Source of the DNA: Methanomassiliicoccus luminyensis B10
GTDB lineage: Archaea > Thermoplasmatota > Thermoplasmata > Methanomassiliicoccales > Methanomassiliicoccaceae
Direction: 5' to 3'
DNA: 64,000 bases
NCBI RefSeq assembly: GCF_000308215.1
Contig: NZ_CAJE01000013.1
Coordinates: 186,001-250,000, forward strand
Shown here: piece by piece, positions 1-64,000 of the stretch
Position numbering within the stretch: position 1 is the stretch's first letter
How the letters are laid out: the number at the start of each line of letters is the position of its first letter
Notes under the pieces: model-generated
Database searches by the model: none
What the model was told of the DNA's origin: nothing
Seen by the model: only the letters and a program-made list of their open reading frames with translations
Program-made: the position numbers and the translations under genes

Positions 1-2
1 TG

Positions 3-1565
3 GCCGTAATGATCGTGAGCATATGCGGGAAGTTCGCGTTCGGCTATTTCGGGGACTACAACAAGAACGCGTCCGGCTGGCAGATGTGCGCCGACAAGCG
101 CATTGAGATCGGGGACCGCATGAAGTACATGCCCATGGGGTACTTCAACCAGAACAACCTGGGCAAGATCTCTTCCGCCGTCACCACCACGATGTTCGAC
201 ATCGAGGTCATCGCCCCCATGCTCATGGAGACCGTCATCCACGGCATCATTCACACCCTGATCCTGACCGCCGCCATCCTGGTGTTCGATTGGAGGATCG
301 GGCTCATCGCGGTAGCAGGGATCGCCGCGTTCTCCGCCGTCAACTCGCTCATGCTGCGCAGGTCCCATATCTACGGGCCGCGGAGGCAGGCAGCGCAGGC
401 CGATCTGGTGGAGACCACCCTGGAGTACATCCAGGGGATCAGCGTCCTCCGGTCGTTCAACCTGGCGGGCTCCAGGAACGAGAAGTTCCGCAATGCCGCG
501 GATGGCAGCATGAACGGCAGCCTGCGCATGGAGAAGGCCATGATCCCGCTGGTAGCGCTCCAGCAATCGGTGCTGCGGGTCACCAGCGCGGCCATCATCC
601 TGGCCTCGGTCCTGTTCTACCTGGACGGGACCATGGGCCTGGCGATATGCGTCATCATGGTCATCTCGTCGTTCATACTGTTCGAGCAGCTGGACCGGTC
701 CGGCAGCAAGGCCTCCCTGCTCAGGGCCATCGACGTCTCCATCGATCGGGTCAGGGAGCTGGACAAGACCCCGGTCATGGATGTCGACGGCGAGGCCATT
801 ACTCCGACGGATCATGACATCGTGATAAGGAACGTCGATTTCTCGTACGGGGAGAAGAGGGTGCTGCATGACATCAACATCAGGATCCCCGAGGGAACGA
901 CCACGGCCATCGTGGGCCCCTCCGGCAGCGGGAAGTCCACGCTGTGCAAGCTCATCGCGAGGTTCTGGGATGTCAGCGGGGGAAGCATTACTCTCGGCGG
1001 CAGGAACGTGAAGGACTACACCCTGGACAGCCTGCTGAGCAACATCAGCATGGTATTCCAGAACGTGTACCTGTTCAACGACACCATCGCCAACAACATC
1101 AAGTTCGGCAAGCCCCACGCCACCATGGAGGAGGTCGTCGAAGCGGCCAGGAAGGCCTGCTGCCACGATTTCATCATGAGCCTGGATAACGGCTACGACG
1201 CCGTGATAGGGGAGGGAGGCGCCACCATCTCCGGCGGGGAGAAGCAGCGCATCTCCATCGCCCGGGCGATCCTGAAGGACGCGCCGATAATCTTACTTGA
1301 CGAGGCCACTGCGAACGTCGACCCCGAGAACGAGAGCAAGCTCCAGGAGGCCATCGCCGAGCTGACGCGGGACAAGACCATCATCATGATCGCGCACCGC
1401 CTGAACACGGTGAGGAACGCGGACCAGATAATCGTCCTGGACAACGGCGAGATCGTTCAGAGGGGCACCCACGACGAGCTCATGGGCCAGGAGGGGATCT
1501 ACGCGGACTTCGTCAACATCCGCAGGGAGGCCATTGGCTGGAAGCTCAAGGTGAGACCGGCCTGA
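3..1565 (+). CDS. ABC exporter, fused permease-ATPase (5'-truncated)
   Basis: The frame is open from the left edge, so the N-terminus is missing; 518 residues are visible from an internal ATG at 9, against about 580-600 for the family. The first half is an ABC transmembrane domain with several hydrophobic segments. The second half is a nucleotide-binding domain with Walker A (GPSGSGKST), signature (ISGGEKQR), Walker B (ILLDEATANVD) and H-loop (IAHRL). It sits 100 bp upstream of an ECF transporter set. In other microbes such half-exporters, often as pairs related to YbtP/YbtQ, lie next to Trep_Strep-type ECF genes, so a shared substrate such as a metal chelate or cofactor is possible but not shown. 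Confidence 0.9.
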   Translation, partial: AVMIVSICGKFAFGYFGDYNKNASGWQMCADKRIEIGDRMKYMPMGYFNQNNLGKISSAVTTTMFDIEVIAPMLMETVIHGIIHTLILTAAILVFDWRIGLIAVAGIAAFSAVNSLMLRRSHIYGPRRQAAQADLVETTLEYIQGISVLRSFNLAGSRNEKFRNAADGSMNGSLRMEKAMIPLVALQQSVLRVTSAAIILASVLFYLDGTMGLAICVIMVISSFILFEQLDRSGSKASLLRAIDVSIDRVRELDKTPVMDVDGEAITPTDHDIVIRNVDFSYGEKRVLHDINIRIPEGTTTAIVGPSGSGKSTLCKLIARFWDVSGGSITLGGRNVKDYTLDSLLSNISMVFQNVYLFNDTIANNIKFGKPHATMEEVVEAARKACCHDFIMSLDNGYDAVIGEGGATISGGEKQRISIARAILKDAPIILLDEATANVDPENESKLQEAIAELTRDKTIIMIAHRLNTVRNADQIIVLDNGEIVQRGTHDELMGQEGIYADFVNIRREAIGWKLKVRPA

Positions 1566-1667
1566 TCTCGTCCGGGAGGGGGTTGCGCAAGGCGACCCTC
1601 GCTCCCGGGCCCTGGACGCTATTTCGAGGGCATTCGCGCCACATTTTGTCGAAGGAGAGTTGAGAAC

Positions 1668-2255
1668 ATGGAAAAACTGACAACGAAGGACTTGGTAACT
1701 ACGGGCATTTACTCGGCAATATTCTTCATCATCAATATGGCTATGATGATGCTCACGGGGATAGCTCCGATCCTGTGGCTGGCGATGGCGCCGGTCCTCG
1801 GGCTCCTGTGCGGCGTCATCTACATGATGCTGATAACCAAGGTGCAGAAGTTCGGCCCCGTGCTCATCATGGGCATGATCGTTGCGGTCATCTACTTCGC
1901 CACGGGCGGGTTCACCTGGATGATACTGGCCACCTTCGCGGTGTGCGGCCTGGTGGCCGAGCTCATACGATATGCGTTCGGATATCAGAGCTTCAAGGGC
2001 AACCTTGCCGCCTACTGCGTTTTCGCCCTGGGGGTCATCGGCTCCCCCCTGCCGCTGTGGGTGATGGGCGAGAGCTTCACCAACGGCATCCTCGATTCCG
2101 GCATGGACCCCGGGTATGTGGAAGGGATGCAGGCCCTGATCTCGGAGTGGTCCCTCGCGGCGGTGATCATCGCGACCGTCGTCGCCGCGCTGATAGGCGG
2201 GCTGATCGCCAGGAACGTGCTCAAGAAGCAGATGAAGAAAGGAAAGGTCTGCTGA
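1668..2255 (+). CDS. ECF transporter substrate-binding (S) component, Trep_Strep/MptD-like
   Basis: This is a 195-residue, very hydrophobic protein with about five or six membrane segments and a lysine-rich C-terminal tail. It resembles the Trep_Strep (MptD-like) family of S components. S components bind the vitamin or metal substrate in the membrane and dock on the EcfT-EcfA module. The next three genes encode exactly that module (T, A, A), in the same direction and nearly without gaps, which is the main support. A GGAGAG ribosome-binding motif lies upstream of the ATG. The substrate cannot be read from sequence. Confidence 0.8.
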   Translation: MEKLTTKDLVTTGIYSAIFFIINMAMMMLTGIAPILWLAMAPVLGLLCGVIYMMLITKVQKFGPVLIMGMIVAVIYFATGGFTWMILATFAVCGLVAELIRYAFGYQSFKGNLAAYCVFALGVIGSPLPLWVMGESFTNGILDSGMDPGYVEGMQALISEWSLAAVIIATVVAALIGGLIARNVLKKQMKKGKVC

Positions 2256-2266
2256 GGTGCGTTAGA

Positions 2267-2950
2267 GTGAAGAAGCTGGAGCTGGACCCCAGGACCAAGC
2301 TCGCCCTGCTGGTAATCGTGAACGTGTGTGCGTTCACGACCACCTCCATATATTTCGAGGCGGCGACCGTCCTCCTGCTGGCTCTACTGCTCACGGCGTG
2401 CGGATGCCCTAAATTGGCCACGTTGTGGGCGGCCGTTTTCGGCACGCTCGTGGGCATCCAATTTCTTGTACTGCCCCACCTGCCGGACGTTCTCGTCTCC
2501 CCGTTCTTCATCATGGCGGTGTTCGCGCGAAAGGTCCTGCCCTGCGGGATGGTGGGGACCTTCATACTGAAGACGACCTCGGTCCGGTCGATAATGGTGG
2601 CTTTGAGCAAGTGGCATGTCCCCCGCACCTTCCTGATACCTCTGGCAGTGACCATCCGGTACTTCCCGGCGCTCAGGGAGGAGTACTCTCACATCAGGGA
2701 CGCCATGAAGCTACGCGGGATAAGAGGCCCTCTGAAAAAGATCAAGTGCATCTACCTCCCACTCCTGAACTCCGCTTCCCAGACCGCCGACGAGCTGAGC
2801 GCGGCGGCCATAACCAGGGGGATCGAGAACCCCGCCCCCAAGACATCGGTGCTGGACGTGCGCTTTCACGCCCAGGACTATGCATGCACCGCCATGGCCT
2901 TCGTCTTCCTGGCATCGGTGCTCGCCGCGAGATACGGACTGATGGCATGA
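2267..2950 (+). CDS. ecfT: ECF transporter transmembrane (T) component
   Basis: A 227-residue membrane protein starting at GTG 2267, seven bases after a GAGGTG motif. It begins with LDPRTKLALL, the usual EcfT opening, has several hydrophobic helices, and carries the coupling-helix region (AMKLRGIRGP, then AAITRGIE), which resembles the paired A-R-G motifs that contact the ATPases. Its stop overlaps the start of the first ATPase gene, so the two are translationally linked. Confidence 0.88.
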   Translation: MKKLELDPRTKLALLVIVNVCAFTTTSIYFEAATVLLLALLLTACGCPKLATLWAAVFGTLVGIQFLVLPHLPDVLVSPFFIMAVFARKVLPCGMVGTFILKTTSVRSIMVALSKWHVPRTFLIPLAVTIRYFPALREEYSHIRDAMKLRGIRGPLKKIKCIYLPLLNSASQTADELSAAAITRGIENPAPKTSVLDVRFHAQDYACTAMAFVFLASVLAARYGLMA

Positions 2951-3798
2951 TCGACATAGAGGACGTTTCGTTCAAATACGGGTCGGAGGAGCGCGAATGC
3001 CTGAAGAGCATCGACCTGCACATCTCGAAGGGCGAATGCGTCCTGCTGTGCGGCAGGAGCGGCTGCGGCAAGACCACCGTGACCAAGCTGGTCAACGGCC
3101 TGATACCCCATTTCGATGAGGGCGAACTCCGGGGGAAGGTCACCGTGGCAGGGATGGACGTCGCCGGGACGGAGATGTACCGGCTCTCCCAGAAGGTCGG
3201 CTCGGTGTTCCAGAACCCCAAGACCCAGTTCTTCAACATCGACTCCGACAGCGAGATCGCCTTCGGCCTGGAGAACCAGGGGATGGAGCCCGGCCGGATA
3301 AGGGAAAGGATCGACGAGACGGTGAGGCAGCTGCGGGTGGAGGGCATCCTGGGAAGGAACCTGTTCGAGATGTCCGGAGGGGAGCGGCAGCTCCTGGCCT
3401 TCGCCTCAGTGCACGCCATCGATCCGGACGTGTACGTGCTGGACGAACCTTCCGCCAACCTGGATAGGGATGCTATCGACCAGCTGCGGGAATGCCTGAT
3501 GACGATAAAACGCCAGGGAAAGACCGTCCTCATCGCGGAGCATCGGCTGTACTATCTCATGGACATCATCGACAAGGCCGCGTACATGGATTGTGGAGAG
3601 GTGCGGCGGGTGTTCAGCCGCGATGAGCTCCTGGCCTTGCCGATGGGCGAGAGGAAGGAGATGGGGCTCAGGACGCGGACGGCCCCCGGACGAGGGAGGA
3701 CGTGGTCGGGGACGATCCCGGAACGCCCTGTCGCCCGGACCTGGAGGTCCAGGGGCTCTGCTGCAAGTTCAAGAAAAGAACGGTACTGGGCGATGTGA
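2947..3798 (+). CDS. ecfA1: ECF transporter ATPase 1
   Basis: ABC ATPase of 283 residues with Walker A (GRSGCGKTT), Q-loop (VFQNP), signature (MSGGERQ), Walker B (VYVLDEPSANLD) and H-loop histidine (IAEHRL). It forms the ATPase pair with the next gene. The last ~45 residues are arginine-rich, unlike the family, and overlap the second ATPase by 97 bases. Either the real product ends with a non-homologous tail or a small frameshift has delayed its stop. Start is ATG 2947, overlapping the ecfT stop. Confidence 0.88.
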   Translation: MIDIEDVSFKYGSEERECLKSIDLHISKGECVLLCGRSGCGKTTVTKLVNGLIPHFDEGELRGKVTVAGMDVAGTEMYRLSQKVGSVFQNPKTQFFNIDSDSEIAFGLENQGMEPGRIRERIDETVRQLRVEGILGRNLFEMSGGERQLLAFASVHAIDPDVYVLDEPSANLDRDAIDQLRECLMTIKRQGKTVLIAEHRLYYLMDIIDKAAYMDCGEVRRVFSRDELLALPMGERKEMGLRTRTAPGRGRTWSGTIPERPVARTWRSRGSAASSRKERYWAM

Positions 3799-4472
3799 GC
3801 CTCTCGGCGTCGGGCGGAGACGTGATCGGGGTATTGGGAGAGAACGGGGCGGGAAAGACCACCCTCATGCGGTGCCTCGCGGGGCTGCTGAAAGAGCGCG
3901 GTGGCCGCATATGCATCGGCGGCGAACGGATGAAACCCCGGCAGAGGACCGAACAGCACTACATGATCATGCAGGACGTGGGGCACCAGCTCTTCGCGGA
4001 GAGCGTGTGGGACGAGTGCCTGCTCTCCGATGACGAGGCCCCGGAGGAGGCCGTTGAGAACGTATTGAAGGAAGCGTCCCTTCTGGAGTTCCGGGACAGC
4101 CACCCCATGGCCCTCTCGGGGGGCCAGAAGCAGCGGCTGGCCATCGCCACCGGCGTCCTGAGCGACAAGAAGGTGCTCATTTTCGACGAGCCGACCAGCG
4201 GGCTCGATTATTTCAACATGCTCAGGGTGAGCGACATCATCAAGAGGCTGGCCGGCGAAGGGCGCATCGTCTTCGTCGTCACCCACGACATGGAGTTCCT
4301 GGAAGCTACGTGCAGCAGGGGGATCATCATGGACAAAGGGGCCATCGTGAAGCAAAGCCTCCTGGCGACCCCCCATGGCCCCTGCGGGCCGCCGGCCGTC
4401 CCGCGCGATGCCTGCGCCGCTCCGTTCCCAGGGAGAAACGAACCCGCCCAGGCCGGACCCGTGCGCGAGTGA
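3702..4472 (+). CDS. ecfA2: ECF transporter ATPase 2
   Basis: ABC ATPase with Walker A (GENGAGKTT), signature (LSGGQKQR), Walker B (VLIFDEPTSGLD) and H-loop (VTHD). The GTG at 3702 is the nearest usable start, but the frame is open and protein-like further upstream inside ecfA1, so the true start is uncertain. The C-terminal ~30 residues are proline- and alanine-rich and family-atypical. With ecfA1 and ecfT it forms the energising module for the S component at 1668. Confidence 0.85.
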   Translation: MVGDDPGTPCRPDLEVQGLCCKFKKRTVLGDVSLSASGGDVIGVLGENGAGKTTLMRCLAGLLKERGGRICIGGERMKPRQRTEQHYMIMQDVGHQLFAESVWDECLLSDDEAPEEAVENVLKEASLLEFRDSHPMALSGGQKQRLAIATGVLSDKKVLIFDEPTSGLDYFNMLRVSDIIKRLAGEGRIVFVVTHDMEFLEATCSRGIIMDKGAIVKQSLLATPHGPCGPPAVPRDACAAPFPGRNEPAQAGPVRE

Positions 4473-4505
4473 AGGCATCGAGAAAGGCCCCTAGCCCTCT
4501 CGCAT

Positions 4506-4871
4506 CTAGCCTTTCCACCAGTTGTACAATATCAGCACCCCGACGCTCATGATCAGCAGGGCGACCAGTATCAGCAGGTCCACCCCGAACAGGAAGAGGA
4601 TCCCGAGGATGCCCAGGACCGCGAGCAGGGTCCCCCATATGAATCGATACCTGCTCTGAGACGGCCCCGCGGCATATCCTGGATGCCGTTCCCCCTCCTC
4701 ACCGAAGCTGAGGATGATGAACGTAATGCCCACCAGCAGGACCAGTATCGCCGGGAAGAACCAGAACGAAAGATCGCCGACGACGATTATGACTATTGCC
4801 GCCGCCAGGACCAGGAGCATTATGCCGGTCAACATCTGCGCCTGACCTCTTCCCTGGGTGTTCGTACTCAT
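4506..4871 (-). CDS. Small four-helix membrane protein
   Basis: 121 residues with two pairs of hydrophobic helices separated by a short polar, proline/serine-containing loop. Start chosen at ATG 4871, which follows a GGAGGAG motif by three bases; a GTG 12 bases upstream is possible. It converges on the ECF operon, 33 bases away. No family is recognised, although the arrangement resembles uncharacterised phage-shock-like or DUF membrane proteins. Confidence 0.65.
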   Translation of the reverse strand: MSTNTQGRGQAQMLTGIMLLVLAAAIVIIVVGDLSFWFFPAILVLLVGITFIILSFGEEGERHPGYAAGPSQSRYRFIWGTLLAVLGILGILFLFGVDLLILVALLIMSVGVLILYNWWKG

Positions 4872-5452
4872 GAACTCCTCCACTCCACCGTGCGTGATGC
4901 TTACTGGGCGTTCCCGGCGATCTTCGACACCGAGGGCCCGCTCTCCCGCGGCAGAGAATGGTCTTGCGGGTTTATTTCATCTGGGGTGCTTCATGGGGAT
5001 TGAGGGGCGGTCGAAGTATCGCAAGGCCCTGTTGTAAAGCCATCATGACCAAAACTCCTTGCGCATGGCCAGCTAAAGAAGGTCGAACAACGCTAACTTG
5101 CACCGCACCTCGTTTTTTCGACCTTTTTCGAACGGCATCTCAAGCGATATCCAATGGTCTCGGAAATTTTGCACAAGGCCGATGCGGCTAGACCCAACGA
5201 CAGTGGTGTAAGCACTGTTTTGGAGACCCGTATTTACGTCAAAATGTCCGCCAGCTGTCCCACCTGGGCATAACTATCATAGTCCTGGCCGCCTCTGGGC
5301 AGATAGCCATGATGTGTAGTGTAAAATGAGGCTCACCTCAGTTGATCGAGAATTGTCGCTCGTAACCCCACACACCTACACTGCACAACAGGGGCGAAAA
5401 GTAGATGCTTTAATAATATATTTTGAAATGAACCGTTGCTGAGAATTGATTC
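4872..5452. other. Intergenic stretch with no supported gene
   Basis: No convincing reading frame or RNA gene was found. The base composition becomes more AT-rich towards 5400, which fits decayed or acquired DNA leading into the broken nifH-like fragment. Confidence 0.4.
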
Positions 5453-5632
<180 letters not shown>

Positions 5633-5777
5633 AAGGCTTCCAGAAATCTCTTCAAAGTCTTTTTCTATCCTCTCGAAAGAATCTTAATCACATCAAGCAC
5701 TCATTCCGATGAGGATGAAAGGACATATATTGAAATGCTTTTTATCTCTCAATCTCATCCAGATTGGAGGTTATTTC

Positions 5778-6062
5778 ATGGAAGTGGTTCTCATCTTATT
5801 CAAGAGTGACCTGCCCAAGGATAAGGTCATAAAGAATTTCGAGGCAAGAGCTGACCTGTACCGTGCCGTTCCTGGCCTGGTGCAGAAGTACTACATCCAT
5901 GACGAAGCGACCAGTCATTTTGGCGGCATCCATGTTTTCGATTCCAATGAGAGTGCTGAGGCGTTCATGAACTCGGATCTAGTGAAGAGTATCGGCAATG
6001 CACAGAAATCCCATGAGCCGCCTATCATTCGCCTCCTTCACGTAGATCTGGTTCTTTATTAA
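5778..6062 (+). CDS. YdhR-like dimeric alpha-beta barrel protein
   Basis: A 94-residue protein starting at ATG 5778, seven bases after TTGGAGG. The opening (VVLILFKSDLPKD), the central PGLVQKYY, and GGIHVFDSNESAEAF match the pattern of YdhR-type putative mono-oxygenases of the dimeric alpha/beta-barrel fold. Its substrate is unknown. It stands alone in AT-richer DNA to the left of integrated element 1. Confidence 0.7.
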   Translation: MEVVLILFKSDLPKDKVIKNFEARADLYRAVPGLVQKYYIHDEATSHFGGIHVFDSNESAEAFMNSDLVKSIGNAQKSHEPPIIRLLHVDLVLY

Positions 6063-6360
6063 GGCCAACAACTAACGGACAATGCGGGAGGCTCGATTTT
6101 CCCGACGGGAAGCATGTCTGTCCTTACCCAGACAATAGCTTATTGCCCTTTACCAAAGTTACAAAAAACACAGAGATTCTACGCAGATATGAATCTCATC
6201 GACGCTGGAAGCAAGCTTCGGAGAGCGTGGTCCGAGACCACACAACAAACGTCGCAGAACGTGAATGCACCCCTCAAACAGGGTGTGAATCTGTGGCGGA
6301 GAAGCAAAATTCTTTCAAGGCTTTGATAGGGGTAGCGGCTATCTGCCTGGATATGGTTGA

Positions 6361-6377
6361 TAGTGCTCCCGTCGGGA
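6361..6377. repeat. Left attachment site of element 1 (attL)
   Basis: Exact 17-base copy of the tRNA-Glu 3' end, the distal duplicate expected after tRNA-targeted integration. It lies next to the integrase stop codon. Confidence 0.85.
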
Positions 6378-6383
6378 AACACC

Positions 6384-7670
6384 TCAGAAATAGCCAGGAA
6401 GCCAGTTTTTAGAATCAATTCCGTGTTTTTCAGTATTCGATGCCTGCGATATTAACCGGGCCTTTAGCTCCTCGACGCTGCCCATTCCTAGGGCTTCAAG
6501 GAGTTCGGCGATCGGTCCCGTAACATCAGCTTTGTTATGTGATGCTGATGTTTCATTCTTCCATGCCTTCTCGATACGCGAACCGGCGCTCTCGGCGCTA
6601 ATTTGGGCATAGTAGCGCTGAGTCGTTAGTATGCTTGAGTGCCCCAGCTGGGTTGATACATCGGGGAGGAGGTTGGGGTCCTTCTCTACCGTGAGCGTGG
6701 CGAAGGTGGGCCGGAAGTCCTTGAGCCTGAAGTCTATGCCCGAGGCTTCCTGGATCTCCTTCTTCAACTCCCGGAAGTGGTTTGAGCTATAGCTGCCGTC
6801 CTGCCCGCTCCGGAGGTTCGGGATCAGGAAGGTGGCCTTCTTTCGACCATAGTACCGCAGCAGGTCATCACGCTCTTGCAAGAACGTTATGAACCCCTCG
6901 CGGTATGGCGGGGTAATCGTGACGGTGCGGTTCTCCGCCCACACTCCCGCCCCCTTCGGCGTGCGGACGTATAGCCGCCACCGTCGGGTGTCCAGGTCCT
7001 CGATATGGGCTAGGCGGAGCTCTGACGGTCTTAAGCCCGTAGCTACATAGGCGATCGTCAATAGGCGGGCCTTCGCCCTCCGCCATCCCTCCGGCTCTCC
7101 CGATGCGCTGCTGAGCTCGGGGGCCGCGTCCTGGATGGTCTCCAGGTCCTCGGCCCGCAGCGCCCTTATGGGCTTCCTGCCGGCCTTCTGAGGGAATTGG
7201 TAACCCTCCTCCCTCATCTTCTCAATCACTCTGTTGCCGTTCATGGTGAGCACGCCCTCCAGCTTCGCCAGGTATCGGACCTGCGTGTCGGGGTCCAGCG
7301 CCTTGCCCTTGTGGGCCGAGGGGTCACGCATCCAATCGAGGAACGCGCGTATCTCCTTCGGCCCCATCGAGCTCGGTCCGGTGGTCTTCAACTGGCCCTC
7401 CTCCCTCATCGCTTCCATGTTGTCGGCGATGTGGCGAAGTATCCGACTGTCATTGTCCAGGGTGCTCTTGCCCACCTGCAGCCTCCTCCTCTCGATGTAT
7501 CTCTCGACAGCGGCCTTCAGAGGGTATCTGCCCATAGATTTCCCCCTGCGTTCCCGCTGCTCTGCCTTGCTGGGACGCCCTCGCTTGCCTTCAACTCCAA
7601 GAGGTGCGCCCTCGGCCTTGATATGACCTTCCGATGTAATAAGGCCTGTCGAGAGGAGGGAGGCGGCCAT
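6384..7670 (-). CDS. Tyrosine recombinase (integrase) of element 1
   Basis: A 428-residue integrase. A core-binding region (about residues 50-150) is followed by a catalytic domain with TGLRPSELRL (first catalytic Arg), KDFRPTFATL (the box II region; the usual HxLR histidine is replaced by K-D-F-R), LGHSS (His) and the tyrosine in TTQRYYAQ. It is clearly homologous to the integrase at 53.1 kb, sharing the box II variant and a C-terminal GY motif just before the att repeat. It is expected to integrate and excise the element at tRNA-Glu. The stop codon is six bases from attL. Confidence 0.92.
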   Translation of the reverse strand: MAASLLSTGLITSEGHIKAEGAPLGVEGKRGRPSKAEQRERRGKSMGRYPLKAAVERYIERRRLQVGKSTLDNDSRILRHIADNMEAMREEGQLKTTGPSSMGPKEIRAFLDWMRDPSAHKGKALDPDTQVRYLAKLEGVLTMNGNRVIEKMREEGYQFPQKAGRKPIRALRAEDLETIQDAAPELSSASGEPEGWRRAKARLLTIAYVATGLRPSELRLAHIEDLDTRRWRLYVRTPKGAGVWAENRTVTITPPYREGFITFLQERDDLLRYYGRKKATFLIPNLRSGQDGSYSSNHFRELKKEIQEASGIDFRLKDFRPTFATLTVEKDPNLLPDVSTQLGHSSILTTQRYYAQISAESAGSRIEKAWKNETSASHNKADVTGPIAELLEALGMGSVEELKARLISQASNTEKHGIDSKNWLPGYF

Positions 7671-7673
7671 TGA

Positions 7674-8318
7674 TCACGCTCTTTTACTCTTACCCCAGGG
7701 TTTCTCTCCCTGGGAATGCCCCGCCGTCCAGAAAATATGAGCCGCGTGCTCGACTCCATGATCCGGGTTATTCTCTACGAAGTCACCCAGGGCATTTATT
7801 ACGGCCCGCATCCAGAGGTCCTTGATCTTCGGGACCTCTGCCTGGAGGTAGTTCACCATGCTCAGCCTGCCCGCCTTCTTGACCTCCTCAACCAGGTGCT
7901 GCAGGAGCTCGGGGTCGGTGGCCGGTCGATCGTAGATGCTGCCGGAGTCCACCACGCTGCTTAGATCGAAGTCCGGAAGGTGCAGGTAGTTCGCGTGTTT
8001 GATTGGCGTGACCTTCCAGGACGGCTCTCGTTTCTTGATTTCGCCAATGCTCCGCTGCCAATCTTCACCGCAAAGGCCCATGTCCGCCACGTCCCTGAAG
8101 ACCGCGAACCCTTTCGTCCGGACGATCTCCATGATTTCGGGAATCTTCGGGCGCCAATGAGCTTCCGACTTACGCTTCTTAGGGGCCGTCAAGCCTGCGA
8201 TCACCGCCCTGAGTTCTTCCCGCTCCCGCCGGTTCTCTTCGAGCTCGGCCCTTAGCTGCTGCAGGAGGTCCACGAAACCGTCCCAGGAGCGATCGCCCTC
8301 TGTCGGGTCCGCGTCCAT
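7674..8318 (-). CDS. Unknown element protein, coiled-coil N-terminus
   Basis: 214 residues. A charged, probable coiled-coil segment (residues ~15-45) is followed by a basic stretch and a globular region of unknown type. It ends three bases before the integrase start, so the two are probably co-transcribed. A DNA-binding or excision-control role would fit the position but nothing in the sequence proves it. Confidence 0.7.
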   Translation of the reverse strand: MDADPTEGDRSWDGFVDLLQQLRAELEENRREREELRAVIAGLTAPKKRKSEAHWRPKIPEIMEIVRTKGFAVFRDVADMGLCGEDWQRSIGEIKKREPSWKVTPIKHANYLHLPDFDLSSVVDSGSIYDRPATDPELLQHLVEEVKKAGRLSMVNYLQAEVPKIKDLWMRAVINALGDFVENNPDHGVEHAAHIFWTAGHSQGEKPWGKSKRA

Positions 8319-8404
8319 GCCTACCCTCCCTTGAAGTGCAGGCAGGAGGCGCCGCAGCGCGTCCGCTGGGGGATTGTGCCTGTATCCATGCCCCTCCCCC
8401 CCGA

Positions 8405-8614
8405 TCAGGACCGCTCTACGATGTCCAGCCGCTTGATGGACGGCTTCTGATACAGCAGTTCAGCGCCAGGTATGTTCTTGATGGCATCTTTCAGATCGGG
8501 GATGCGTTCCAGCGGCATCCTCAAGATCAGTCCATAGCTCACAAAAGTCTCATCGGACGATCTGTCCGGCCCTTCCTCGTTCCCGTTAGGGTTATATGTT
8601 GCGTTGTTTCTCAT
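8405..8614 (-). CDS. Small conserved element protein (LILRMPL family)
   Basis: 69 residues. The core (LILRMPL, a leucine-rich helix, then GAELLYQKPS and a final IVE) lines up with the products at 50001-50189 and 61746-61946, one in each integrated element. The alternating hydrophobic strands and one helix suggest a tiny alpha/beta fold. Function is unknown. Confidence 0.7.
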   Translation of the reverse strand: MRNNATYNPNGNEEGPDRSSDETFVSYGLILRMPLERIPDLKDAIKNIPGAELLYQKPSIKRLDIVERS

Positions 8615-8806
8615 TGGGTTCGCCTCTCTATGGGGCCCCGAGGGTACTGGCGTAGGAACCTTTCCCTCGGGTTATTTGGCGAACCGGACACCAGAGCATT
8701 TAGCATTTATGCCTACGACGCTGATTACTTGCAATAAAAAGAGATAAATGGGCCCCGCCGCGGAGTGGGGACCTGGCACGACAAGGAAAGTGTAAGAATT
8801 TGTCGA

Positions 8807-9073
8807 TCAGGTGACCCGGAGCCTCGGCCTGATGTCCTTGACCGTGGGGAAGACCTTTTCGAACTCGCCCTCCTCCAAGATGACGGTGCTAATGGGGGTG
8901 CCGTATTCGGTGCGTTCCCTGAGTCTGTCAGAGTAGTTCTTGCACTTCTGGGCGGCCACTCTGATGTCCCGGGCCGTGAGATTGCTCGGGACCCTATAGG
9001 CACCAATAACATGGTCATCTTCTTCGTTCATGTACCACAGTTCGCCGTCGGTTACATCGACAACATAGGTCAT
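8807..9073 (-). CDS. Unknown small acidic element protein
   Basis: 88 residues, beginning TYVVDVTDGELWYM. It contains a helical, charged middle section and a strand-rich end. A GAGGA motif precedes the ATG. No family is recognised. It belongs to the minus-strand gene series of element 1. Confidence 0.55.
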   Translation of the reverse strand: MTYVVDVTDGELWYMNEEDDHVIGAYRVPSNLTARDIRVAAQKCKNYSDRLRERTEYGTPISTVILEEGEFEKVFPTVKDIRPRLRVT

Positions 9074-9108
9074 TTTAGTCCTCCTCGGATTCTATTTCAT
9101 CTCGTGAT

Positions 9109-9324
9109 TTATATATCTGATTCGGATGCTGCTTCCTCCATGGCACGCCCCTCTTCCCTGATCTTCCGCTCCGCCCATTGTGGCCACGTCATGTCAATCG
9201 AGTCTATCGTGACAATGACCGCTTCGGTGCCGCGAAGGGCTTTAGAGATCGCCGTGGGGAGCCTACCCTCGATCTCTGCAGGGTTCGCCTCTGTCGCGAT
9301 CAGCAGCCTGACCTCGGCGATCAT
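9109..9324 (-). CDS. Unknown small element protein
   Basis: 71 residues from ATG 9324, chosen because it overlaps the upstream gene's stop as ATGA. The N-terminal half has two short strands around a helix. The C-terminal half is charged and helical (WAERKIREEGR). No homologue is recognised. Confidence 0.55.
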   Translation of the reverse strand: MIAEVRLLIATEANPAEIEGRLPTAISKALRGTEAVIVTIDSIDMTWPQWAERKIREEGRAMEEAASESDI

Positions 9325-9569
9325 GCGACCACCTTCTCGCACACGTCCTTCCCGCCCTGGTGCGTTGTTCCGTTCTTCATATCATCCATCTCCTTCGCTT
9401 CTTCCTCGGGTTCGTGATCGTCCAGGACCTCCTCCACCATGAGGCAGAACCTCAGAGCCTCGGCGTCCCGGGGGCAGATGACGAAGAGCAGCCGCGGTGG
9501 CCGGGCCCGCTCGTGGGCATGATCACACCCTCCCGGCGAGCGCCGCGAGCAGCTGCTCGACATTGGCAT
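9321..9569 (-). CDS. Unknown small element protein, start uncertain
   Basis: The C-terminal part (LLFVICPRDAEALRFC then an acidic helix) looks like real coding sequence, and its stop overlaps the next start as ATGA. The N-terminal ~30 residues overlap the gene at 9523 in another frame and look less natural, so the true start may lie further downstream. Confidence 0.4.
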   Translation of the reverse strand: MPMSSSCSRRSPGGCDHAHERARPPRLLFVICPRDAEALRFCLMVEEVLDDHEPEEEAKEMDDMKNGTTHQGGKDVCEKVVA

Positions 9570-9711
9570 CGAGGTTGACTGGCGGAAGGTCCTCTAGGGC
9601 AAGGTAGTAGCGTCCCTCGGGCCCCTTGAGGACCTTGTGCTCCAAACGGACACCCACTGCGCGCCTTCGATACTCCCAGCCGTCCGCCTTCACCATGCCA
9701 ATCACAAGCAT
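9523..9711 (-). CDS. Unknown 62-residue element protein
   Basis: Starts MLVIGMVKADGWEYRRR and continues with a charged strand-rich region. No family is recognised. It is the first gene of a short minus-strand run that diverges from the ribbon-helix-helix gene at 9789. Confidence 0.5.
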   Translation of the reverse strand: MLVIGMVKADGWEYRRRAVGVRLEHKVLKGPEGRYYLALEDLPPVNLDANVEQLLAALAGRV

Positions 9712-9788
9712 GTTCTACCCCCATTCGGTGGCAAGATTTGCCCCTTGGTATGTGTAGGTAGTAGTAAGTATTAATATTCTTTGGTAGT

Positions 9789-9968
9789 ATGAGGTTGTCT
9801 ATGGTAGCAAAAAAGAAGCAGGAGGAGGAACTGAAGGAGAAGGTTAGCGTGTCCCTATCAAAAGAGACTATTGAGTGGCTTGATAAAGAGGTCGAGGCCA
9901 AGGAGTTCGGCTCTCGGAGCCATGGCATCGAGAAGGCCATCGCAGAATACAGAAAGGGGAAGAAGTAA
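9789..9968 (+). CDS. Ribbon-helix-helix DNA-binding protein
   Basis: 59 residues (or 55 from the in-frame ATG at 9801). The pattern KVSVSLSKETIEWLDKEV followed by FGSRSHGIEKAI is a classic MetJ/Arc (CopG-like) ribbon-helix-helix. It is the only plus-strand gene in element 1 and diverges from the 9523 gene. The AT-rich sequence at 9755-9785 is the likely shared promoter, so it may be the element's repressor. It resembles the RHH protein at 48179, which shares an RSHGIE motif. Confidence 0.8.
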   Translation: MRLSMVAKKKQEEELKEKVSVSLSKETIEWLDKEVEAKEFGSRSHGIEKAIAEYRKGKK

Positions 9969-9996
9969 GGAAGCGACTAGGCCTTATCGGTTAAGC

Positions 9997-10377
9997 CTAG
10001 CCTTCTAGTTCTTCGGGTTTGATATCGTAATGCTTTATCCATCTCTGTACTTCCGGAGACTCCCAACTCTTTTTGGCTTTCTTGCTTTTTACCGCGGCAT
10101 TTTTTACAGTCTTCAACATTCTGATCGTTGCTATTCGAGGGGCGGTTATAAGCTCCTTAAAGAATAGGTCATGCTCACCGCCTGGATTGGCTCGACCTGA
10201 TTCTTCCCATTCTGCAAAGAGACTTTCAGGCATCTCCATTAGTCTAAGAGCTTCAGGGTATCCCATAGTCCCCGAGGAACATAGATTAAGGATTTTCTCT
10301 TTATCTTCCTGGGTCAGTTGAGAAGGCGTCTTGACATTATGCCAGTCGACAGTAAACTCGTCTAAAACCGAAGTCAT
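9997..10377 (-). CDS. Unknown element protein, possible terminase small subunit-like
   Basis: 126 residues, mostly helical. An N-terminal half with a helix-turn-helix-like stretch (YPEALRLMEMPESLFAEWEESG) is followed by a lysine-rich tail. Phage small terminase proteins have this look, but no decisive motif was found. Repeats at 10499-10577 lie upstream of its start, in the intergenic region. Confidence 0.5.
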   Translation of the reverse strand: MTSVLDEFTVDWHNVKTPSQLTQEDKEKILNLCSSGTMGYPEALRLMEMPESLFAEWEESGRANPGGEHDLFFKELITAPRIATIRMLKTVKNAAVKSKKAKKSWESPEVQRWIKHYDIKPEELEG

Positions 10378-10498
10378 AGTACTTCCATCGGCTCTGCACT
10401 TATGAACCTTGTCTATTGTCGGTAAGAGCTACCGTCGCCCAGCAGGATTTTTTCTAAGCGACAGCACAATCGAAGTGTCCCGTCCTCCCCTTCTCCCG

Positions 10499-10577
10499 CT
10501 GGGCGTCGCTTGCGTTTGTACCTCTGGGCGTGATTACTATTTTAGGAGCTATAGAATAATTATGTACCTCTGGGCGT
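10499..10577. repeat. Iteron cluster A (CTCTGGGCGT repeats)
   Basis: Three copies of a CTGGGCGT core at 10499, 10524 and 10570, the last two inside the longer match TACCTCTGGGCGT. They lie in the 228-bp gap upstream of the minus-strand gene at 9997-10377. The first two copies are 25 bp apart, the same spacing as in cluster B at 12.47 kb. Confidence 0.65.
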
Positions 10578-10605
10578 CGGGCGGGGAAACGTTCCTATTG
10601 CATCA

Positions 10606-11460
10606 TCAGCGCGTCCCGTCACGGTCCAGCCTGGAAATCATCGAATCCAGGACCGGCTGGTACCGGCATCTGCAGAAGGGAGGGTGGCCTTCTTCGAAGC
10701 GATAGGTGCAGCCGGGATTGGGGATGGGGTGCGTCTCCAGGGCCTCCTCGATCGAGAAGACCTTCCCGTGTGAAGACCGGCACGCTTCGCACCCGCCGAC
10801 GGCGGAGATCTTGACCTCTCTGAACCTCTTCCGTTCCATTTGCAGGTCCATGTCGTTCGACAGCCTGATCAGGGGAGAGGGGTCCTTCCCCTGCGATTCC
10901 AGGAAGATGGCCTGCCCGTAGTAGATCATCTTCAGCAGATGCAGGTCCCCGATGTTCTCCAGAACGAGACGGTTGCTCAGTGACCAGACCGCATCGGCGT
11001 AGGTCCAGGGCCGTCCGTCCTTCCGGAGCTTGGCATATTCGGCCTCGATGGCGACCTTGTCGATGCCGTATTGGCGGAACAGACGGGCGCCGGTGTTGAT
11101 CACGTGCAGCTCCGCCTTCCGTGCGTTGAGCTTCTTCTCGCCCTCATCATCCAACAGTTGGCGCTCCTTCGTCTCCGGGTTCACCAAGACATGCAGACTA
11201 GCCATGCAGTGAGGGCAGCTGAGCTTGGTCGACCGCTTGACCTCCACGATCTTCCCGCAGCGAGGGCAGGGCGAAGGCGGCAAAGGGCCGGCCTTCGGTC
11301 GGTCCTTCCTGACCGCGGATGTCCCTGTTCCGTCGCTGATGTCGGGCGAGTTCGCTCTACCGGTCGCCGTGACCTCTGGCCGCTCCATCTTCTCCCCACA
11401 CCGCCCGCAAAAGTTCGCTGCAGCCCCAACCTCACTTCCGCATTTCGAACAGATTGTCAT
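10606..11460 (-). CDS. Zinc-ribbon protein with head-morphogenesis-like C-terminus
   Basis: 284 residues. An N-terminal double zinc ribbon (CSKCG..CGRCG) is followed by a linker, a second ribbon (CPRCG..CPHC) near residue 65-85, a helical middle, and a C-terminal section with CEACRSSHGKVF and HPPFCRCRYQPV. That last pattern resembles the C-terminus of phage Mu gpF-type minor head proteins (C-x-x-C near a G-K-V-F and a terminal C-R-C). A fusion of cellular-style ribbons to a virion protein tail would be unusual. The assignment is tentative. Confidence 0.55.
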   Translation of the reverse strand: MTICSKCGSEVGAAANFCGRCGEKMERPEVTATGRANSPDISDGTGTSAVRKDRPKAGPLPPSPCPRCGKIVEVKRSTKLSCPHCMASLHVLVNPETKERQLLDDEGEKKLNARKAELHVINTGARLFRQYGIDKVAIEAEYAKLRKDGRPWTYADAVWSLSNRLVLENIGDLHLLKMIYYGQAIFLESQGKDPSPLIRLSNDMDLQMERKRFREVKISAVGGCEACRSSHGKVFSIEEALETHPIPNPGCTYRFEEGHPPFCRCRYQPVLDSMISRLDRDGTR

Positions 11461-11566
11461 AGTCCCCTATCAGGAACGCGGGCGCCGTACATAATCGATA
11501 TGTGATGAGCAGAACATCCCGCTCTCTGCGCGCCGCCTCAACTACCAGTGCGTTTCGGACCCCTTA

Positions 11567-11737
11567 CTAACGTCCGTTCCCGTTAATGATCTCGGTGATG
11601 CTGCTTATCTCGCCCTTCTTCAGCGCATCAAACTTGTCCATATTAAGGCACGAGTCGCACACTATAGTTCGGCAGTGGGAACAGTCGCCGCACTTCTTGT
11701 CGGTGTTGTCCTTGCTTTCGCTCTTCTTCCTAGCCAT
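11567..11737 (-). CDS. Small cysteine-rich zinc-binding element protein
   Basis: 56 residues from ATG 11737, preceded by AGGAGG at good spacing. A lysine-rich start is followed by CGDCSHCRTIVCDSC, enough for one zinc site, and a helical tail. A longer version would begin 24 bases upstream. Function is unknown. Confidence 0.6.
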   Translation of the reverse strand: MARKKSESKDNTDKKCGDCSHCRTIVCDSCLNMDKFDALKKGEISSITEIINGNGR

Positions 11738-11738
11738 A

Positions 11739-11972
11739 TCATTCCTCCTTCTGGGCGTCATGCCGTCCTTTAGCTTCCACGTCGAGCATGATCACGCGCC
11801 GCCTGCCTTTCGGGGGGACCAGCCCACAGGTGTCGCACTCGTGAAGGTCGGCGGAGAGTACCCGCCCGTGGGGACACTCCAGCACCTTCAATGGGTCGAC
11901 GATCAGGAAGCAGTTCCTGCCATTAGGGTTCAGGCGATCCTCCAGATTCTTTATTCTATTCTCGATACTCAT
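11739..11972 (-). CDS. Small zinc-binding element protein with coiled-coil start
   Basis: 77 residues from ATG 11972, which overlaps the upstream gene's stop by four bases. A short helix (SIENRIKNLEDRL) is followed by strands and a zinc-like set of residues (CPHG, H, CDTCG). The reading frame continues further upstream but that part is composition-biased shadow. No family is recognised. Confidence 0.6.
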   Translation of the reverse strand: MSIENRIKNLEDRLNPNGRNCFLIVDPLKVLECPHGRVLSADLHECDTCGLVPPKGRRRVIMLDVEAKGRHDAQKEE

Positions 11973-12376
11973 CTTATCGTCTCCCCGATCTTCTTCTCGA
12001 GCTCCGCGAGCCTGCGTTCCAGGTCCGACTGCTCGCTCACCTTGGCGTATTGCCCGGCCAGCCCGGCGATGGCGTTGGCCACCGAAGGGTGCATCTTCCC
12101 GCTGCCGACCATGTTGATCGTCCTCGACAGCAGCGGCCGCAAGTCTCCGATCTCCTTGATGTTGCAGTTCTTCCATCCCTCGAGACCATCACGGAGCTTG
12201 GTCTTCCCGCCCTTTCTCAGCGCTTCCTTCCTCCGCTGCACGATCTCCGGCCTCTGGTCATGGACGGAACAGAACTCGCTGTCCCTGAGACAATATGCCC
12301 GGCAACGGCTTCCGTCCGGCCGGACGTGAGTACATCGTCTCGATGGTCCCGAAACTGACGGGGGGGCGGGGGTCAT
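11969..12376 (-). CDS. Zinc-knuckle protein, phage small-terminase-like
   Basis: 135 residues. The N-terminus (CTHVRPDGSRCRAYCLRDSEFCSVH) is a small zinc motif common in phage and mobile-element proteins of unknown role, often encoded near terminase genes. The rest is helical and ends in a coiled coil (LERRLAELEKKI). Cluster B repeats lie about 95-160 bases upstream of its start. Confidence 0.6.
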   Translation of the reverse strand: MTPAPPSVSGPSRRCTHVRPDGSRCRAYCLRDSEFCSVHDQRPEIVQRRKEALRKGGKTKLRDGLEGWKNCNIKEIGDLRPLLSRTINMVGSGKMHPSVANAIAGLAGQYAKVSEQSDLERRLAELEKKIGETIR

Positions 12377-12469
12377 AACCGCCCCTGTTCGTTCGCCTCT
12401 AAGTCCTCGAAAGGGCAGGGATATTTGGCGCTCTCCTGCCCCTCGGTCGACCGAGTTCGCTCTCTCCCT

Positions 12470-12538
12470 CTGGGCGTGATACCGACATTTACCTCTGGGC
12501 GTGCCTTGGGCTCAGAGTCCTTCATTACCGCTGGGCGT
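12470..12538. repeat. Iteron cluster B (CTCTGGGCGTG repeats)
   Basis: Three CTGGGCGT cores at 12470, 12495 and 12531, within CTCTGGGCGTG or CGCTGGGCGTG contexts. As in cluster A, the first two are 25 bp apart and the group precedes a minus-strand gene (12376). A short frame runs through them but is probably not coding. Confidence 0.65.
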
Positions 12539-12560
12539 GATGAGAGCTCGGCCTCCCTGA

Positions 12561-12917
12561 TCATGGCCCGCCGCTCCGTCGCTCACGTCCCCTACGCTCG
12601 ATCTCCCCGGTGAAGGCCCGCACATACCGCTGGGACAGCTCCATGACCTCCGAGTCGTGCAGGGTGATTGTGTAAAGGGTGGCGTATAGCTCGCCCCCGA
12701 TGGCTGCGATCTTTTCCTGCAGGTTGATCACTCGTGGGTCCATGCCGGGGTCGGCACCGCGCTCCAGGTCCCCGATCGCCATCTGGTAGAGCTCGAGGGC
12801 GAGGCGAACGGAGTCCGGATGATCGAGTATTCGCCGTTCCCGCTCCGTATCCACGGCCGTGCGGGGCAGGAGCTGTATGCCTCCGGCCGGCCATCCATCT
12901 GGATGGCCACGATTCAT
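12561..12917 (-). CDS. Unknown element protein downstream of tape measure
   Basis: 118 residues, helical, with an ELYQMAIGDLERG segment and a basic C-terminus. Its start overlaps the tape-measure stop (ATGA at 12914-12917), which supports translational coupling. The position just after a tape measure is usual for distal tail or minor tail genes, but no motif confirms that. Confidence 0.55.
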   Translation of the reverse strand: MNRGHPDGWPAGGIQLLPRTAVDTERERRILDHPDSVRLALELYQMAIGDLERGADPGMDPRVINLQEKIAAIGGELYATLYTITLHDSEVMELSQRYVRAFTGEIERRGRERRSGGP

Positions 12918-14704
12918 CCCATCATCCCCCTCTCCCGCTGGAGCTTCGAGGCGATGGCTTCCGTCACCAGGTCCACGTCCCTCGCCCCGTCCACGTTGAA
13001 GATGTAAGTGTTGCCGCCTCCCCTGCCGGAGTCGTAGGCCCTCGTCTCCGCCGGGTTGAGAACACGCTCGGGGCCGGTATCGCCAATGACCGCAAAGGTG
13101 GGCTCCGTCACTAGTCCACCACTACCGTAATAAGCGACGAGACTCCCCCCGTAATCCTCCCACCGCTGATCCTCGGTCCACTCGCCGTCGGCACTCCCAC
13201 TATGGGCCGTCTCCCATAGATACTTCCAACTAGCGTCGCTCTTGTATGTGGGCTTGGTATTCCGGTATTTCGCTACAGTATTGTCGTCAAGTTCCACGTC
13301 CGAGTCCCCCACGTACCAGAACCGTGTGGGGTTTCCGTTGGCATCAGTCCCGTCGCGGGACCACCGTATCATGACGTGACGGGTCTTCACAGGACCGCCG
13401 GAACCGCCCGCCCCACCGGCCGAGGAGCCTCCTCCACTCCCATCGCTGAGCCCCTGGAGATTAAGCTCCTGTCCCTGCTGCCAATTGTTCTCCGCATTTT
13501 TCCTGAGCTCGTCGCCCTGCTCCTTGTTGGCAGGCGCACCGTACATCTCGGAGAGCGCGTACACTCCCGCGGCCGCAACCCCGGCGGCGCCTACCAGTGC
13601 CAGACCGAACCCGGTGAGGCCGAGGCCGAAGGACTTGGCAGCGTTCCAAATCCACTGAGCGGAGGCGGCCGCAAGCGTGGCACCAGTCAGCAGTGAGAAC
13701 GCTATCCTCGTTTCCTCGCTGTCGGTTGTGAAGGCACCAAATGCGAAGCCGAGTGAGGCTGCCCCCATGGCGGCCGAGAAGAGCGGTCCCGCCTTGTCAC
13801 TGCCCAAGCCGCTGATCTTCCCCTTGAGAGTTTCTAGGTGCTCACCGATGCCTAAGCCCTGCATCCCCTTCCATGCTCTTGACAGACCATCGATGCCGGA
13901 GATGACCGCCGGCACCACCGTCAGGGCGGTCCTGGTCATCTGATCATTGAGATCGTTCTGAGCCATCTGCACCTTCTGCGTGGCGAGCTCGGCGGCCTGA
14001 TTGGCGATCTCCAGGTTAGTGTAGGCGGCCACCGTCTCTGGGGCGTCGGCCCCATACTTCGCCAGGGCGGCGTTGTAACTCGTCTGGGCAACGCCTACCG
14101 ACTTGGTCGCTCGGTCGGCGGCCAGGGTCGCCATCTCCACCTGGTATTGCTTTTTCTCGATGCTGTCGAACGCCTGGTAGAGGGCGAAGCCAGAGGTCAA
14201 TGCCTGGGTCATCCCCAGGGCGGAATCCTTCATGGCTGCAGTGTTCTTCTTGCTGGCCGCCTCCACCTTCTCGTGGGACTGAGCCACCTTGTCGTTCGCC
14301 AGGGCGGCGTCGTTGTTGGCCTTGGTCATGTTCTGCGCCGCTGCCACCGCCTGTGGAGAGTTGGCCCCATATTCGGCCACTGCGTCGTTGTAAGTTTGTT
14401 GTGCTTCGGCCGCCCTTTGAGCTGCCTGCTCCGCCTCAATGACCGCGTTGCTCAACGATATCTGAGCCCTCTCCGTGTCCGATAGAGCGCGGCCTAGGTC
14501 CTCGCCCGATCGCGCCGTCTCGTTCATCTCATCGGAGAGGCCGCGCATGGAGTCACTGGCCTGGTCGCCGGCCTGGGCCATGTTCGAGGCCATCTCTTGC
14601 GTCTCGTTGGAAAGGTCTTCTACCGCGCCCTTGGCCTCCTCCGCGCCCCTTTTGAGCTCGGAGGAGTTCATGCCCACCCGGAAGCTTATGCCCTCGATCT
14701 CCAC
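12914..14704 (-). CDS. Tail tape-measure protein
   Basis: 596 residues. Residues ~10-300 are alanine-rich coiled coil with two related copies of a Y-N-A-(A/V)-x-x-Y-G-A-(N/D) module roughly 110 residues apart. Hydrophobic segments at about 320-400 are typical of tape measures that enter the host membrane. The C-terminus has the family hallmark FAVIGDTGPERVLNP. Tape measures set tail length in tailed viruses. This one is shorter than most, implying a short tail or reduction. It is the main evidence that element 1 descends from a head-tailed archaeal virus. Confidence 0.85.
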   Translation of the reverse strand: MEIEGISFRVGMNSSELKRGAEEAKGAVEDLSNETQEMASNMAQAGDQASDSMRGLSDEMNETARSGEDLGRALSDTERAQISLSNAVIEAEQAAQRAAEAQQTYNDAVAEYGANSPQAVAAAQNMTKANNDAALANDKVAQSHEKVEAASKKNTAAMKDSALGMTQALTSGFALYQAFDSIEKKQYQVEMATLAADRATKSVGVAQTSYNAALAKYGADAPETVAAYTNLEIANQAAELATQKVQMAQNDLNDQMTRTALTVVPAVISGIDGLSRAWKGMQGLGIGEHLETLKGKISGLGSDKAGPLFSAAMGAASLGFAFGAFTTDSEETRIAFSLLTGATLAAASAQWIWNAAKSFGLGLTGFGLALVGAAGVAAAGVYALSEMYGAPANKEQGDELRKNAENNWQQGQELNLQGLSDGSGGGSSAGGAGGSGGPVKTRHVMIRWSRDGTDANGNPTRFWYVGDSDVELDDNTVAKYRNTKPTYKSDASWKYLWETAHSGSADGEWTEDQRWEDYGGSLVAYYGSGGLVTEPTFAVIGDTGPERVLNPAETRAYDSGRGGGNTYIFNVDGARDVDLVTEAIASKLQRERGMMG

Positions 14705-14707
14705 TAA

Positions 14708-15082
14708 TCATCCCCCCTTAGGTCCTTCCTCACTGTCGCCAACCGACGGGACCGTTGCAGATGGTTGCTCCGAGACCTTCACCAGCAGCCGCTCCTCATC
14801 TAGTACCTGACCCCGGATGGTGGCCGCAATGAGCTTCATCGACACGTCCTTGTTCCTTGCGTTGATCAGCCGGCCAGCGTCCACTAGGGTGAAGTTCTCC
14901 ACCTCGTCTTTGAGGCCACAATAGATGACCATCCTGGTGTCCTCGTCGCTCTCCAACTGTATGTCGCTGACCTTGCGACCGGTGAGCTCGTTCCAGTTGC
15001 AGATGGTGTTGAGGTTCCACTGAAATTTGAGGAGGTGGAAATCGATGCTTCCTGCCCGGACCCTGTCCTGGTCCATGGTCAT
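14708..15082 (-). CDS. Probable tail assembly protein upstream of tape measure
   Basis: 124 residues, a small alpha/beta protein with an N-terminal FHLLKFQWNLNTICNWNELTG and acidic C-terminus. In tailed viruses the gene just before the tape measure usually encodes the tail assembly chaperone, and the size fits. No slippery sequence was identified. The functional call rests on position. Confidence 0.5.
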   Translation of the reverse strand: MTMDQDRVRAGSIDFHLLKFQWNLNTICNWNELTGRKVSDIQLESDEDTRMVIYCGLKDEVENFTLVDAGRLINARNKDVSMKLIAATIRGQVLDEERLLVKVSEQPSATVPSVGDSEEGPKGG

Positions 15083-15336
15083 CTCCTCCTTTCCCGGTCG
15101 GTAACCGGTTCGGTCGCCTCTTCCAAGCAGCCATTGCTGCCCACGAACACGACATGCACATACTCCTCACTCTTGACCGGCGAGTGCTGATGGGCGTAGG
15201 CCGCTACACCGTCATGCCTCTCTGCCGTGCGCACCGTCATGAACCGATCATCTTTGCCGTCGTACGAGGCGACAAGCTTGTCCATGCTGGTGTCGAGGAA
15301 CACGTAGTGATCTCCAGTCCGGACAATCTTCTTCAT
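15079..15336 (-). CDS. Unknown small element protein
   Basis: 85 residues, strand-rich (VRTGDHYVFLDTS, EYVHVVFVGSNG), ending in an arginine-rich tail. It overlaps both neighbours by four bases, so it is part of one tightly packed transcription unit. No family is recognised. Confidence 0.6.
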   Translation of the reverse strand: MKKIVRTGDHYVFLDTSMDKLVASYDGKDDRFMTVRTAERHDGVAAYAHQHSPVKSEEYVHVVFVGSNGCLEEATEPVTDRERRR

Positions 15337-15986
15337 GGCCGCTCACCATCCCTGCCTTTCTCAAGATCATCATAAGTCCCTTGGTCCGCCAGAAGGCCCA
15401 TGGGTTTGCCATCGTAGAAGCACCGACCATCGATCATGATCCGGAGCTCATGTCCGCAATTTGGGCAGGGACAAGTCTTTGTAAACACCATAGTGGACAT
15501 TCCCAATCTGACCTCTCCATCCATGGAAAAGACGGACATTCTATTCTTGGAAAATGTCGTTGTTCTTTTCAGATAGAGCATAAGCGTCTTGACGATAGGA
15601 AGGGGGTTGCCGCATTCCGGGCAGGACATACTATCCAGGCTCTCTGGCTTCTCCACTATCTTCTCGTTGATGGAGACGACCATGTCACGAGGATAGGCTG
15701 AAAGGATAGCTTCCTCCTGCTTTCTAATTCTCTCCCCCTCCTCCCTTTCCATGAGTTCATGGCGCAACCTTTCCTCCTCGGCTTTCTTGGCCTGCTCCTC
15801 GGCACGGATTCTTTCTTTCTCACCCTCAAGCGAGCTGCCGTTCTGTCTGAGGATCCTGTCGATGACTTCGCTGTCATGGACATTCCTACCGGGCGTTTGA
15901 TGCCACGGGTCTCTTTCCATCTTGTTCGCCTGAGACCTCTCTTCGATGGCTTTCCCCTGGGCCTGCTGGATGGGGACTCCCATCAA
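15333..15986 (-). CDS. Coiled-coil and zinc-ribbon element protein
   Basis: 217 residues. Residues ~50-95 are a strongly charged coiled coil. A split zinc ribbon follows: CPECG at about 120 and CPCPNCG at about 175. Overlaps both neighbours by four bases. Function is unknown; ribbons of this kind in viral genes often bind nucleic acid or hold a fold together. Confidence 0.65.
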   Translation of the reverse strand: MMGVPIQQAQGKAIEERSQANKMERDPWHQTPGRNVHDSEVIDRILRQNGSSLEGEKERIRAEEQAKKAEEERLRHELMEREEGERIRKQEEAILSAYPRDMVVSINEKIVEKPESLDSMSCPECGNPLPIVKTLMLYLKRTTTFSKNRMSVFSMDGEVRLGMSTMVFTKTCPCPNCGHELRIMIDGRCFYDGKPMGLLADQGTYDDLEKGRDGERP

Positions 15987-16180
15987 TATCCCCTCTGAGT
16001 AAGGAAGTCATCCAGCGCTACCCTGGTGGCATGTGAGAAGTCAACGCAGCGCTCTTCCTTGTAACGCTGCAGGCGCCGGGCCGTCTGGGGTCCGAGCTTT
16101 ACCCTGATCCAGCCCTCGTTCTCCTGTCCTGCCGAGTTCCTCGCCGCCTGCTGCGGCCTCTCGTTCCGGGTCATCGGCAA
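15983..16180 (-). CDS. Small ribbon-helix-helix-like protein
   Basis: 65 residues. The C-terminal half (WIRVKLGPQTARRLQRYKEER, then FSHATRVALDDFL) has the strand-helix-helix layout of RHH DNA-binding proteins. It begins the operon that runs through the tape-measure gene, and so could be its regulator. The upstream gap holds GAAACTC repeats. Confidence 0.6.
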   Translation of the reverse strand: MPMTRNERPQQAARNSAGQENEGWIRVKLGPQTARRLQRYKEERCVDFSHATRVALDDFLTQRGY

Positions 16181-16411
16181 TTGACAATTGGCCTGGAGGG
16201 TTTAACGATTATGGCAATTACAGTACAATTCCGTTTACATTTGATGCTAGAGAGATCCATTTCTCATATAGAACAGAAATCATTAGCGCTAGCCTGGTCG
16301 CGCGTACGCGCGTAGGCGACTGTAGAAACTCCTGAAACTCAACCATGCTGGCTACGCGTGCATTGACCCTGCATAAACTCAAGAAACTCGCCGGGCAGGC
16401 AAGCTCGATGA
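16181..16411. promoter_or_regulatory. Control region with paired GAAACTC repeats
   Basis: This gap precedes the minus-strand structural operon. It contains a GCGCGTACGCGC palindrome near 16302 and two copies of AAACTC-N2-GAAACTC, at about 16325-16340 and 16374-16389, 49 bp apart. They could be regulator sites. Confidence 0.4.
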
Positions 16412-16929
16412 TCAGCGGCCCTTGACCCGGTCCCCCAGGAACCGCCTACGGGCCTTCAGGAACGCCTCCGCGTCGAACCTGGAGAAGCCCGTCGACCCGA
16501 TCCTGCACTTGGTCAGTGTCCGTTGGGTGAGATCGTGGTGGTCCTTCTTCAGCCTGGTGTCGGTCCATCGCACCATTTCGCCGGCGCCCTGCCCGTCGAT
16601 CGCGTAGATCTTGAACCGGTCGGGGGACGTCTCCATGCGCACGTCGTCCGCGGCCATGCTCCCGCAGATGGGCGTGCGGGGATTCAAAATGTTCGATTGC
16701 TCATCGAGCTCGACCTCCATGCCGCCCGCCTTGATCAGTGCTCCCGCCCGTCCTACCTCGAGGCTAGCGAACTCGAAGAACCGCTTGACGATATCGCTTC
16801 GGACCTTATCGTGGAAGACTCCGAGCTCGCCCTTGCGTAGAGGAGGTTTGTTACCAGGTCCGTGAATGGGTCGGCCAGCAGGCGCGGGGGGGGGGCCGCG
16901 TCCTCCCCGCTATTTCCCCGCTGTTTCAC
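16412..16929 (-). pseudogene. Element gene interrupted by a one-base frameshift
   Basis: Two frames join to give one plausible protein of about 172 residues. From GTG 16929 the frame reads to LLADPFTDLVTNLLYA. With one base added near 16835 it continues KGELGVFHDKVRSDIVKRFFEFA and on through the 102-residue frame that begins at the internal ATG 16720. The C-terminal part ends FLGDRVKGR. A run of ten G (plus strand) near 16890 is a second weak point. No family is recognised. Confidence 0.55.
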
Positions 16930-16948
16930 CGTCCCCGGCCCTCGCTGA

Positions 16949-17494
16949 TCACTTGTCCGTCTGCTGCCCCATGGCTGCCTTGGCATAACAGTCGAAGTGC
17001 ATCAGGGCCGTCCGGCTCTTGATCTCCCCTTTCAGGAGCTCTTCGAACCTGCGGGTTTCTAATTCATACCCTGCGTCACAGTCGTATACTCGCTTTCCGC
17101 ACAATATGCATGTGGGCTCCCCAGCAAAACGGGAAAGATCGATGGCCATGGGCCCATCGTAGTCTACGATGTAGAGCAACGAGAAGATGGGTAATGCCTG
17201 CATGCGGTGAAGTTCCTCGAAGCAATCTAGACGATGATTCAGCCTTTCGATTGTCTCTTCGAGCTCGGCCACTCTGCGGGGCAATTCCTCCGATAGTAGA
17301 TGCACGTGTTTCCTCGCCTGTTTGATCATCATAGAGGCAGTGCTTTCATGGATGCCAATCACCTGAGCGAGGGTTGCCGCTTCAGCATTCGCCACGGCCC
17401 TTAGGTCGGAGTAACCGGCCTCGCGAAGCCGTTCAGCAGTATATGGGCCACTCAAATCTAAGTCTTCTATTGTCTCGATCTTCCTGTCATTCAT
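16949..17494 (-). CDS. Helix-hairpin-helix and zinc-binding element protein
   Basis: 181 residues. The first 60 look like a helix-hairpin-helix pair (TAERLREAGYSDLRAVANA, then TLAQVIGI), which binds DNA non-specifically. A coiled coil follows (residues ~65-95), then a zinc-like set (CILCGKRVYDC, and C near the end). Function is unknown. Confidence 0.65.
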   Translation of the reverse strand: MNDRKIETIEDLDLSGPYTAERLREAGYSDLRAVANAEAATLAQVIGIHESTASMMIKQARKHVHLLSEELPRRVAELEETIERLNHRLDCFEELHRMQALPIFSLLYIVDYDGPMAIDLSRFAGEPTCILCGKRVYDCDAGYELETRRFEELLKGEIKSRTALMHFDCYAKAAMGQQTDK

Positions 17495-17589
17495 GGGCTC
17501 CTTGGAGCATCGACGTAGGGTCGATAAAAAGAGTGAGGTTGCTCCTGTTGAAGCTGATGGAGTAGGGCGCCCTGGCAGTCATTAATCTA

Positions 17590-18606
17590 TTATTCGGTGC
17601 CAGCGAGTCTGCTCTCGATGAACTCCCTGGTCAGTGGGTCGGTATAGTCTACGGTCAGCAACCTGATTCCCAGCATCCTGCACATCTTCGCCTTCTGCGC
17701 ATCTCTCTCCCGGAGCTTTTCTAAGGCCTCCGCCCCGCCCCATGCCTTGATCGGATGGAAATGTTGCTGGCCCTGGTACTCGAAGGCGAGGCCCCTGGCG
17801 GGCAGAAACAAGTCCAGTTCCAAGCCGTTGAGGAACGAAGGGCGATGGTGCTTCAGGACCTCCTCTCCCGGGAATATGTCCGCAACGATTTGATAGAGCA
17901 TAGTCTCGCCTATAAAGCGCTCTCCGACCTTCCGGAAACCGAATTCCTGGCGGGTGATGCTTTCAATCCTGTTCTCGACAGTCCGCCGGAGGGTACTGAG
18001 CTCCCTGTTGTTCTTGAACGGTGCTGTGGTGGTGCGGGCCCATTCTAGACGGGCTTCCAGGTCCGCATCGATCATGGAGCGCAGCCGTTGAAGATCTCCT
18101 TGCACCTCAACTGGGCACACATCATCGAGGAAGACGAAGATACCGGGCTGCACCCCAAGACGATAGTATGTCTGCTCGATGTACCATCCATAATGCTGCT
18201 TGAACTCGCCGCCATACATTTCATGACAATATCGCAGCGATGGCCGTTTCATATTGCACCGATGACAAAGCCCGTTCTCGAACCTGATTATGGACATGGG
18301 ATCGTCCACGGTCATCGATTCGGCGGCCAGGCTCGGTATGAACGTTCCATTTGACAGGGGCGCATTGACCGTTGGATTTGCATTAGGATACCTCTTGTAC
18401 AATCCCCTCAGCCGGAAGTAGTTCTCCACCAAGGGTTTGCAGCAGAGGCATAGGGCAGGTTTGGAGCTGCTGGACTCTGAAAAAGCGATGAATGTCCCAT
18501 AATGTGGCGGATAGTGAACGACGGGGAATGGGAGGTCCTCTCTGACCGTGGCGCCAAGAGATACCTCGGGGCGAACCTTCTTTCTGCGGGGCGGCATGCC
18601 AATCAT
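17590..18606 (-). CDS. Probable PD-(D/E)XK-type endonuclease with zinc sites
   Basis: 338 residues. The N-terminal half has CLCC and CHRC pairs, suggesting a zinc fold. The C-terminal ~110 residues read LELDLFLPARGLAFEYQGQQHF, then DAQKAKMCRMLGIRLLTVDY. That D-x-F..E-Y-Q-G-x-Q-H-F pattern is typical of Vsr/DUF559-like restriction-endonuclease folds. It is the last gene before the tRNA-Glu end of the element and may be cargo for competition with other DNA, or a packaging or recombination nuclease. The specificity is unknown. Confidence 0.65.
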   Translation of the reverse strand: MIGMPPRRKKVRPEVSLGATVREDLPFPVVHYPPHYGTFIAFSESSSSKPALCLCCKPLVENYFRLRGLYKRYPNANPTVNAPLSNGTFIPSLAAESMTVDDPMSIIRFENGLCHRCNMKRPSLRYCHEMYGGEFKQHYGWYIEQTYYRLGVQPGIFVFLDDVCPVEVQGDLQRLRSMIDADLEARLEWARTTTAPFKNNRELSTLRRTVENRIESITRQEFGFRKVGERFIGETMLYQIVADIFPGEEVLKHHRPSFLNGLELDLFLPARGLAFEYQGQQHFHPIKAWGGAEALEKLRERDAQKAKMCRMLGIRLLTVDYTDPLTREFIESRLAGTE

Positions 18607-18945
18607 CCATCTTCGAGCGGGATACCCGCCTAATTTTTTCTTATTCTCATGAAGCTTCCGCCGAGGCGGGGGAGCTCGACGCCTTGGAGGGGGTAGGGAG
18701 GGTTGAACTTGACCTACCTACCTACCTACCTACCTACCTATTCACATTAACAACAATAACATAACAAAACAGTTTGTGTTAAGTTATTCTTAATTGTCTC
18801 TTCCCCCGGCAGGTTCCTCTTCAAAATGAACCCTTTCTCCCTCGGTCATCACAAGAAAAAGAGAGTAAGAGGTTTCGCTAGCCAGCGTACCTTGTACCGA
18901 AAATACCCGAATTGACCTTCAAAAACAGCTTACTGGATGATTTTG
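18607..18945. other. Element end, non-coding, with (ACCT)7
   Basis: No gene is supported here. A tetranucleotide microsatellite, (ACCT)7, lies at about 18712-18740 and is followed by AT-rich sequence leading to the attR site. Confidence 0.5.
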
Positions 18946-18962
18946 TAGTGCTCCCGTCGGGA
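18946..18962. repeat. Right attachment site of element 1 (attR)
   Basis: Exact copy of 6361-6377, overlapping the last 14 bases of tRNA-Glu. The tRNA gene remains complete. Confidence 0.85.
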
Positions 18963-19021
18963 TTTGAACCCGAGTCGAAGCCTCGAGAGGGCTTCATGAT
19001 TGGCCACTACACTACGGGAGC
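18949..19021 (-). tRNA. tRNA-Glu (anticodon CUC)
   Basis: Cloverleaf with acceptor GCTCCCG/CGGGAGC, discriminator A, T-arm CTCGGG-TTCAAAT-CCCGA and anticodon loop CTCTCGA. CCA is not encoded. A TATA-like TTTAATTAA lies about 30 bp upstream. Its 3' end is the integration target of element 1. Confidence 0.95.
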
Positions 19022-19134
19022 GTGTAGCTTGGCAAATATGGAAGTGTTAATTAAACCTTTCCATTGGCCGGTGCCATGCGTATATTGCAGGCAATGAGAA
19101 ACCAGTATATTTCCCTATTTCGTTGGTCCAGGGC

Positions 19135-19665
19135 ATGCTCCCGGGGCATTTCCCCTATTCCAGAAGGCCGTTCGTCACCAATCTCGTCTCCATAGTCATA
19201 GTGATGGCGGCCACGATATCCATCCTCGTCCTGGCGAGCACCGACATCGCATACATCGCAATCATACTGGCGCTGGAGGCCCTGGTCCTGATCTTCCTTG
19301 GCATTTCCCCGCTCCTCACGGAGCACGAGATCCTGGGAGGCTACCTGATCCTCCGCCAGGGATGGTACTTCCGGGCCGCCATCCCGCTCAAGGACATCAG
19401 GAAGGTCGAGCGGGTGAGCAGGGGGCCGAGGCGCGTCGGCGTGTTCTTCCGGCTACTCACCTCCACTCTCTACGTGACATCCAGGCGCTCGGACCTCATC
19501 GAGCTGGAGCTCAAGAGGAAGCAGAAGTTCGGGTGGGCCCTGGGCAAGAGAGCGGACCGCGTGGTCTTCGACGCCGAGGATGTGCCCAGAACAGTAGAGG
19601 CCATCCGGGCTGGCTCACTCTCTCCAGTCGAGCCCTACGGTCCTCACGCCAAGCTTAGGTATTAA
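19135..19665 (+). CDS. Membrane protein with PH-like domain
   Basis: 176 residues from ATG 19135; a TATA-like element near 19105 would give a nearly leaderless message, and TTG 19123 is an alternative. Two hydrophobic helices (residues ~15-65) precede a strand-rich domain with LKDIRKVERV and SDLIELEL, the pattern of bacterial PH-domain (DUF304-like) proteins. It converges on nadE with a 51-bp overlap. Confidence 0.65.
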   Translation: MLPGHFPYSRRPFVTNLVSIVIVMAATISILVLASTDIAYIAIILALEALVLIFLGISPLLTEHEILGGYLILRQGWYFRAAIPLKDIRKVERVSRGPRRVGVFFRLLTSTLYVTSRRSDLIELELKRKQKFGWALGKRADRVVFDAEDVPRTVEAIRAGSLSPVEPYGPHAKLRY

Positions 19666-20415
19666 CGTCAGCTTACGCTTGTGCACGCTGCACCGATACC
19701 TGGACAGCACCATCTCCACCTTCTCCTGGTCCAGGCCCGTTTCCTCGATGATCTCTTCGTCGGTGAGGGACCGCTCCAGTCCGTACAGCACCCGGTCCAG
19801 GTCATCATAGGTGATGCCCATCTCCCCCTCGTCGGTCTGCCCCGTCCACAGCCCGGCGCTGGGCACCTTGTCGATGAACTCCCGGGGCACCCCGATCTGC
19901 TCGGCCAGCTGCCGAACCTCGGTCTTGTACAGGTCCCCTATCGGAGCGAAGTCACTCCCGCCGTCCCCGAACTTGGTGAAGTAGCCGGTCAGCAGCTCGC
20001 TCTTGTTGCTCGTCCCCATCACCACCCTGCCCATGGCGCAGGCGTGGTGGAACAGCACGATCATGCGGACTCGGGCCATAACGTTGCCAGCGTGCTTGCA
20101 TTCGTCCATGTGCGGCAGCATGGAGGAGAACGCCTTCACCGCCGGGGCGATCTCCACGACCTTCAGCTCCATGTCGAGGCGGTTGCAGAACGTCTCCACG
20201 TCCTCCCGGTCCTGGGTCGGCGAGGCCTCCGAGGGCATGAAGATGTTGAGCACTTTCTCTGGCCCGATGGCATCGGCGCACAGTTTCGAGACCACCGCGG
20301 AGTCTATCCCTCCACTGAGGCCGATGACGACGCCGTTGCCTCCGCTCTCCTCGACCTTCTGGCGAATGAAATCCGTGATCGCTGAGCAGGCATAATCCTT
20401 GAGCTGCGGCCTCAT
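19615..20415 (-). CDS. nadE: NAD synthetase (ammonia-type)
   Basis: 266 residues, the usual size for the short NadE that uses free ammonia to convert nicotinate adenine dinucleotide to NAD. It shows the PP-loop (GLSGGIDSA), NKSELLTGYFTKFGDGG, IGDLYKTEVRQLA and PSAGLWTGQTDE, all NadE signatures. There is no fused glutaminase domain. It diverges from the nitrilase-family gene at 20487, and the 71-bp gap probably holds both promoters. Confidence 0.95.
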   Translation of the reverse strand: MRPQLKDYACSAITDFIRQKVEESGGNGVVIGLSGGIDSAVVSKLCADAIGPEKVLNIFMPSEASPTQDREDVETFCNRLDMELKVVEIAPAVKAFSSMLPHMDECKHAGNVMARVRMIVLFHHACAMGRVVMGTSNKSELLTGYFTKFGDGGSDFAPIGDLYKTEVRQLAEQIGVPREFIDKVPSAGLWTGQTDEGEMGITYDDLDRVLYGLERSLTDEEIIEETGLDQEKVEMVLSRYRCSVHKRKLTLIPKLGVRTVGLDWRE

Positions 20416-20486
20416 CGACCTCGCATGGTGGTCCCTTCTCTTATCGATTTCCGTAAAAAAGGTAATAGGCGGGGAGGGGGATTCCG

Positions 20487-21275
20487 GTGAAGGATAAGAT
20501 GCGCATAGCTCTAGCCCAGACCCCCTGCAAGCTCGGCGACAAGGCGGAGAACATCGCCAGGATGAGGAAGATGATGGAGAGGAAGGAGGCCGACCTCTAC
20601 GTCTTCCCCGAACTGTACCTGACCGGATACATGGTGCGGGATGACATCTTCCGCCTGGCCGAGGGGCTGGACGGGGACAGCGTGCAGGCCATCATGGATC
20701 TGTCGGAGGAGCACAACGCGCACGTCCTGTTCGGCATGGCCGCCTGGGACGACGAGCTGCCAGGCGTGCTGCGCAACAGCGCCGTCATGGTCTCGCCCGA
20801 CGCGCGGGTGCAGAGGTATGACAAGATCAACCTGGCCAGCTTCGGCCCGTTCGAGGAGGGCTTCTATTTCGGGGCCGGGAACTCCGGCACGCTCATGGAC
20901 ATCGACGACCACAGGATCGGCGTGGTCGTCTGCTACGATCTCTTCTTCCCCGAGCTGGTGAGATCGTACGCCCTCTCCGGCGCCGAGGCCATCGTGTGCA
21001 TCTCCGCGTCGCCTGTGACCTCCAGGGACTTCTTCGAGAAGCTCATCCCCGCCCGGGCGGTGGAGAACACCGCCTACATAATATACGTGAACCAGGTGGG
21101 AACGCAGCTCAACCAGGTGTTCTTTGGAGGCAGCGAGGCGGCCGGGCCGCGGGGGGACCGAATAGCGAAGAACCGGTACTTCGAGAGGGACATGAACATC
21201 ATAGAGACCTCCCTGTCAGATCTGCAGGCCGCCCGACGGAACCGCCCTACCGTCCGTGACACCGTGAGCCGCTGA
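20487..21275 (+). CDS. Nitrilase-superfamily amidohydrolase
   Basis: 262 residues with the complete carbon-nitrogen hydrolase triad in context: Glu in FPELYLTGY, Lys in YDKINLASF, Cys in VVCYDLFFPEL. These enzymes cleave amides or nitriles and many release ammonia. It lies head-to-head with ammonia-dependent nadE, so it might supply ammonia the way the nitrilase-like domain does in fused glutamine-dependent NAD synthetases; that is inference. Start is GTG 20487; ATG 20499 is an alternative. Confidence 0.88.
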   Translation: MKDKMRIALAQTPCKLGDKAENIARMRKMMERKEADLYVFPELYLTGYMVRDDIFRLAEGLDGDSVQAIMDLSEEHNAHVLFGMAAWDDELPGVLRNSAVMVSPDARVQRYDKINLASFGPFEEGFYFGAGNSGTLMDIDDHRIGVVVCYDLFFPELVRSYALSGAEAIVCISASPVTSRDFFEKLIPARAVENTAYIIYVNQVGTQLNQVFFGGSEAAGPRGDRIAKNRYFERDMNIIETSLSDLQAARRNRPTVRDTVSR

Positions 21276-21447
21276 TCTTTTCGTTCGGCCGCACCCGGCA
21301 GGGACAGGTCAGGTCCCCGCACGGCAGCGTGTTCTCCGCGCTCTCGATCCTCTTCTTTCTCGCCCGCGTTCGCCTGGTGGGCCTGGCCAGCTCGGCCATC
21401 AGCTCCTCGAACGCGCCCATGCTCTCCGAACCTCTCGCGTCAGTCAT
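21247..21447 (-). CDS. Small basic protein with Cys motif
   Basis: 66 residues from ATG 21447. Contains MGAFEELMAELARPTRRTRARKK and a CGDLTCPC motif. Its end overlaps the nitrilase gene end by 29 bp. No family is recognised and it may not be expressed. Confidence 0.35.
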   Translation of the reverse strand: MTDARGSESMGAFEELMAELARPTRRTRARKKRIESAENTLPCGDLTCPCRVRPNEKISGSRCHGR

Positions 21448-21795
21448 CTCTCTCCCGCCCATGGGAGGGAGAGGGGGGTTGAGTACGGTTTCCCCAGGAG
21501 ATGACTGAAAGTGAACCGAACCCGAAAGACGGTTGGCCCATCCCTGGGGGCGCCGAAAATGGAGTCCGGTCAACAACATGCGCAAGCGCGGCACAGAATT
21601 TCTAGCTGGAAAGAACCAGCAGGCCCCTCTGTATGACAGCTTACCATCCATGAATGAACTCGTGAGCATGCAGCTGAGCTCAGCCTCATCGCTCGCTGCA
21701 TTCGGCTCACTGACACGGAGCCTACCGCCTCCCCATGTAGAGAATGCGGCGATGTTCCTGCTAGCGTTCAGATGGACATCCATCGTGAACATGTA
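21448..21795. other. Probable mobile-element remnant
   Basis: No intact gene. A short plus frame at 21533-21796 (ending FLLAFRWTSIVNM) may be a relic. It abuts the duplicated tRNA-Ser segment, as expected for a decayed integrated element. Confidence 0.3.
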
Positions 21796-21827
21796 GTAAG
21801 GCGCAAGCCTGGAAAGCTTGTGTCCGC
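21796..21827 (+). repeat. Duplicated tRNA-Ser segment (att relic)
   Basis: 32 bases identical to 22068-22099, which is the D-loop to variable-arm part of tRNA-Ser and includes the whole anticodon arm. Only 272 bp separate the copies. This is the size and location of an integration-site duplication left after most of an element was lost. Confidence 0.75.
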
Positions 21828-22048
21828 TTACTTTTACTTAGAAACGATACATAACACCTGCGGGCGACGCTTTGACTCTTTGTCGCGTACCGAACGGGCA
21901 CTTATCGACCTCCCTGAATCGTAGCATCATATAGATTGTGGCCTCGGAATCGTCGTTTGACGTAGATTTTCTAATGACCACAGTAGGTTGTTCACAGTAT
22001 TACACACCCCAAAGACTTATTACCCATTGTCCTATCTCTGGGAACTAG

Positions 22049-22135
22049 GCCGAGGTGGCCCAGACCGGTAAGGCGCAAGCCTGGAAAGCTTGTGTCCGCA
22101 AGGACTCGTGAGTTCAAATCTCACCCTCGGCGCCA
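22049..22135 (+). tRNA. tRNA-Ser (anticodon GGA)
   Basis: Class II tRNA with acceptor GCCGAGG/CCTCGGC, anticodon stem CAAGC/GCTTG around loop CTGGAAA, a long variable arm (TGTCCGCAAGGACTC), discriminator G and encoded CCA. A TATA-like CTTATTA lies about 30 bp upstream. Confidence 0.95.
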
Positions 22136-22263
22136 TTCTAACAATCATCTTATTCCAGTCAGCATAACGGGATGCAACCCGCATATCTCGAGCGTTCCTG
22201 ATTCCCGTTCCATTTATTAGCACAGACGCCATAGTCGGTGTTCAGCAGCGAGGCTCGAACTGA

Positions 22264-22758
22264 ATGAAGGTGAACGTGGACCTGCGTCTCAAGGACATCC
22301 CGGGGCAGCTAGTTGCCGCCCTGGAGCCCATATCGGACAATGACGGGAACATCCGGGGGGTGGTCCACCACCACGATACGAAAGTGGGAGGACGGATCGC
22401 CGTCAACGTGACCTTCGAGGTCCGCACCGAGCAGTCCCTCAACAAGATCCTGAACGTGTGGAAGGAGCGCGAGGTGGACATCGCCAAGATCGACGCGTTC
22501 ATCGAGACCTTGCCCATTCAGTACATTCTCGTGGGCAGCATACCGTCCAAAGAGCTGGAGAACCTGGCCCAGGTACTGGAATCGTTCGAGAACATCGCCT
22601 CCATCGAGATCCGCTACTCCAGCTCCGCCAATTCGAGCTCGCGGGCCGCCATGATCACCGGGAAGGCATCGAAGAAGGAGGCCGTGGCCGCGTTGGACGA
22701 GTTCTTCAAGAAGCGGGCGGAGAAGAAGGACTATGTCCTCATCAGGGGGCTGGAGTGA
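22264..22758 (+). CDS. ACT-domain regulatory protein
   Basis: 164 residues. The N-terminal ~80 form an ACT-type domain (VDLRLKDIPGQLVAALEPI, GNIRGVVHHH, then AVNVTFEV), the amino-acid sensor found on aspartate-family enzymes. The C-terminal part has a second strand-helix unit. Its TGA overlaps the homoserine dehydrogenase ATG by one base. It may replace the ACT domain missing from that enzyme and give feedback control by threonine; the sequence supports the coupling, not the ligand. Confidence 0.82.
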   Translation: MKVNVDLRLKDIPGQLVAALEPISDNDGNIRGVVHHHDTKVGGRIAVNVTFEVRTEQSLNKILNVWKEREVDIAKIDAFIETLPIQYILVGSIPSKELENLAQVLESFENIASIEIRYSSSANSSSRAAMITGKASKKEAVAALDEFFKKRAEKKDYVLIRGLE

Positions 22759-23768
22759 TGAGGGTCCTCATCGCCGGCTTCGGCACGGTGGGGCAGGGCA
22801 TCGCCGAGGTGATCGGCATGCGCCAGAATCTCTTCTCCAGCGAGTTCGGCCAGAAGGTCGAGATCATCGGCGCATTCGACTCGTCCTCGTTCGCCGGCAA
22901 CCCCAGGGGCCTGGACCCCGCGGAACTGGTGTCCCAGAAGAAGACCAGCGGCAAGGTCGGCGTGAAGAGAGCCGACGACATGGTCAAGCTCATCGGGGAG
23001 CTGGACTACGATGCGCTCATCGAGACCACGCCGACCAACGTGGTCGATTCAGAGCCCGGGCTAACGTACATCACCACCGCCCTGAACGCCGGGAAGAACG
23101 TCATCACCTCCAACAAGGGGCCGCTGGCCCTGAAGTTCAGGGAGCTGTGCCGCACCGCCGAGAAGAACGACGTGCAGCTTCGCTACGAGGCGTCGGTGGG
23201 CGGGGCGATGCCCATCATCAACCTGTCCCGGGAGTTGCTCAGGGGTGAGCAGATCTACTCACTGAGGGGCATCCTCAACGGTACCTGCAACTTCATCCTC
23301 AACCGCATGAAGGACGAGGGGCTGCCGTTCGAGCAGGCCCTGCGGGAGGCGCAGGAACTCGGCTATGCTGAGCGCGATCCCACCTACGATATCGACGGCG
23401 TCGACTCCGCGGCGAAGCTCGCCATCCTGGCCAACGCCATCTTCGGCATGAACGTCACTTACCATGACGTGACGAGGACCGGCATCCGCAACATCTCCGA
23501 GGAAGCGATCGCGATGGCTTCGGAGCAGAATAAGGTCATCCGGCTCATCGGGGAGATCAGCGGGAACAAGCTGGAGGTGTCGCCTCGCCTAGTGCCCTCG
23601 GGCCATCCCCTGTCCATCGGGGGCACCCTGAACATCGTGCAACTCATCACCGATCTCGCGGGCGAGGTCACCGTGGCAGGAAGAGGCGCGGGGCGCATGG
23701 AGACGGCCAGTGCAATGCTGAGCGACATCATCGCCATACTCACCGACGAACAGGCCAAGTGCCGATGA
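22758..23768 (+). CDS. hom: Homoserine dehydrogenase
   Basis: 336 residues, the short form without a C-terminal ACT domain. It reduces aspartate semialdehyde to homoserine for threonine and methionine synthesis. Seen: N-terminal Rossmann motif ([15 protein letters not shown]), [26 protein letters not shown] with the [34 protein letters not shown] signature that contains the catalytic lysine and aspartate region. Coupled to the upstream ACT gene. Confidence 0.95.
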   Translation: [336 protein letters not shown]

Positions 23769-24090
23769 GTACAGACAGGGATGCATGTGAACTACCCCAG
23801 TCTGGCCAGAGGGGCTTCTTGTTTCATCCATTGCACTTGCATCGTCATATTGGGTGGCACAGAGGTCCAGTGTCCACAAGCGAGCTCTGGTCGTTCCGAC
23901 CGTGCCTTCAACAATCCTCGGTTGAGGATGTTTATTGAAGCGTTATGATCGCGCGATATCGCACTTCCACAGAGGAGATGAAGCCCAAATTTCGCAAGAT
24001 ATAATAAGCATCCTGCAATATGGACTGACCGTTTCGGAGTAGATATTCTATGAAGGACACAGGCAGGGATGCCAATTATTAGTCAATAAA
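23769..24090. other. Intergenic; probable promoter for 24091
   Basis: No gene is supported. An AT-rich ATATAATAAG at about 24000 is a candidate TATA box for the citramalate-synthase-like gene. Confidence 0.4.
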
Positions 24091-25647
24091 GTGGCCATTT
24101 TCGACACCACGCTCAGGGACGGGACTCAGACCGAGGGGGTATCTTTCTCCACCGAGGACAAGCTGGAGATAGCCCTCCGGCTCGACCATTTCGGGGTCGA
24201 CTACATCGAGGGCGGCTGGCCCGGCTCCAACCCCAAGGACGCGGCGTTCTTCGAGGCCGCCTCCAAGCTGCCCCTGCAGAACGCTAAGCTTGTGGCGTTC
24301 GGCAGCACCCGGCGTGCCGGCATCAGGGCCGAGGAGGACCCGAACCTCATCGCGCTGGCGAGATCGGGCGCTCCCGCTGTGGCCATCTTCGGCAAGAGCT
24401 GGGACCGCCACGTGCGGAACGCCCTGAAGATACCGCTCCCGGAGAACCTCGATCTCATCGCCGACAGCGTGTCGTTCCTGAAGAGCCGGGGCCTGGAGGT
24501 GGTGTACGATGCGGAGCACTTCTTCGATGGGTACAAGAGCGACCGGGAGTACGCATTGTCCACCCTGGAGGCGGCGGCCGGAGGCGGGGCCGATTGGCTG
24601 TGCCTCTGCGACACCAACGGGGGGACGCTGCCGAGCGAAGTGAAGGACATCATGGAGGTCGTGCGGAAGAGATTCAGCACCCCTCTGGGCATCCATGCTC
24701 ACAACGACTCCGAACTCGCCGTGGCGAACTCGCTGACCGCCGTAGCGGGCGGGGCGACCATGGTCCAGGGCACCGTGAACGGCCTGGGGGAGAGATGCGG
24801 CAACGCCAACCTTTGCTCCATCATCCCCAACCTCGTCCTGAAGATGGGGCGCGAGCTCAACGTCAAGGACCTGCGGCATCTTACCGCCCTCTCCGAGTTC
24901 GTCAGCGAGACCGCCAACATCATCGCCGATCCCAAGCTGCCGTACGTGGGGAAGAGCGCCTTCGCTCACAAGGCGGGGGTCCATGTCAGCGCGATAATGA
25001 AGGACGAGAGGACCTACGAGCACATCGAACCCACCCTGGTGGGCAACGAGCGCAGGGTGCTGGTGTCCGAGCTCGCCGGGACCGCGTCCATATTGGCCAA
25101 GGTCAAGGAGTTCGGCATCGACACCGAGAAGGGCTCGGGCAAGGAGATCGTGAACAAGCTCAAGGAGCTGGAGTCGGAAGGCTACCAGTTCGAGGGCGCT
25201 GACGCCTCCTTCGAGCTGCTGGTCCGCCGCCTCCGCAACGGCATCAAGCCCCCGTTCCGGCTGGAAGGGTTTCGGATCTTCGTCGACGTCACCGAGAACA
25301 ACATGTCCTCCGAGGCCAGCATCAAGGTGGTCGATAACAACGGCATCATGGAGCACACCGCGGCCAACGGAAATGGTCCGGTGAACGCCCTGGACCGCGC
25401 GGTCCGCAAGGCCCTGGAGCGCTTCTATCCCGAGCTGCGAGAGGTCCGCCTAGCCGACTACAAGGTCAGGGTCATCGACAGCAAGGACGCCACCGGCGCC
25501 AAGGTCCGCGTGCTCATCCGGTCCACCGACGGCCATGAGTCCTGGACGACCGTGGGCGTGTCCACCAACGTCATCGAGGCGTCCCTGATCGCTCTGCTGG
25601 ACAGCATGGAGTACAAGTTGCTGAAGGCGCGGGACGGACCGGCCTGA
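24091..25647 (+). CDS. cimA: Citramalate synthase-like LeuA-family enzyme
   Basis: 518 residues from GTG 24091, with no better in-frame start before an upstream stop. HMGL-like barrel with [14 protein letters not shown], metal-binding [12 protein letters not shown] and [12 protein letters not shown], then a LeuA C-terminal regulatory domain. Length and the G-T-Q-(T)-E-G variant fit the long (R)-citramalate synthase family, which makes citramalate from pyruvate and acetyl-CoA for isoleucine. A role as homocitrate synthase (NifV) for the nitrogenase 14 kb away cannot be excluded but the family fit is to CimA. Confidence 0.82.
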
Positions 25648-25755
25648 AACGCCTTTATATCAGCAAAGATGGAACGTTTCTCTGGGGAACCGCTACGTTT
25701 CCTCACTGGCATCGGCCTCGGCGGGAGCGGGGAGGTCATCATCCTGAACGGAGGG

Positions 25756-25878
25756 ATGGAATCGGCCATTGCCAAACCACCGAAGATCGTGGCAATCGTT
25801 GCCGTCTACGCCGTGGTGATAGCCCTGGCGTCATTTTTCACGAATAAATGGATAAATAAAAGAAAGGGCGGCCCTTAA
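25756..25878 (+). CDS. Single-helix small membrane protein
   Basis: 40 residues from ATG 25756: a short N-terminus, one hydrophobic helix (IVAIVAVYAVVIALASFF) and a basic tail (NKWINKRKGG). The frame extends back to ATG 25669, but a TATA-like element at about 25652 makes a start there unlikely. No family is recognised. Confidence 0.45.
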   Translation: MESAIAKPPKIVAIVAVYAVVIALASFFTNKWINKRKGGP

Positions 25879-25911
25879 AATAATCCGCATCCCCTTACTG
25901 AGCCGTTTCAT

Positions 25912-26862
25912 ATGGCATACGACATCGAGCTCATCTCCACGGCGGAAAAGGAAGAGCTGTTCAGCCGATACGAGGCCCGCTTCCTCTACTCGTCCAAGTG
26001 CAGCTTGCACGGCATCTGCCTGCGCCTTCTCACCGACCAGGAACAGACCAAGGAATACTGGGAGGATAATTTCTACTCCATGTCGGAGAGCGTGCGCTCT
26101 CACGGCCGCCTCATCGTGCTCGACGATCCGGAGCGGAAGATGGGCGTGAAGTACGACCCGCTCTCCAGGACGGCGTTCCTGTTCAACATCGACTACTACG
26201 GCTGGGTCAAGAGCATCGCTCTGGCGGTGGCGTGTGACATCCTGGAGGACCAGCACCGCATCTTCTCGGTCCACGGCGCCGCCCTGGACGTCAAGGGGCA
26301 GGGGGCTTCCCTGATAGCGCCGTCCAAGACCGGCAAGACCACGCACTCATGGGGATTGCTGCGCATGGAGGATGCGCGGCTGGTGACGGACGACTGGTAT
26401 TTCGTGCAGCTGTCAGAGAGGCGCCCCCTGGCCTACGGCTCGGAGAAGAACTTCTACGTGGAGGGGGACATCGCCGGGATCTGGCCGGAATACCAGGGCC
26501 TGGTCGACAGGGCCAGGTTCGACAATAAGGGGAGGGCGATCGTCAACGTGCGATGGACGGTGGGGCAGGGCGGCGTCGTTCCTATGACCACCATGTACCA
26601 CATCATCCTGCTGAAGCGGGACAAGGGGGACGAGCGGACGGTCATCCCCATGAGCACCGGGGACGCGCTCGATTACCTCGTCAAGAACAACTTCTGCAAC
26701 CCCCACCAGCTGGTGAGGGACGAGAGGAAGCTCGCCCTGCGCACCGAGTTCTTCCGCAAGTTCCTGGAGCGTTGCGAAGTGCACATGGTGAACACCGCCG
26801 GCGATCCGCTGAGCACACAGGATGCCATTCGCAGGATCGTGTGCGGCGGCACGTGCGAGTGA
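25912..26862 (+). CDS. HPr kinase/phosphorylase-like ATPase
   Basis: 316 residues. The central domain holds HGAALDVKGQGASLIAPSKTGKTTHSWGLL, a P-loop in the setting of HprK-type and PEP-carboxykinase-fold kinases, followed by VTDDWYFVQL. Such stand-alone proteins occur in archaea that lack a sugar PTS; their target is unknown and may be a small peptide. The N-terminal ~110 residues are family-specific. A hairpin at 27019-27041 lies downstream. Confidence 0.7.
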   Translation: MAYDIELISTAEKEELFSRYEARFLYSSKCSLHGICLRLLTDQEQTKEYWEDNFYSMSESVRSHGRLIVLDDPERKMGVKYDPLSRTAFLFNIDYYGWVKSIALAVACDILEDQHRIFSVHGAALDVKGQGASLIAPSKTGKTTHSWGLLRMEDARLVTDDWYFVQLSERRPLAYGSEKNFYVEGDIAGIWPEYQGLVDRARFDNKGRAIVNVRWTVGQGGVVPMTTMYHIILLKRDKGDERTVIPMSTGDALDYLVKNNFCNPHQLVRDERKLALRTEFFRKFLERCEVHMVNTAGDPLSTQDAIRRIVCGGTCE

Positions 26863-27018
26863 CAGCTACCGGCGGTCAGTGGCATGCAAGTGCACGTGCC
26901 CTCGGAAGGAGACGGCCTTCTAGAAAAATCCTTCAGATAAGTGAGAGGAGCCCCCGAAGATAAGAAAATGGTGGGGAAGTTGGAGAAGGTCCACGGGGAC
27001 TCCCCAAAACCCTTATTG

Positions 27019-27041
27019 GATAGGTTTTAAAAAAACCTATC
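27019..27041 (+). terminator. Hairpin downstream of the HprK-like gene
   Basis: GATAGGTTTT-AAA-AAAACCTATC-type inverted repeat, 157 bp after the stop codon. It lacks a clear T tract. Confidence 0.35.
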
Positions 27042-27108
27042 GTAACAAATTTCAACGATTCTCGATTCAGATACCAGAAGTGGGGCGTTCCAGGCGTCGA
27101 ATATCGTC

Positions 27109-27135
27109 GAAAAAATGAGAGCACCCGCTCATTTT
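27109..27135 (-). terminator. Intrinsic-type terminator hairpin
   Basis: Minus strand AAAATGAG-CGGGTGCT-CTCATTTT followed by TT: an eight-pair stem with a T run of six, at the end of the candidate RNA. Confidence 0.55.
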
Positions 27136-27490
27136 CGGGGGGTGCCAGCCCCCGCCCGCCCGGCGCTCGGCGAGGCAAAGGCGCGTCCCCGCCGCGCCCA
27201 CGAGGAGGATGTACGCCACAGCAGACCTTGCCGAGCATCCCGCTGGAACGTCGCCGATCATTTTCCATGTCTGCATCAGGGACGGAATATCCGCCGAATG
27301 CCGCTTTTGCTGACAAGAACCATTAACCACCTGGCGATGGACTGGTCCAACGGGAAAGCATGGTCCGCATAGCAGACGGGGCATTGCTCGACCTTCCCTT
27401 AGCCCCCGGGGCAAGAAACTACCTCCCTTGCGTCTGGGGGCAGCCGAGGCCGGGATGGGACCCAAGCACGGGCCCTGCCCCGGTCGCTCG
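27109..27490 (-). ncRNA. Candidate structured RNA, unassigned
   Basis: On the minus strand an AT-rich promoter-like TTTTAATTAAAATAAAAAAG (27505-27525) precedes about 370 bases of very GC-rich sequence with many strong hairpins, including GGGGCAG..CTGCCCC and GGGGG-CTGGCA-CCCCC. It ends in an AAAATGAG/CTCATTTT stem followed by T tract (27109-27135). No natural protein frame was seen. It lacks the hallmarks of SRP RNA and RNase P RNA that I could check by eye, so its identity is open. Confidence 0.45.
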
Positions 27491-27565
27491 GCAAGAGACC
27501 GCTCTTTTTTATTTTAATTAAAAATGAGATCACGGGAGCGCTCGTACGAAAACGTAGAGAAAGGC

Positions 27566-27617
27566 TCAGGGCAGAAATGCCCCGAACCAGTTAAAAGAGC
27601 GGGAGCACTGGAGGTCA
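27566..27617. repeat. Copy 1 of duplicated tRNA-Trp 3' flank
   Basis: GCTCAGGGC-N6-GCCC.. hairpin plus GGGAGCACTGG, matching 27722-27773 with scattered differences. The second copy contains the real tRNA-Trp 3' end. Confidence 0.5.
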
Positions 27618-27721
27618 TCAGGGCGAGAACGAAGCTGCGCCAGGGAGAGATGTTGGTGTCAAATTCGAAGAAATCTCAGCGCCATTTGAGGGTGTCCAGA
27701 TGATGCAAAATGTACAAAAAA

Positions 27722-27746
27722 GCTCAGGGCATTTCTGCCCTGAGCC
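27722..27746 (-). terminator. Hairpin after tRNA-Trp
   Basis: GCTCAGGGC-ATTTCT-GCCCTGAGC, a perfect nine-pair stem located just downstream of the tRNA-Trp 3' end on the minus strand. A likely terminator or processing element. Confidence 0.5.
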
Positions 27747-27757
27747 AGGAAGGAAAG

Positions 27758-27927
27758 TGGGAGCACTGGGATTTGAACCCAGATCAGCGGGTTTCCTCAA
27801 TGCAGGGAGCGACCCTGCAGGAATACATGGGTCTGCGCTCCAGTTAGTCATCACCGGTCAGCAAACCCGTTCGCAGTCATTCCCAATAACTGGAGCCCGC
27901 GAGGATACCGTGTTACCCCATACTCCC
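27758..27927 (-). tRNA. tRNA-Trp (anticodon CCA) with 97-nt intron
   Basis: Acceptor GGGAGTA/TGCTCCC with discriminator A, T-arm CTGGG-TTCAAAT-CCCAG, anticodon stem GCGGG/CCCGC. The anticodon loop CTCCAG is followed by an intron at 27793-27889, at the canonical 37/38 position. The mature tRNA would be 73 nt. Confidence 0.93.
27793..27889 (-). ncRNA. C/D-box methylation guide inside tRNA-Trp intron
   Basis: The intron contains a C-like box (AATGACT), D' box CTGA, C' box GTGATGA and a D-like CAGA. The guide before the D box (TAACTGGAGC) pairs with GCTCCAGTTA around the anticodon, placing C34 five bases from the box. The guide before D' (CGGGTTT) pairs with AAACCCG of the 3' exon, placing position 39 five bases from the box. 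These are the two targets known for the haloarchaeal tRNA-Trp intron. Confidence 0.82.
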
Positions 27928-27939
27928 ATTAGGTCAGTG

Positions 27940-28047
27940 TTATACCTTGCGCATCTTCTGCTGCCGCTTGCGGCGCCTCATTTTCTTCTTGCGCCACTTC
28001 CATCTCTGCTTGCCTCGCTTCTTCCAAGCGCGTGAGGATCTCTTCAT
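27940..28047 (-). CDS. rpl41e: Ribosomal protein L41e-like peptide
   Basis: 35 residues, extremely basic. The C-terminal half (KWRKKKMRRRKRQQKMRK) matches the pattern of L41e (eL41), the tiny arginine/lysine-rich peptide at the ribosomal subunit interface, with a short extension at the N-terminus. An AGGAG motif precedes the ATG. It lies between tRNA-Arg and tRNA-Trp in the same direction. Confidence 0.8.
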   Translation of the reverse strand: MKRSSRAWKKRGKQRWKWRKKKMRRRKRQQKMRKV

Positions 28048-28114
28048 CGTGACACTCCTGCTATATTCTTGCCCTGAATCTCTGGACCCTTATGAAGGTT
28101 TGGATTGGGTTTGG

Positions 28115-28241
28115 CGGGCTCGTCGGGAATTTCGCCTTCTTTTTGGAAGGATTCGAACCCGAGACCACTGACTTGCTTCCAAGGGCCCAGGGCGGGCCAT
28201 GGTAGAAGGCCAGTGCTATATCCAGGCTAAGCCACGAGCCC
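28115..28241 (-). tRNA. tRNA-Arg (anticodon UCU) with two introns, one in the T-loop
   Basis: Acceptor GGGCTCG/CGAGCCC with discriminator G and CCA at 28112-28114. Anticodon stem CTGGC/GTCAG, loop CTTCTA|A with a 29-nt intron after position 37. T-stem TCGGG and loop TTCGAAT are followed not by CCCGA but by 23 extra bases (a CCTTC..GAAGG hairpin) before CCCGA resumes. Removing both inserts gives a regular 75-nt tRNA. A TATA-like CTTATAAC lies about 30 bp upstream. Confidence 0.82.
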
Positions 28242-28407
28242 GTAATCCCTGTGATACGGCTTTTGTGTTATAAGGTTTGCCTAGAACGGCGACGGTCCGC
28301 GGCCGTCTGGACAAGCTCTCCTGGATGCCCGGAGCGGGGCGTCCGCGAGTCCTCGAGGAGGAGTGATAATTATTGCCTGTCGAATCCATCAGAGAATGGG
28401 TTAGCTC

Positions 28408-28977
28408 ATGGAAGTGTCCGATGCCATCAGGGCCAGGCGGGCCGGCCGCATGTTCGATACCCGGCCGATCGAGCCGGAGAAGGTCAGGGCGCTCATCGAG
28501 GCGATGCGGCTGGCCCCCAGCTGCAACAACAACCAGCCCTGGAGAGCGGTGTTCTGCATGGGCGAGGCGTTGCCCAGGGTGAAAGCGTGCCTCAACCGCG
28601 GGAACGTGTGGGGCACCCCGGCGCCGCTGATCGTGGTCATCGCGTCCAGGGCCGATGACGATTGCCGGCTTAGCGAGGGGCGGGACTACTTCATGTTCGG
28701 CTGCGGCCTCTCAGTGGGGGAGATGCTGCTCCGCGCCACCGAGATCGGACTGGTCGCGCATCCCATCGCCGGGTACGATCCCGTCAAGGTCCGCGAGGCC
28801 GTGGGCATCCCTCCCGACTACATCGTGGTGACCCTGATCATCTGCGGATATCCCGGCACTGATGATTCGTTGCTCTCGGAGAAGCAGAAGTACCAGCAGG
28901 CGGAGCGGCCTCCCCGCAAGCCGGTGGGAGAGAACTTCTTCCTGGACAGCTGGGGCTCGGGGTTCCCGGACGGATGA
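28408..28977 (+). CDS. Nitroreductase-family flavoprotein
   Basis: 189 residues. N-terminal IRARRAGRMFDTRPIEPEKV, LAPSCNNNQPWRAVFC and a C-terminal PPRKPVGE are the standard FMN-binding features of the nitroreductase fold. These enzymes use NAD(P)H to reduce nitro, quinone or other acceptors; the substrate here is unknown. It stands alone. Confidence 0.88.
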   Translation: MEVSDAIRARRAGRMFDTRPIEPEKVRALIEAMRLAPSCNNNQPWRAVFCMGEALPRVKACLNRGNVWGTPAPLIVVIASRADDDCRLSEGRDYFMFGCGLSVGEMLLRATEIGLVAHPIAGYDPVKVREAVGIPPDYIVVTLIICGYPGTDDSLLSEKQKYQQAERPPRKPVGENFFLDSWGSGFPDG

Positions 28978-29008
28978 CGGCAGAACTCCCCATATGATCT
29001 TCTCATGC

Positions 29009-30085
29009 TCAGGTCTTGGGCGCCGCGCCGGACCCGCCGGGGGGATAGGAGCCACAGTACGCCCTATATGCCTCTCTAATGTCAAGGGCCGTCTCCCTTT
29101 TTATAGTGTAGTCTGTCCTCAATGCCCTGATTTTGCCGATCGTGACCGACCCCGTTGCTTTAGAAAGGTCCTCGATCCGCTGCGCATCCAGCGATACGGA
29201 GACCCAGGTGATTTTATCAAATGGAATAGTCACCCGACGCCCCCTCTTTAGCTCCATGATGACGCTAGTCTGCGTTATTTCCACAGAAGCGGGAGTGGGA
29301 CTCTTCCAAAAAGCATAACCATACATGCATAAGACAAGGGCCAGACCGAACAGGGTAGCCTCAAAAGTCGACTCAACACTGGACCTCAGGATATAGATGC
29401 CATAAAACCAAGAGAATACTATGCACGAGACAATCAGTACCAACAGAAATATGACGATTCCCCGATTGTCCGTTTCGATGTCGTTCTCGTAACGTTTTGA
29501 TTGCCCCGGGGATATGATCCTTGATCTGCGGTTCTCACCCAGCCTCTGCTGCTGAGAAGCCCCTATCATCTCCAGGCATTCGGGGCAATAGTAGCTTGAC
29601 CCCCCTACGTTCTTAATCGACCACTTCCCCCAGAGGATAGATATCGCAAGAAACATCGATAGGATGATGAATAACAAAAATAGCAGCCACAGCCCCTGAA
29701 TACCCAGCCAAGAACCTATTGTGTCCATCGACAAAAGAAGAAGGACACTGGCGAGGAGAGGCAAGGCGAACAGAAGCATGATTGTTCGGACATTGTTCCT
29801 GTCTGCCTGCTGGCATTGGGCGTTAATTTTAATCTGCTCATCCGAGAGGGGCCGGCAGCAGCTCTTGCACGCGGTAGTCGCGTTATTCATCAGGGCGGGA
29901 TGAACGCCCCCTAATTCACTGTATGGCGGAATCGGGCCGAGGGGGGCTGGCGACCTGTTTTCCATGTCCCCCGGCGATTTCAACGGTTCATTTCCTTGAC
30001 CGTCCTGAGGCAGCTTGGAACCACATTTGATGCAGAACAATGCATCTTCCTTACGGGGGGTTCCGCAGCTAGGACAATGAGCCAT
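29009..30085 (-). CDS. Zinc-ribbon membrane protein with PH-like domain
   Basis: 358 residues: an N-terminal zinc ribbon (CPSCG..CIKCG), a second Cys pair (CKSCC), two membrane helices (~105-155), a third Cys pair (YYCPEC), two more helices (~215-260) and a C-terminal strand-rich region resembling a PH-like domain. No known function. The repeated ribbons suggest a membrane-bound sensor or scaffold. Confidence 0.65.
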   Translation of the reverse strand: MAHCPSCGTPRKEDALFCIKCGSKLPQDGQGNEPLKSPGDMENRSPAPLGPIPPYSELGGVHPALMNNATTACKSCCRPLSDEQIKINAQCQQADRNNVRTIMLLFALPLLASVLLLLSMDTIGSWLGIQGLWLLFLLFIILSMFLAISILWGKWSIKNVGGSSYYCPECLEMIGASQQQRLGENRRSRIISPGQSKRYENDIETDNRGIVIFLLVLIVSCIVFSWFYGIYILRSSVESTFEATLFGLALVLCMYGYAFWKSPTPASVEITQTSVIMELKRGRRVTIPFDKITWVSVSLDAQRIEDLSKATGSVTIGKIRALRTDYTIKRETALDIREAYRAYCGSYPPGGSGAAPKT

Positions 30086-30476
30086 GTTGGGACCGACCCC
30101 TTTGGGACATCGAGACGACTTCCTTCACCATATGATCGGGACCTCTATCGGCCAGTCGGGGATAAATGTTGGGGATCGGAGATCAGGTGGGCTGCAGAAC
30201 ACCCTATGTTCCACTTTTCATCCACCCATGGAACATTCAGCCCTTCGATATGGCGGATATGGCTCTAGCAAACATTATCTGATAATATCTGGTCGTCTGC
30301 TACCCAGACAGCGTCCAATGGCGAGACCAGGGGAAGCATCAGGGTGTGGTCCATGCCGCTCCCATAGTGCAGCGTGTCATCTCATCGTCCGAGCTGATAC
30401 TTATTTCAGGCCGAGGATTGCAGAGCTAAGGAAGGCGCTTATATCACGCACCTGCTGTTTGCTCCAAGGCAGAGAA

Positions 30477-30647
30477 ATGGCAACGAGGTCATTCTTCGAA
30501 GGCATTGAGATCAGGGATGAGAAAGCAGCTCTGGCATTCATTGATGCCTTGGAGGATGCATGTAATGAAAAACCAGTTGAGATCAAAGACTACTCCCGCG
30601 AGCTCGAGAGTGGTCTGGAATTCGCAAGAAAAAGATACTTCCGTTAA
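30477..30647 (+). CDS. Small antitoxin-like partner of the GNAT gene
   Basis: 56 residues, acidic then basic at the end, with one helix-rich unit (AALAFIDALEDACNE). It sits 12 bases upstream of a GNAT gene whose relatives often act as tRNA-acetylating toxins paired with a small antitoxin. The pairing is the evidence; the sequence itself has no recognised RHH or HTH motif. Confidence 0.55.
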   Translation: MATRSFFEGIEIRDEKAALAFIDALEDACNEKPVEIKDYSRELESGLEFARKRYFR

Positions 30648-30659
30648 GTTCTGTCGCGC

Positions 30660-31231
30660 TTGACTAAAACGCCATCTCCTCTGATGCAAAGCGATCTCTC
30701 CGCACTTCAGTGCGCGAGAGATGGCGATGTTGAGAGGCTCCTGAAAACGATGGCTGTAGATTTTGAACGAAGGGATCCGTCCAGGACGCTCCTGATAATT
30801 GACGAAGACGGCCCCACTAACGGCAAGCTGAATATACTGGCGTATTTCAGTTTGGCAATTAGCCATATCCATGTCAGCAACGAAGTGCCGAGGAAGGTCA
30901 AAGACCGATTAAACTACGGGCCAAGAGACCAACGGTCCCCATGTTTTTTGATCGGACAAATGGCCAAGAACGATGCCTGCCAGGAACAGATAACTGGCCC
31001 TGAGATCCTGGACATTGAGGTGGGATTTCTGTTCGAAGCGCGGCAAAAGGTCGCCGGTGCTGCATTAGAGTTGACTGCAAGAAACATGAAAAGCTATTGA
31101 TATTTTATGAGGGCAACGGTTCCCCGTTCCTTCAAATGAACGAAGACGGAGATCTATGCCAGATGTACAGATTCATCCACCCGTCAGCGAGCAGGGTTGA
31201 CCCACGACGTGACAGGTACGAACCATTTTAG
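30660..31231 (+). pseudogene. GNAT acetyltransferase, toxin-like, frameshifted
   Basis: The first frame (to 31100) covers the GNAT core: LLIIDEDG, GKLNILAYFSLA, PCFLIGQMAKN, IEVGFLFEARQKVAGAA. At about 31070 one base appears missing. The next frame then supplies the missing C-terminus: LDCKKHEKLLIFYEGNG, the usual L-D-C-x-(5)-L-x-x-F-Y-x-x-N-G of these enzymes, and LCQMYRFI. It stops at 31231. Such proteins acetylate aminoacyl-tRNA in toxin-antitoxin pairs. Confidence 0.65.
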
Positions 31232-31296
31232 GACTATTAAGTGTCTAGGGCATGGATGAAATACCCCCGGCTTCCTAGTAGTGGAACGATACGACC

Positions 31297-31617
31297 ATGT
31301 CCAAAGTGAAGGCGTGCTTGACCTCGCAGGTGCCCCCGGGCAGGATGTTAGTCACCGACATCATGGGACGGACCGTATTGATCGTGAACGTGGAAGGCAA
31401 GTACTACGCCATGGACGGCCTCTGCTCGCACGGGGGCGCGAACCTGGCGGAAGGCGTTCTGAACGGCCCCATCGTCAAGTGCCCCCTGCACGGCGCGGCC
31501 TTCGACGTGCGCACCGGAAAGCTGGTGCAGGAGCCCTGGACCACCGACACCCAGGCCACCGACCTTCGCTCCTATGATGTCGCCGAGGAAGAGGGCTGCG
31601 TGATCGTGGACATCTGA
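31297..31617 (+). CDS. Rieske-type [2Fe-2S] ferredoxin
   Basis: 106 residues. The two cluster-binding boxes are C-S-H-G-G (LCSHGGANL) and C-P-L-H-G (VKCPLHGAAFD), spaced as in dioxygenase-type Rieske ferredoxins. It carries electrons to an unidentified partner. No oxygenase gene is nearby. Confidence 0.92.
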   Translation: MSKVKACLTSQVPPGRMLVTDIMGRTVLIVNVEGKYYAMDGLCSHGGANLAEGVLNGPIVKCPLHGAAFDVRTGKLVQEPWTTDTQATDLRSYDVAEEEGCVIVDI

Positions 31618-31655
31618 GCCCCCGGTGCGAAAGTTGCTTATGGCCACCAGGGAAT

Positions 31656-33182
31656 ATGATGGGCATGACCGTACGGAAGGTCCCCGAGGGCCGCGAGGCC
31701 GACGCCGGGATCCTCGCCGCCATGCTTGACCTGGTGCCGGTGAGATCGGGCGGACGCTTCGAGCTGCTCTCCCGGCGGGAGGTAGAGAGGAGAGCGGAGG
31801 CCTTCCGCTCCCGCGGCGAGGGGGGACGGGCGGACGCTCTCCTCGGGAGCCTGGATTTCGACGGCGACGCGATCTTTCGGAGGACCTTTTCCCAGATGGC
31901 CTCGATGGTCGTGCGGGTGCGAACGTCCACGCTGCACCGCATGCTAAAGTCGGGCGCCGGCGCGGGGGAGGGCCGGGACGGGGTCATGCGCAGGGCCCTC
32001 GCCCCGGCCATCGGGCGGCAGCTGGACACGATCTCCGGCCAGCTCGGCGGGGAGCGGTCCGATATGTTGCGGTACAGCCTGGACCAATGGGCCGGGACGA
32101 AGAGTGCGCTGAAGGAGGCGCGCCCTCTGGATTTCCTGATGGGCGGTGAGGAGCCGGCAAGACCGGCGCTGAGGACCGCTCTGGCGGACGACCGCGTCCC
32201 GGAGGACGTCAGGAAATACTCGCGCTATTTCTTCAAGAACCTGTTCCGGCTCAACAACATCCATGGCGACAATGCGTTCTTCTACCCCCCTGAGGTCATC
32301 GAGAACTACTGGGAGGTGGTCGCCCCGGACCAGGGCGCCTTCGCCGTGGAGCTGTGTCCCTCCGCCGGCAGCCTGGTCATCTCGCTGTTCAACCCCTATC
32401 GATACTTCGGGCTGGAAAGGACCGAGAACCCCGACTACTTCGGCCTGGTGGAGATGCTGGCGCTGGAGCACCGGAAGGGACAGATCAAGGGATGCCGGGC
32501 GAACGTCCGGGGAGCCACCATGGAGGATGACCTCGCTCTCCGCGAGCTGCTGAGCATCGAGACCCACCTGCACGACGAGGAGCTGTTCTCGCCGGGCATG
32601 CCGGAGGAGCTGTCCCCGGCCGGCCTGGCCGCCTTTCGCGCTGGGCTTCGGGAGCTGAGCGGGATCAGGGCGGAGGTGCTCTTCCCCATCAACGAGCGCA
32701 GCGAGGAGGGGGGCAGGGACTTCACCACCCTGGGCTTCGACATCGAGCTAGACAAGAGCACCGGCCGGTTCAGGCTGGACGGGGAGGAGGCCTCGGACGA
32801 CAACCAGGACCGCCTGGCCCTGGCCATCGGGACCAAGCTCCTGGCCCTGTCACGCCGCCTTTACCGGGATCCTCCCCATTTCCCCGAGCCGGACGTGGAT
32901 GAGCTGAAGAGGCATATCCGCGGACTCATGGAGCGGGCGGAGAGGGGCGAGCTTACCGAGGCGCTGGCGAGGGAGATCGTAGCCAAGATCACCGTCCTCG
33001 ACTACTTCGAGTCCCTGGAGAAGTACAGCTACGCCCTGGCCGTCCGGACCGTCGAATACTTGGAGGGGGAGCAGGAGATAGCGTTCACCATCCCCATGGT
33101 CTTCCAGGCGCTCCTGGACCTCGAACTGGAGGGGCGGTCCCTCGACAGCGTCCTGCTGGACGGCCTGGGGGACGGGGCATGA
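31656..33182 (+). CDS. Unknown 508-residue protein coupled to a NYN nuclease
   Basis: A soluble, charged protein with no recognised domain. Its middle third (about residues 180-400) alternates strands and helices and includes SRYFFKNLFRLNN and FSPGMPEEL. The C-terminal ~100 residues are helical. Its stop overlaps the NYN gene start by four bases, so the two products are very likely made together and may work as a unit. Confidence 0.75.
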   Translation: MMGMTVRKVPEGREADAGILAAMLDLVPVRSGGRFELLSRREVERRAEAFRSRGEGGRADALLGSLDFDGDAIFRRTFSQMASMVVRVRTSTLHRMLKSGAGAGEGRDGVMRRALAPAIGRQLDTISGQLGGERSDMLRYSLDQWAGTKSALKEARPLDFLMGGEEPARPALRTALADDRVPEDVRKYSRYFFKNLFRLNNIHGDNAFFYPPEVIENYWEVVAPDQGAFAVELCPSAGSLVISLFNPYRYFGLERTENPDYFGLVEMLALEHRKGQIKGCRANVRGATMEDDLALRELLSIETHLHDEELFSPGMPEELSPAGLAAFRAGLRELSGIRAEVLFPINERSEEGGRDFTTLGFDIELDKSTGRFRLDGEEASDDNQDRLALAIGTKLLALSRRLYRDPPHFPEPDVDELKRHIRGLMERAERGELTEALAREIVAKITVLDYFESLEKYSYALAVRTVEYLEGEQEIAFTIPMVFQALLDLELEGRSLDSVLLDGLGDGA

Positions 33183-33943
33183 CCGCCGTGGGGATATACG
33201 TCGACGGCCCCAACATCGAGAGGGGGCTCTTCGATGCCGGCGAGCTGGTGATCCTCGGCCACATCGGCTCGATACTGGACGAGTACGCCCGCGGCCTCGG
33301 CGAGGTGGCGGAGGCGTGGGTGTTCGTCGACGAGGGCACCCAGTGGCGCATTCCCCAGACCAAGGCCGACTACGAGGGCAGAGGGTTCTCCTTCCGCGAG
33401 AGCAAGGTGTTCGGGCACCTGGACCCCCAGACGGGACACTATATCCAGGGCAAGAGCCTCACCGACCCCGCTATGCACTGCGCCATGATGGACCGCCTGC
33501 ATGACGAGGACTGCCCGGACGTGTTCCTCATCGCCACCGGGGACAAGGACGTGACGGTGCCACTGGAGTACATCCGCGAACATGGCAGGAGCGCGGTGGT
33601 GCTGGGCGAGGCCGGGTCCCTCTCGGCGTACCTGGTGGAGAAGTGCGACTCCCTGGGGTTCGGCTGCCACGTCATCCAGCTGGTGGCGAGGACCTCCCCG
33701 GCCCTGCGGGGGCGGCTTCCCCCGGAGCCCGCCCTGGCGCCGGGGGGCAGCGGGGAGCTGCACATCACCGACGCGTCGGGGAGGCCGGTCAGCCCCGGCA
33801 AGTACGACCAGTACCGCAACGACCGGGCCAACCAGCTCAACCCCAACAACCTGGCATACTGGCGTTCCCGCGGCTTCAGCGAGAGGCCCTCGGACTGGGA
33901 GGAGAGGGCGAAGGACGAGGACGCGGAGAGCGGGAACGGCTAA
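33179..33943 (+). CDS. NYN-domain (PIN-like) ribonuclease
   Basis: 254 residues. The NYN fold is marked by acidic residues in IYVDGPNIERGLF, PAMHCAMMDRLH and IATGDKDVTVPL, matching the metal-binding aspartates of the family. These domains cut or process RNA. The last ~75 residues are an extension rich in glycine, asparagine and acidic residues. Translationally coupled to the 508-residue gene. Confidence 0.82.
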   Translation: MTAVGIYVDGPNIERGLFDAGELVILGHIGSILDEYARGLGEVAEAWVFVDEGTQWRIPQTKADYEGRGFSFRESKVFGHLDPQTGHYIQGKSLTDPAMHCAMMDRLHDEDCPDVFLIATGDKDVTVPLEYIREHGRSAVVLGEAGSLSAYLVEKCDSLGFGCHVIQLVARTSPALRGRLPPEPALAPGGSGELHITDASGRPVSPGKYDQYRNDRANQLNPNNLAYWRSRGFSERPSDWEERAKDEDAESGNG

Positions 33944-34333
33944 TCCCCGACCGTGCCGCTTGCAAGCGCGCTGTTCCAAAGGTCGAACGTTCACTACGGC
34001 CGCATCGATCTCTTCACTCTGCCAGCCATGCGGCTCATCGGACCTCCGGCAAGCCCTAAGCTGCTTCAGCTCCACCGATTCCAAGTCAGCGCCTTCAGCC
34101 CTGAGAGAGTCTCTTACCTCATTCCAGGAACGAGGGTCTATTTTGAGCCCAAGGTAGGAGCGGCGTAACATAAGTCTATATATCGGCCGGTTCGAAAAAT
34201 GTGGTGAGGAGGAGGGGCAGCAACAAGGCGCGTCCATATGTTCATTGCATCGGTGGAACGATGCGCCGAGCGCCCATGCAAGCGAAGGTGTCCGAAGTTG
34301 GTCTTCCGCAGGGGTGGTCTTGGTGCGTGATAT
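33944..34333. other. Intergenic; no confident gene
   Basis: Short frames occur on both strands (for example 33953-34168 plus) but none has supporting homology. A TATATAT element lies at 34175 and a second TATA-like GATATATGAT just before the ClC start. Confidence 0.35.
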
Positions 34334-35677
34334 ATGATAGATGAGAAAGGAGCCACCGAGGAGGAACCACCGTCCACTGGCCAGGAGGTTATCCCGGATG
34401 CCATCGAGAGGATGGCCATGGGGGAGCTGCCCAGAATCTGGATGGTCATCCTAATAGGCTTCGTGGCCATCTTGTTCACGATAGTATGGCTCAACGCCTA
34501 CTTGTTCCTGAACGATGCCATCTGGAAAAACAGCTTCGTGATGAACAATCATTGGACCCTGCCGGCCGGCGCCCTGCTGTTCTCGCTTTTGGTGGGACTG
34601 TCCGAGAAGTACTTGGATGCGCCGAATGCCATCAAGGGCAGCTTGGTTGACTCCATCAAGGGCGGGGAGGAACTGAGCTATCGGCGTTTCCCGGGAACCC
34701 TGGTCTCCTCCTTCTGTTCCCTGCTATCAGGTGTCAGCGTCGGGCCAGAGGGGCCCCTCGGCTTCCTGGTCCAAGAGATTGCAGGGTGGATCGAGGACAA
34801 GCTCAGAATCGTAAAGGAATCCAGGCTCGGGTTCAAGGTGGCGGCGCTGGCATCCGCATACAACGGCATCGTGGGCACCCCCCTGTTCACCGCGGTGCTG
34901 GCCACGGAGATAGGCGTAGGCAAGAGAGATCGTCTTCTGTACCTTGGTTGGAATCTGCTGGCCGGGGTTATCGGCTACTTCGTTTTCGTCCTCCTGGGGT
35001 TCCATTCCTTCCTTGGGGAGATCCCTTTCCCGCCCATCCGGTCGAACGAGGTCGTGTACATCGTGTATGCGATTATCCTCGGCGGGGTGGGGACCATGCT
35101 GACGTTGTTCGTAGTATCGTCGTTCCGGCTTTCCGGGAAGCTGATGGCCCGGTTCAGCGACAGGGTGGTCCTGCGCACCCTGATCGCGGGAGCGATAACC
35201 GCATCCATCATATACTTCTTCCCAGAGGTGAGCTTCTCGGGCGAGAACCAGATACATCAAATCGTGGACAATGCCACCCAGTACGGCGTGGCAATGCTCC
35301 TGCTGTTCACGGTCCTGAAGGTGCTGTTGCTCGGGCTGGCGCTGAAAGGGGGGTTCCTGGGCGGTCCGATATTCCCGACGCTGTTCGCCTGCACGACCCT
35401 TAGCCTGGCGATAGGGCTGGTATTCCCCGACGTGCCCATCATCATAATCGTCCTGTGCATAGAGGGGGCCGCCTTCACCCTGCTTCTGGGAGGGCCGCTT
35501 ACCGCGATCCTGCTGGTGGGGGCGGTGGCATCGGAGGGATTGGTCGAAACATACCTGACCGGGCTGATCGTGGTCGCCATCGTCACATCCATGCTTATTG
35601 GCATGGTGGCCAGGAGAATCATGACAAGGCGTGGGGCGAGGACGAGCGGACGTCCTGAGGGAGGAGGACCCGCATAA
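34334..35677 (+). CDS. ClC-family chloride channel or transporter
   Basis: 447 residues with about ten to twelve membrane helices. The selectivity-region motifs are recognisable: VSVGPEGPLG (the G-K/R-E-G-P region) and GGFLGGPIFP (G-x-F-x-P). Members conduct chloride or exchange chloride for protons; some export fluoride. The glutamate of GPEGP suggests a gating glutamate is kept. Confidence 0.88.
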   Translation: MIDEKGATEEEPPSTGQEVIPDAIERMAMGELPRIWMVILIGFVAILFTIVWLNAYLFLNDAIWKNSFVMNNHWTLPAGALLFSLLVGLSEKYLDAPNAIKGSLVDSIKGGEELSYRRFPGTLVSSFCSLLSGVSVGPEGPLGFLVQEIAGWIEDKLRIVKESRLGFKVAALASAYNGIVGTPLFTAVLATEIGVGKRDRLLYLGWNLLAGVIGYFVFVLLGFHSFLGEIPFPPIRSNEVVYIVYAIILGGVGTMLTLFVVSSFRLSGKLMARFSDRVVLRTLIAGAITASIIYFFPEVSFSGENQIHQIVDNATQYGVAMLLLFTVLKVLLLGLALKGGFLGGPIFPTLFACTTLSLAIGLVFPDVPIIIIVLCIEGAAFTLLLGGPLTAILLVGAVASEGLVETYLTGLIVVAIVTSMLIGMVARRIMTRRGARTSGRPEGGGPA

Positions 35678-35808
35678 GGTGGACGGCCGAGGACAGTTAC
35701 TCCGCAGGCCTGGCGTTCGTCCTCCATAGTCAGGGGGCGGCTCAATCACCGTAGCGATCCAAATCGTCCGCCGGACCGGGGAGATATATTGATATCTCAT
35801 GGGCGAGA

Positions 35809-36330
35809 GTGGCTAAGTCAGGAGTGATCTGGTTGGCATCGAGGAAAGCAATCATCAAGGCAGAGCCAGGAAAGCAAGAGATGATCATCATCAGGGAATT
35901 CGACGCACCGAGGGACCTGGTGTTCAAGGCATTCACCGACGCCGACCTCTACGCCCAGTGGATAGGCCCGCGGGGACTGTCCACCAAGATAGAGGCGTTC
36001 GAAGCGCGGGACGGGGGAAGGTGGAGGTATTTCCAAAAGGACAAAGATGGCCACGAGTTCGGGTTCCACGGGATGTTTCACGAGGTCTCCCCACCCGAAA
36101 GGGTAATCCAGACCTTTGAGTATGAGCAGCTGCCGGAAAGGGGGCACGTCTCCCTCGACTCGGCCATTTTCGAAGAGCTGCCGGGCGGGAGGACCAGAGT
36201 GACGGACCGGTCGGTCTTCCTCACCGCGGAGGACCGCGACGGCATGCTCGGTTCCGGCATGGAAGAGGGGATGAACGAATCGTACCAGCGTCTGGATGAA
36301 CTGCTGGAGAGGCTAAAGGTAAAGGCCTGA
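35809..36330 (+). CDS. SRPBCC/AHSA1-family protein
   Basis: 173 residues. [55 protein letters not shown] and a C-terminal long helix ([19 protein letters not shown]) match the Activator-of-Hsp90-homologue-1-like START fold, which binds hydrophobic ligands. GTG 35809 is the outermost start; the conserved domain begins about residue 25. Converges on the gene at 36221 with 110 bp of overlap. Confidence 0.85.
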
Positions 36331-37069
36331 GGGGATAGCTCTCGACGATCTCCAGGAACCGGGCGTTGCCGCCCTCGTCGTCCTGGCAGATCCGTTCCAG
36401 GTGCACCAGGTACGCTTTGGTCTCCGCGAAGAACCCCAGCTCGCAGGCCAGCCTGACAGCCCGCTCCTCGATCTCGCTGTTGGCGCATCGGGCAGTATAC
36501 TTGTCGCGGGACGACCGGGCCCGCCAGTACGGCTTGAACGCTTCGGACCTCCCCATGGCGATGTGCATCAGCTCGTGGATCAGGATGCCGCGCGCGGCAT
36601 CGTCCGGAGCGTTTGCGGCCTCGTGCCCGACAAGGAGCAGCCAGGGGCCCTGGCCCACGCCGATTTTCCTGGTCCCGGTGCGGTCCTGCGCGGTCATGGG
36701 CGCGGCATAGGTCGCTAGGCAGAGGTCCGGGCCTTTCCCGAGGAGGTCCAGGATGCCGGGGGGAAGAAGTGCGAACGCTTCCCTTATCTTCTGATATAGG
36801 AAGGGATGGTCCCGCGGGGTCAAGGCCACGCTGTTGGGGGAGCGGCTCTTCTCCCGCATCCCGGCCCTTCCGGGCATCGACCCGCAGGATGGCCTGGAGT
36901 AGTCGATGTTGTCCTTGAGGACCTCGTCCGCGGCATCGAACCCCGAGGAGCGGGAAAGCCGGTCCCTGGCCAGCGCTGCCGATGGCCAGAACTCGGCCAG
37001 GACAGGCAGCTGGGGGGAGAGCTCGAGCGGGCGGCCTTTAGGATCGTCCATTGCTGCATTGATTTCCAT
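36221..37069 (-). CDS. Putative zinc metallopeptidase (HExxH)
   Basis: 282 residues. [13 protein letters not shown] contains the HExxH zinc motif; [15 protein letters not shown] lies before it. The C-terminal ~45 residues overlap the AHSA1 gene and are composition-biased, so the functional part probably ends near residue 235. Possibly a DUF2268-like or gluzincin-type peptidase. No signal peptide is evident. Confidence 0.55.
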
Positions 37070-37125
37070 GCAGATTTATCAAACTCTCCAGGGGAGGGAC
37101 GATGTCCGGCGATGTAATCCCGTCC

Positions 37126-37632
37126 TCACGAGGACGCGGGGTACGGTAGGGTGGCGCCCACAGCCTGTTTCCCGACGAGGCTCGTGACCTTGACCTTGAC
37201 TATCTGGGTCCCCTTGGCCATCTCCGGGCTTATGGTCCCCTTGTGGTGGGGGGCATACTTTGCGAAGATCTTGTTCAGCGCCTCGGCCTTGCTCTCCGCG
37301 TCGCCCACCAGCTCGGCCCTGCCAGCGGCGATGACGCTCTTGTACAACAGGTCGAACTCGCAGGGCGCGTCGGCGTTGACCACGCCTTTCATCTCATCTA
37401 CCTCGAAGCAGACTGAGGCGTTTGCATGTATCGCGTCGATCTTCCTACCTTTCTTGGCGCAATGCAGCAAAATTTCGCCGCCGCTCCGATCGTAGTGGAA
37501 CAGTATCGGCACGACGTACGGCTCGCTGCCATGGCACATCGCCAGCCGGCCTACCGCAGTGCTCTCCAGAAACTGCTCCGCGTCTTCCCTGCTCATCTCC
37601 CGCTCCTTGCGCATCATGGGGTGCCCGCTCAT
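37126..37632 (-). CDS. Pyridoxamine 5'-phosphate oxidase-like FMN protein
   Basis: 168 residues from ATG 37632. The motif set (AVGRLAMCHGSEPYVVPILFHYD, ILLHCAKKGRKIDAI, VCFEVDE) is that of the split-barrel FMN or F420 family often annotated as NimA-like or PNPOx-related. It binds a flavin-type cofactor; the reaction is unknown. Confidence 0.82.
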   Translation of the reverse strand: MSGHPMMRKEREMSREDAEQFLESTAVGRLAMCHGSEPYVVPILFHYDRSGGEILLHCAKKGRKIDAIHANASVCFEVDEMKGVVNADAPCEFDLLYKSVIAAGRAELVGDAESKAEALNKIFAKYAPHHKGTISPEMAKGTQIVKVKVTSLVGKQAVGATLPYPASS

Positions 37633-37655
37633 GTCTCCTCTCCTCCGTTGTCCTC

Positions 37656-38120
37656 TCAATTCCCGCTCTCGTCCATCCTCAGCTTGGCCCTTCTCGCGGC
37701 TATCTCCTCCGGAACGAACATGTCCCGGACCTGCCGGCACAGCGACATGATCATATCAGCGTCCCTCTTCTCCGGAGCGCCATGATAATAGTTGTCCAGG
37801 GAGCAGATGCCGAATATCGATTCGTCCAGCCACCTTATCTGCCCGTCCAGCTTCGGAGGGATGTTCACCATCGTCTCCACAGCGTCCATGAGGCAGATGA
37901 AATTGTGGTTGTCCGGATCTATCCCGTGCAGGTGGCACAGCCCGACGAGGTACCGCTCCAGGGCGATGGCGGCCACATTGAATATCAGGCTGTGCCCGTA
38001 CCCATCCCTGGTGAACTCCTCGGCCCGGCGGAAGAAAGCGTTGCCGTCCCGGAGGTCTTCCTCGAACGCTCTGAACCTGTTCTTCATGGGGTCGTCGTCT
38101 GGGTCGATGTTTATGAGCAT
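37656..38120 (-). CDS. HEPN-like helical protein downstream of anfK
   Basis: 154 residues, all helical, with FEEDLRDGNAFFRRAEEFTRDGY, then NVAAIALERYLVGLCHLHG, the layout of HEPN domains, some of which are RNases. The usual R-x-(4-6)-H catalytic motif is not clearly present. It follows anfK by 102 bp in the same direction and could be part of the operon, but it does not resemble the known anf accessory genes anfO or anfR. Confidence 0.6.
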   Translation of the reverse strand: MLINIDPDDDPMKNRFRAFEEDLRDGNAFFRRAEEFTRDGYGHSLIFNVAAIALERYLVGLCHLHGIDPDNHNFICLMDAVETMVNIPPKLDGQIRWLDESIFGICSLDNYYHGAPEKRDADMIMSLCRQVRDMFVPEEIAARRAKLRMDESGN

Positions 38121-38222
38121 GGACTGCCTCCTGCCTGTCCCGCCTGGCCTGGATGGCTGAGGGTCGGGTAAAAGTCCCGTTGAAGAGGTTTGGGCCCGGC
38201 AGGGGAATTCGATGGCATGATA

Positions 38223-39611
38223 TCACCAAACGTTCAGCAGCCATTCCTTGTTCTTCTTGTACTCCATGTCCGTGAACAGGGTGTTGGCCATCCCTTCGGC
38301 CAGCCAAATGGCGCCCTCGTACCCCACCACGGGATGCCGATAGTATCCGGCGCGGTCGTACACGGGGAAGCCCACGCGGAACATGGGCACCTTGCAGTCG
38401 ATGGAGGTGAACCTCCCCTTGGAATGCCCGAGGATGAGGTCCAGCTCCAGCCCTTTGTTCCTGATGCGGTCCTCCAGCTCCCACAGATCGGCGTTGGTGA
38501 CGATCTCCATGTCATGCGTCACCTTCTCCTTGAGCGCCTTGATGCGGGGGTCGTCCACGTAGTTGGGGTTGTCGTCCCCCAGGAGCAGCAACATGGGCTT
38601 CATCTCCAGATCCAGGCAGAACTCTGCCAGGCCGATGACCAGGTCGGCGTTGCCGTAGATGGCCACCTTCTTGTCGGCGAAGAACATGTGAGTAAGGTCG
38701 GCCAGGGCGTCGAGGGCGATCCCGCGCTCGTGCACCAGCGATTTGGGTATGGGCTTGCCGGTCAGCCTCTTCACTTTCTGCAGGAAGGCGTCGGTGTTGC
38801 GGATGCCAATGGGCGTGGGGCCGATGACCGCAGGCACGCCGAACTTGCCCTCCAGATACTTGGCGGCCTTGCCCCCCTCATAGCGGTTCAACGCGATGGT
38901 GCCGACCGCATTGGCGGTGCCCACCAGGTCCTCCACAGTGGTGTCGCCGTGCGACACGACGCTCCTGTCGGGCAATAACGGAGAATCGAAGGCTTCAATC
39001 TCGAACAGCACGGTGGCGTCCACCTCCATCTCCGCCAGGAGGTGCTTGAGCGCCTTGACGTCGCCGGGATTGGCCCACCCAGTAATTAGGTTGAGCTTGC
39101 CGTTAGGTTCTCCCTTCTTGGCGAAGTAAGTTACCAGTTCGTTCACCGCGACGTCGTACCCGCTGACCATGCTCCCCACGAAGCTGGGGGAATGGATGGG
39201 GATGAGGTGCACCTCCCGACCGGCATACTTCTCCTTCAGGAGGTCTTGGTTAAGCTTCCTCACCACTCCATCGATGTCATCGCCGATGACCTCGGTAGAG
39301 CAGGTACTGATAATCGGTACCACCTTCACATGCGGGTAGCGCATCAGTAGGACATCCACCGCCTCCTCCACGCGGTGACAGGCGCCGAACACCGCGCCGT
39401 CTTCGTGCAGGGAGGATGACGCGATCTCGAAGCTCTCCTTGAAATGCTGGGCGAACAGCATGCGCACGAACATGACGCAGCCCTGGCCGCCGTGGACGAT
39501 TCCGATGCAGTCCTTGATCCCTATGCTGGCATATTGAGCGCCGCAAGGCTGGCAGGTGAATATCGGATTGATTATCCCGTTGCGCTCCTTCATCTTGACT
39601 TCACAAACCAT
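38223..39611 (-). CDS. anfK: Fe-only nitrogenase FeFe protein beta subunit
   Basis: 462 residues, the same length as Azotobacter AnfK as I recall it, and very close along its length. P-cluster cysteines are in FTCQPCGAQYASIGI, GGQGCVMFVR and STCSTEVIGDD. Further landmarks: SSLHEDGAVFGACHRVEEAVDVLL, LGHSKGRF and KEWLLNVW at the end. With AnfD it forms the alpha2beta2delta2 core that reduces N2 on the iron-only cofactor. Last gene of the anf operon. Confidence 0.95.
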   Translation of the reverse strand: MVCEVKMKERNGIINPIFTCQPCGAQYASIGIKDCIGIVHGGQGCVMFVRMLFAQHFKESFEIASSSLHEDGAVFGACHRVEEAVDVLLMRYPHVKVVPIISTCSTEVIGDDIDGVVRKLNQDLLKEKYAGREVHLIPIHSPSFVGSMVSGYDVAVNELVTYFAKKGEPNGKLNLITGWANPGDVKALKHLLAEMEVDATVLFEIEAFDSPLLPDRSVVSHGDTTVEDLVGTANAVGTIALNRYEGGKAAKYLEGKFGVPAVIGPTPIGIRNTDAFLQKVKRLTGKPIPKSLVHERGIALDALADLTHMFFADKKVAIYGNADLVIGLAEFCLDLEMKPMLLLLGDDNPNYVDDPRIKALKEKVTHDMEIVTNADLWELEDRIRNKGLELDLILGHSKGRFTSIDCKVPMFRVGFPVYDRAGYYRHPVVGYEGAIWLAEGMANTLFTDMEYKKNKEWLLNVW

Positions 39612-39623
39612 TACGATCCCTCC

Positions 39624-39980
39624 TCAGTAGTGCGGGTCCTTCAGCTCCTCGTTCAGCGAGCCGGATATGGTCAGGAAGTCCATGCGGTCCTTGACCCCCT
39701 GCATGAGCATTTTGATCTCGTCCTTCTCCATGGTGGATAGCCATGGGTACCGGCGTTTGAAACCGTCGGCCAGGCATACCGCGTCGACCCAGTAGCATCG
39801 GTCCGACAGCGATGTCTTCTCCACTGGCTCATCGCACAATATCTGCATGGTCCTCATCAGGATCTCCTTGTTCTGGCGCTCCCGGTCCCACGCCCGGGAG
39901 TGGAACTGCCACAGGCACTTCTTCATGATGTAGTCGACCAGCAGCTCGGCCTTCTCCTTGTTGATGTCTTCCATCGGCAT
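39624..39980 (-). CDS. anfG: Fe-only nitrogenase delta subunit
   Basis: 118 residues. Nearly every stretch matches Anf[50 protein letters not shown] and [13 protein letters not shown]. The delta subunit occurs only in vanadium and iron-only nitrogenases, never in the molybdenum type, and sits between D and K. Together with D and K it identifies the system as Anf rather than Nif. Confidence 0.97.
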
Positions 39981-39986
39981 TCCCCC

Positions 39987-41551
<1,565 letters not shown>

Positions 41552-41566
41552 TCATTCCTCCTTTGC

Positions 41567-41947
41567 TTACAGGATCGCTTTCTCCCCTTCCTCGTCGGTG
41601 CGTATCCTGGTGACGCTCTCTATCGGGCAGATGAAGATCCTGCCGTCGCCTATCTCTCCGGTCTGGTTCACGTCGATGATGGTCTGTGCCACCGCGTCGA
41701 CGTCGGAGTCCCTCACTACCATGGCGAGGAGGCGCTTGGGGACGTACTTCATTCCGTTCAGCCCTCCCATGGCAAGGACGCCGGGACGGAGGTCTACGTT
41801 GACCTCCCCGGCGATCCCGTGCTGCTTCCCCCGCCCGAGCACCAGGACCGCGGTGAGGCCGGGGAAGCCCAGCTTGTCGAGCGCGTCCCTGGTCGCCCCC
41901 ATCTTCTTGGGGCGTATGATCGCTATGATCTCCTTCACCGGCATCAC
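41567..41947 (-). CDS. nifI2: PII-family nitrogenase regulator NifI2
   Basis: 126 residues, GlnB/PII fold with KEIIAIIRPKKMGATRDALDKLGFPGLTA and GDGRIFICPIESVTRIRTDEEGEKAI. In methanogens NifI1 and NifI2 form a complex that binds nitrogenase and blocks it when 2-oxoglutarate falls, i.e. when ammonium is plentiful. Position between H and D is diagnostic. One base separates it from nifI1. Confidence 0.95.
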   Translation of the reverse strand: MMPVKEIIAIIRPKKMGATRDALDKLGFPGLTAVLVLGRGKQHGIAGEVNVDLRPGVLAMGGLNGMKYVPKRLLAMVVRDSDVDAVAQTIIDVNQTGEIGDGRIFICPIESVTRIRTDEEGEKAIL

Positions 41948-42265
41948 CTACAGTTCCGTTGAGCCGGTGCGTATGGTGAAAGTCTTCTCCACCGAGGTCA
42001 CGAAGATCTTGCCATCGCCGAAGTTTCCAGTATGGGCTTTTCCCTTGATCTGGCCGACCACCTCGTCGACGTCCTGGTCCTGGACGACCATCAGGAGCAT
42101 GGTCTTGGGCAGCTCGTCGTAATGGACCGATCCGACGGTGATGCCTTTCTGCTTGCCGCGGCCGAACACCGGGATCTTGGTCAGCGAGCTGAACCCCGCC
42201 TCGGCGAGGCCGTCGGATATCATGTCCGCGGCCTCGGGGCGTACTACCGCTCGTATCATTTTCAT
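41948..42265 (-). CDS. nifI1: PII-family nitrogenase regulator NifI1
   Basis: 105 residues with MKMIRAVVRPEAADMISDGLAEAG, FGRGKQKGI in the T-loop position, and NFGDGKIFVTSVEKTFTIRTGS, matching NifI1. Works with NifI2 as the ammonium switch-off of nitrogenase. Its presence implies post-translational control of this Fe-only enzyme. Confidence 0.95.
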   Translation of the reverse strand: MKMIRAVVRPEAADMISDGLAEAGFSSLTKIPVFGRGKQKGITVGSVHYDELPKTMLLMVVQDQDVDEVVGQIKGKAHTGNFGDGKIFVTSVEKTFTIRTGSTEL

Positions 42266-42289
42266 GTGAAGCTCCCCTTTCCAGCACCT

Positions 42290-43255
<966 letters not shown>

Positions 43256-43631
43256 TCTATTTTTTCTAAATTTTAATTCCTTTACGAATCATGAGAACGA
43301 GGTTGGGACGGAGCTAGCCAGGCATGGGAACAAGGTGAGCCTGGATTCGACCGAGCGCTCGTAGATGAATAATTCAAAAATAATCAAATGACTAGATCGG
43401 CGCGTTCTCACACGGTCCGGGGCCTGGCAGGGCTCGCGCGAACTCCGTTCCCACCGAACGCCCAAACCGGACCGGGCCGGCAACCAGATTATTCCGTTTC
43501 GCCTTTTGAGGTCCGAGCTTCCAGTGAGAAGGTGGTCAGCACTCTCAAAAAAATGAAGGTCTGGCTCGTTTCCCGTTAACCAGGATACTGTTATTATATG
43601 TGCTTCTTCCTTATTCCCTTGCGAATAATTC
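43256..43631. other. Divergent intergenic region, anfH to cysK
   Basis: No gene is supported. AT-rich near the anf side; the cysK side carries a possible TATA region at about 43592-43600 (TTATTATATG). Confidence 0.4.
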
Positions 43632-44546
43632 ATGACAGAGCTATCGGTCGATCTCAAGGAGAACATTCTCCAGACCATCGGCAACACCCCCCTGGTCCGG
43701 ATTAACAAGCTCAACCCGAACAAGAACGCCTCGATCTACGCCAAGGTCGAGGGGACCAATCCCACCGGGAGCATCAAGGACCGCATCGCCCTGAGCATGA
43801 TAGAGCAGGCCGAGGCCGAGGGCACTCTGGTAGAGGGAAAGACCATTATCGAGCCGACCTCAGGGAACACCGGGGTCGCTCTGGCGATGATCGGCGCCAT
43901 CAAGGGGTACGAAGTGGAGATCGTCATGAGCGACGCGGTCTCGGTCGAGCGCCGCCAAATGATCAGGGCGTTCGGGGGCAAGGTCACCCTGAGCGAGGGG
44001 AAGTACGGCACCGATGGCGCCATCAGGATGGCCAGGGAGCTGGTGAAGAAGAGCCCGGGCAAGTACTTCATGCCCGACCAGTTCTCCAACCAGTACAACA
44101 AGCTCGCCCACTACCGGACCACCGGCGATGAGATATGGAGGCAGACCGGCGGCACCGTGACACATTTCGTGTCCGCACTGGGTACCTCCGGCACCATGAT
44201 GGGCGTGGGCAGGGCGCTCAAGGAGCACGACCCCGGCATCAAGGTGGTCTCCGCTCACCCGGTCAAGGGGCACTACATCCAGGGACTGAAGAACATGGAA
44301 GAAGCGATCGTCCCGTCGATATACGATCCCAGCATGATCGACACTACCATCATGGTGGAGACCGAGGACGCGTACGAGATGGCCCGCGAAATCGTGAAGA
44401 AGGAGGGGATCTTCGTGGGCATGAGCAGCGGCGCCGCCATGTACGCCGCGGTTGAGATAGCGAAGCGGATCGATTCAGGGGTCATCGTCACCATCCTCCC
44501 CGACCGGGGGGAGAAATACCTGAGCACCAGCCTGTTCTCGATCTGA
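43632..44546 (+). CDS. cysK: Cysteine synthase (O-acetylserine sulfhydrylase)
   Basis: 304 residues, PLP fold-type II. IGNTPLVRINKL, NPTGSIKDRIALSM (PLP lysine), EPTSGNTGVALAMI, and GTSGTMMGVGRALK (phosphate loop) are all present. It makes cysteine from O-acetylserine or O-phosphoserine and sulfide; the substrate is not decided by these motifs. It diverges from the anf operon; cysteine also feeds iron-sulfur cluster building, though a link is only suggested by position. Confidence 0.95.
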   Translation: MTELSVDLKENILQTIGNTPLVRINKLNPNKNASIYAKVEGTNPTGSIKDRIALSMIEQAEAEGTLVEGKTIIEPTSGNTGVALAMIGAIKGYEVEIVMSDAVSVERRQMIRAFGGKVTLSEGKYGTDGAIRMARELVKKSPGKYFMPDQFSNQYNKLAHYRTTGDEIWRQTGGTVTHFVSALGTSGTMMGVGRALKEHDPGIKVVSAHPVKGHYIQGLKNMEEAIVPSIYDPSMIDTTIMVETEDAYEMAREIVKKEGIFVGMSSGAAMYAAVEIAKRIDSGVIVTILPDRGEKYLSTSLFSI

Positions 44547-44587
44547 GCTCGGGGCTCAGGTGATGTGTGGTTGGAAGCGGGCCGAGC

Positions 44588-45247
44588 TCACAGGGGCTTT
44601 CGGAGCGCTACCTCGTACAGCTTCTTGACGCACGACGGCGAGGGTTCATCGAACTCTTTGATCCACAGAAGGTCATAGCCTGCCGCCATTCTTGTCAGCG
44701 TCGGCTCATCGAAGAAGTGCACCACGAAGCCCAGGGGGTTCCTCCACGTACCCTTGCCCCTTGGCTCGAACTTGCCGTAGTGCGGATCGTGGTCGTTGCG
44801 GACCGAGAAGATGTTGATGCCTCCTGGCCGCAACACCCTGCGGCACTCCGCCAGCATCCTGGTGACCTCCTCCTCGGTGAACTCCATGGTGAAGAACATG
44901 TGCGAATACACGGCATCGAAGGAGGCATCGGGGAACGGCAGAGGCTCCCTGGCATCGTGTACCTTTAGCGTTGCTCTAAACCCTGCGTCCTTGGCACATT
45001 TCCTGAGCTGGCATATGCCAGATTCAGAGTAGTCAAGAGCGGTGACCTCGAACCGGTTCCCGGCGAAGAAACTGGTGTCCCTGCCCTGGCCGCAGCCGAG
45101 CTCCAGGACCGTCCTGACCCCATTCTCCCTGAGGACCGGAAGCACCCGCGCCGCCAGCACGCTCGGCTCTTTCCCAAAATAGTCCTGGGCGTTGGAGTAG
45201 GTTCGGTCCCACTGCTTTTGCTGATCGGCATCTTCAGGCATGAGCAT
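44588..45247 (-). CDS. Class I SAM-dependent methyltransferase
   Basis: 219 residues. Motif I VLELGCGQGRDTSFFA, an acidic residue at the end of strand 2 (VTALDYSE), VHDAREPLPFPDASFDAVYSHM and LAECRRVLRPGGINIFSVRN are the standard series. The substrate is unknown. Converges on cysK. Confidence 0.9.
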   Translation of the reverse strand: MLMPEDADQQKQWDRTYSNAQDYFGKEPSVLAARVLPVLRENGVRTVLELGCGQGRDTSFFAGNRFEVTALDYSESGICQLRKCAKDAGFRATLKVHDAREPLPFPDASFDAVYSHMFFTMEFTEEEVTRMLAECRRVLRPGGINIFSVRNDHDPHYGKFEPRGKGTWRNPLGFVVHFFDEPTLTRMAAGYDLLWIKEFDEPSPSCVKKLYEVALRKPL

Positions 45248-45363
45248 AAAGGAGATTCACGCCGGGAACCTTAAAGGGGCCGCTCACGAAGACGTAGAGA
45301 AGCGTGCACGTTACGTGGCCACTGCATCTATTGGTCGCACAAAATGAAGAAAGACAGAAGTTA

Positions 45364-45377
45364 AGTGGACAGGGGGG
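45364..45377. repeat. Left attachment site of element 2 (candidate)
   Basis: 14-base direct match to 54325-54338. It does not lie in a tRNA gene. Confidence 0.6.
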
Positions 45378-45574
45378 AGTTCCCTCGCCGCTCTATCCAG
45401 ATGGATGTTTGAAGAATTCAATAACCGCAATTTGGGAAATCCAGGCTTCCAAACCTATTCCCCTTTTTCTCTCAATATTTCCCGGGGAATACAGCAAGGG
45501 GGCTTTTCATGATCCGGAGCTCGGGGGGACCGCCATGCCCCGTTATTCTTCATTCCCCGTCTAAGAGCAGTCGG

Positions 45575-45648
45575 AATATCGTGAATATCGTGATAAAGGC
45601 CAATTCTTGACCCATCCAGATGGTTATCACGATATTGCTCACGATATT
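45575..45648. repeat. AATATCGTGA inverted-repeat site upstream of serine recombinase
   Basis: AATATCGTGAATATCGTGATAA (45575-45596) is followed after 27 bases by TTATCACGATATT-GCT-CACGATATT (45624-45648): each arm is a tandem pair, and the arms are inverted. The same motif recurs inside the primase-helicase gene near 52.85 kb. It is a likely binding site for the recombinase (res-like) or a replication or partition protein. Confidence 0.75.
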
Positions 45649-45715
45649 GTGTCGATACTGATTTAGCATGATGTTTAAGGCGCGATATCATAAGGCCCCC
45701 CAGAGGATTTGAAAC

Positions 45716-46345
45716 ATGAAGGTAGCTCTGTATGCCAGAGTTTCAACCGAGGACCAGGATACCGACGTTCAGAAGTTCAGGCTTGAAGAATACGCAAAGC
45801 TCCAGGGATGGGAAATCTTCGACTACTTCAAGGATGAAGCATCGGGAGCCGATGATTCCCGGCCGGGGCTCGACACCATGCTAGAAGCAGCCGGCATAAC
45901 CAAAGACGGCAGATCATCCAAGCCCAAGTATAACGCGATCGTCGTTACAAAGCTAGACCGGATTATGAGATCTCTCGTTTCCTTGGAGCTCCTAATCTCG
46001 AAGCTCGATAAGCAAAAGGTTTCCCTGATTGTCATGGACCAAGGGATTGACACCGGGGCGGACGGCAACGACGATACAAAGAGGCTCATCCGACGCATTC
46101 TAGGGGCCGTTGCGGAGTGGGAGAGGGGAATGATTAGGATTAGGGTCAAAGAGGGCATGCAGAAGGCCAAGAAACACGGCACAAGGAGCGGGGAGCCCAT
46201 CGGCCGGCCGAGAGCTCACATTCCCCCCGAGGCCCTTGCTGCTGTGAGATCCGGGAGGTCCTTGAGGGATGTAGCAGCCGAGTATCACATTTCACTTGCT
46301 ACTCTGCAAAGGCGTTCCAAAAGGGAGGCCCCCGTTCCTTTATGA
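45716..46345 (+). CDS. Serine recombinase (resolvase/invertase type)
   Basis: 209 residues. N-terminal catalytic domain with ALYARVSTEDQ (active serine), VVTKLDRIMRS, and a helix E region; C-terminal helix-turn-helix (RSLRDVAAEYHISLATLQRR) for DNA binding. Small resolvases of this kind invert or resolve DNA at nearby sites. The palindromic repeats just upstream are its obvious candidate site. Confidence 0.92.
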   Translation: MKVALYARVSTEDQDTDVQKFRLEEYAKLQGWEIFDYFKDEASGADDSRPGLDTMLEAAGITKDGRSSKPKYNAIVVTKLDRIMRSLVSLELLISKLDKQKVSLIVMDQGIDTGADGNDDTKRLIRRILGAVAEWERGMIRIRVKEGMQKAKKHGTRSGEPIGRPRAHIPPEALAAVRSGRSLRDVAAEYHISLATLQRRSKREAPVPL

Positions 46346-46411
46346 GCAAAGGGGCCTGAATCGCCTTGTCTCAGAACCTCTAGTTTCTGAAACATCATTC
46401 CGTCTGCATGT

Positions 46412-46735
46412 CTAACGATGAAAACCCCGGGGCATTTGATTAGACGGGGGCCCAATTTTCGCATCTGGATGAATAAATGTCTTGCCAGCTATCTCCAGTA
46501 CATCCTTATTCACAATACCATAAACCTCGAGATTACCGCCCTCGTTAATCACCATGCCATTCACTATCCCTCTTACTTTGGCATCACCGGCCGAATGAAC
46601 GGTAAAATCCCCATTAACGATGCCATTTAGTTCGAGCCTGCTATTGACCGTCACGGAGCCAGTGACCATACCATAGATGGCCGTTGGCTCATCTGCTGTA
46701 TAGTCCCCTTCAAACGTCTCCCTTATTATCTTCAT
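46412..46735 (-). CDS. Polymer-forming (bactofilin-like) repeat protein
   Basis: 107 residues from ATG 46735; an in-frame start 18 bases upstream is possible. It is built of a short beta repeat with the pattern G-(I/M)-V-(N/T)-G/K occurring four times at about 18-residue steps, as in the right-handed beta helix of bactofilin/DUF583 proteins. Such proteins polymerise into filaments in bacteria. Its role on this element is unknown. Confidence 0.65.
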   Translation of the reverse strand: MKIIRETFEGDYTADEPTAIYGMVTGSVTVNSRLELNGIVNGDFTVHSAGDAKVRGIVNGMVINEGGNLEVYGIVNKDVLEIAGKTFIHPDAKIGPPSNQMPRGFHR

Positions 46736-46753
46736 GCTTTTCCTCATCGGCAT

Positions 46754-47218
46754 TTAACCTTAACTTCGTTTCGAAAGGTGGCATATTGTGAAACGAATAT
46801 TCCCCGGGAAATAATGCAGGGCGGATGTTGGGGGGCGGTGGCTTTACTTATGTATCAGACTTCTTTAATACGGTCCTTCGGACACTATTGTAGAATGTAA
46901 AATCCTCGACCGTTCTCCCGTCCATCGGCGGGGGCCCTGCCCTCTGGCCTGCTTGAACATTGGCCGATGGACAAAGGAGACCGTGCGGCGATGCTGCATG
47001 GCAATTGGGGGATACGCTAACCTCCCCCTTAGTAATCAACAATATGTTGCATTAGCTACGCTAGCTGGTAGTTTCTTTTATTCCTCCCCCCTCCCCCCTC
47101 TCGGCCGGCAAGGGAGGGAGAAATTGGGGGGATAGCCATTACCTCATTCCTTAGTATACAGCTACATACCTAACTACTTGAAGTGAAACTGAAAAAGAAA
47201 AGGCGGGGAAGGGGAAGC
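46754..47218. other. Intergenic; no confident gene
   Basis: A short minus frame at 46848-47042 lacks support. A palindromic ATTCCCCGGGAAAT at 46799-46812 is echoed by ATTTCCCGGGGAAT at 45477-45490, so the pair flanks the serine recombinase and bactofilin-like genes. Confidence 0.35.
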
Positions 47219-47632
47219 TTAGTGCGAGGGATTGAACCTTGAGCCAGCTTCTTTCGCTATCGGTTCGACCGCTTGTGCAATCGCGGCTCCAATCCGTTCC
47301 CGATATTCCCTGCGTTCTTCAACGGGAATCTTATCTGGCAACGTTACTTCGACCTTGATGCTATCCCTGCCCTCGATGGAGACGAAGGCCCTAGGGTCGA
47401 CCGCCTTATCCAGCATGCCCTCCGAGGGGAAATAATTGTCAGCAAAACGGAACCCACCGTTTACTCTGAGACTGTCAAGAACGTACTCCAGGCATGTCTC
47501 GATCTGTAGCAGGGTCCTGCCCCGTTCTATCTGGATTATCAGGGCATTAGCAAGGTCCTGCATCCCATGGTCATAGTTCATCTTCCGTTCATATTCCAGT
47601 TCTTCTAGTTCCATTTCTACGTTTCCGGACAT
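47219..47632 (-). CDS. Unknown element protein
   Basis: 137 residues. An acidic helical N-terminus is followed by LLQIETCLEYVLDSLRVNGG and strand-rich VSIEGRDSIKVEVTLPDKI, ending in a helix. No family is recognised. First of three consecutive unknown minus-strand genes read towards the left. Confidence 0.6.
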   Translation of the reverse strand: MSGNVEMELEELEYERKMNYDHGMQDLANALIIQIERGRTLLQIETCLEYVLDSLRVNGGFRFADNYFPSEGMLDKAVDPRAFVSIEGRDSIKVEVTLPDKIPVEERREYRERIGAAIAQAVEPIAKEAGSRFNPSH

Positions 47633-47647
47633 TCTTTCAACCTCTGT

Positions 47648-47875
47648 TCAATTCATCCTGGTGCGGTGGTCGAAATAGCTCTGAGGGTCCCATTCATAAT
47701 GACCCTCGAAGTGTTCATTCGTATTGCCATCGCCATCGAAGCACGTCACGATCTGAACCCCGCTGTAGTTCTCCACGACCTCTACAGCGAACAATTCATT
47801 ATTGCTGGCCGCTCGGACCGTCGTTATCCATGCCTTTCGAATAAGATCGCCCATAACCATCACTCTTTCCCGCAT
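47648..47875 (-). CDS. Unknown small element protein
   Basis: 75 residues, strand-rich (AWITTVRAASNNELFAVEVVE, VQIVTCFDGDG), ending in an aromatic, acidic tail. Overlaps the upstream gene end by 16 bases. No family is recognised. Confidence 0.55.
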   Translation of the reverse strand: MRERVMVMGDLIRKAWITTVRAASNNELFAVEVVENYSGVQIVTCFDGDGNTNEHFEGHYEWDPQSYFDHRTRMN

Positions 47876-48099
47876 GCCTTGGCAATTGTGTTTTCAAGGC
47901 CATGGCGTTCGACTACCCATTCACGACGTTCCATTGAAGCCCGATCGTCCAGCCGAATTAGGACCTCCATCAATGCTTTTATCTTTCCTTCGGCCGGCAG
48001 TCTGGAAGCTTCCTCCATGACCGATGTCACTATCTCCAGAGTGTCCTGGACTCCGTTCCAATAGTCCCCAGAGAACTTCACTTCTTGTTCATCACACAT
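47860..48099 (-). CDS. Unknown small acidic element protein
   Basis: 79 residues from ATG 48099, chosen because a GGAGATGG motif precedes it at normal spacing. Helical (DTLEIVTSVMEEASRL, KALMEVLIRLDDRASMERREWV). Diverges from the RHH gene at 48179, with an AT-rich promoter region between. Confidence 0.55.
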   Translation of the reverse strand: MCDEQEVKFSGDYWNGVQDTLEIVTSVMEEASRLPAEGKIKALMEVLIRLDDRASMERREWVVERHGLENTIAKACGKE

Positions 48100-48178
48100 T
48101 GTTCCATCTCCATCATGTAAGGCCATGCCTTACTTTCCCCTGCATGAATTTATAAGTTAATATAATGTATCGTCATAT

Positions 48179-48331
48179 ATGCCACGACAAAAAGAGCAGG
48201 TTACTATCACTCTGCCACCGGAAGTCTTGAAATGGCTGGATGGAATGGTTGAGGATAGGACCTTCGCGAACAGATCTCACGGCATCGAGCTAGCCATTCG
48301 GCGCATGATGCAGGCGGTGAAATCGAAGTAA
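48179..48331 (+). CDS. Ribbon-helix-helix DNA-binding protein
   Basis: 50 residues. EQVTITLPPEVLKWLDGMVEDRTFANRSHGIELAI is a compact RHH. A TATA-like TATAATGTAT is at about 48161. It resembles the RHH protein of element 1 (shared RSHGIE) and, like it, is transcribed away from a run of minus-strand genes, suggesting an equivalent repressor role. Confidence 0.78.
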   Translation: MPRQKEQVTITLPPEVLKWLDGMVEDRTFANRSHGIELAIRRMMQAVKSK

Positions 48332-49207
48332 TCAATTCTGTTCCATATTCTCCTGCCTCTTCCTGGCTTCCAAGACTGCTTCCTTGAATCCAGGCAGGAC
48401 CTTAAGAAAACTGTTGGGGTCTATCACAATCAACGGTAGCCTGTCATACTGTCCTGGCTTGCGTTGCGTTACTTCCCTCTCAGTGTCTGGTAAGATGTTG
48501 CCGTCCCGATCACGCTGCCACTCGTAGTCTGGATAGTACAGGAAGTTACGCCAAACTTCTACGGTGGGCTTCTCGAATTGTTTTACTACAAAATCGATGA
48601 GTTCTTGATTTGTTTTCTTGAATGCGAGGGTTTCTGGATAAATTATCCTTTTTCCTAGTTTCTTGGCAGGGCCCTCGGTCAATCCAACCAATGTTATTCC
48701 GTGCCCCGTCCAGGTGTTCTCCGGCACCGCCTTGGAGATCCTATCCTTGATGTTGTTGAATTTGAAAGGTTGTGTAAATGCGCCCGGTCCGATTTTATAC
48801 CGACCATTCACCTTTGACAAGACTTGCAGCTTAACGAGCTTTCGTAGGTACTGGTCTAGGTTCTTCCGGTCTAACTTGTTTTTCAATCCTTCCCTAGAAT
48901 CGATGAATCTGTGCCCGTCGCGCACGATTCTTAGCCAATCATAATCCTCATCCCGTTTCGCGATTGGTGCGTAAGCATCAAAGCAGAACAATATCTCCCT
49001 GGGCAGGAGCCCCTTCGCGCACCTCTTCCTGAATTCCTTGAGGTCCAGATCGTATTCGTCCAGGCCAAGCATGGACCTAACCTCTTGAACGGTCCCTACT
49101 GTGGGCTTGGATAGCCAGTATAGATGAATAAAAAGTTCTCGTAGCGAGTGGTCAAACTGACTCCTGAATCCGCCGAATGACCTTTTCTCAGTAGCATCCA
49201 GATTCAT
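48332..49207 (-). CDS. Unknown protein with winged-helix-like region
   Basis: 291 residues. The first half has LRELFIHLYWLSKPTVGTVQEVRSMLGL and LDQYLRKLVKLQVLSKVNGRYKIG, a winged helix-turn-helix-like pattern. The second half is mixed and ends in a long helix. May be a regulator or replication initiator; no family is recognised. Its stop directly abuts the RHH gene end. Confidence 0.6.
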   Translation of the reverse strand: MNLDATEKRSFGGFRSQFDHSLRELFIHLYWLSKPTVGTVQEVRSMLGLDEYDLDLKEFRKRCAKGLLPREILFCFDAYAPIAKRDEDYDWLRIVRDGHRFIDSREGLKNKLDRKNLDQYLRKLVKLQVLSKVNGRYKIGPGAFTQPFKFNNIKDRISKAVPENTWTGHGITLVGLTEGPAKKLGKRIIYPETLAFKKTNQELIDFVVKQFEKPTVEVWRNFLYYPDYEWQRDRDGNILPDTEREVTQRKPGQYDRLPLIVIDPNSFLKVLPGFKEAVLEARKRQENMEQN

Positions 49208-49281
49208 TTTTGTCTAACGCTCACTCATGTATAGATTAGACAATTTATAAACCATTCTGTAGTGTTTTCGAAGCGAGGCAT

Positions 49282-49572
49282 ATGAACGGCAGACAATTGC
49301 ACGTATTCCTGACAGATGATTTGTTTGAAAGACTGGAGCGGCATTGCGAGGAAACTGGGCTCACCAAGTCCAGCTATGTCAAGATGCTACTTCTAGCGAA
49401 CCTGAAGGATGAACAGATCTCCCGGACGGAGCTCCCTTCCCCGGCCGTGAACGCTTCCCCGTTCCCACCAAAGCCGGCAGCAGCTCCCCCGGTTCCCCCG
49501 CCGAAGAAGGCGGAAGAGCAGCCTAAGAAGTGGTACGAGGGAATGCCCTTCCGGAAGGGGGGAGCGAAGTGA
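49282..49572 (+). CDS. RHH-like protein with proline-rich tail
   Basis: 96 residues. QLHVFLTDDLFERLERHCEETGLTKSSYVKMLL is an RHH-type DNA-binding unit. The rest is a proline- and alanine-rich linker ending in a short basic segment. It begins the plus-strand operon that leads to the primase-helicase and integrase, and overlaps the next start. Confidence 0.7.
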   Translation: MNGRQLHVFLTDDLFERLERHCEETGLTKSSYVKMLLLANLKDEQISRTELPSPAVNASPFPPKPAAAPPVPPPKKAEEQPKKWYEGMPFRKGGAK

Positions 49573-49781
49573 GAGCTCGCCGCGCGATCGGGCTGATGGA
49601 GTCTAGGGCGATGAACCCTCACGTCTGCATCTGGTGCGGGAAGCACTATCTGCCGAAGCCTAGACATCCCAATCCCCGAAGGGTCTACTGCTGCCATGCT
49701 TGTCAGGAACGGGCATGGAGGCGAAGGGTCCAGGCGAAGGAGTACCAGGAAACCAGGCTCAAAGCGATGGGGAGGGCCTGA
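49569..49781 (+). CDS. Small zinc-finger element protein
   Basis: 70 residues from GTG 49569, which overlaps the upstream stop; an internal ATG would give 56. CIWCGKHYL and YCCHACQERAWRRR form a treble-clef-like zinc motif followed by a basic helix. Comparable short zinc proteins occur in element 3 at 57234, 62299 and 62723. Confidence 0.65.
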   Translation: MRARRAIGLMESRAMNPHVCIWCGKHYLPKPRHPNPRRVYCCHACQERAWRRRVQAKEYQETRLKAMGRA

Positions 49782-49786
49782 CTTGA

Positions 49787-50017
49787 ATGGAACTTCTAGG
49801 AGCGGACTTGTCGATATGGGCTCTGGGCCTGGTGCACCTGCTGCTGTTCTCCTTTCGTCCCCCCGGTCGGAGGAAGATCTCCAAGGAAGCGAGGAAGGGC
49901 AGGACCTTGAAGGGAGCTCCGGACCCATCCGAAAGGGACGTAAAAAGAGGAAAAACATCAGGATTTTTGTGTAAAAAAATCGAGAAAAAGGAGGTGAAAA
50001 ATAAACGACTGGAATAA
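49787..50017 (+). CDS. Possible small membrane-anchored basic protein
   Basis: 76 residues: one hydrophobic segment (LSIWALGLVHLLLFSF) then a lysine/arginine-rich tail. A competing frame in the same stretch, starting TTG 49783, is also open, so this call is weak. It overlaps the next gene's start. Confidence 0.35.
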   Translation: MELLGADLSIWALGLVHLLLFSFRPPGRRKISKEARKGRTLKGAPDPSERDVKRGKTSGFLCKKIEKKEVKNKRLE

Positions 50018-50189
50018 CTCAATAAAGGACAGCGGAAGCGAGAGCATCAAGAGCCGCGCTATCATCCTTCGGTGCTCCAATCGGACCTACTTCGACCTGA
50101 TGCAGCTCATCAAGACCCTGCCCGATTGTTACATAGTCTACTCCAAGACCTCGAATCTTAAGCTAGTGGTCGAGGAACAGGGGTGGTAG
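50001..50189 (+). CDS. Small conserved element protein (LILRMPL family), apparent ATA start
   Basis: 62 residues. SRAIILRCS, a leucine-rich helix (LMQLIKTLP) and YIVYSKTSNLKLVVEE align with the products at 8405-8614 and 61746-61946. No ATG, GTG or TTG precedes the conserved part in frame. An ATA at 50001 follows GGAGGTGA at ideal spacing, so a non-standard ATA start is proposed. Confidence 0.55.
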   Translation: MNDWNNSIKDSGSESIKSRAIILRCSNRTYFDLMQLIKTLPDCYIVYSKTSNLKLVVEEQGW

Positions 50190-50191
50190 TC

Positions 50192-50356
50192 GTGCAGCAC
50201 GTCTACTATCCGGGCGCGATCTTGCTCGAGGGAACCCCTGAAGCCTTTGAGATCTTGAGGGGGGAGCTCAATCTTTTGAGCAATTTCCGGGTCAGGGAGT
50301 TCACCATATACAGACTCACGGAAGCGAGCTATGAGAGACTCCGGAGGCTGCTGTAA
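50192..50356 (+). CDS. Unknown 54-residue element protein
   Basis: Starts at GTG 50192 (or GTG 50183). AILLEGTPEAFEILRGELNLLSNFRVREFTIYRL is a strand-helix-strand unit. It lies two bases after the preceding gene and one base before the primase-helicase start. No family is recognised. Confidence 0.5.
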   Translation: MQHVYYPGAILLEGTPEAFEILRGELNLLSNFRVREFTIYRLTEASYERLRRLL

Positions 50357-50357
50357 G

Positions 50358-53105
50358 ATGGCCGTTTCCATCCCTGACCGGCTCCGGGAGCCGTCCTTCC
50401 GTTTCGTCCTGGTGAAAGCGAAGGACAAAGGGCCCATTGAAAAGGACTGGCAGAAAGGGGCGAACTACCCATGCGGGGACCCCAAGCTGTCCAAACACCT
50501 GGGCAAGGACGGCAACTATGGCATCCTTTGCGGCATCAAAGGGCTGGCGGTCATTGATGCCGACTCCCCCGAAGTAGCAACGGCCGTTGAGGAATCCCTG
50601 CCCCTTACCTTTACAGTCCAGACGGGGCGGGGAGGCCGACATTTCTACTATCGCTGTGCAGATCTGCCGGGGCCTCTTCGCCTAGCACGTCCTGGGGATG
50701 CCAAAGGCACGATAGGGGACGTTCAGTCGACCGGGAAGCAGGTCATTGGCCCTGGCAGCGTCCATCCGAATGGGAACGCCTACACGGTCCTGAAGGACCT
50801 GCCCATTGCATCGGTAAAGGCCGAACAGATCCGGACGGCTCTTAGCGACTTCCTGCCCCCACCAGAGACAGACACCCCCGAGGATGTTAGAAGGGAGCTG
50901 CCGAACAGGTCCAGGGATGTTGACCTGGACTCCCTCAAGGTCCAGGACGTAATCCCCATGGATGGCCTCAAGGGGCAGGGCGGGAAGTTCCGAGGCTCCT
51001 GCCCCTGGCATGGCAGCAATACAGGTCACAACTTCGAGGTTGACGTTTCCAAGAACGCCTGGTACTGCTTCCGGCATGGGACGGGCGGGGGACCCCTTCA
51101 TGCTATCGCCGTCCAGGAGAAGGTCCTGGATTGCGCGGATTGCATTCCTGGGGCCTTGAAGGCCGAGAAGTTCAAGAGGGTCCTGGAGATCGCCCAGGAT
51201 AAGCATGGATTGAAGCCTTCCCCGCGTCAGGTGGTGGGGGCCTCGGCAGGGATGGGGGCTGGAAAACCGTCACCCCCTAGCAGGAGCAATGACAAGACCC
51301 AGGCCGAGGTTGTCATTGAAGCGGCCATAAGGAACGGGATAGAGCCGTTCATGGACCAGCATGAGGAAGCTTACGCGGCCATCGAGGTCAAAGGGCATCG
51401 GGAGATCGTGCGAATCAGATCTTCGAGGTTTTCCCTTTGGCTCCAGCATCTGCACTACCTGGAAACCGAGAAATCACTTAACAAGGACGCTCTAGGGCAG
51501 GCTGTCGCCACGTTCGAGGCCAAGGCCCTCTTTGAGGGTGCGAAGAGGCCCCTTTCCCTTAGGCGGGCATGGCGTGAAGGCGATTTGTATTATGACCTAT
51601 GCGACGAGGCTTGGAGAGCCGTCAGGATAAGCCCGTCCATCAAGCCGTATGGGTGGGAGATCGTAGGCCGGCCGCCCATCCTCTTCAAGCGCGAAAGGCA
51701 CATGAAGGCCCAGGTTGAGCCCGTCCCCGGTGGGTCATGGGATGAGCTATGGACCAAGGTTCTGAACTTCCTGCCAGAGCAATGGGTATTGTGCAAGCCC
51801 CATGTGTTACAGCTCTTCATTCCCGGCCATCCGATCGCGTTCCTGAACCCGAACAACCGGAAGGGTGCTGCCAAGACCAGTACGGCCAAGGTAATCAGGG
51901 AGCTGGTAGACCCGAGCTCCAGCCCTCTCCAGGAGCTGAACAATCCCCGCACCAACCTGAATGATCTGTTCGAACAGAATTTCCTTCCAATCTTCGATAA
52001 CGTGGACGGAGATATCAAGGACTTCATTTTCAACAAGCTGTGCAGGGTGAACACCGGGGAAGCTTCCCAGGAAAGGGAGCTCTACAAGAACAAAGAGCAG
52101 GTCCTTTACGAGTATCAAAGGACCGCCATAATCACCAGTATCGCGCCGGTCGGTCCAGACCATCCGGATTTTGTTCAAAGGACCGTCTACGTTGGGCTTC
52201 GCTTCATCCCCGAGGAAGAAAGGAAGGATGAAGAACAGTTGAAGGCCGATTTTACCGCCATGCGGGGACAGGTCCTAGGGTTCATCTTTTCAACGCTGTC
52301 TAAGGCCCTTGGACTAAAGAACGAGGTCCATCTGGACAGACGGCCGCGCATGGCCGACTATGCGATCTGGGGAGAGGCCCTATCCCGGGCCTTGGGGGAG
52401 GATGCTGGAAAGTTCATCGCCGCATATCAGGGAAGCATCAAGTCGGGGGTGGAAGAGGCCCTTAACGCTGACCCTCTGGCCCTGGCAATAATGCAGATGT
52501 TTGCCGAGCCTGAGAGGTTGCATTATATCGGTCCAGCCGACGATCTTTACAGGAAGCTGTCCGATGTTGCGAAGGAAAAAAGCATCGACATTTCCGGCAA
52601 GAGGTGGCCCGGTGCTGCCAATGCTCTTTCAAGGCGTATGCGGGAGATCGTGGACGATCTTAAGGACCAGGGCATCTACTACGCGAGGAAGGATAACAGC
52701 GAATTGAGCGGTGCAGCCCAGAGGGATGGGAAAACAACAGACCTCGCCTCGAACCGGAAGATTATGCTCCTTATAAAGAAGGGGTCCCCTCACTTCTCGG
52801 AGATACCGAGATCGGAGGGTTATTCTAACGATATTTCAAGCGGCGATGAAAAATATCGTGATAAAAGCCAGCAAACGAAAATCGGCGAAAATCACGATAT
52901 TACGATATTTTCGACCCCCCTAGACTGCCTGCCCTCACAAGATGAGAAGGTAGCCGGACTTAGGAAGCTCGTTGAGTCCGGAAGGCTCCGCATGAACGAC
53001 CTTGAACGCATTGCTCCGGAACAGAAAGCTACGATCGACAGGTTGCGGAAGGACGGGCAGATCGGAACAGACCCTAACGGCACTCTCTATTGGATCCATA
53101 AGTGA
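50358..53105 (+). CDS. Primase-polymerase/helicase replication protein
   Basis: 915 residues from ATG 50358. N-terminal prim-pol domain: VIDADS supplies the metal-binding D-x-D and GPGSVHPNG the histidine motif. A zinc-finger segment like DnaG CHC2 follows (GSCPWHGSN..WYCFRHGTGGGPL, residues ~215-250). The C-terminal half is a helicase-type ATPase: NNRKGAAKTSTAKVI is a degenerate Walker A, followed by FLPIFDNVDG (Walker B-like). It would start and unwind replication of the element as a circle. Its C-terminal linker DNA carries the ACGATATT repeats. Confidence 0.82.
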   Translation: MAVSIPDRLREPSFRFVLVKAKDKGPIEKDWQKGANYPCGDPKLSKHLGKDGNYGILCGIKGLAVIDADSPEVATAVEESLPLTFTVQTGRGGRHFYYRCADLPGPLRLARPGDAKGTIGDVQSTGKQVIGPGSVHPNGNAYTVLKDLPIASVKAEQIRTALSDFLPPPETDTPEDVRRELPNRSRDVDLDSLKVQDVIPMDGLKGQGGKFRGSCPWHGSNTGHNFEVDVSKNAWYCFRHGTGGGPLHAIAVQEKVLDCADCIPGALKAEKFKRVLEIAQDKHGLKPSPRQVVGASAGMGAGKPSPPSRSNDKTQAEVVIEAAIRNGIEPFMDQHEEAYAAIEVKGHREIVRIRSSRFSLWLQHLHYLETEKSLNKDALGQAVATFEAKALFEGAKRPLSLRRAWREGDLYYDLCDEAWRAVRISPSIKPYGWEIVGRPPILFKRERHMKAQVEPVPGGSWDELWTKVLNFLPEQWVLCKPHVLQLFIPGHPIAFLNPNNRKGAAKTSTAKVIRELVDPSSSPLQELNNPRTNLNDLFEQNFLPIFDNVDGDIKDFIFNKLCRVNTGEASQERELYKNKEQVLYEYQRTAIITSIAPVGPDHPDFVQRTVYVGLRFIPEEERKDEEQLKADFTAMRGQVLGFIFSTLSKALGLKNEVHLDRRPRMADYAIWGEALSRALGEDAGKFIAAYQGSIKSGVEEALNADPLALAIMQMFAEPERLHYIGPADDLYRKLSDVAKEKSIDISGKRWPGAANALSRRMREIVDDLKDQGIYYARKDNSELSGAAQRDGKTTDLASNRKIMLLIKKGSPHFSEIPRSEGYSNDISSGDEKYRDKSQQTKIGENHDITIFSTPLDCLPSQDEKVAGLRKLVESGRLRMNDLERIAPEQKATIDRLRKDGQIGTDPNGTLYWIHK
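52827..52911. repeat. ACGATATT repeat site inside the primase-helicase gene
   Basis: ACGATATT at 52828, AATATCGTGATAAAA at 52852, and ATCACGATATTACGATATTTT at 52891-52911 reproduce the inverted pattern seen at 45575-45648, including a shared ATATCGTGATAAA(A/G)GCCA. It falls in a weakly conserved, polar part of the protein. Confidence 0.7.
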
Positions 53106-54322
53106 GGTCTTTCTTGCCCCCCTCTTCCCCCGAGATTAATACGTCCGAGCTCCCTATCCCTAACGGGCGCGACAATGCTCGAAAGGCAAGGAAGCGCCTC
53201 ATTAAGGCAAGAATGGGGGTGGAGGGGTTGAAGCTCGGACGCTTCCCCTTCCAAGCAGCAACGGAGGTCTACCTCGAAAGGAGGAGGGGGACCATCGTAA
53301 AGGCTACCTACAACGAGGAGGAAAGGAAGTTGAGGTATCTGGGAGGGGTGTTCAATAAGCTCAAGGGCAAGGGGCTTATCAGCACTACCGACCCCAGGAG
53401 CATGGGGAGAAAGGAAATTCAGGAGTTCTTGGACTGGATGCAAGACCCGGCAGAGCATAAGGGAAAGCCTCTGGACCCTGACACCCAGGAAAAGTACCTG
53501 GTTCACCTGAACAACCTTCTAAAACACTTCAAGAACCGGATTATCGAGGAAATGAAGGATGATGGAGTCAAGTTCCCCAAGGCATGTAAGAAGCCCATCA
53601 GGACAATTAAGCTGGACGATCTCCGGACCATCTTTGACACTACTGACAAGATGAAGGGATGGCATGGAGTGGTCGCCAGGGGCCTGGTAGCCCTTTACAT
53701 GGCTACGGGAGTAAGACCCAAGGAGCTCCGCCTTGCCCTGCTAGAAGATCTTGACCTCAAGGGGATGACGTTCTATGTTCGCCACCCCAAGGGGGAAGGG
53801 TCCTGGGGGAGCTCTGCCACCGTTAGCATAATCCGGCCGGACCTGGTTCCGAACATTCAACGCTTTTTGAAGGAAAGGGAAGAGTACCTTAGAAAGACCC
53901 CAAAGGCCAACGCCAGGGCCCTCTTCCCGCCGATCGGTTACGGGGCAAGGGAGTTCTACGCTCACAACACCTTCCTACGAATCAAGGGAGAGGTGGAAGA
54001 GATCTCTGGAGTAGACTTCCGTTTGAAGGACTTCCGTCCTACTCTGACCTCGCTGACCGTCAACGGAGATCTCAGCCTGCTCCCCGCCATGTCTGCCCAA
54101 TTGAGGCATTCGGACCTTAAGACAACTCAGGACCACTACGCCCGGATAGAAGAGGGCGTAGCGGGCCGGAAGCTTGCCGAAGCCTGGAAGAACGTACCAA
54201 TATTCCAAAAGGATGTTGAAGAGATCGCTCAGAAATCGGCAACATCCTCCAAGGATGCTGGCCCAATAAGTTCCAAAAAGGGGTTTATTGAATTCGACAA
54301 ATATATGTCTGGCTATGCTTAG
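53102..54322 (+). CDS. Tyrosine recombinase (integrase) of element 2
   Basis: 406 residues from GTG 53102, overlapping the helicase stop. The catalytic domain carries TGVRPKELRL (Arg I), KDFRPTLTSL (box II variant, same as in element 1), RHSDLKTTQDHYAR (His-to-Tyr region). Shares with the 6.4-kb integrase the MGRKEIQEFLDWM-type segment and C-terminal SGY. The stop is two bases from the right att repeat. Confidence 0.92.
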   Translation: MRSFLPPSSPEINTSELPIPNGRDNARKARKRLIKARMGVEGLKLGRFPFQAATEVYLERRRGTIVKATYNEEERKLRYLGGVFNKLKGKGLISTTDPRSMGRKEIQEFLDWMQDPAEHKGKPLDPDTQEKYLVHLNNLLKHFKNRIIEEMKDDGVKFPKACKKPIRTIKLDDLRTIFDTTDKMKGWHGVVARGLVALYMATGVRPKELRLALLEDLDLKGMTFYVRHPKGEGSWGSSATVSIIRPDLVPNIQRFLKEREEYLRKTPKANARALFPPIGYGAREFYAHNTFLRIKGEVEEISGVDFRLKDFRPTLTSLTVNGDLSLLPAMSAQLRHSDLKTTQDHYARIEEGVAGRKLAEAWKNVPIFQKDVEEIAQKSATSSKDAGPISSKKGFIEFDKYMSGYA

Positions 54323-54324
54323 AG

Positions 54325-54338
54325 AGTGGACAGGGGGG
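54325..54338. repeat. Right attachment site of element 2, possible left end of element 3
   Basis: 14-base direct repeat of 45364-45377, adjacent to the integrase stop. Element-like genes continue to its right, so it may serve as a shared junction between tandem insertions. Confidence 0.6.
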
Positions 54339-54771
54339 GATTTTTACCTCTGAAACTGACTGGCTAGACCCCGATTTGTACCATTCTCAGGACAAACGCC
54401 AAAAAACCCGACCTGCTCAAGGGTATTCTGATTTCGTGCGTTGAAAGGACGCGCTCAAACCCTTTCCCGTCCTTTTTCTTACTCTCTCTTTCTTTTAATT
54501 TTAAAAGATACCGTTCCTCCTGTTCCACTGTTCCAAAGTAACATCTGGCTCTTGGAACAGGAGAAGGAACAGGAGAATTTTTCCTGTTCCACAGAGAATA
54601 AGAAAAAATGGTTGCCTCCGGGTTCCTAAGTCGTTTGAAAAAAGGTTCCTGGTCACGCAGTAAGTGGTTTCCCATGTCACGCGGTAAAGGGTTCCTGGGT
54701 TGATGTTCGGTTAAAGCGTTTGGGTTTGCCTCCTGGGTTTAGCTCCGTCCCTTGCGAGACCTGACTTTAGG
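54339..54771. other. Non-coding region with GGAACAGG repeats
   Basis: No gene is supported. TTCCTCCTGTTCCACTGTTCC (about 54514-54534) and TTGGAACAGGAGAAGGAACAGG (54552-54574) are inverted partners, with another CCTGTTCC at 54582. A run of GGTTCCTGG-like motifs follows at 54620-54705. This could be an origin or operator region of element 3. Confidence 0.45.
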
Positions 54772-55041
54772 TTATGCCTTGGTCGCTTCCGCGATATCCA
54801 CCTGGGCCTTCCGCTTGGGCGTTTCCCTCCTCTCGGCCGGGGCTCTATCGACGTTCATCACCATGGGGTTTCGAAGCCCCTTAATGAAATTATCGAAGAG
54901 CTGCTCGGCTCCGTCCTGGAGAGAGTCCCAGACGTAGTTCTCCACTGTCTCATCGCATTCTATGGTCAGCCTGACCAGGGGCCCGATGCTCTTGCCGTTC
55001 TCTTTGCATATCCCCTCGATGGTCCATGTTCGACCGTCCAT
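54772..55041 (-). CDS. Unknown small element protein
   Basis: 89 residues. GRTWTIEGICKENGKSIG and VRLTIECDETVENYVWD are strand-rich, followed by a helix (GAEQLFDNFIKGL) and a basic tail. No family is recognised. Three bases separate it from the upstream gene. Confidence 0.55.
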   Translation of the reverse strand: MDGRTWTIEGICKENGKSIGPLVRLTIECDETVENYVWDSLQDGAEQLFDNFIKGLRNPMVMNVDRAPAERRETPKRKAQVDIAEATKA

Positions 55042-55043
55042 GT

Positions 55044-55298
55044 TCAGGCCCCCGCTTCTTCATTCGGAAGGACGGCCGTCTGAGTAGAGAACAGAATTAC
55101 CGTACCATTAGAGATCGCTTCTTCCAGCTTCTTATCCAGGGAGCACTGCATCCCCCACACTTCTTTCCTGATGATCTCCCTGGTGTTCTCGTCCAGGCCG
55201 CGCCGGGTGAATAGGTCGATGGAATACAGGTCCTTCGGCCCAAGTTTGCCCTCGTTCACATTGCCAGCTCCTTCGTTTCCTTGTTCCTTGTCGTTCAT
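55044..55298 (-). CDS. Unknown small element protein
   Basis: 84 residues from ATG 55298. A polar N-terminus precedes DLYSIDLFTRRGLDENTREIIRKEVWGMQCSLDKKLEEAI, a helical unit. An in-frame start further upstream would overlap the promoter region. Diverges from the AbrB-like gene. Confidence 0.55.
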   Translation of the reverse strand: MNDKEQGNEGAGNVNEGKLGPKDLYSIDLFTRRGLDENTREIIRKEVWGMQCSLDKKLEEAISNGTVILFSTQTAVLPNEEAGA

Positions 55299-55339
55299 GC
55301 TTTCGCATCCTAGTTCCGTATCAGGAACTAAAGGATAAT

Positions 55340-55362
55340 GTGGATACATATATAAAAATGAA
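55340..55362. promoter_or_regulatory. Divergent promoter with TATA box
   Basis: TACATATATAAAAATG lies between the divergent 55044 and 55392 genes and reads as a strong archaeal TATA box. Confidence 0.6.
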
Positions 55363-55391
55363 TTGCGTATGGGATAGCACGGAGGCAAACC

Positions 55392-55541
55392 GTGAAAACT
55401 ATAGGAACCAGCAAGATCAGCTCGAAGCTTAGAGTCTGCATGCCCAAGGACGTGGCCGACGCCCTACAGGTAGAGGATGGTGACTTTATCCTCTACCAGC
55501 TCAACGAGAAGACCAACGAGGTAGTCATCAAGAAGGCATGA
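55392..55541 (+). CDS. AbrB/SpoVT-type DNA-binding protein
   Basis: 49 residues from GTG 55392, preceded by GGAGG. IGTSKISSKLRVCMPKDVADALQVEDGDFILYQL is the swapped-hairpin AbrB fold. It overlaps the serine recombinase start (ATGA), so the two are translated together; it may control that operon. Confidence 0.8.
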   Translation: MKTIGTSKISSKLRVCMPKDVADALQVEDGDFILYQLNEKTNEVVIKKA

Positions 55542-56143
55542 TGGACATGACCCAGGACCGCCAGCTCCGCGCCGCGCTGTATGCGCGCGTGTCCACCGAC
55601 GATCAGGGACAGGACCCCGAAACGCAGCTATTCAGGCTTCGCCAGGTGTGCAAGCATCGTGAGTATGAGATCGTGGGCGAGTACGTGGAGTACGCCAGCG
55701 GCAAGGACCCGGACCGGAAGGTGTTAAAGGTCCTTCTCAAGGACGCAAAGCAAGGGAAGCTGGACCTCATTCTCGTCACCAGGCTGGACCGCATGATGAG
55801 ATCCCAGAAGCACTTCTTCGAGGTCCTGGAGCAGCTTCACGGCTGGAACGTCAGGTTCGAGTGCTCGGAGCAGGACTTCAACACCAAGGGAGCGTTCGGC
55901 AAATTCACCATGTCCCTCCTATCCGACCTGGCAGAGCTGGAGAGGAACCTTACTCTCGAACGCTCGGCCGAGGGCACCGTGAGGGCCAAGGCGCAGGGGA
56001 AGCTATGCCACCGTCCCAAGGGAGCGAAGGACAGGAAGCCGAGAAAACCGCGCTCCGATAGAGGAATTAAAAGGGGGTCCCGGAGCGGAGACACTTTAAT
56101 AAACGAGCCAGCAGGAAAAACGGAGGGCGTCACCTACTACTAA
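55538..56143 (+). CDS. Serine recombinase (resolvase type)
   Basis: 201 residues. AALYARVSTDDQ (active serine), LVTRLDRMMRS and FTMSLLSDLAELERNLTLERSAEG define the resolvase catalytic domain and its long E helix. The C-terminus is basic and short, without the clear helix-turn-helix seen in the 45.7-kb recombinase, so DNA binding may be weaker or assisted. Confidence 0.88.
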   Translation: MMDMTQDRQLRAALYARVSTDDQGQDPETQLFRLRQVCKHREYEIVGEYVEYASGKDPDRKVLKVLLKDAKQGKLDLILVTRLDRMMRSQKHFFEVLEQLHGWNVRFECSEQDFNTKGAFGKFTMSLLSDLAELERNLTLERSAEGTVRAKAQGKLCHRPKGAKDRKPRKPRSDRGIKRGSRSGDTLINEPAGKTEGVTYY

Positions 56144-56229
56144 TTAAAACGAGGTGGTTTTGTCATACGCCCCCTCCCTAAACTCGATTCTTGAGGGAGA
56201 GGTAATAATGAACATGACGATACCTGGCT

Positions 56230-56520
56230 ATGTCATCCTTGGGCAACATCATCGGAACCATCATCATCAGGCTCTCCCCGAACCCAGACAAGCACATTCT
56301 GAATAGAATTAGAGAGCTAGATTGCGATATGGATCAGTTAATGCCCTCGATCCTCTATTATGAAACATTGGCTAATGATTTTCAAATAACATCTGCGCAA
56401 CGAAAAGCAGATTCATTAAGGGAAATCGTGAAACGCAAAGAGGATGAGAAAAACCGGCTTATAGATGCATTAAAAGTGAGAGAGCTGGCCAAAGAGGGTC
56501 ATCCAGCAGAGCAGGAGTGA
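56230..56520 (+). CDS. Unknown helical element protein
   Basis: 96 residues. A hydrophobic start (IIGTIIIRL) is followed by a long charged helix or coiled coil to the end. The composition is more AT-rich than its neighbours. No family is recognised. Confidence 0.5.
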   Translation: MSSLGNIIGTIIIRLSPNPDKHILNRIRELDCDMDQLMPSILYYETLANDFQITSAQRKADSLREIVKRKEDEKNRLIDALKVRELAKEGHPAEQE

Positions 56521-56597
56521 GGCACCATGCCATTTTCGCCAAGGACGTGACCATCGCCTGTACTCCCACTACCTGAGCTAATCCGTCTGGTGAATTA

Positions 56598-56816
56598 CTA
56601 CGATGAGGTCACCACCACGTTCTCCTCGCTCACCGCCACGCTCCCGATCTGTGAAGGCGAGGTCCTTCTCAGGTACTCGACAAGGGCATCATGGAGAATG
56701 TCGCGCTGCGGCCTGCCCTCCCGCACCGCCGCCAGCCGGAGCGCGGCCTTCTCCTTCGAGCTCAAGACCGTCTTGACGGTCCAATCCTCCTTCCCGTCCC
56801 ACTTGTGAGCTGCCAT
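56598..56816 (-). CDS. Small RHH-like DNA-binding protein
   Basis: 72 residues. WTVKTVLSSKEKAALRLAAVREGRPQRDILHDALVEYL has the strand-helix-helix order of ribbon-helix-helix proteins. It is the only minus-strand gene in this part of the element and may repress it. Confidence 0.6.
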   Translation of the reverse strand: MAAHKWDGKEDWTVKTVLSSKEKAALRLAAVREGRPQRDILHDALVEYLRRTSPSQIGSVAVSEENVVVTSS

Positions 56817-57233
56817 CGAGGTGAGAACACGCTGCCGACGTTAAAGCGTTGGCGCGACAGTGTGCCGCGACGATGAAGACCGCCCCTCGCGACGGCATGA
56901 CGCGAGGAGATCGAGCGAAAAACATGCTTGAAACCCCCCCCATTTTCATTGAGATTTCACCCCGTCCCCGTTCGGAATATCGAGTTCGAGCCAGATGAAA
57001 AGACGATTACGAGAAAACCGGGTCGAAGCAACGCGAGAAAGAAAGAGTCGAAAGAGAGATCGGAAGATTACGGGTGCAGGGTGCGGCGAGGTCCCCGTTC
57101 GTTCGTTTTCTTGTCGTTCTTCACCGGGACCCCCTCGGCCTTGATGTTGATCTAGGCCCGAACTCACCCAAGGAACAATAGCGTCCTGTGATGCGTCGAT
57201 AGGTTGAACATAGTACAGAACCATCCTCCCCCG
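56817..57233. other. Intergenic; no confident gene
   Basis: Overlapping frames on both strands lack natural composition. Nothing else was recognised. Confidence 0.35.
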
Positions 57234-57542
57234 ATGAACGGCGATAACTGCGTGATCTGCAACGCCCAGCTCTCCTATTGGCGTCGGGACGATACCACCC
57301 ATGACCGAAACACATGCTCCCCCAAGTGCCAGAAGGAGCTGGAGACCCGCGCCGCCACTCCCGGCATCTGTGTTCTGTGCGGCGGTCCGGTCACGGAGAC
57401 CAGGGGCAAAGTGTTCTGTAGCGAGCGGTGCAAGAAGCAAGCTCAGCGCCGGGGGCTGTCTGGCAAAGCCTTCTTTCAAATCAGGAAGAGGACCATACGC
57501 GCGGCCAGGAAGGCCGAGGCCGCGAAGCCGGAAACGGCATGA
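57234..57542 (+). CDS. Double treble-clef zinc protein
   Basis: 102 residues from ATG 57234. Two similar zinc units: CVICNAQL..CSPKCQKEL and CVLCGGPV..CSERCKKQAQRRG, each a C-x-x-C plus C-x-x-x-C treble clef with a basic helix. The tail is arginine- and alanine-rich. Probably binds nucleic acid; the function is unknown. Confidence 0.68.
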   Translation: MNGDNCVICNAQLSYWRRDDTTHDRNTCSPKCQKELETRAATPGICVLCGGPVTETRGKVFCSERCKKQAQRRGLSGKAFFQIRKRTIRAARKAEAAKPETA

Positions 57543-57859
57543 AAAAGGGGCATTTTCCCCCGTCGGGCATGGTGTCCCCAAACGAAACCTCGACCCATAG
57601 CCAGCACCCATTTTTTTACTGCGAAAACCGGCCTGGGGGGGCTCAATCGTTTTTTCAAAGATCCCGTAGATCGTGCGGTCTAGCTAGGCCGGAGATCCCC
57701 GGCCGCGCGGCAAGAACGTAACGGATTTGTTGTCCGGGTCCCGAGTTCACCGTGAGAGCCAGATGTAGTCATCACATGATTCCTACATACTCGCACGCAC
57801 GCGCGAAGTCATAGGATCGGACCGTTCCCTGGACGTTCGAGAGTTCGGGTATGACCCTA
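57543..57859. other. Intergenic; nothing recognised
   Basis: No gene, RNA or clear repeat is supported in this stretch. Confidence 0.35.
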
Positions 57860-59584
57860 CTACTTCTTTGAAACGGACTTGATGTATTTCCCCGAGCCCC
57901 TGGACATCTTCTTGGTTCGACCGTCCTTCCAACCATCATCTCGGCAGCCGTTCTTCCTTCTCTCCTTCCAGCCCATCGTCAGGTCGAACTTCAAGATCGT
58001 ATCGTCCACACCCCCAACGCTCTCCGATGAAAGTAATTGGGCCATTAATCTTCCTGCTTTGGTAAGCTCCATCGACTCGCCCGACCTTTTCAGCAACCCC
58101 TTCTTGAACATCTTCTCCACCTCCGTATTAATAGCGGAGGTGGAGCCCATGCCCCTCAGAACATCGATCCCTTCCAGTAGCCCCGGCCGCGTGTGATCCA
58201 TGCGCAACCTCGACAGTGGGCCCAGCTCTGTACCTTCCTGCGCATTCACCTTCGGCTTATTCAGCACGTCCTGGCATAGCACGAAGTCCACCAGATCGTT
58301 CCTGATCTCCACCGATTCCGCGCGGCCACTCCCATCCCTGAAATCCTCTTTGTAGTTCACTTTATCCTCAATTATCTTGATGATCTTTGCCTCCTGCTCC
58401 CTGACATATTCCGGGTCCGTGCAGGAGTTCTCCTCAGGCTTGTCCAGGTACCGTAACATCCTGGACCCATCCTTTCCCAGGTAAACGATGCCCCTTTCGA
58501 AACGCGTCTTGGACTCGATCTCCATACCATCCACAAAGCGCCTGATGGTCTGCCTGCTCAGGACGACGACCTTCTCCCCCCGCTTGTCAGCCACGAACCT
58601 CATGGCGATCTCCTTGGCCACGTCCTCCCAGGTCTTAACCGGCTTTGGGGAGCGGTCCCACCGGTCCGGTACTCCGTCCGGTCCCATCTTTATCCATTTA
58701 ATAAGCCCGTCCTTGAGGGCGATGAGGAACAGCGCGGGGACATTGAACTCCCATTCATATCGGACGTTCGTGCTCCCGTCGTAGGACTTTCTCCTTTCAA
58801 GAGTGTAAGACCAGCATCCGCGGTAGGGCTCGTCGTCGGTCTGTCCCTTGAGCCAGGCATACGTTTTCTTAAACCTCTTGCCCGTAGTCGGGTCCATTCG
58901 CCCAAACATCCTGCTGGAGTAGTCCACGCGACGTTCATCGCGATTCAGGGGGAAGGTAGGCTCTTTTTCATTGAAGCCGCTCACCTTCGGCAATCTTGGA
59001 TCGTCCAGGAGCTTTTGCAGGTCCCCCGCTATTCTCTGCCGTTCCTTCTCCAGTTTGGGACCGTCGTCCCCGAAGTTCTCGAAGGTGCACCCTTCGATAA
59101 CCTCCAGCGCCGCCGCCCTCCACATCGCCGCCGGGTCAACGAGCATCCTGGTCCGCTTATCCCTTGGCCTCATTACATGGGCCAGGAGTTCGGGCAGGTG
59201 TTTCGTCGGCACGCTCTTGATGATAAATTTGGACAGAAGATCATAACGATGCTCCAGCACGCCTCCCCGGCGGCGGCTCTTTCCGTCAGTAGTGCACCAG
59301 TTCTCTTCAAGCATGGCATCCAGTATGGTGGGGTTCAGCTTCTTGTCGTCCCCCGTCGCCATCATGTCGAAGATAAGGTTCCAGTCGCCGATAGTATCCA
59401 TCAGGCGTTGGGTCGCCCAGTTCCATCTTTGATTCCGGGGCTCCAGCTTCAGCTTCTTCCGGTACTTGCTCCTTGCCTCGTCGTCGGTGGCCTTTCCGAT
59501 CCGCTCCTTCATCGTGAGGTCAGCTATTATGATCTTCCGTTCCCTGTCGGTCAACAGTCCACGTGATTTCGATAGATCCCCCAT
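57860..59584 (-). CDS. Unknown 574-residue element protein
   Basis: A large soluble protein. The N-terminus (LLTDRERKIIIADLT..KYRKKLK) resembles the short L-T-x-R-E-R regulatory segment found in many archaeal proteins of unknown function. A central region has VVVLSRQTIRRFVDGMEIESKTRFERGIVYL. Near residues 490-530 lies a winged-helix-like stretch (INTEVEKMFKKGLLKRSGESMELTKAGRLMAQLL). May be a regulator or replication initiator; no family is assigned. Confidence 0.65.
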   Translation of the reverse strand: MGDLSKSRGLLTDRERKIIIADLTMKERIGKATDDEARSKYRKKLKLEPRNQRWNWATQRLMDTIGDWNLIFDMMATGDDKKLNPTILDAMLEENWCTTDGKSRRRGGVLEHRYDLLSKFIIKSVPTKHLPELLAHVMRPRDKRTRMLVDPAAMWRAAALEVIEGCTFENFGDDGPKLEKERQRIAGDLQKLLDDPRLPKVSGFNEKEPTFPLNRDERRVDYSSRMFGRMDPTTGKRFKKTYAWLKGQTDDEPYRGCWSYTLERRKSYDGSTNVRYEWEFNVPALFLIALKDGLIKWIKMGPDGVPDRWDRSPKPVKTWEDVAKEIAMRFVADKRGEKVVVLSRQTIRRFVDGMEIESKTRFERGIVYLGKDGSRMLRYLDKPEENSCTDPEYVREQEAKIIKIIEDKVNYKEDFRDGSGRAESVEIRNDLVDFVLCQDVLNKPKVNAQEGTELGPLSRLRMDHTRPGLLEGIDVLRGMGSTSAINTEVEKMFKKGLLKRSGESMELTKAGRLMAQLLSSESVGGVDDTILKFDLTMGWKERRKNGCRDDGWKDGRTKKMSRGSGKYIKSVSKK

Positions 59585-59680
59585 CTCTCATCACCCAGAT
59601 ATCCATCTTTGAAAATTCTAAGCCGTCCCGCTTAGCGATATGGCTAAGCACCTATTAAATATCATCTCTCGTTCATTTAT

Positions 59681-59860
59681 ATGATGAACCTGAAACCTTA
59701 TGCTGTCAATCTTGAGCCGAAGGACATCGATGCGCTGAAGCATCTAGCTGAGTTGCAGGACCTCCCGCACACCGTCCTGGCCAGAGTTATTATAAAGCGC
59801 GGCATCAGGTCAGAAACGGCAAGGCTTGAGCGAGAAGAGGTCGGGAGGTCCAGGAAGTGA
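59681..59860 (+). CDS. Ribbon-helix-helix-like small protein
   Basis: 59 residues. YAVNLEPKDIDALKHLAELQDLPHTVLARVIIKRGI is RHH-like. The ATG is in an AT-rich region with a possible TATA about 25 bp upstream. Its stop overlaps the next gene's GTG. Confidence 0.65.
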   Translation: MMNLKPYAVNLEPKDIDALKHLAELQDLPHTVLARVIIKRGIRSETARLEREEVGRSRK

Positions 59861-61245
59861 ACCGCTCCCTCGCCGCCATGCTCGTCCTGTGCATGCTCCT
59901 TGCGTCGTCAACATTGGCGGCGGTTCCATCGGCCTCGGCCTGGGTTCTCGAGGAACCTCCGCCCTCCATTGATTATCCTGGCAAGTACAAGATGCTGTGC
60001 CCGTTCGACTTCACCGACGCCACCGAATACGGCGTCGGCCAGGAATACGATCCGCACCAGCTCATGAGCCGGGAGTACGTCACCGGCATCCAGATGCAGG
60101 GCGAGGCCGCCCTGCGCGTGTCCGTTGACTTTGGCGGTACTAACAAGAGCGCGGTTTATCGGTGGAGTGTCGATCCCTCTCTCAGCCCATACGCCATCGA
60201 CCGCGTGATGCTGGCGTATGCCGGGGAGCCCTCCCTCCCCTTCTTAGGTGAATCCACTAGCCACTTCTTCCTGAGCATGGTGGTCCGGGACAAAGACCAC
60301 CAGATCATCAGGAACATCACGCAGATGCTGGCCATCGATCACCATTGGCATTATCTCGAATTTCTTAACCTGGCCCGTCTGGGCGGGAGCCATTACTCCC
60401 TGGAGCTGTGGTACATCGGCGGCGAGGAACTGGGGGGAGGCAGGATTTACCTCGACGACCTAAGGGCTGTCGCACCCCCGTGCGATGTTAAGTTCAGCTT
60501 CTTCAACCAGTACACCGGCATCGGCCTGACCGGGGAGACCCTGATACCAGAGGTCTTCCACAACGGGAAGTGGGAGCGGGTCTGGAACAATGAGATCACC
60601 ATCGCCGCCGGGGAGGTCATCGACTACCGCGTCAAGGACTACTTCGGCCAGATCATATCCTGGGTTCAGGGCGTCAAGCTCGACTCGACGGTCAAATACA
60701 TTGACATCCAGGTCCCGCTGGTCAAGGTGCAGATAGCGAAACCGGCGAACTACACCATGGACTACCCGCCGGAGTGGCAGGTCATGGCGTTGGCGACGGG
60801 GAAGGCCATTCAGGTCCAGGGGTGGGAGCTGGAACTTCTGGCCGGACAGTACAGGTTCGGATGGGGCGATATGGCCACGACGGCCGACCAGGACGAGATC
60901 ATTCGTAACGGTACCGTTGAGATCAACGTCTACGGCAGCGACTCGCTCGCCAGCTCCAACGCCGTTATCGACCTCAGCCATTCCATGACAACGATCTCTC
61001 GCACCGCAGACAACGACACTTCGTTCCAGTTGCGTACCGAGGTTTCCCCGCTCGACGAATTCATCGGTACCATGGCGGGCGCGGCCGAGAAGATCCAGGG
61101 CTCGCAGGCATTCAGGGTCCTGTTGGCCCTGGCCATGGTGGGCTCTGTTCTGGGATATTTGCGCATGGTCAGCCGGGGCGTGGCGAAGAAAGCCGACGAC
61201 TTCCTGAACAAGGAAGAAGAGGCACAAAAGGGTCGGAGGCGCTGA
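59857..61245 (+). CDS. Secreted, C-terminally anchored surface protein
   Basis: 462 residues from GTG 59857. A signal peptide (SLAAMLVLCMLLASSTLAA) is followed by ~400 strand-rich residues with several N-x-S/T sites, and near the C-terminus a membrane helix (FRVLLALAMVGSVLGYL) and a basic cytoplasmic tail. That layout suits a cell-surface or envelope spike protein such as those of membrane-enveloped archaeal viruses, or an adhesin. No family is recognised. Confidence 0.7.
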   Translation: MNRSLAAMLVLCMLLASSTLAAVPSASAWVLEEPPPSIDYPGKYKMLCPFDFTDATEYGVGQEYDPHQLMSREYVTGIQMQGEAALRVSVDFGGTNKSAVYRWSVDPSLSPYAIDRVMLAYAGEPSLPFLGESTSHFFLSMVVRDKDHQIIRNITQMLAIDHHWHYLEFLNLARLGGSHYSLELWYIGGEELGGGRIYLDDLRAVAPPCDVKFSFFNQYTGIGLTGETLIPEVFHNGKWERVWNNEITIAAGEVIDYRVKDYFGQIISWVQGVKLDSTVKYIDIQVPLVKVQIAKPANYTMDYPPEWQVMALATGKAIQVQGWELELLAGQYRFGWGDMATTADQDEIIRNGTVEINVYGSDSLASSNAVIDLSHSMTTISRTADNDTSFQLRTEVSPLDEFIGTMAGAAEKIQGSQAFRVLLALAMVGSVLGYLRMVSRGVAKKADDFLNKEEEAQKGRRR

Positions 61246-61607
61246 TGTCGTCCGACCCCTTTCGCGATGACACCGCTAGGGACGTACCCGGCGGATTTGT
61301 TCGGGAGCTGCTGGCTGGGGTTTCCAGCTTGTCCTCACCTGTGGCCAGCAGCCCCCATCTTCAAGCTGACGCCCTCGGTCTCGCCATGCCTGGGGTCCCT
61401 GATGAGCCCGCCCGTTCCTCTCCGTTCCTTCGGGCGCGGCTCAGACTTTTTCCAGCATACCGAGGGTCGCGGCGTGAACGCACCCGAAAAATCCTCGGCG
61501 CACGTGCCCCCGCGAACGCAGGGCACCGTTGCGGGAGTGGAGCAGGAGATGGACCAATGGCCGCGGCAAAGTGGCAGGAAAGGCCGCTTCCGCGCGTCGG
61601 GAGGTGA
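61245..61607 (+). CDS. Possible small element protein
   Basis: 120 residues, starting at ATG 61245 that overlaps the upstream stop. The first ~80 residues (FVRELLAGVSSL, SPFLRARLRLFPAYRGSRRERTRKIL) look natural; the rest is biased. An overlapping plus frame at 61267-61641 has a more natural end, so a frameshift joining the two is possible. Confidence 0.35.
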   Translation: MSSDPFRDDTARDVPGGFVRELLAGVSSLSSPVASSPHLQADALGLAMPGVPDEPARSSPFLRARLRLFPAYRGSRRERTRKILGARAPANAGHRCGSGAGDGPMAAAKWQERPLPRVGR

Positions 61608-61745
61608 GCGATTGGAAAATAGGCAACAGATCATAGAATGAACAGAGCTTGAATCGAGAACACCTGAAGAAAAAATTGCCAGGCGGGACACGTGCTTGGT
61701 AGGCGTCGGCGTCCCGCCCAGGGCTCAAACTAAGAGGTTGAGCGT

Positions 61746-61946
61746 ATGGAAGATAACCAATCGCAGATTAAGTATTGCGCCGAGAACCCCGAGCTGGGAC
61801 CGATCGGCACGTTCGCTATCGTAATAAGGATGCCCTTGGGCTCCATGTCCGAGCTGGCCCGCATGGCCGCTCAGTTCCCTGGAGCTAGGATTATTTATCA
61901 GCGCACATCGGCCGGTCGGCTGACCATTGTCGATGGGGAGCGGTGA
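61746..61946 (+). CDS. Small conserved element protein (LILRMPL family)
   Basis: 66 residues. FAIVIRMPLGSMSELARMAAQFPGARIIYQRTS..LTIVDG aligns with the products at 8405-8614 and 50001-50189. A GAGGTTGAG precedes the ATG. This is the third copy, one per integrated element. Overlaps the next gene by four bases. Confidence 0.68.
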   Translation: MEDNQSQIKYCAENPELGPIGTFAIVIRMPLGSMSELARMAAQFPGARIIYQRTSAGRLTIVDGER

Positions 61947-62302
61947 TGGCCATGGGCAGATACTACATTGCCGTCAGCCACGCCCGCAAGGAGTACGTGG
62001 ACCCGACCGAGATCGAGTCGGGAGCGAAGAAAGGGGAGATCCTAGATCCAAGCGGGGGGGTGACGCTGGCCCATGTAGCGGCCTTCTTGATATTCGACCG
62101 GTGGAAGAAAGGAGAGGTCGAGTTCGTGCCAGACGACGATCCCCTCTATCAACGAATCATCCAGGAGTACACGGACATCGGTGCGGAAATGGCCAAGGCA
62201 TGGAATGCTTACTGGTCAAGGTGTCCAGATTACCATGGATTCCCCATCAGGTTCGATGACGGCCGGGAAAACTTCTATACCGTCATCGAGGGGGGCTGGT
62301 GA
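61943..62302 (+). CDS. Unknown element protein
   Basis: 119 residues from GTG 61943 or ATG 61946. RYYIAVSHARKEYVDPTEIESGAKKGEIL, then AHVAAFLIFDRWKKGEVEFV and an aromatic-rich helix. No family is recognised. Overlaps both neighbours, within a tightly packed operon. Confidence 0.6.
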   Translation: MMAMGRYYIAVSHARKEYVDPTEIESGAKKGEILDPSGGVTLAHVAAFLIFDRWKKGEVEFVPDDDPLYQRIIQEYTDIGAEMAKAWNAYWSRCPDYHGFPIRFDDGRENFYTVIEGGW

Positions 62303-62484
62303 GCGACATGTCCGGTTTTAAGTACACCGAGTGCCGTGAGTGCGGGACCGACATCCACGACCGATGCAGCGACATCGTGGACGAAGGATTCTGTAGCCTG
62401 GCCTGCCAAACGCTATTCAAGAGACATGAGGCTGAGCGCAGAGAGCGGCTATCAACCGCCCAGGTCTGGGAGGTGCGTCCATGA
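62299..62484 (+). CDS. Small treble-clef zinc protein
   Basis: 61 residues from GTG 62299; ATG 62308 is an alternative. CRECGTDIHDRC and FCSLACQTLFKRHEAERRERL form one treble-clef zinc unit with a basic helix. One of several similar proteins in these elements. Confidence 0.62.
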   Translation: MSDMSGFKYTECRECGTDIHDRCSDIVDEGFCSLACQTLFKRHEAERRERLSTAQVWEVRP

Positions 62485-62720
62485 TTCACGACCGCGACCG
62501 CGTGGTTTGCGAGTGCGGCCAGGAGTTCAACGGCTGGTGGTCTTTCGCCCACCATGCCAGGGAATGTGTTCCTCGGAAGAAGGTCAAGGCCCTGAAAGAG
62601 CGCGTAGCCGAGAGGCACCCTGAACAATATGCTAGGTTCCAAGAGAAGCACAGTGAAATGCTCAGGAACCGCAAGAGCCAGAAGGAGCATCCGGCAGCAT
62701 CGGACAAAGGGAGGCGGTGA
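62481..62720 (+). CDS. Small zinc-finger element protein
   Basis: 79 residues. VVCECGQEFNGWWSFAHHAREC is a C2H2/C2HC-like finger, followed by a long basic helix (RKKVKALKERVAER). Overlaps the upstream stop by four bases. Confidence 0.62.
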   Translation: MIHDRDRVVCECGQEFNGWWSFAHHARECVPRKKVKALKERVAERHPEQYARFQEKHSEMLRNRKSQKEHPAASDKGRR

Positions 62721-62722
62721 GC

Positions 62723-62896
62723 ATGTACGAGGAATCGTCGGTGGCCCTCTGCCTGTGGTGCGGCTGCCGCATCAGCGAGGACGACTATAGCGACTGGGCG
62801 CTGGACGGATACTGTAGTCGTCGCTGCCGGGACCGATGCCAGGACCGTCAACGGCTGCGGAAGAGGGACACCGACCGCAGGAGGAGAGAACCATGA
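62723..62896 (+). CDS. Small treble-clef zinc protein
   Basis: 57 residues. LCLWCGCRISEDDY, then YCSRRCRDRCQDRQRLRKR: a C-x-x-C and C-x-x-x-C pair with an arginine-rich tail, parallel to the genes at 49569 and 62299. Its stop overlaps the next start. Confidence 0.6.
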   Translation: MYEESSVALCLWCGCRISEDDYSDWALDGYCSRRCRDRCQDRQRLRKRDTDRRRREP

Positions 62897-63156
62897 CCGC
62901 GCGGTTCAGGCGTTCGCTCTGCCTCCTGGTGGAGCGGATGGCCTTCTTTGCCGTGGTCCACCGCATGGGGCCGCTCAGGGAGCCTATCCAGCGCCCCTAT
63001 CGGCAAATGCTCGATGATGGGAGATTCCTGGAGGGAGGTGGGGAGATCGCCGGGGAGGGATACGGCAGACTGTTCCAGAACGCGGTCGTGAATGGCCGCT
63101 GGACCAGCCAAGGAGAGCTGGACCCACGCGCCGATGAACAGAGGGGTGAGGCTTGA
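62893..63156 (+). CDS. Unknown small element protein
   Basis: 87 residues from ATG 62893, chosen for its ATGA overlap with the upstream gene. A hydrophobic, basic N-terminal helix (FRRSLCLLVERMAFFAVVHRMG) is followed by a glycine-rich half. No family is recognised. Confidence 0.55.
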   Translation: MTARFRRSLCLLVERMAFFAVVHRMGPLREPIQRPYRQMLDDGRFLEGGGEIAGEGYGRLFQNAVVNGRWTSQGELDPRADEQRGEA

Positions 63157-64000
63157 GCGCATCATCCGAACCCATTTTCCTCATCTATGTCCGAGATAAG
63201 GAAGCCAACGAGGAGGGGAAGAGATACGGCTGCCGGAGACTCCAGAGCGGAGTGGAGCCGTTCGATAGAAGTATCGGGGAATGGGAGCACCTGTTCTCAG
63301 TCGGGGAATGTCTCACGGTCGCCCCAAGGATACGCGAGGCATTGGCCGCGTACAAGGCCAAAGAGAACGCACCGGGAGGGCAGGAACCCGCCTCTGCGCC
63401 CGATAAGGACCCGGAGGACGTTGAGGAAGAGGACGACGAAGGAAAGCCCAAGAAAAAGAAGTCTCCGAAGGAATCTGCCATCCTTCTAGGACTCGCCTCG
63501 GAGATCGGTGATATCTACGCTTTCAGGGACCAGAGGGGCGATCCATACGTTCGTGTCACAATGAACGGGACGCCATTCATCGTCCGGTTGTCCAAGAAAG
63601 ACCCTGGCGAGTTCGGGGACATTCTAACGAAAATGTCCCTGGATTATGGCGATTACATCCCCAAAGAGAGTGCCATAAAAGAAGTTGTCAGGGCCCTTCG
63701 AGCGGAGGCTTTGCATGGCGAGAACGTACACCCGCTGTTCAACAGGGTCGCTGAGTACGATGGCTCGTTCATGTACTACTTGAGCGACCAGGGAAGGCGA
63801 GTGATTGCTATCAACCCCAATATCCCGAACGGCTGGCATATCTTGGGGGACGCGCCCATCCTATTCAAGCACTATCCTCATATGCTGCCCCAGGACGAGC
63901 CCAAGGTTTCAGACGGCACATATCTGGACAAGTTCGTTGACAGCCTCAACTTGTCGAAGGACGGCAAGCTGATGTATAAGATAAATCTCGCGACCGACCT
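63153..64000 (+). CDS. Replicative helicase of element 3 (truncated at window edge)
   Basis: Open from TTG 63153, which overlaps the upstream stop, to the window end (282 codons). An acidic/lysine linker (residues ~75-105) separates a short N-terminal unit from a region aligned with residues ~315-460 of the element 2 primase-helicase: the pair GWHILGDAPILFKHYPHM and GWEIVGRPPILFKRERHM shows the relation. No prim-pol domain precedes it. The ATPase part lies beyond the window. Confidence 0.68.
   Translation, partial: MSASSEPIFLIYVRDKEANEEGKRYGCRRLQSGVEPFDRSIGEWEHLFSVGECLTVAPRIREALAAYKAKENAPGGQEPASAPDKDPEDVEEEDDEGKPKKKKSPKESAILLGLASEIGDIYAFRDQRGDPYVRVTMNGTPFIVRLSKKDPGEFGDILTKMSLDYGDYIPKESAIKEVVRALRAEALHGENVHPLFNRVAEYDGSFMYYLSDQGRRVIAINPNIPNGWHILGDAPILFKHYPHMLPQDEPKVSDGTYLDKFVDSLNLSKDGKLMYKINLATD

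What the first reader, a model, noticed from the sequence alone, without database searches (positions are those of the whole stretch)
6361..18962. 12.6-kb element integrated in tRNA-Glu with exact 17-bp att repeats
The tRNA-Glu 3' end is duplicated precisely 12.6 kb away, next to the stop codon of a tyrosine recombinase. The tRNA stays whole. The enclosed genes are nearly all unknown. This defines a complete mobile element with base-level ends.
Basis: seen in the sequence. Interest (0 to 1): 0.68.

Follow-up and report, generated by a model that had tools for sequence, protein, structure and literature searches.

The report
Satellite-like mobile element in methanogen tRNA
A 12.6-kb mobile element sits in a tRNA-Glu gene of the gut methanogen Methanomassiliicoccus luminyensis and carries a few genes borrowed from a tailed virus (a likely DNA-packaging selector, a tail chaperone and a tail ruler) but no capsid or packaging motor, so it and its relatives may be virus parasites of a kind known in bacteria and, as far as I could find, not yet described for tailed viruses of archaea.

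Summary
An exact 17-bp repeat lies at 6361-6377 and 18946-18962. The right copy is the 3' end of an intact tRNA-Glu(CTC); the left copy ends 6 bp from the stop codon of a tyrosine recombinase. Sister genomes keep the right flank without the insert, and one holds the two flanks joined. The genome's size and contig number match M. luminyensis B10.

The enclosed genes are not all unknown. A translationally coupled operon encodes a tail chaperone, a full-length tape measure protein and a protein whose viral homolog occupies the small-terminase slot, overlapping the large terminase. All three have relatives in one 39-kb virus. Large terminase, portal, capsid, tail tube and lysis genes were not found.

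Elements in three other genomes of the order (7.8-12.5 kb, direct repeats, own integrases) share some of the Zn-ribbon protein, the divergent regulator and the small-terminase-like protein. Three carry the last without a large terminase; one carries a terminase pair.

Best reading: a family of satellite-like elements resembling bacterial PICIs, this one with an extra tail cassette. Integration and gene content are shown; helper dependence and packaging are inferred. A scrambled provirus remnant is the main rival.

The parts
6361..6377 (.). distal attachment site: 17-bp copy of the tRNA-Glu 3' end
   Evidence: exact repeat; joined-flank homolog in G013
6384..7670 (-). tyrosine recombinase (integrase), 428 aa
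   Evidence: PF00589 E 1e-11; PHROG integrase E 3.5e-25; 65% identical to the G125 integrase
7674..8318 (-). unknown 214-aa protein; sits where related elements have a replication ATPase or primase-like gene
   Evidence: no Pfam, PADLOC or NCBIfam match; position compared
8405..8614 (-). small backbone protein, 69 aa
   Evidence: relatives in G010 elements
9789..9968 (+). divergently transcribed ribbon-helix-helix-type protein, candidate repressor
   Evidence: homologs in divergent orientation in G125 and G010; the G010 homolog matches a PHROG transcriptional repressor, E 0.001
9997..10377 (-). unknown 126-aa protein
   Evidence: only a very weak PHROG match, terminase small subunit, E 0.03; not relied on
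10606..11460 (-). zinc-ribbon protein with a C-terminal domain related to a host gene found beside CDC48-like ATPase genes in family f6
   Evidence: the Phage_Mu_F match (E 0.03) does not show a head protein
11739..12176 (-). small backbone protein (C-terminal part conserved)
   Evidence: homologs in G125 and G130, next to the small-terminase-like gene in G130
11969..12376 (-). candidate terminase small subunit, 135 aa, N-terminal zinc-finger-like motif
   Evidence: homolog in virus G147 (31% over 108 aa, E 2e-18) overlaps the large terminase start by 4 bp; also in G125, G130, G010, G013, G016
12561..12917 (-). unknown 118-aa protein, start/stop overlap with tape measure gene
   Evidence: no family match
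12914..14704 (-). tail tape measure protein, 596 aa
   Evidence: PHROG tail tape measure E 4e-7; relative over residues 1-594 in virus G147; 46% to G126 provirus
14708..15082 (-). tail assembly chaperone, G part only
   Evidence: 49% over 84 aa to G147 chaperone, E 2e-27; lacks the -1-frame T extension of G147
15079..15336 (-). unknown 85-aa protein in the coupled operon
   Evidence: no family match at E below 0.1
15333..15986 (-). backbone Zn-ribbon protein with two CxxC pairs
   Evidence: relatives with similar cysteine pairs in G010, G130, G125; BLAST support from G010 only
15983..16180 (-). small ribbon-helix-helix-like protein (judged from the sequence), first gene of the coupled operon
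   Evidence: sequence reading; similar small proteins at the same place in G010 and G130
16949..17494 (-). helix-hairpin-helix protein resembling the RadA N-terminal domain
   Evidence: PF14520 E 2e-8; RadA model E 7e-14 over residues 5-95
17590..18606 (-). nuclease-like cargo protein, 338 aa
   Evidence: C-terminal region matches phrog_19778 (unknown, E 4e-50) and phage HNH/homing endonuclease families
18946..18962 (.). proximal attachment site inside the tRNA
18948..19021 (-). tRNA-Glu(CTC), kept whole; integration target

Best explanation
This is an integrated mobile element that most likely lives as a satellite of a tailed virus. Shown: its ends and empty site are those of an insertion by its own tyrosine recombinase into the 3' end of tRNA-Glu(CTC), with the tRNA end replaced by the element's copy. 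Shown: it encodes a tail chaperone, a full-length tape measure protein and a homolog of the protein in the small-terminase slot of a 39-kb virus, in one operon with element-specific genes, and genes for the large terminase, portal, capsid, tail tube or lysis were not found. Shown: elements of similar size and plan, each with its own repeats and integrase, occur in other Methanomassiliicoccales. Inferred: on virus infection the divergent repressor is relieved and the integrase excises the element; its small terminase steers the helper's large terminase to element DNA, which fills helper particles. Inferred: its chaperone and tape measure protein act on the helper's tail, either setting tail length in mixed particles or competing with helper tail assembly.
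For: Ends and empty site. Sister elements with att repeats and integrases: G125 11.08 kb, G130 10.4 kb, G010-A 7.8 kb and G010-B 12.5 kb. Shared proteins. Small-terminase slot: the viral homolog ends 4 bp inside the large terminase gene (E 3e-46 to terminase families). Window, G125, G130 and G010-A show this protein without a recognised large terminase. Tape measure and chaperone match the same virus. Coupled intact operon 16180 to 11969. In seven of eight codon-aligned comparisons third positions differ more than both others.
Against: The small-terminase role rests on gene position in a single virus; no family model covers the protein, and other viruses of the order put unrelated proteins in that slot. 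No helper-type large terminase was found in the own genome. The recognisable replication ATPase of G130 has no counterpart here. The chaperone lacks its T extension. G010-B carries a large terminase with its own small terminase. G125 and G130 genes were only partly scanned for viral families. The tail cassette was seen in one element only. No data on excision or particles.
Confidence: 0.47

Rival explanations
1. Remnant of a tailed provirus: a siphovirus integrated in tRNA-Glu and lost most of its structural genes; the chaperone, tape measure and terminase-like genes are leftovers.
For: Viral relatives of three genes in one virus; chaperone without T extension; no replication ATPase recognised; a region of unclear coding at 8.3-9.9 kb.
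Against: The three genes come from two distant parts of the viral map yet are joined here in one overlapping operon together with genes shared with elements in which no tail genes were seen. The integrase is 65% identical to that of G125 and 28% to that of G147. No broken gene in the operon.
Confidence: 0.27
2. Defence island on an integrative element: the incomplete chaperone and tape measure protein act as decoys that block tail assembly of invading viruses, and the nuclease-like cargo adds defence; spread is by ordinary integrative-plasmid means.
For: Chaperone G part without T; variable cargo at the tRNA end; tail assembly inhibition is a known satellite strategy in bacteria (PMC11364771).
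Against: No PADLOC match for any of the window element proteins scanned. Nothing in the passages read shows Tai proteins to be tape measure homologs. A full-length tape measure protein with conserved C-terminus suggests more than a decoy.
Confidence: 0.13
3. Ordinary integrative plasmid-like element that picked up viral genes by chance, without satellite or defence function.
For: Primase-helicase and ParB-like genes in G130; weak primase match in G010-A.
Against: Repeated retention of the small-terminase-like gene in several elements across families.
Confidence: 0.13

Closest known systems
Phage-inducible chromosomal islands (PICIs) of bacteria
   Same: Small (10-15 kb, PMC11364771), chromosomally integrated, integrase at one end, divergent regulator candidate, small-terminase candidate without a large terminase.
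   Different: Archaeal host; no protein shown to be related; zinc-finger-type candidate terminase; adds tail chaperone and tape measure genes; no replication gene recognised; no helper known.
Capsid-forming PICIs (cited in PMC11389934 as stealing only phage tails)
   Same: Satellites that encode part of the virion themselves.
   Different: Those make capsids and take tails; here no capsid gene was found and a tail cassette is present.
Fusellovirus satellites of archaea (cited in PMC11389934)
   Same: Archaeal elements that depend on a virus for spread.
   Different: From general knowledge, plasmid-like and packaged in spindle-shaped particles; no terminase or tape measure gene.
Tailed provirus of G126 and viral contig G147 (IMGVR_UViG_3300048598_000487)
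   Same: Homologous tape measure in both; chaperone (clear in G147, weak in G126); small-terminase-slot protein in G147.
   Different: G147 is 39 kb and also has a large terminase, portal, capsid and tail tube genes; its integrase belongs to another branch (28% identity).

Membership tests
tRNA-targeting tyrosine-recombinase integrative element | Direct repeats formed by the tRNA 3' end, tRNA kept whole | tested here: met
tRNA-targeting tyrosine-recombinase integrative element | Recombinase next to one end | tested here: met
   6 bp between stop codon and repeat
tRNA-targeting tyrosine-recombinase integrative element | Empty site in relatives | tested here: met
   right flank without the element in sister genomes; joined flanks in G013, at the TTC tRNA
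PICI-like satellite | Size about 10-15 kb | tested here: met
   12,585 bp; relatives 7.8-12.5 kb
PICI-like satellite | Small terminase without large terminase | tested here: inconclusive
   homolog of the protein in the small-terminase slot of G147 present, no large terminase found; function inferred from position in one virus
PICI-like satellite | Divergent master regulator | tested here: inconclusive
   divergent ribbon-helix-helix-type gene conserved in three elements; regulation untested
PICI-like satellite | Own replication module | tested here: inconclusive
   primase/D5-like helicase in relative G130; none recognised in the window element
PICI-like satellite | No virion structural genes (ordinary PICI) | tested here: not met
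   tape measure protein and chaperone present
PICI-like satellite | Induction and packaging by a helper virus | not testable with these tools
   no infection or particle data
Autonomous tailed provirus | Large terminase, portal, major capsid protein | tested here: not met
   20 open reading frames of the interval scanned against Pfam and 18 against PHROGs, none found; G147-type large terminase absent from the genome

The most novel reading that the evidence does not exclude
A family of satellites of tailed archaeal viruses, analogous to PICIs but built from different proteins, of which this member takes over both packaging (own small terminase) and tail assembly (own tape measure and chaperone) of its helper.
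Probability: 0.35. Interest if true: 0.82.

Novelty: new variant of a known kind. Interest (0 to 1): 0.62.

Why it matters
Satellites shape phage-host warfare and gene transfer in bacteria, but in the held literature the only archaeal satellites I found mentioned are those of fuselloviruses (PMC11389934). A family with defined ends, present in a cultured human gut methanogen, would let one test whether virus parasitism of the PICI type arose independently in archaea, and whether a satellite can control tail assembly. It also gives Methanomassiliicoccales genomes a concrete mobile-element family where prophage software detected nothing (PMC4153887).

Tried and rejected
Reading the 284-aa protein (10606-11460) as a phage Mu F head protein: rejected, its best relatives are a conserved gene beside CDC48-like ATPase and TPR genes in family f6. 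Pyrrolysine read-through hiding longer genes: nothing pointed to it. Plain deletion derivative of a provirus: disfavoured, kept as rival. Structure predictions of the chaperone (pLDDT 50) and of the nuclease-like protein (pLDDT 35) were too poor to search. Collection scans with the integrase found no close relative, and scans with the nuclease-like protein and the small-terminase-like family found nothing beyond G147 itself. No PDB sequence relative of the nuclease-like protein. A large-terminase search of the order tested the small-terminase assignment: four genomes have related terminases, with no protein of this family next to them. The conserved stretch 3' of the tRNA was aligned but not explained.

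Full report
WHERE IT IS. The window lies in G000:C13:186001-250000; the genome has 2,620,233 bases in 26 contigs. PMC4153887 gives the same total and contig number for M. luminyensis, so the host is taken to be strain B10 (strain name from general knowledge). That paper notes that prophage software found nothing in these genomes and that clusters of 10-30 unknown genes might be unrecognised prophages.

THE ENDS. The 17-bp repeat is exact and unique at 6361-6377 and 18946-18962. Fifteen bases are the 3' end of an intact tRNA-Glu(CTC) on the minus strand. The integrase stop codon lies 6 bp inside the distal copy. Of 300 random 74-bp segments of the window, one had an exact match of 17 bp or more within 20 kb.

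EMPTY SITE. The right flank (tRNA-Glu to tRNA-Ser and, where the contig allows, on to about 25.6 kb) is collinear in sister genomes without the element; the tape measure gene is absent from the other 14 family genomes. In G013 a tRNA-Glu(TTC) continues directly into sequence matching window 6360 to 6310, and a script that joined the two window flanks aligned to it across the junction. In G010 and G011 the gene at 5703-6098 also lies beside tRNA-Glu(TTC). So the left flank resembles the TTC locus of a sister genus; the own TTC locus on contig C15 lacks it. My reading is that 5.0-6.36 kb is debris of earlier insertions at tRNA-Glu genes, but a past exchange between the two tRNA-Glu loci is not excluded.

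GENES. From 16180 down to 11969 the genes overlap by a few bases or abut: a ribbon-helix-helix-like protein, a Zn-ribbon protein, an 85-aa protein, a tail chaperone, the tape measure protein, a 118-aa and a 63-aa protein, and a 135-aa zinc-finger-like protein. None shows an interruption. The tape measure protein matches a PHROG tape measure family, the tape measure protein of Nitrososphaera provirus Pro-Nvie1, that of a provirus contig in G126 with portal, capsid and tail tube genes, and, over residues 1-594, that of viral contig G147. The chaperone is 49% identical over 84 aa to the G147 chaperone. In G147 an AAAAAAC site near the chaperone stop leads in the -1 frame to a T extension that ends at the tape measure start, the usual programmed-frameshift layout (general knowledge); the window has no such extension.

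THE 135-AA PROTEIN. Its G147 homolog (L143:16468-17004) overlaps by 4 bp the start of a clear large terminase. Gene position thus points to a terminase small subunit. This is a positional inference from one virus: PHROGs does not name the family, and terminases found in four genomes of the order have unrelated neighbours.

THE FAMILY. G125 carries an 11,084-bp element in tRNA-Arg(TCG), with a 21-bp repeat and a 65%-identical integrase. G130 carries a 10.4-kb element in tRNA-Gly with a 16-bp repeat. G010 carries at least two elements in tandem, 7.8 and 12.5 kb, at a 17-19-bp repeat without a tRNA found nearby. Shared proteins are listed; the Zn-ribbon relation has BLAST support only between window and G010, and the rest is alignment of cysteine pairs. 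Window, G125, G130 and G010-A have the 135-aa protein without a recognised large terminase; G010-B has a recognised small and large terminase. Of the G125 and G130 genes, the larger ones were scanned for viral families and gave no virion function, only regulation, replication and partition; small genes there were not all scanned.

HOW IT MOST LIKELY WORKS. The marks of integration into the tRNA are shown. Excision, response to a helper, redirection of the helper terminase and action on helper tails are inferred by analogy with PICIs (PMC11364771) and from the gene set. The tail cassette could set tail length in mixed particles, or could spoil helper tails; the missing T extension fits the second, or decay. 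I put the satellite reading at about 0.47, scrambled provirus at 0.27, a defence element at 0.13 and a plain integrative plasmid at 0.13.

LITERATURE. In the held library I found no archaeal satellite of tailed viruses; the review PMC11389934 mentions archaeal satellites only with reference to fuselloviruses. Most subscription papers and preprints are not held, so this is a limited statement.

Noticed in passing
window 45364-54325: A second integrated element: 14-bp repeat AGTGGACAGGGGGG at 45364 and 54325, a resolvase, a 924-aa primase-polymerase and an integrase 46% identical to the first; relatives in G010 (91% identity of the primase N-terminal part) lie beside the same type of repeat.
   Followed up: partly
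window 61746-63998: Further proteins related to those of G010 elements (a 66-aa protein and a primase-like fragment), suggesting that the array of elements continues to the right.
   Followed up: no
window 18840-18945: A stretch just 3' of the tRNA is conserved 3' of tRNA-Glu or tRNA-Arg genes in G005, G008, G011, G012, G105, G108 and G125, and once without a tRNA in G010:C15; whether it belongs to the elements or is a tRNA trailer is open.
   Followed up: partly
window 5455-5600: Looks by eye like a frameshifted NifH-type fragment (motif GGIGKSTT) outside the element.
   Followed up: no
window 5576-6356: Left outer flank matches the neighbourhood of tRNA-Glu(TTC), not of tRNA-Glu(CTC), in a sister genus.
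   Followed up: partly
L137+L138 (G010:C4:103446-123830): Tandem elements at one attachment site, one with small and large terminase genes.
   Followed up: partly
L135:7827-8327: Integrase remnant directly at the distal repeat of the G130 element, a sign of repeated insertion at the same tRNA-Gly.
   Followed up: no
window 10606-11460: Element protein joins zinc ribbons to a domain otherwise found in a host gene next to CDC48-like ATPase genes.
   Followed up: partly
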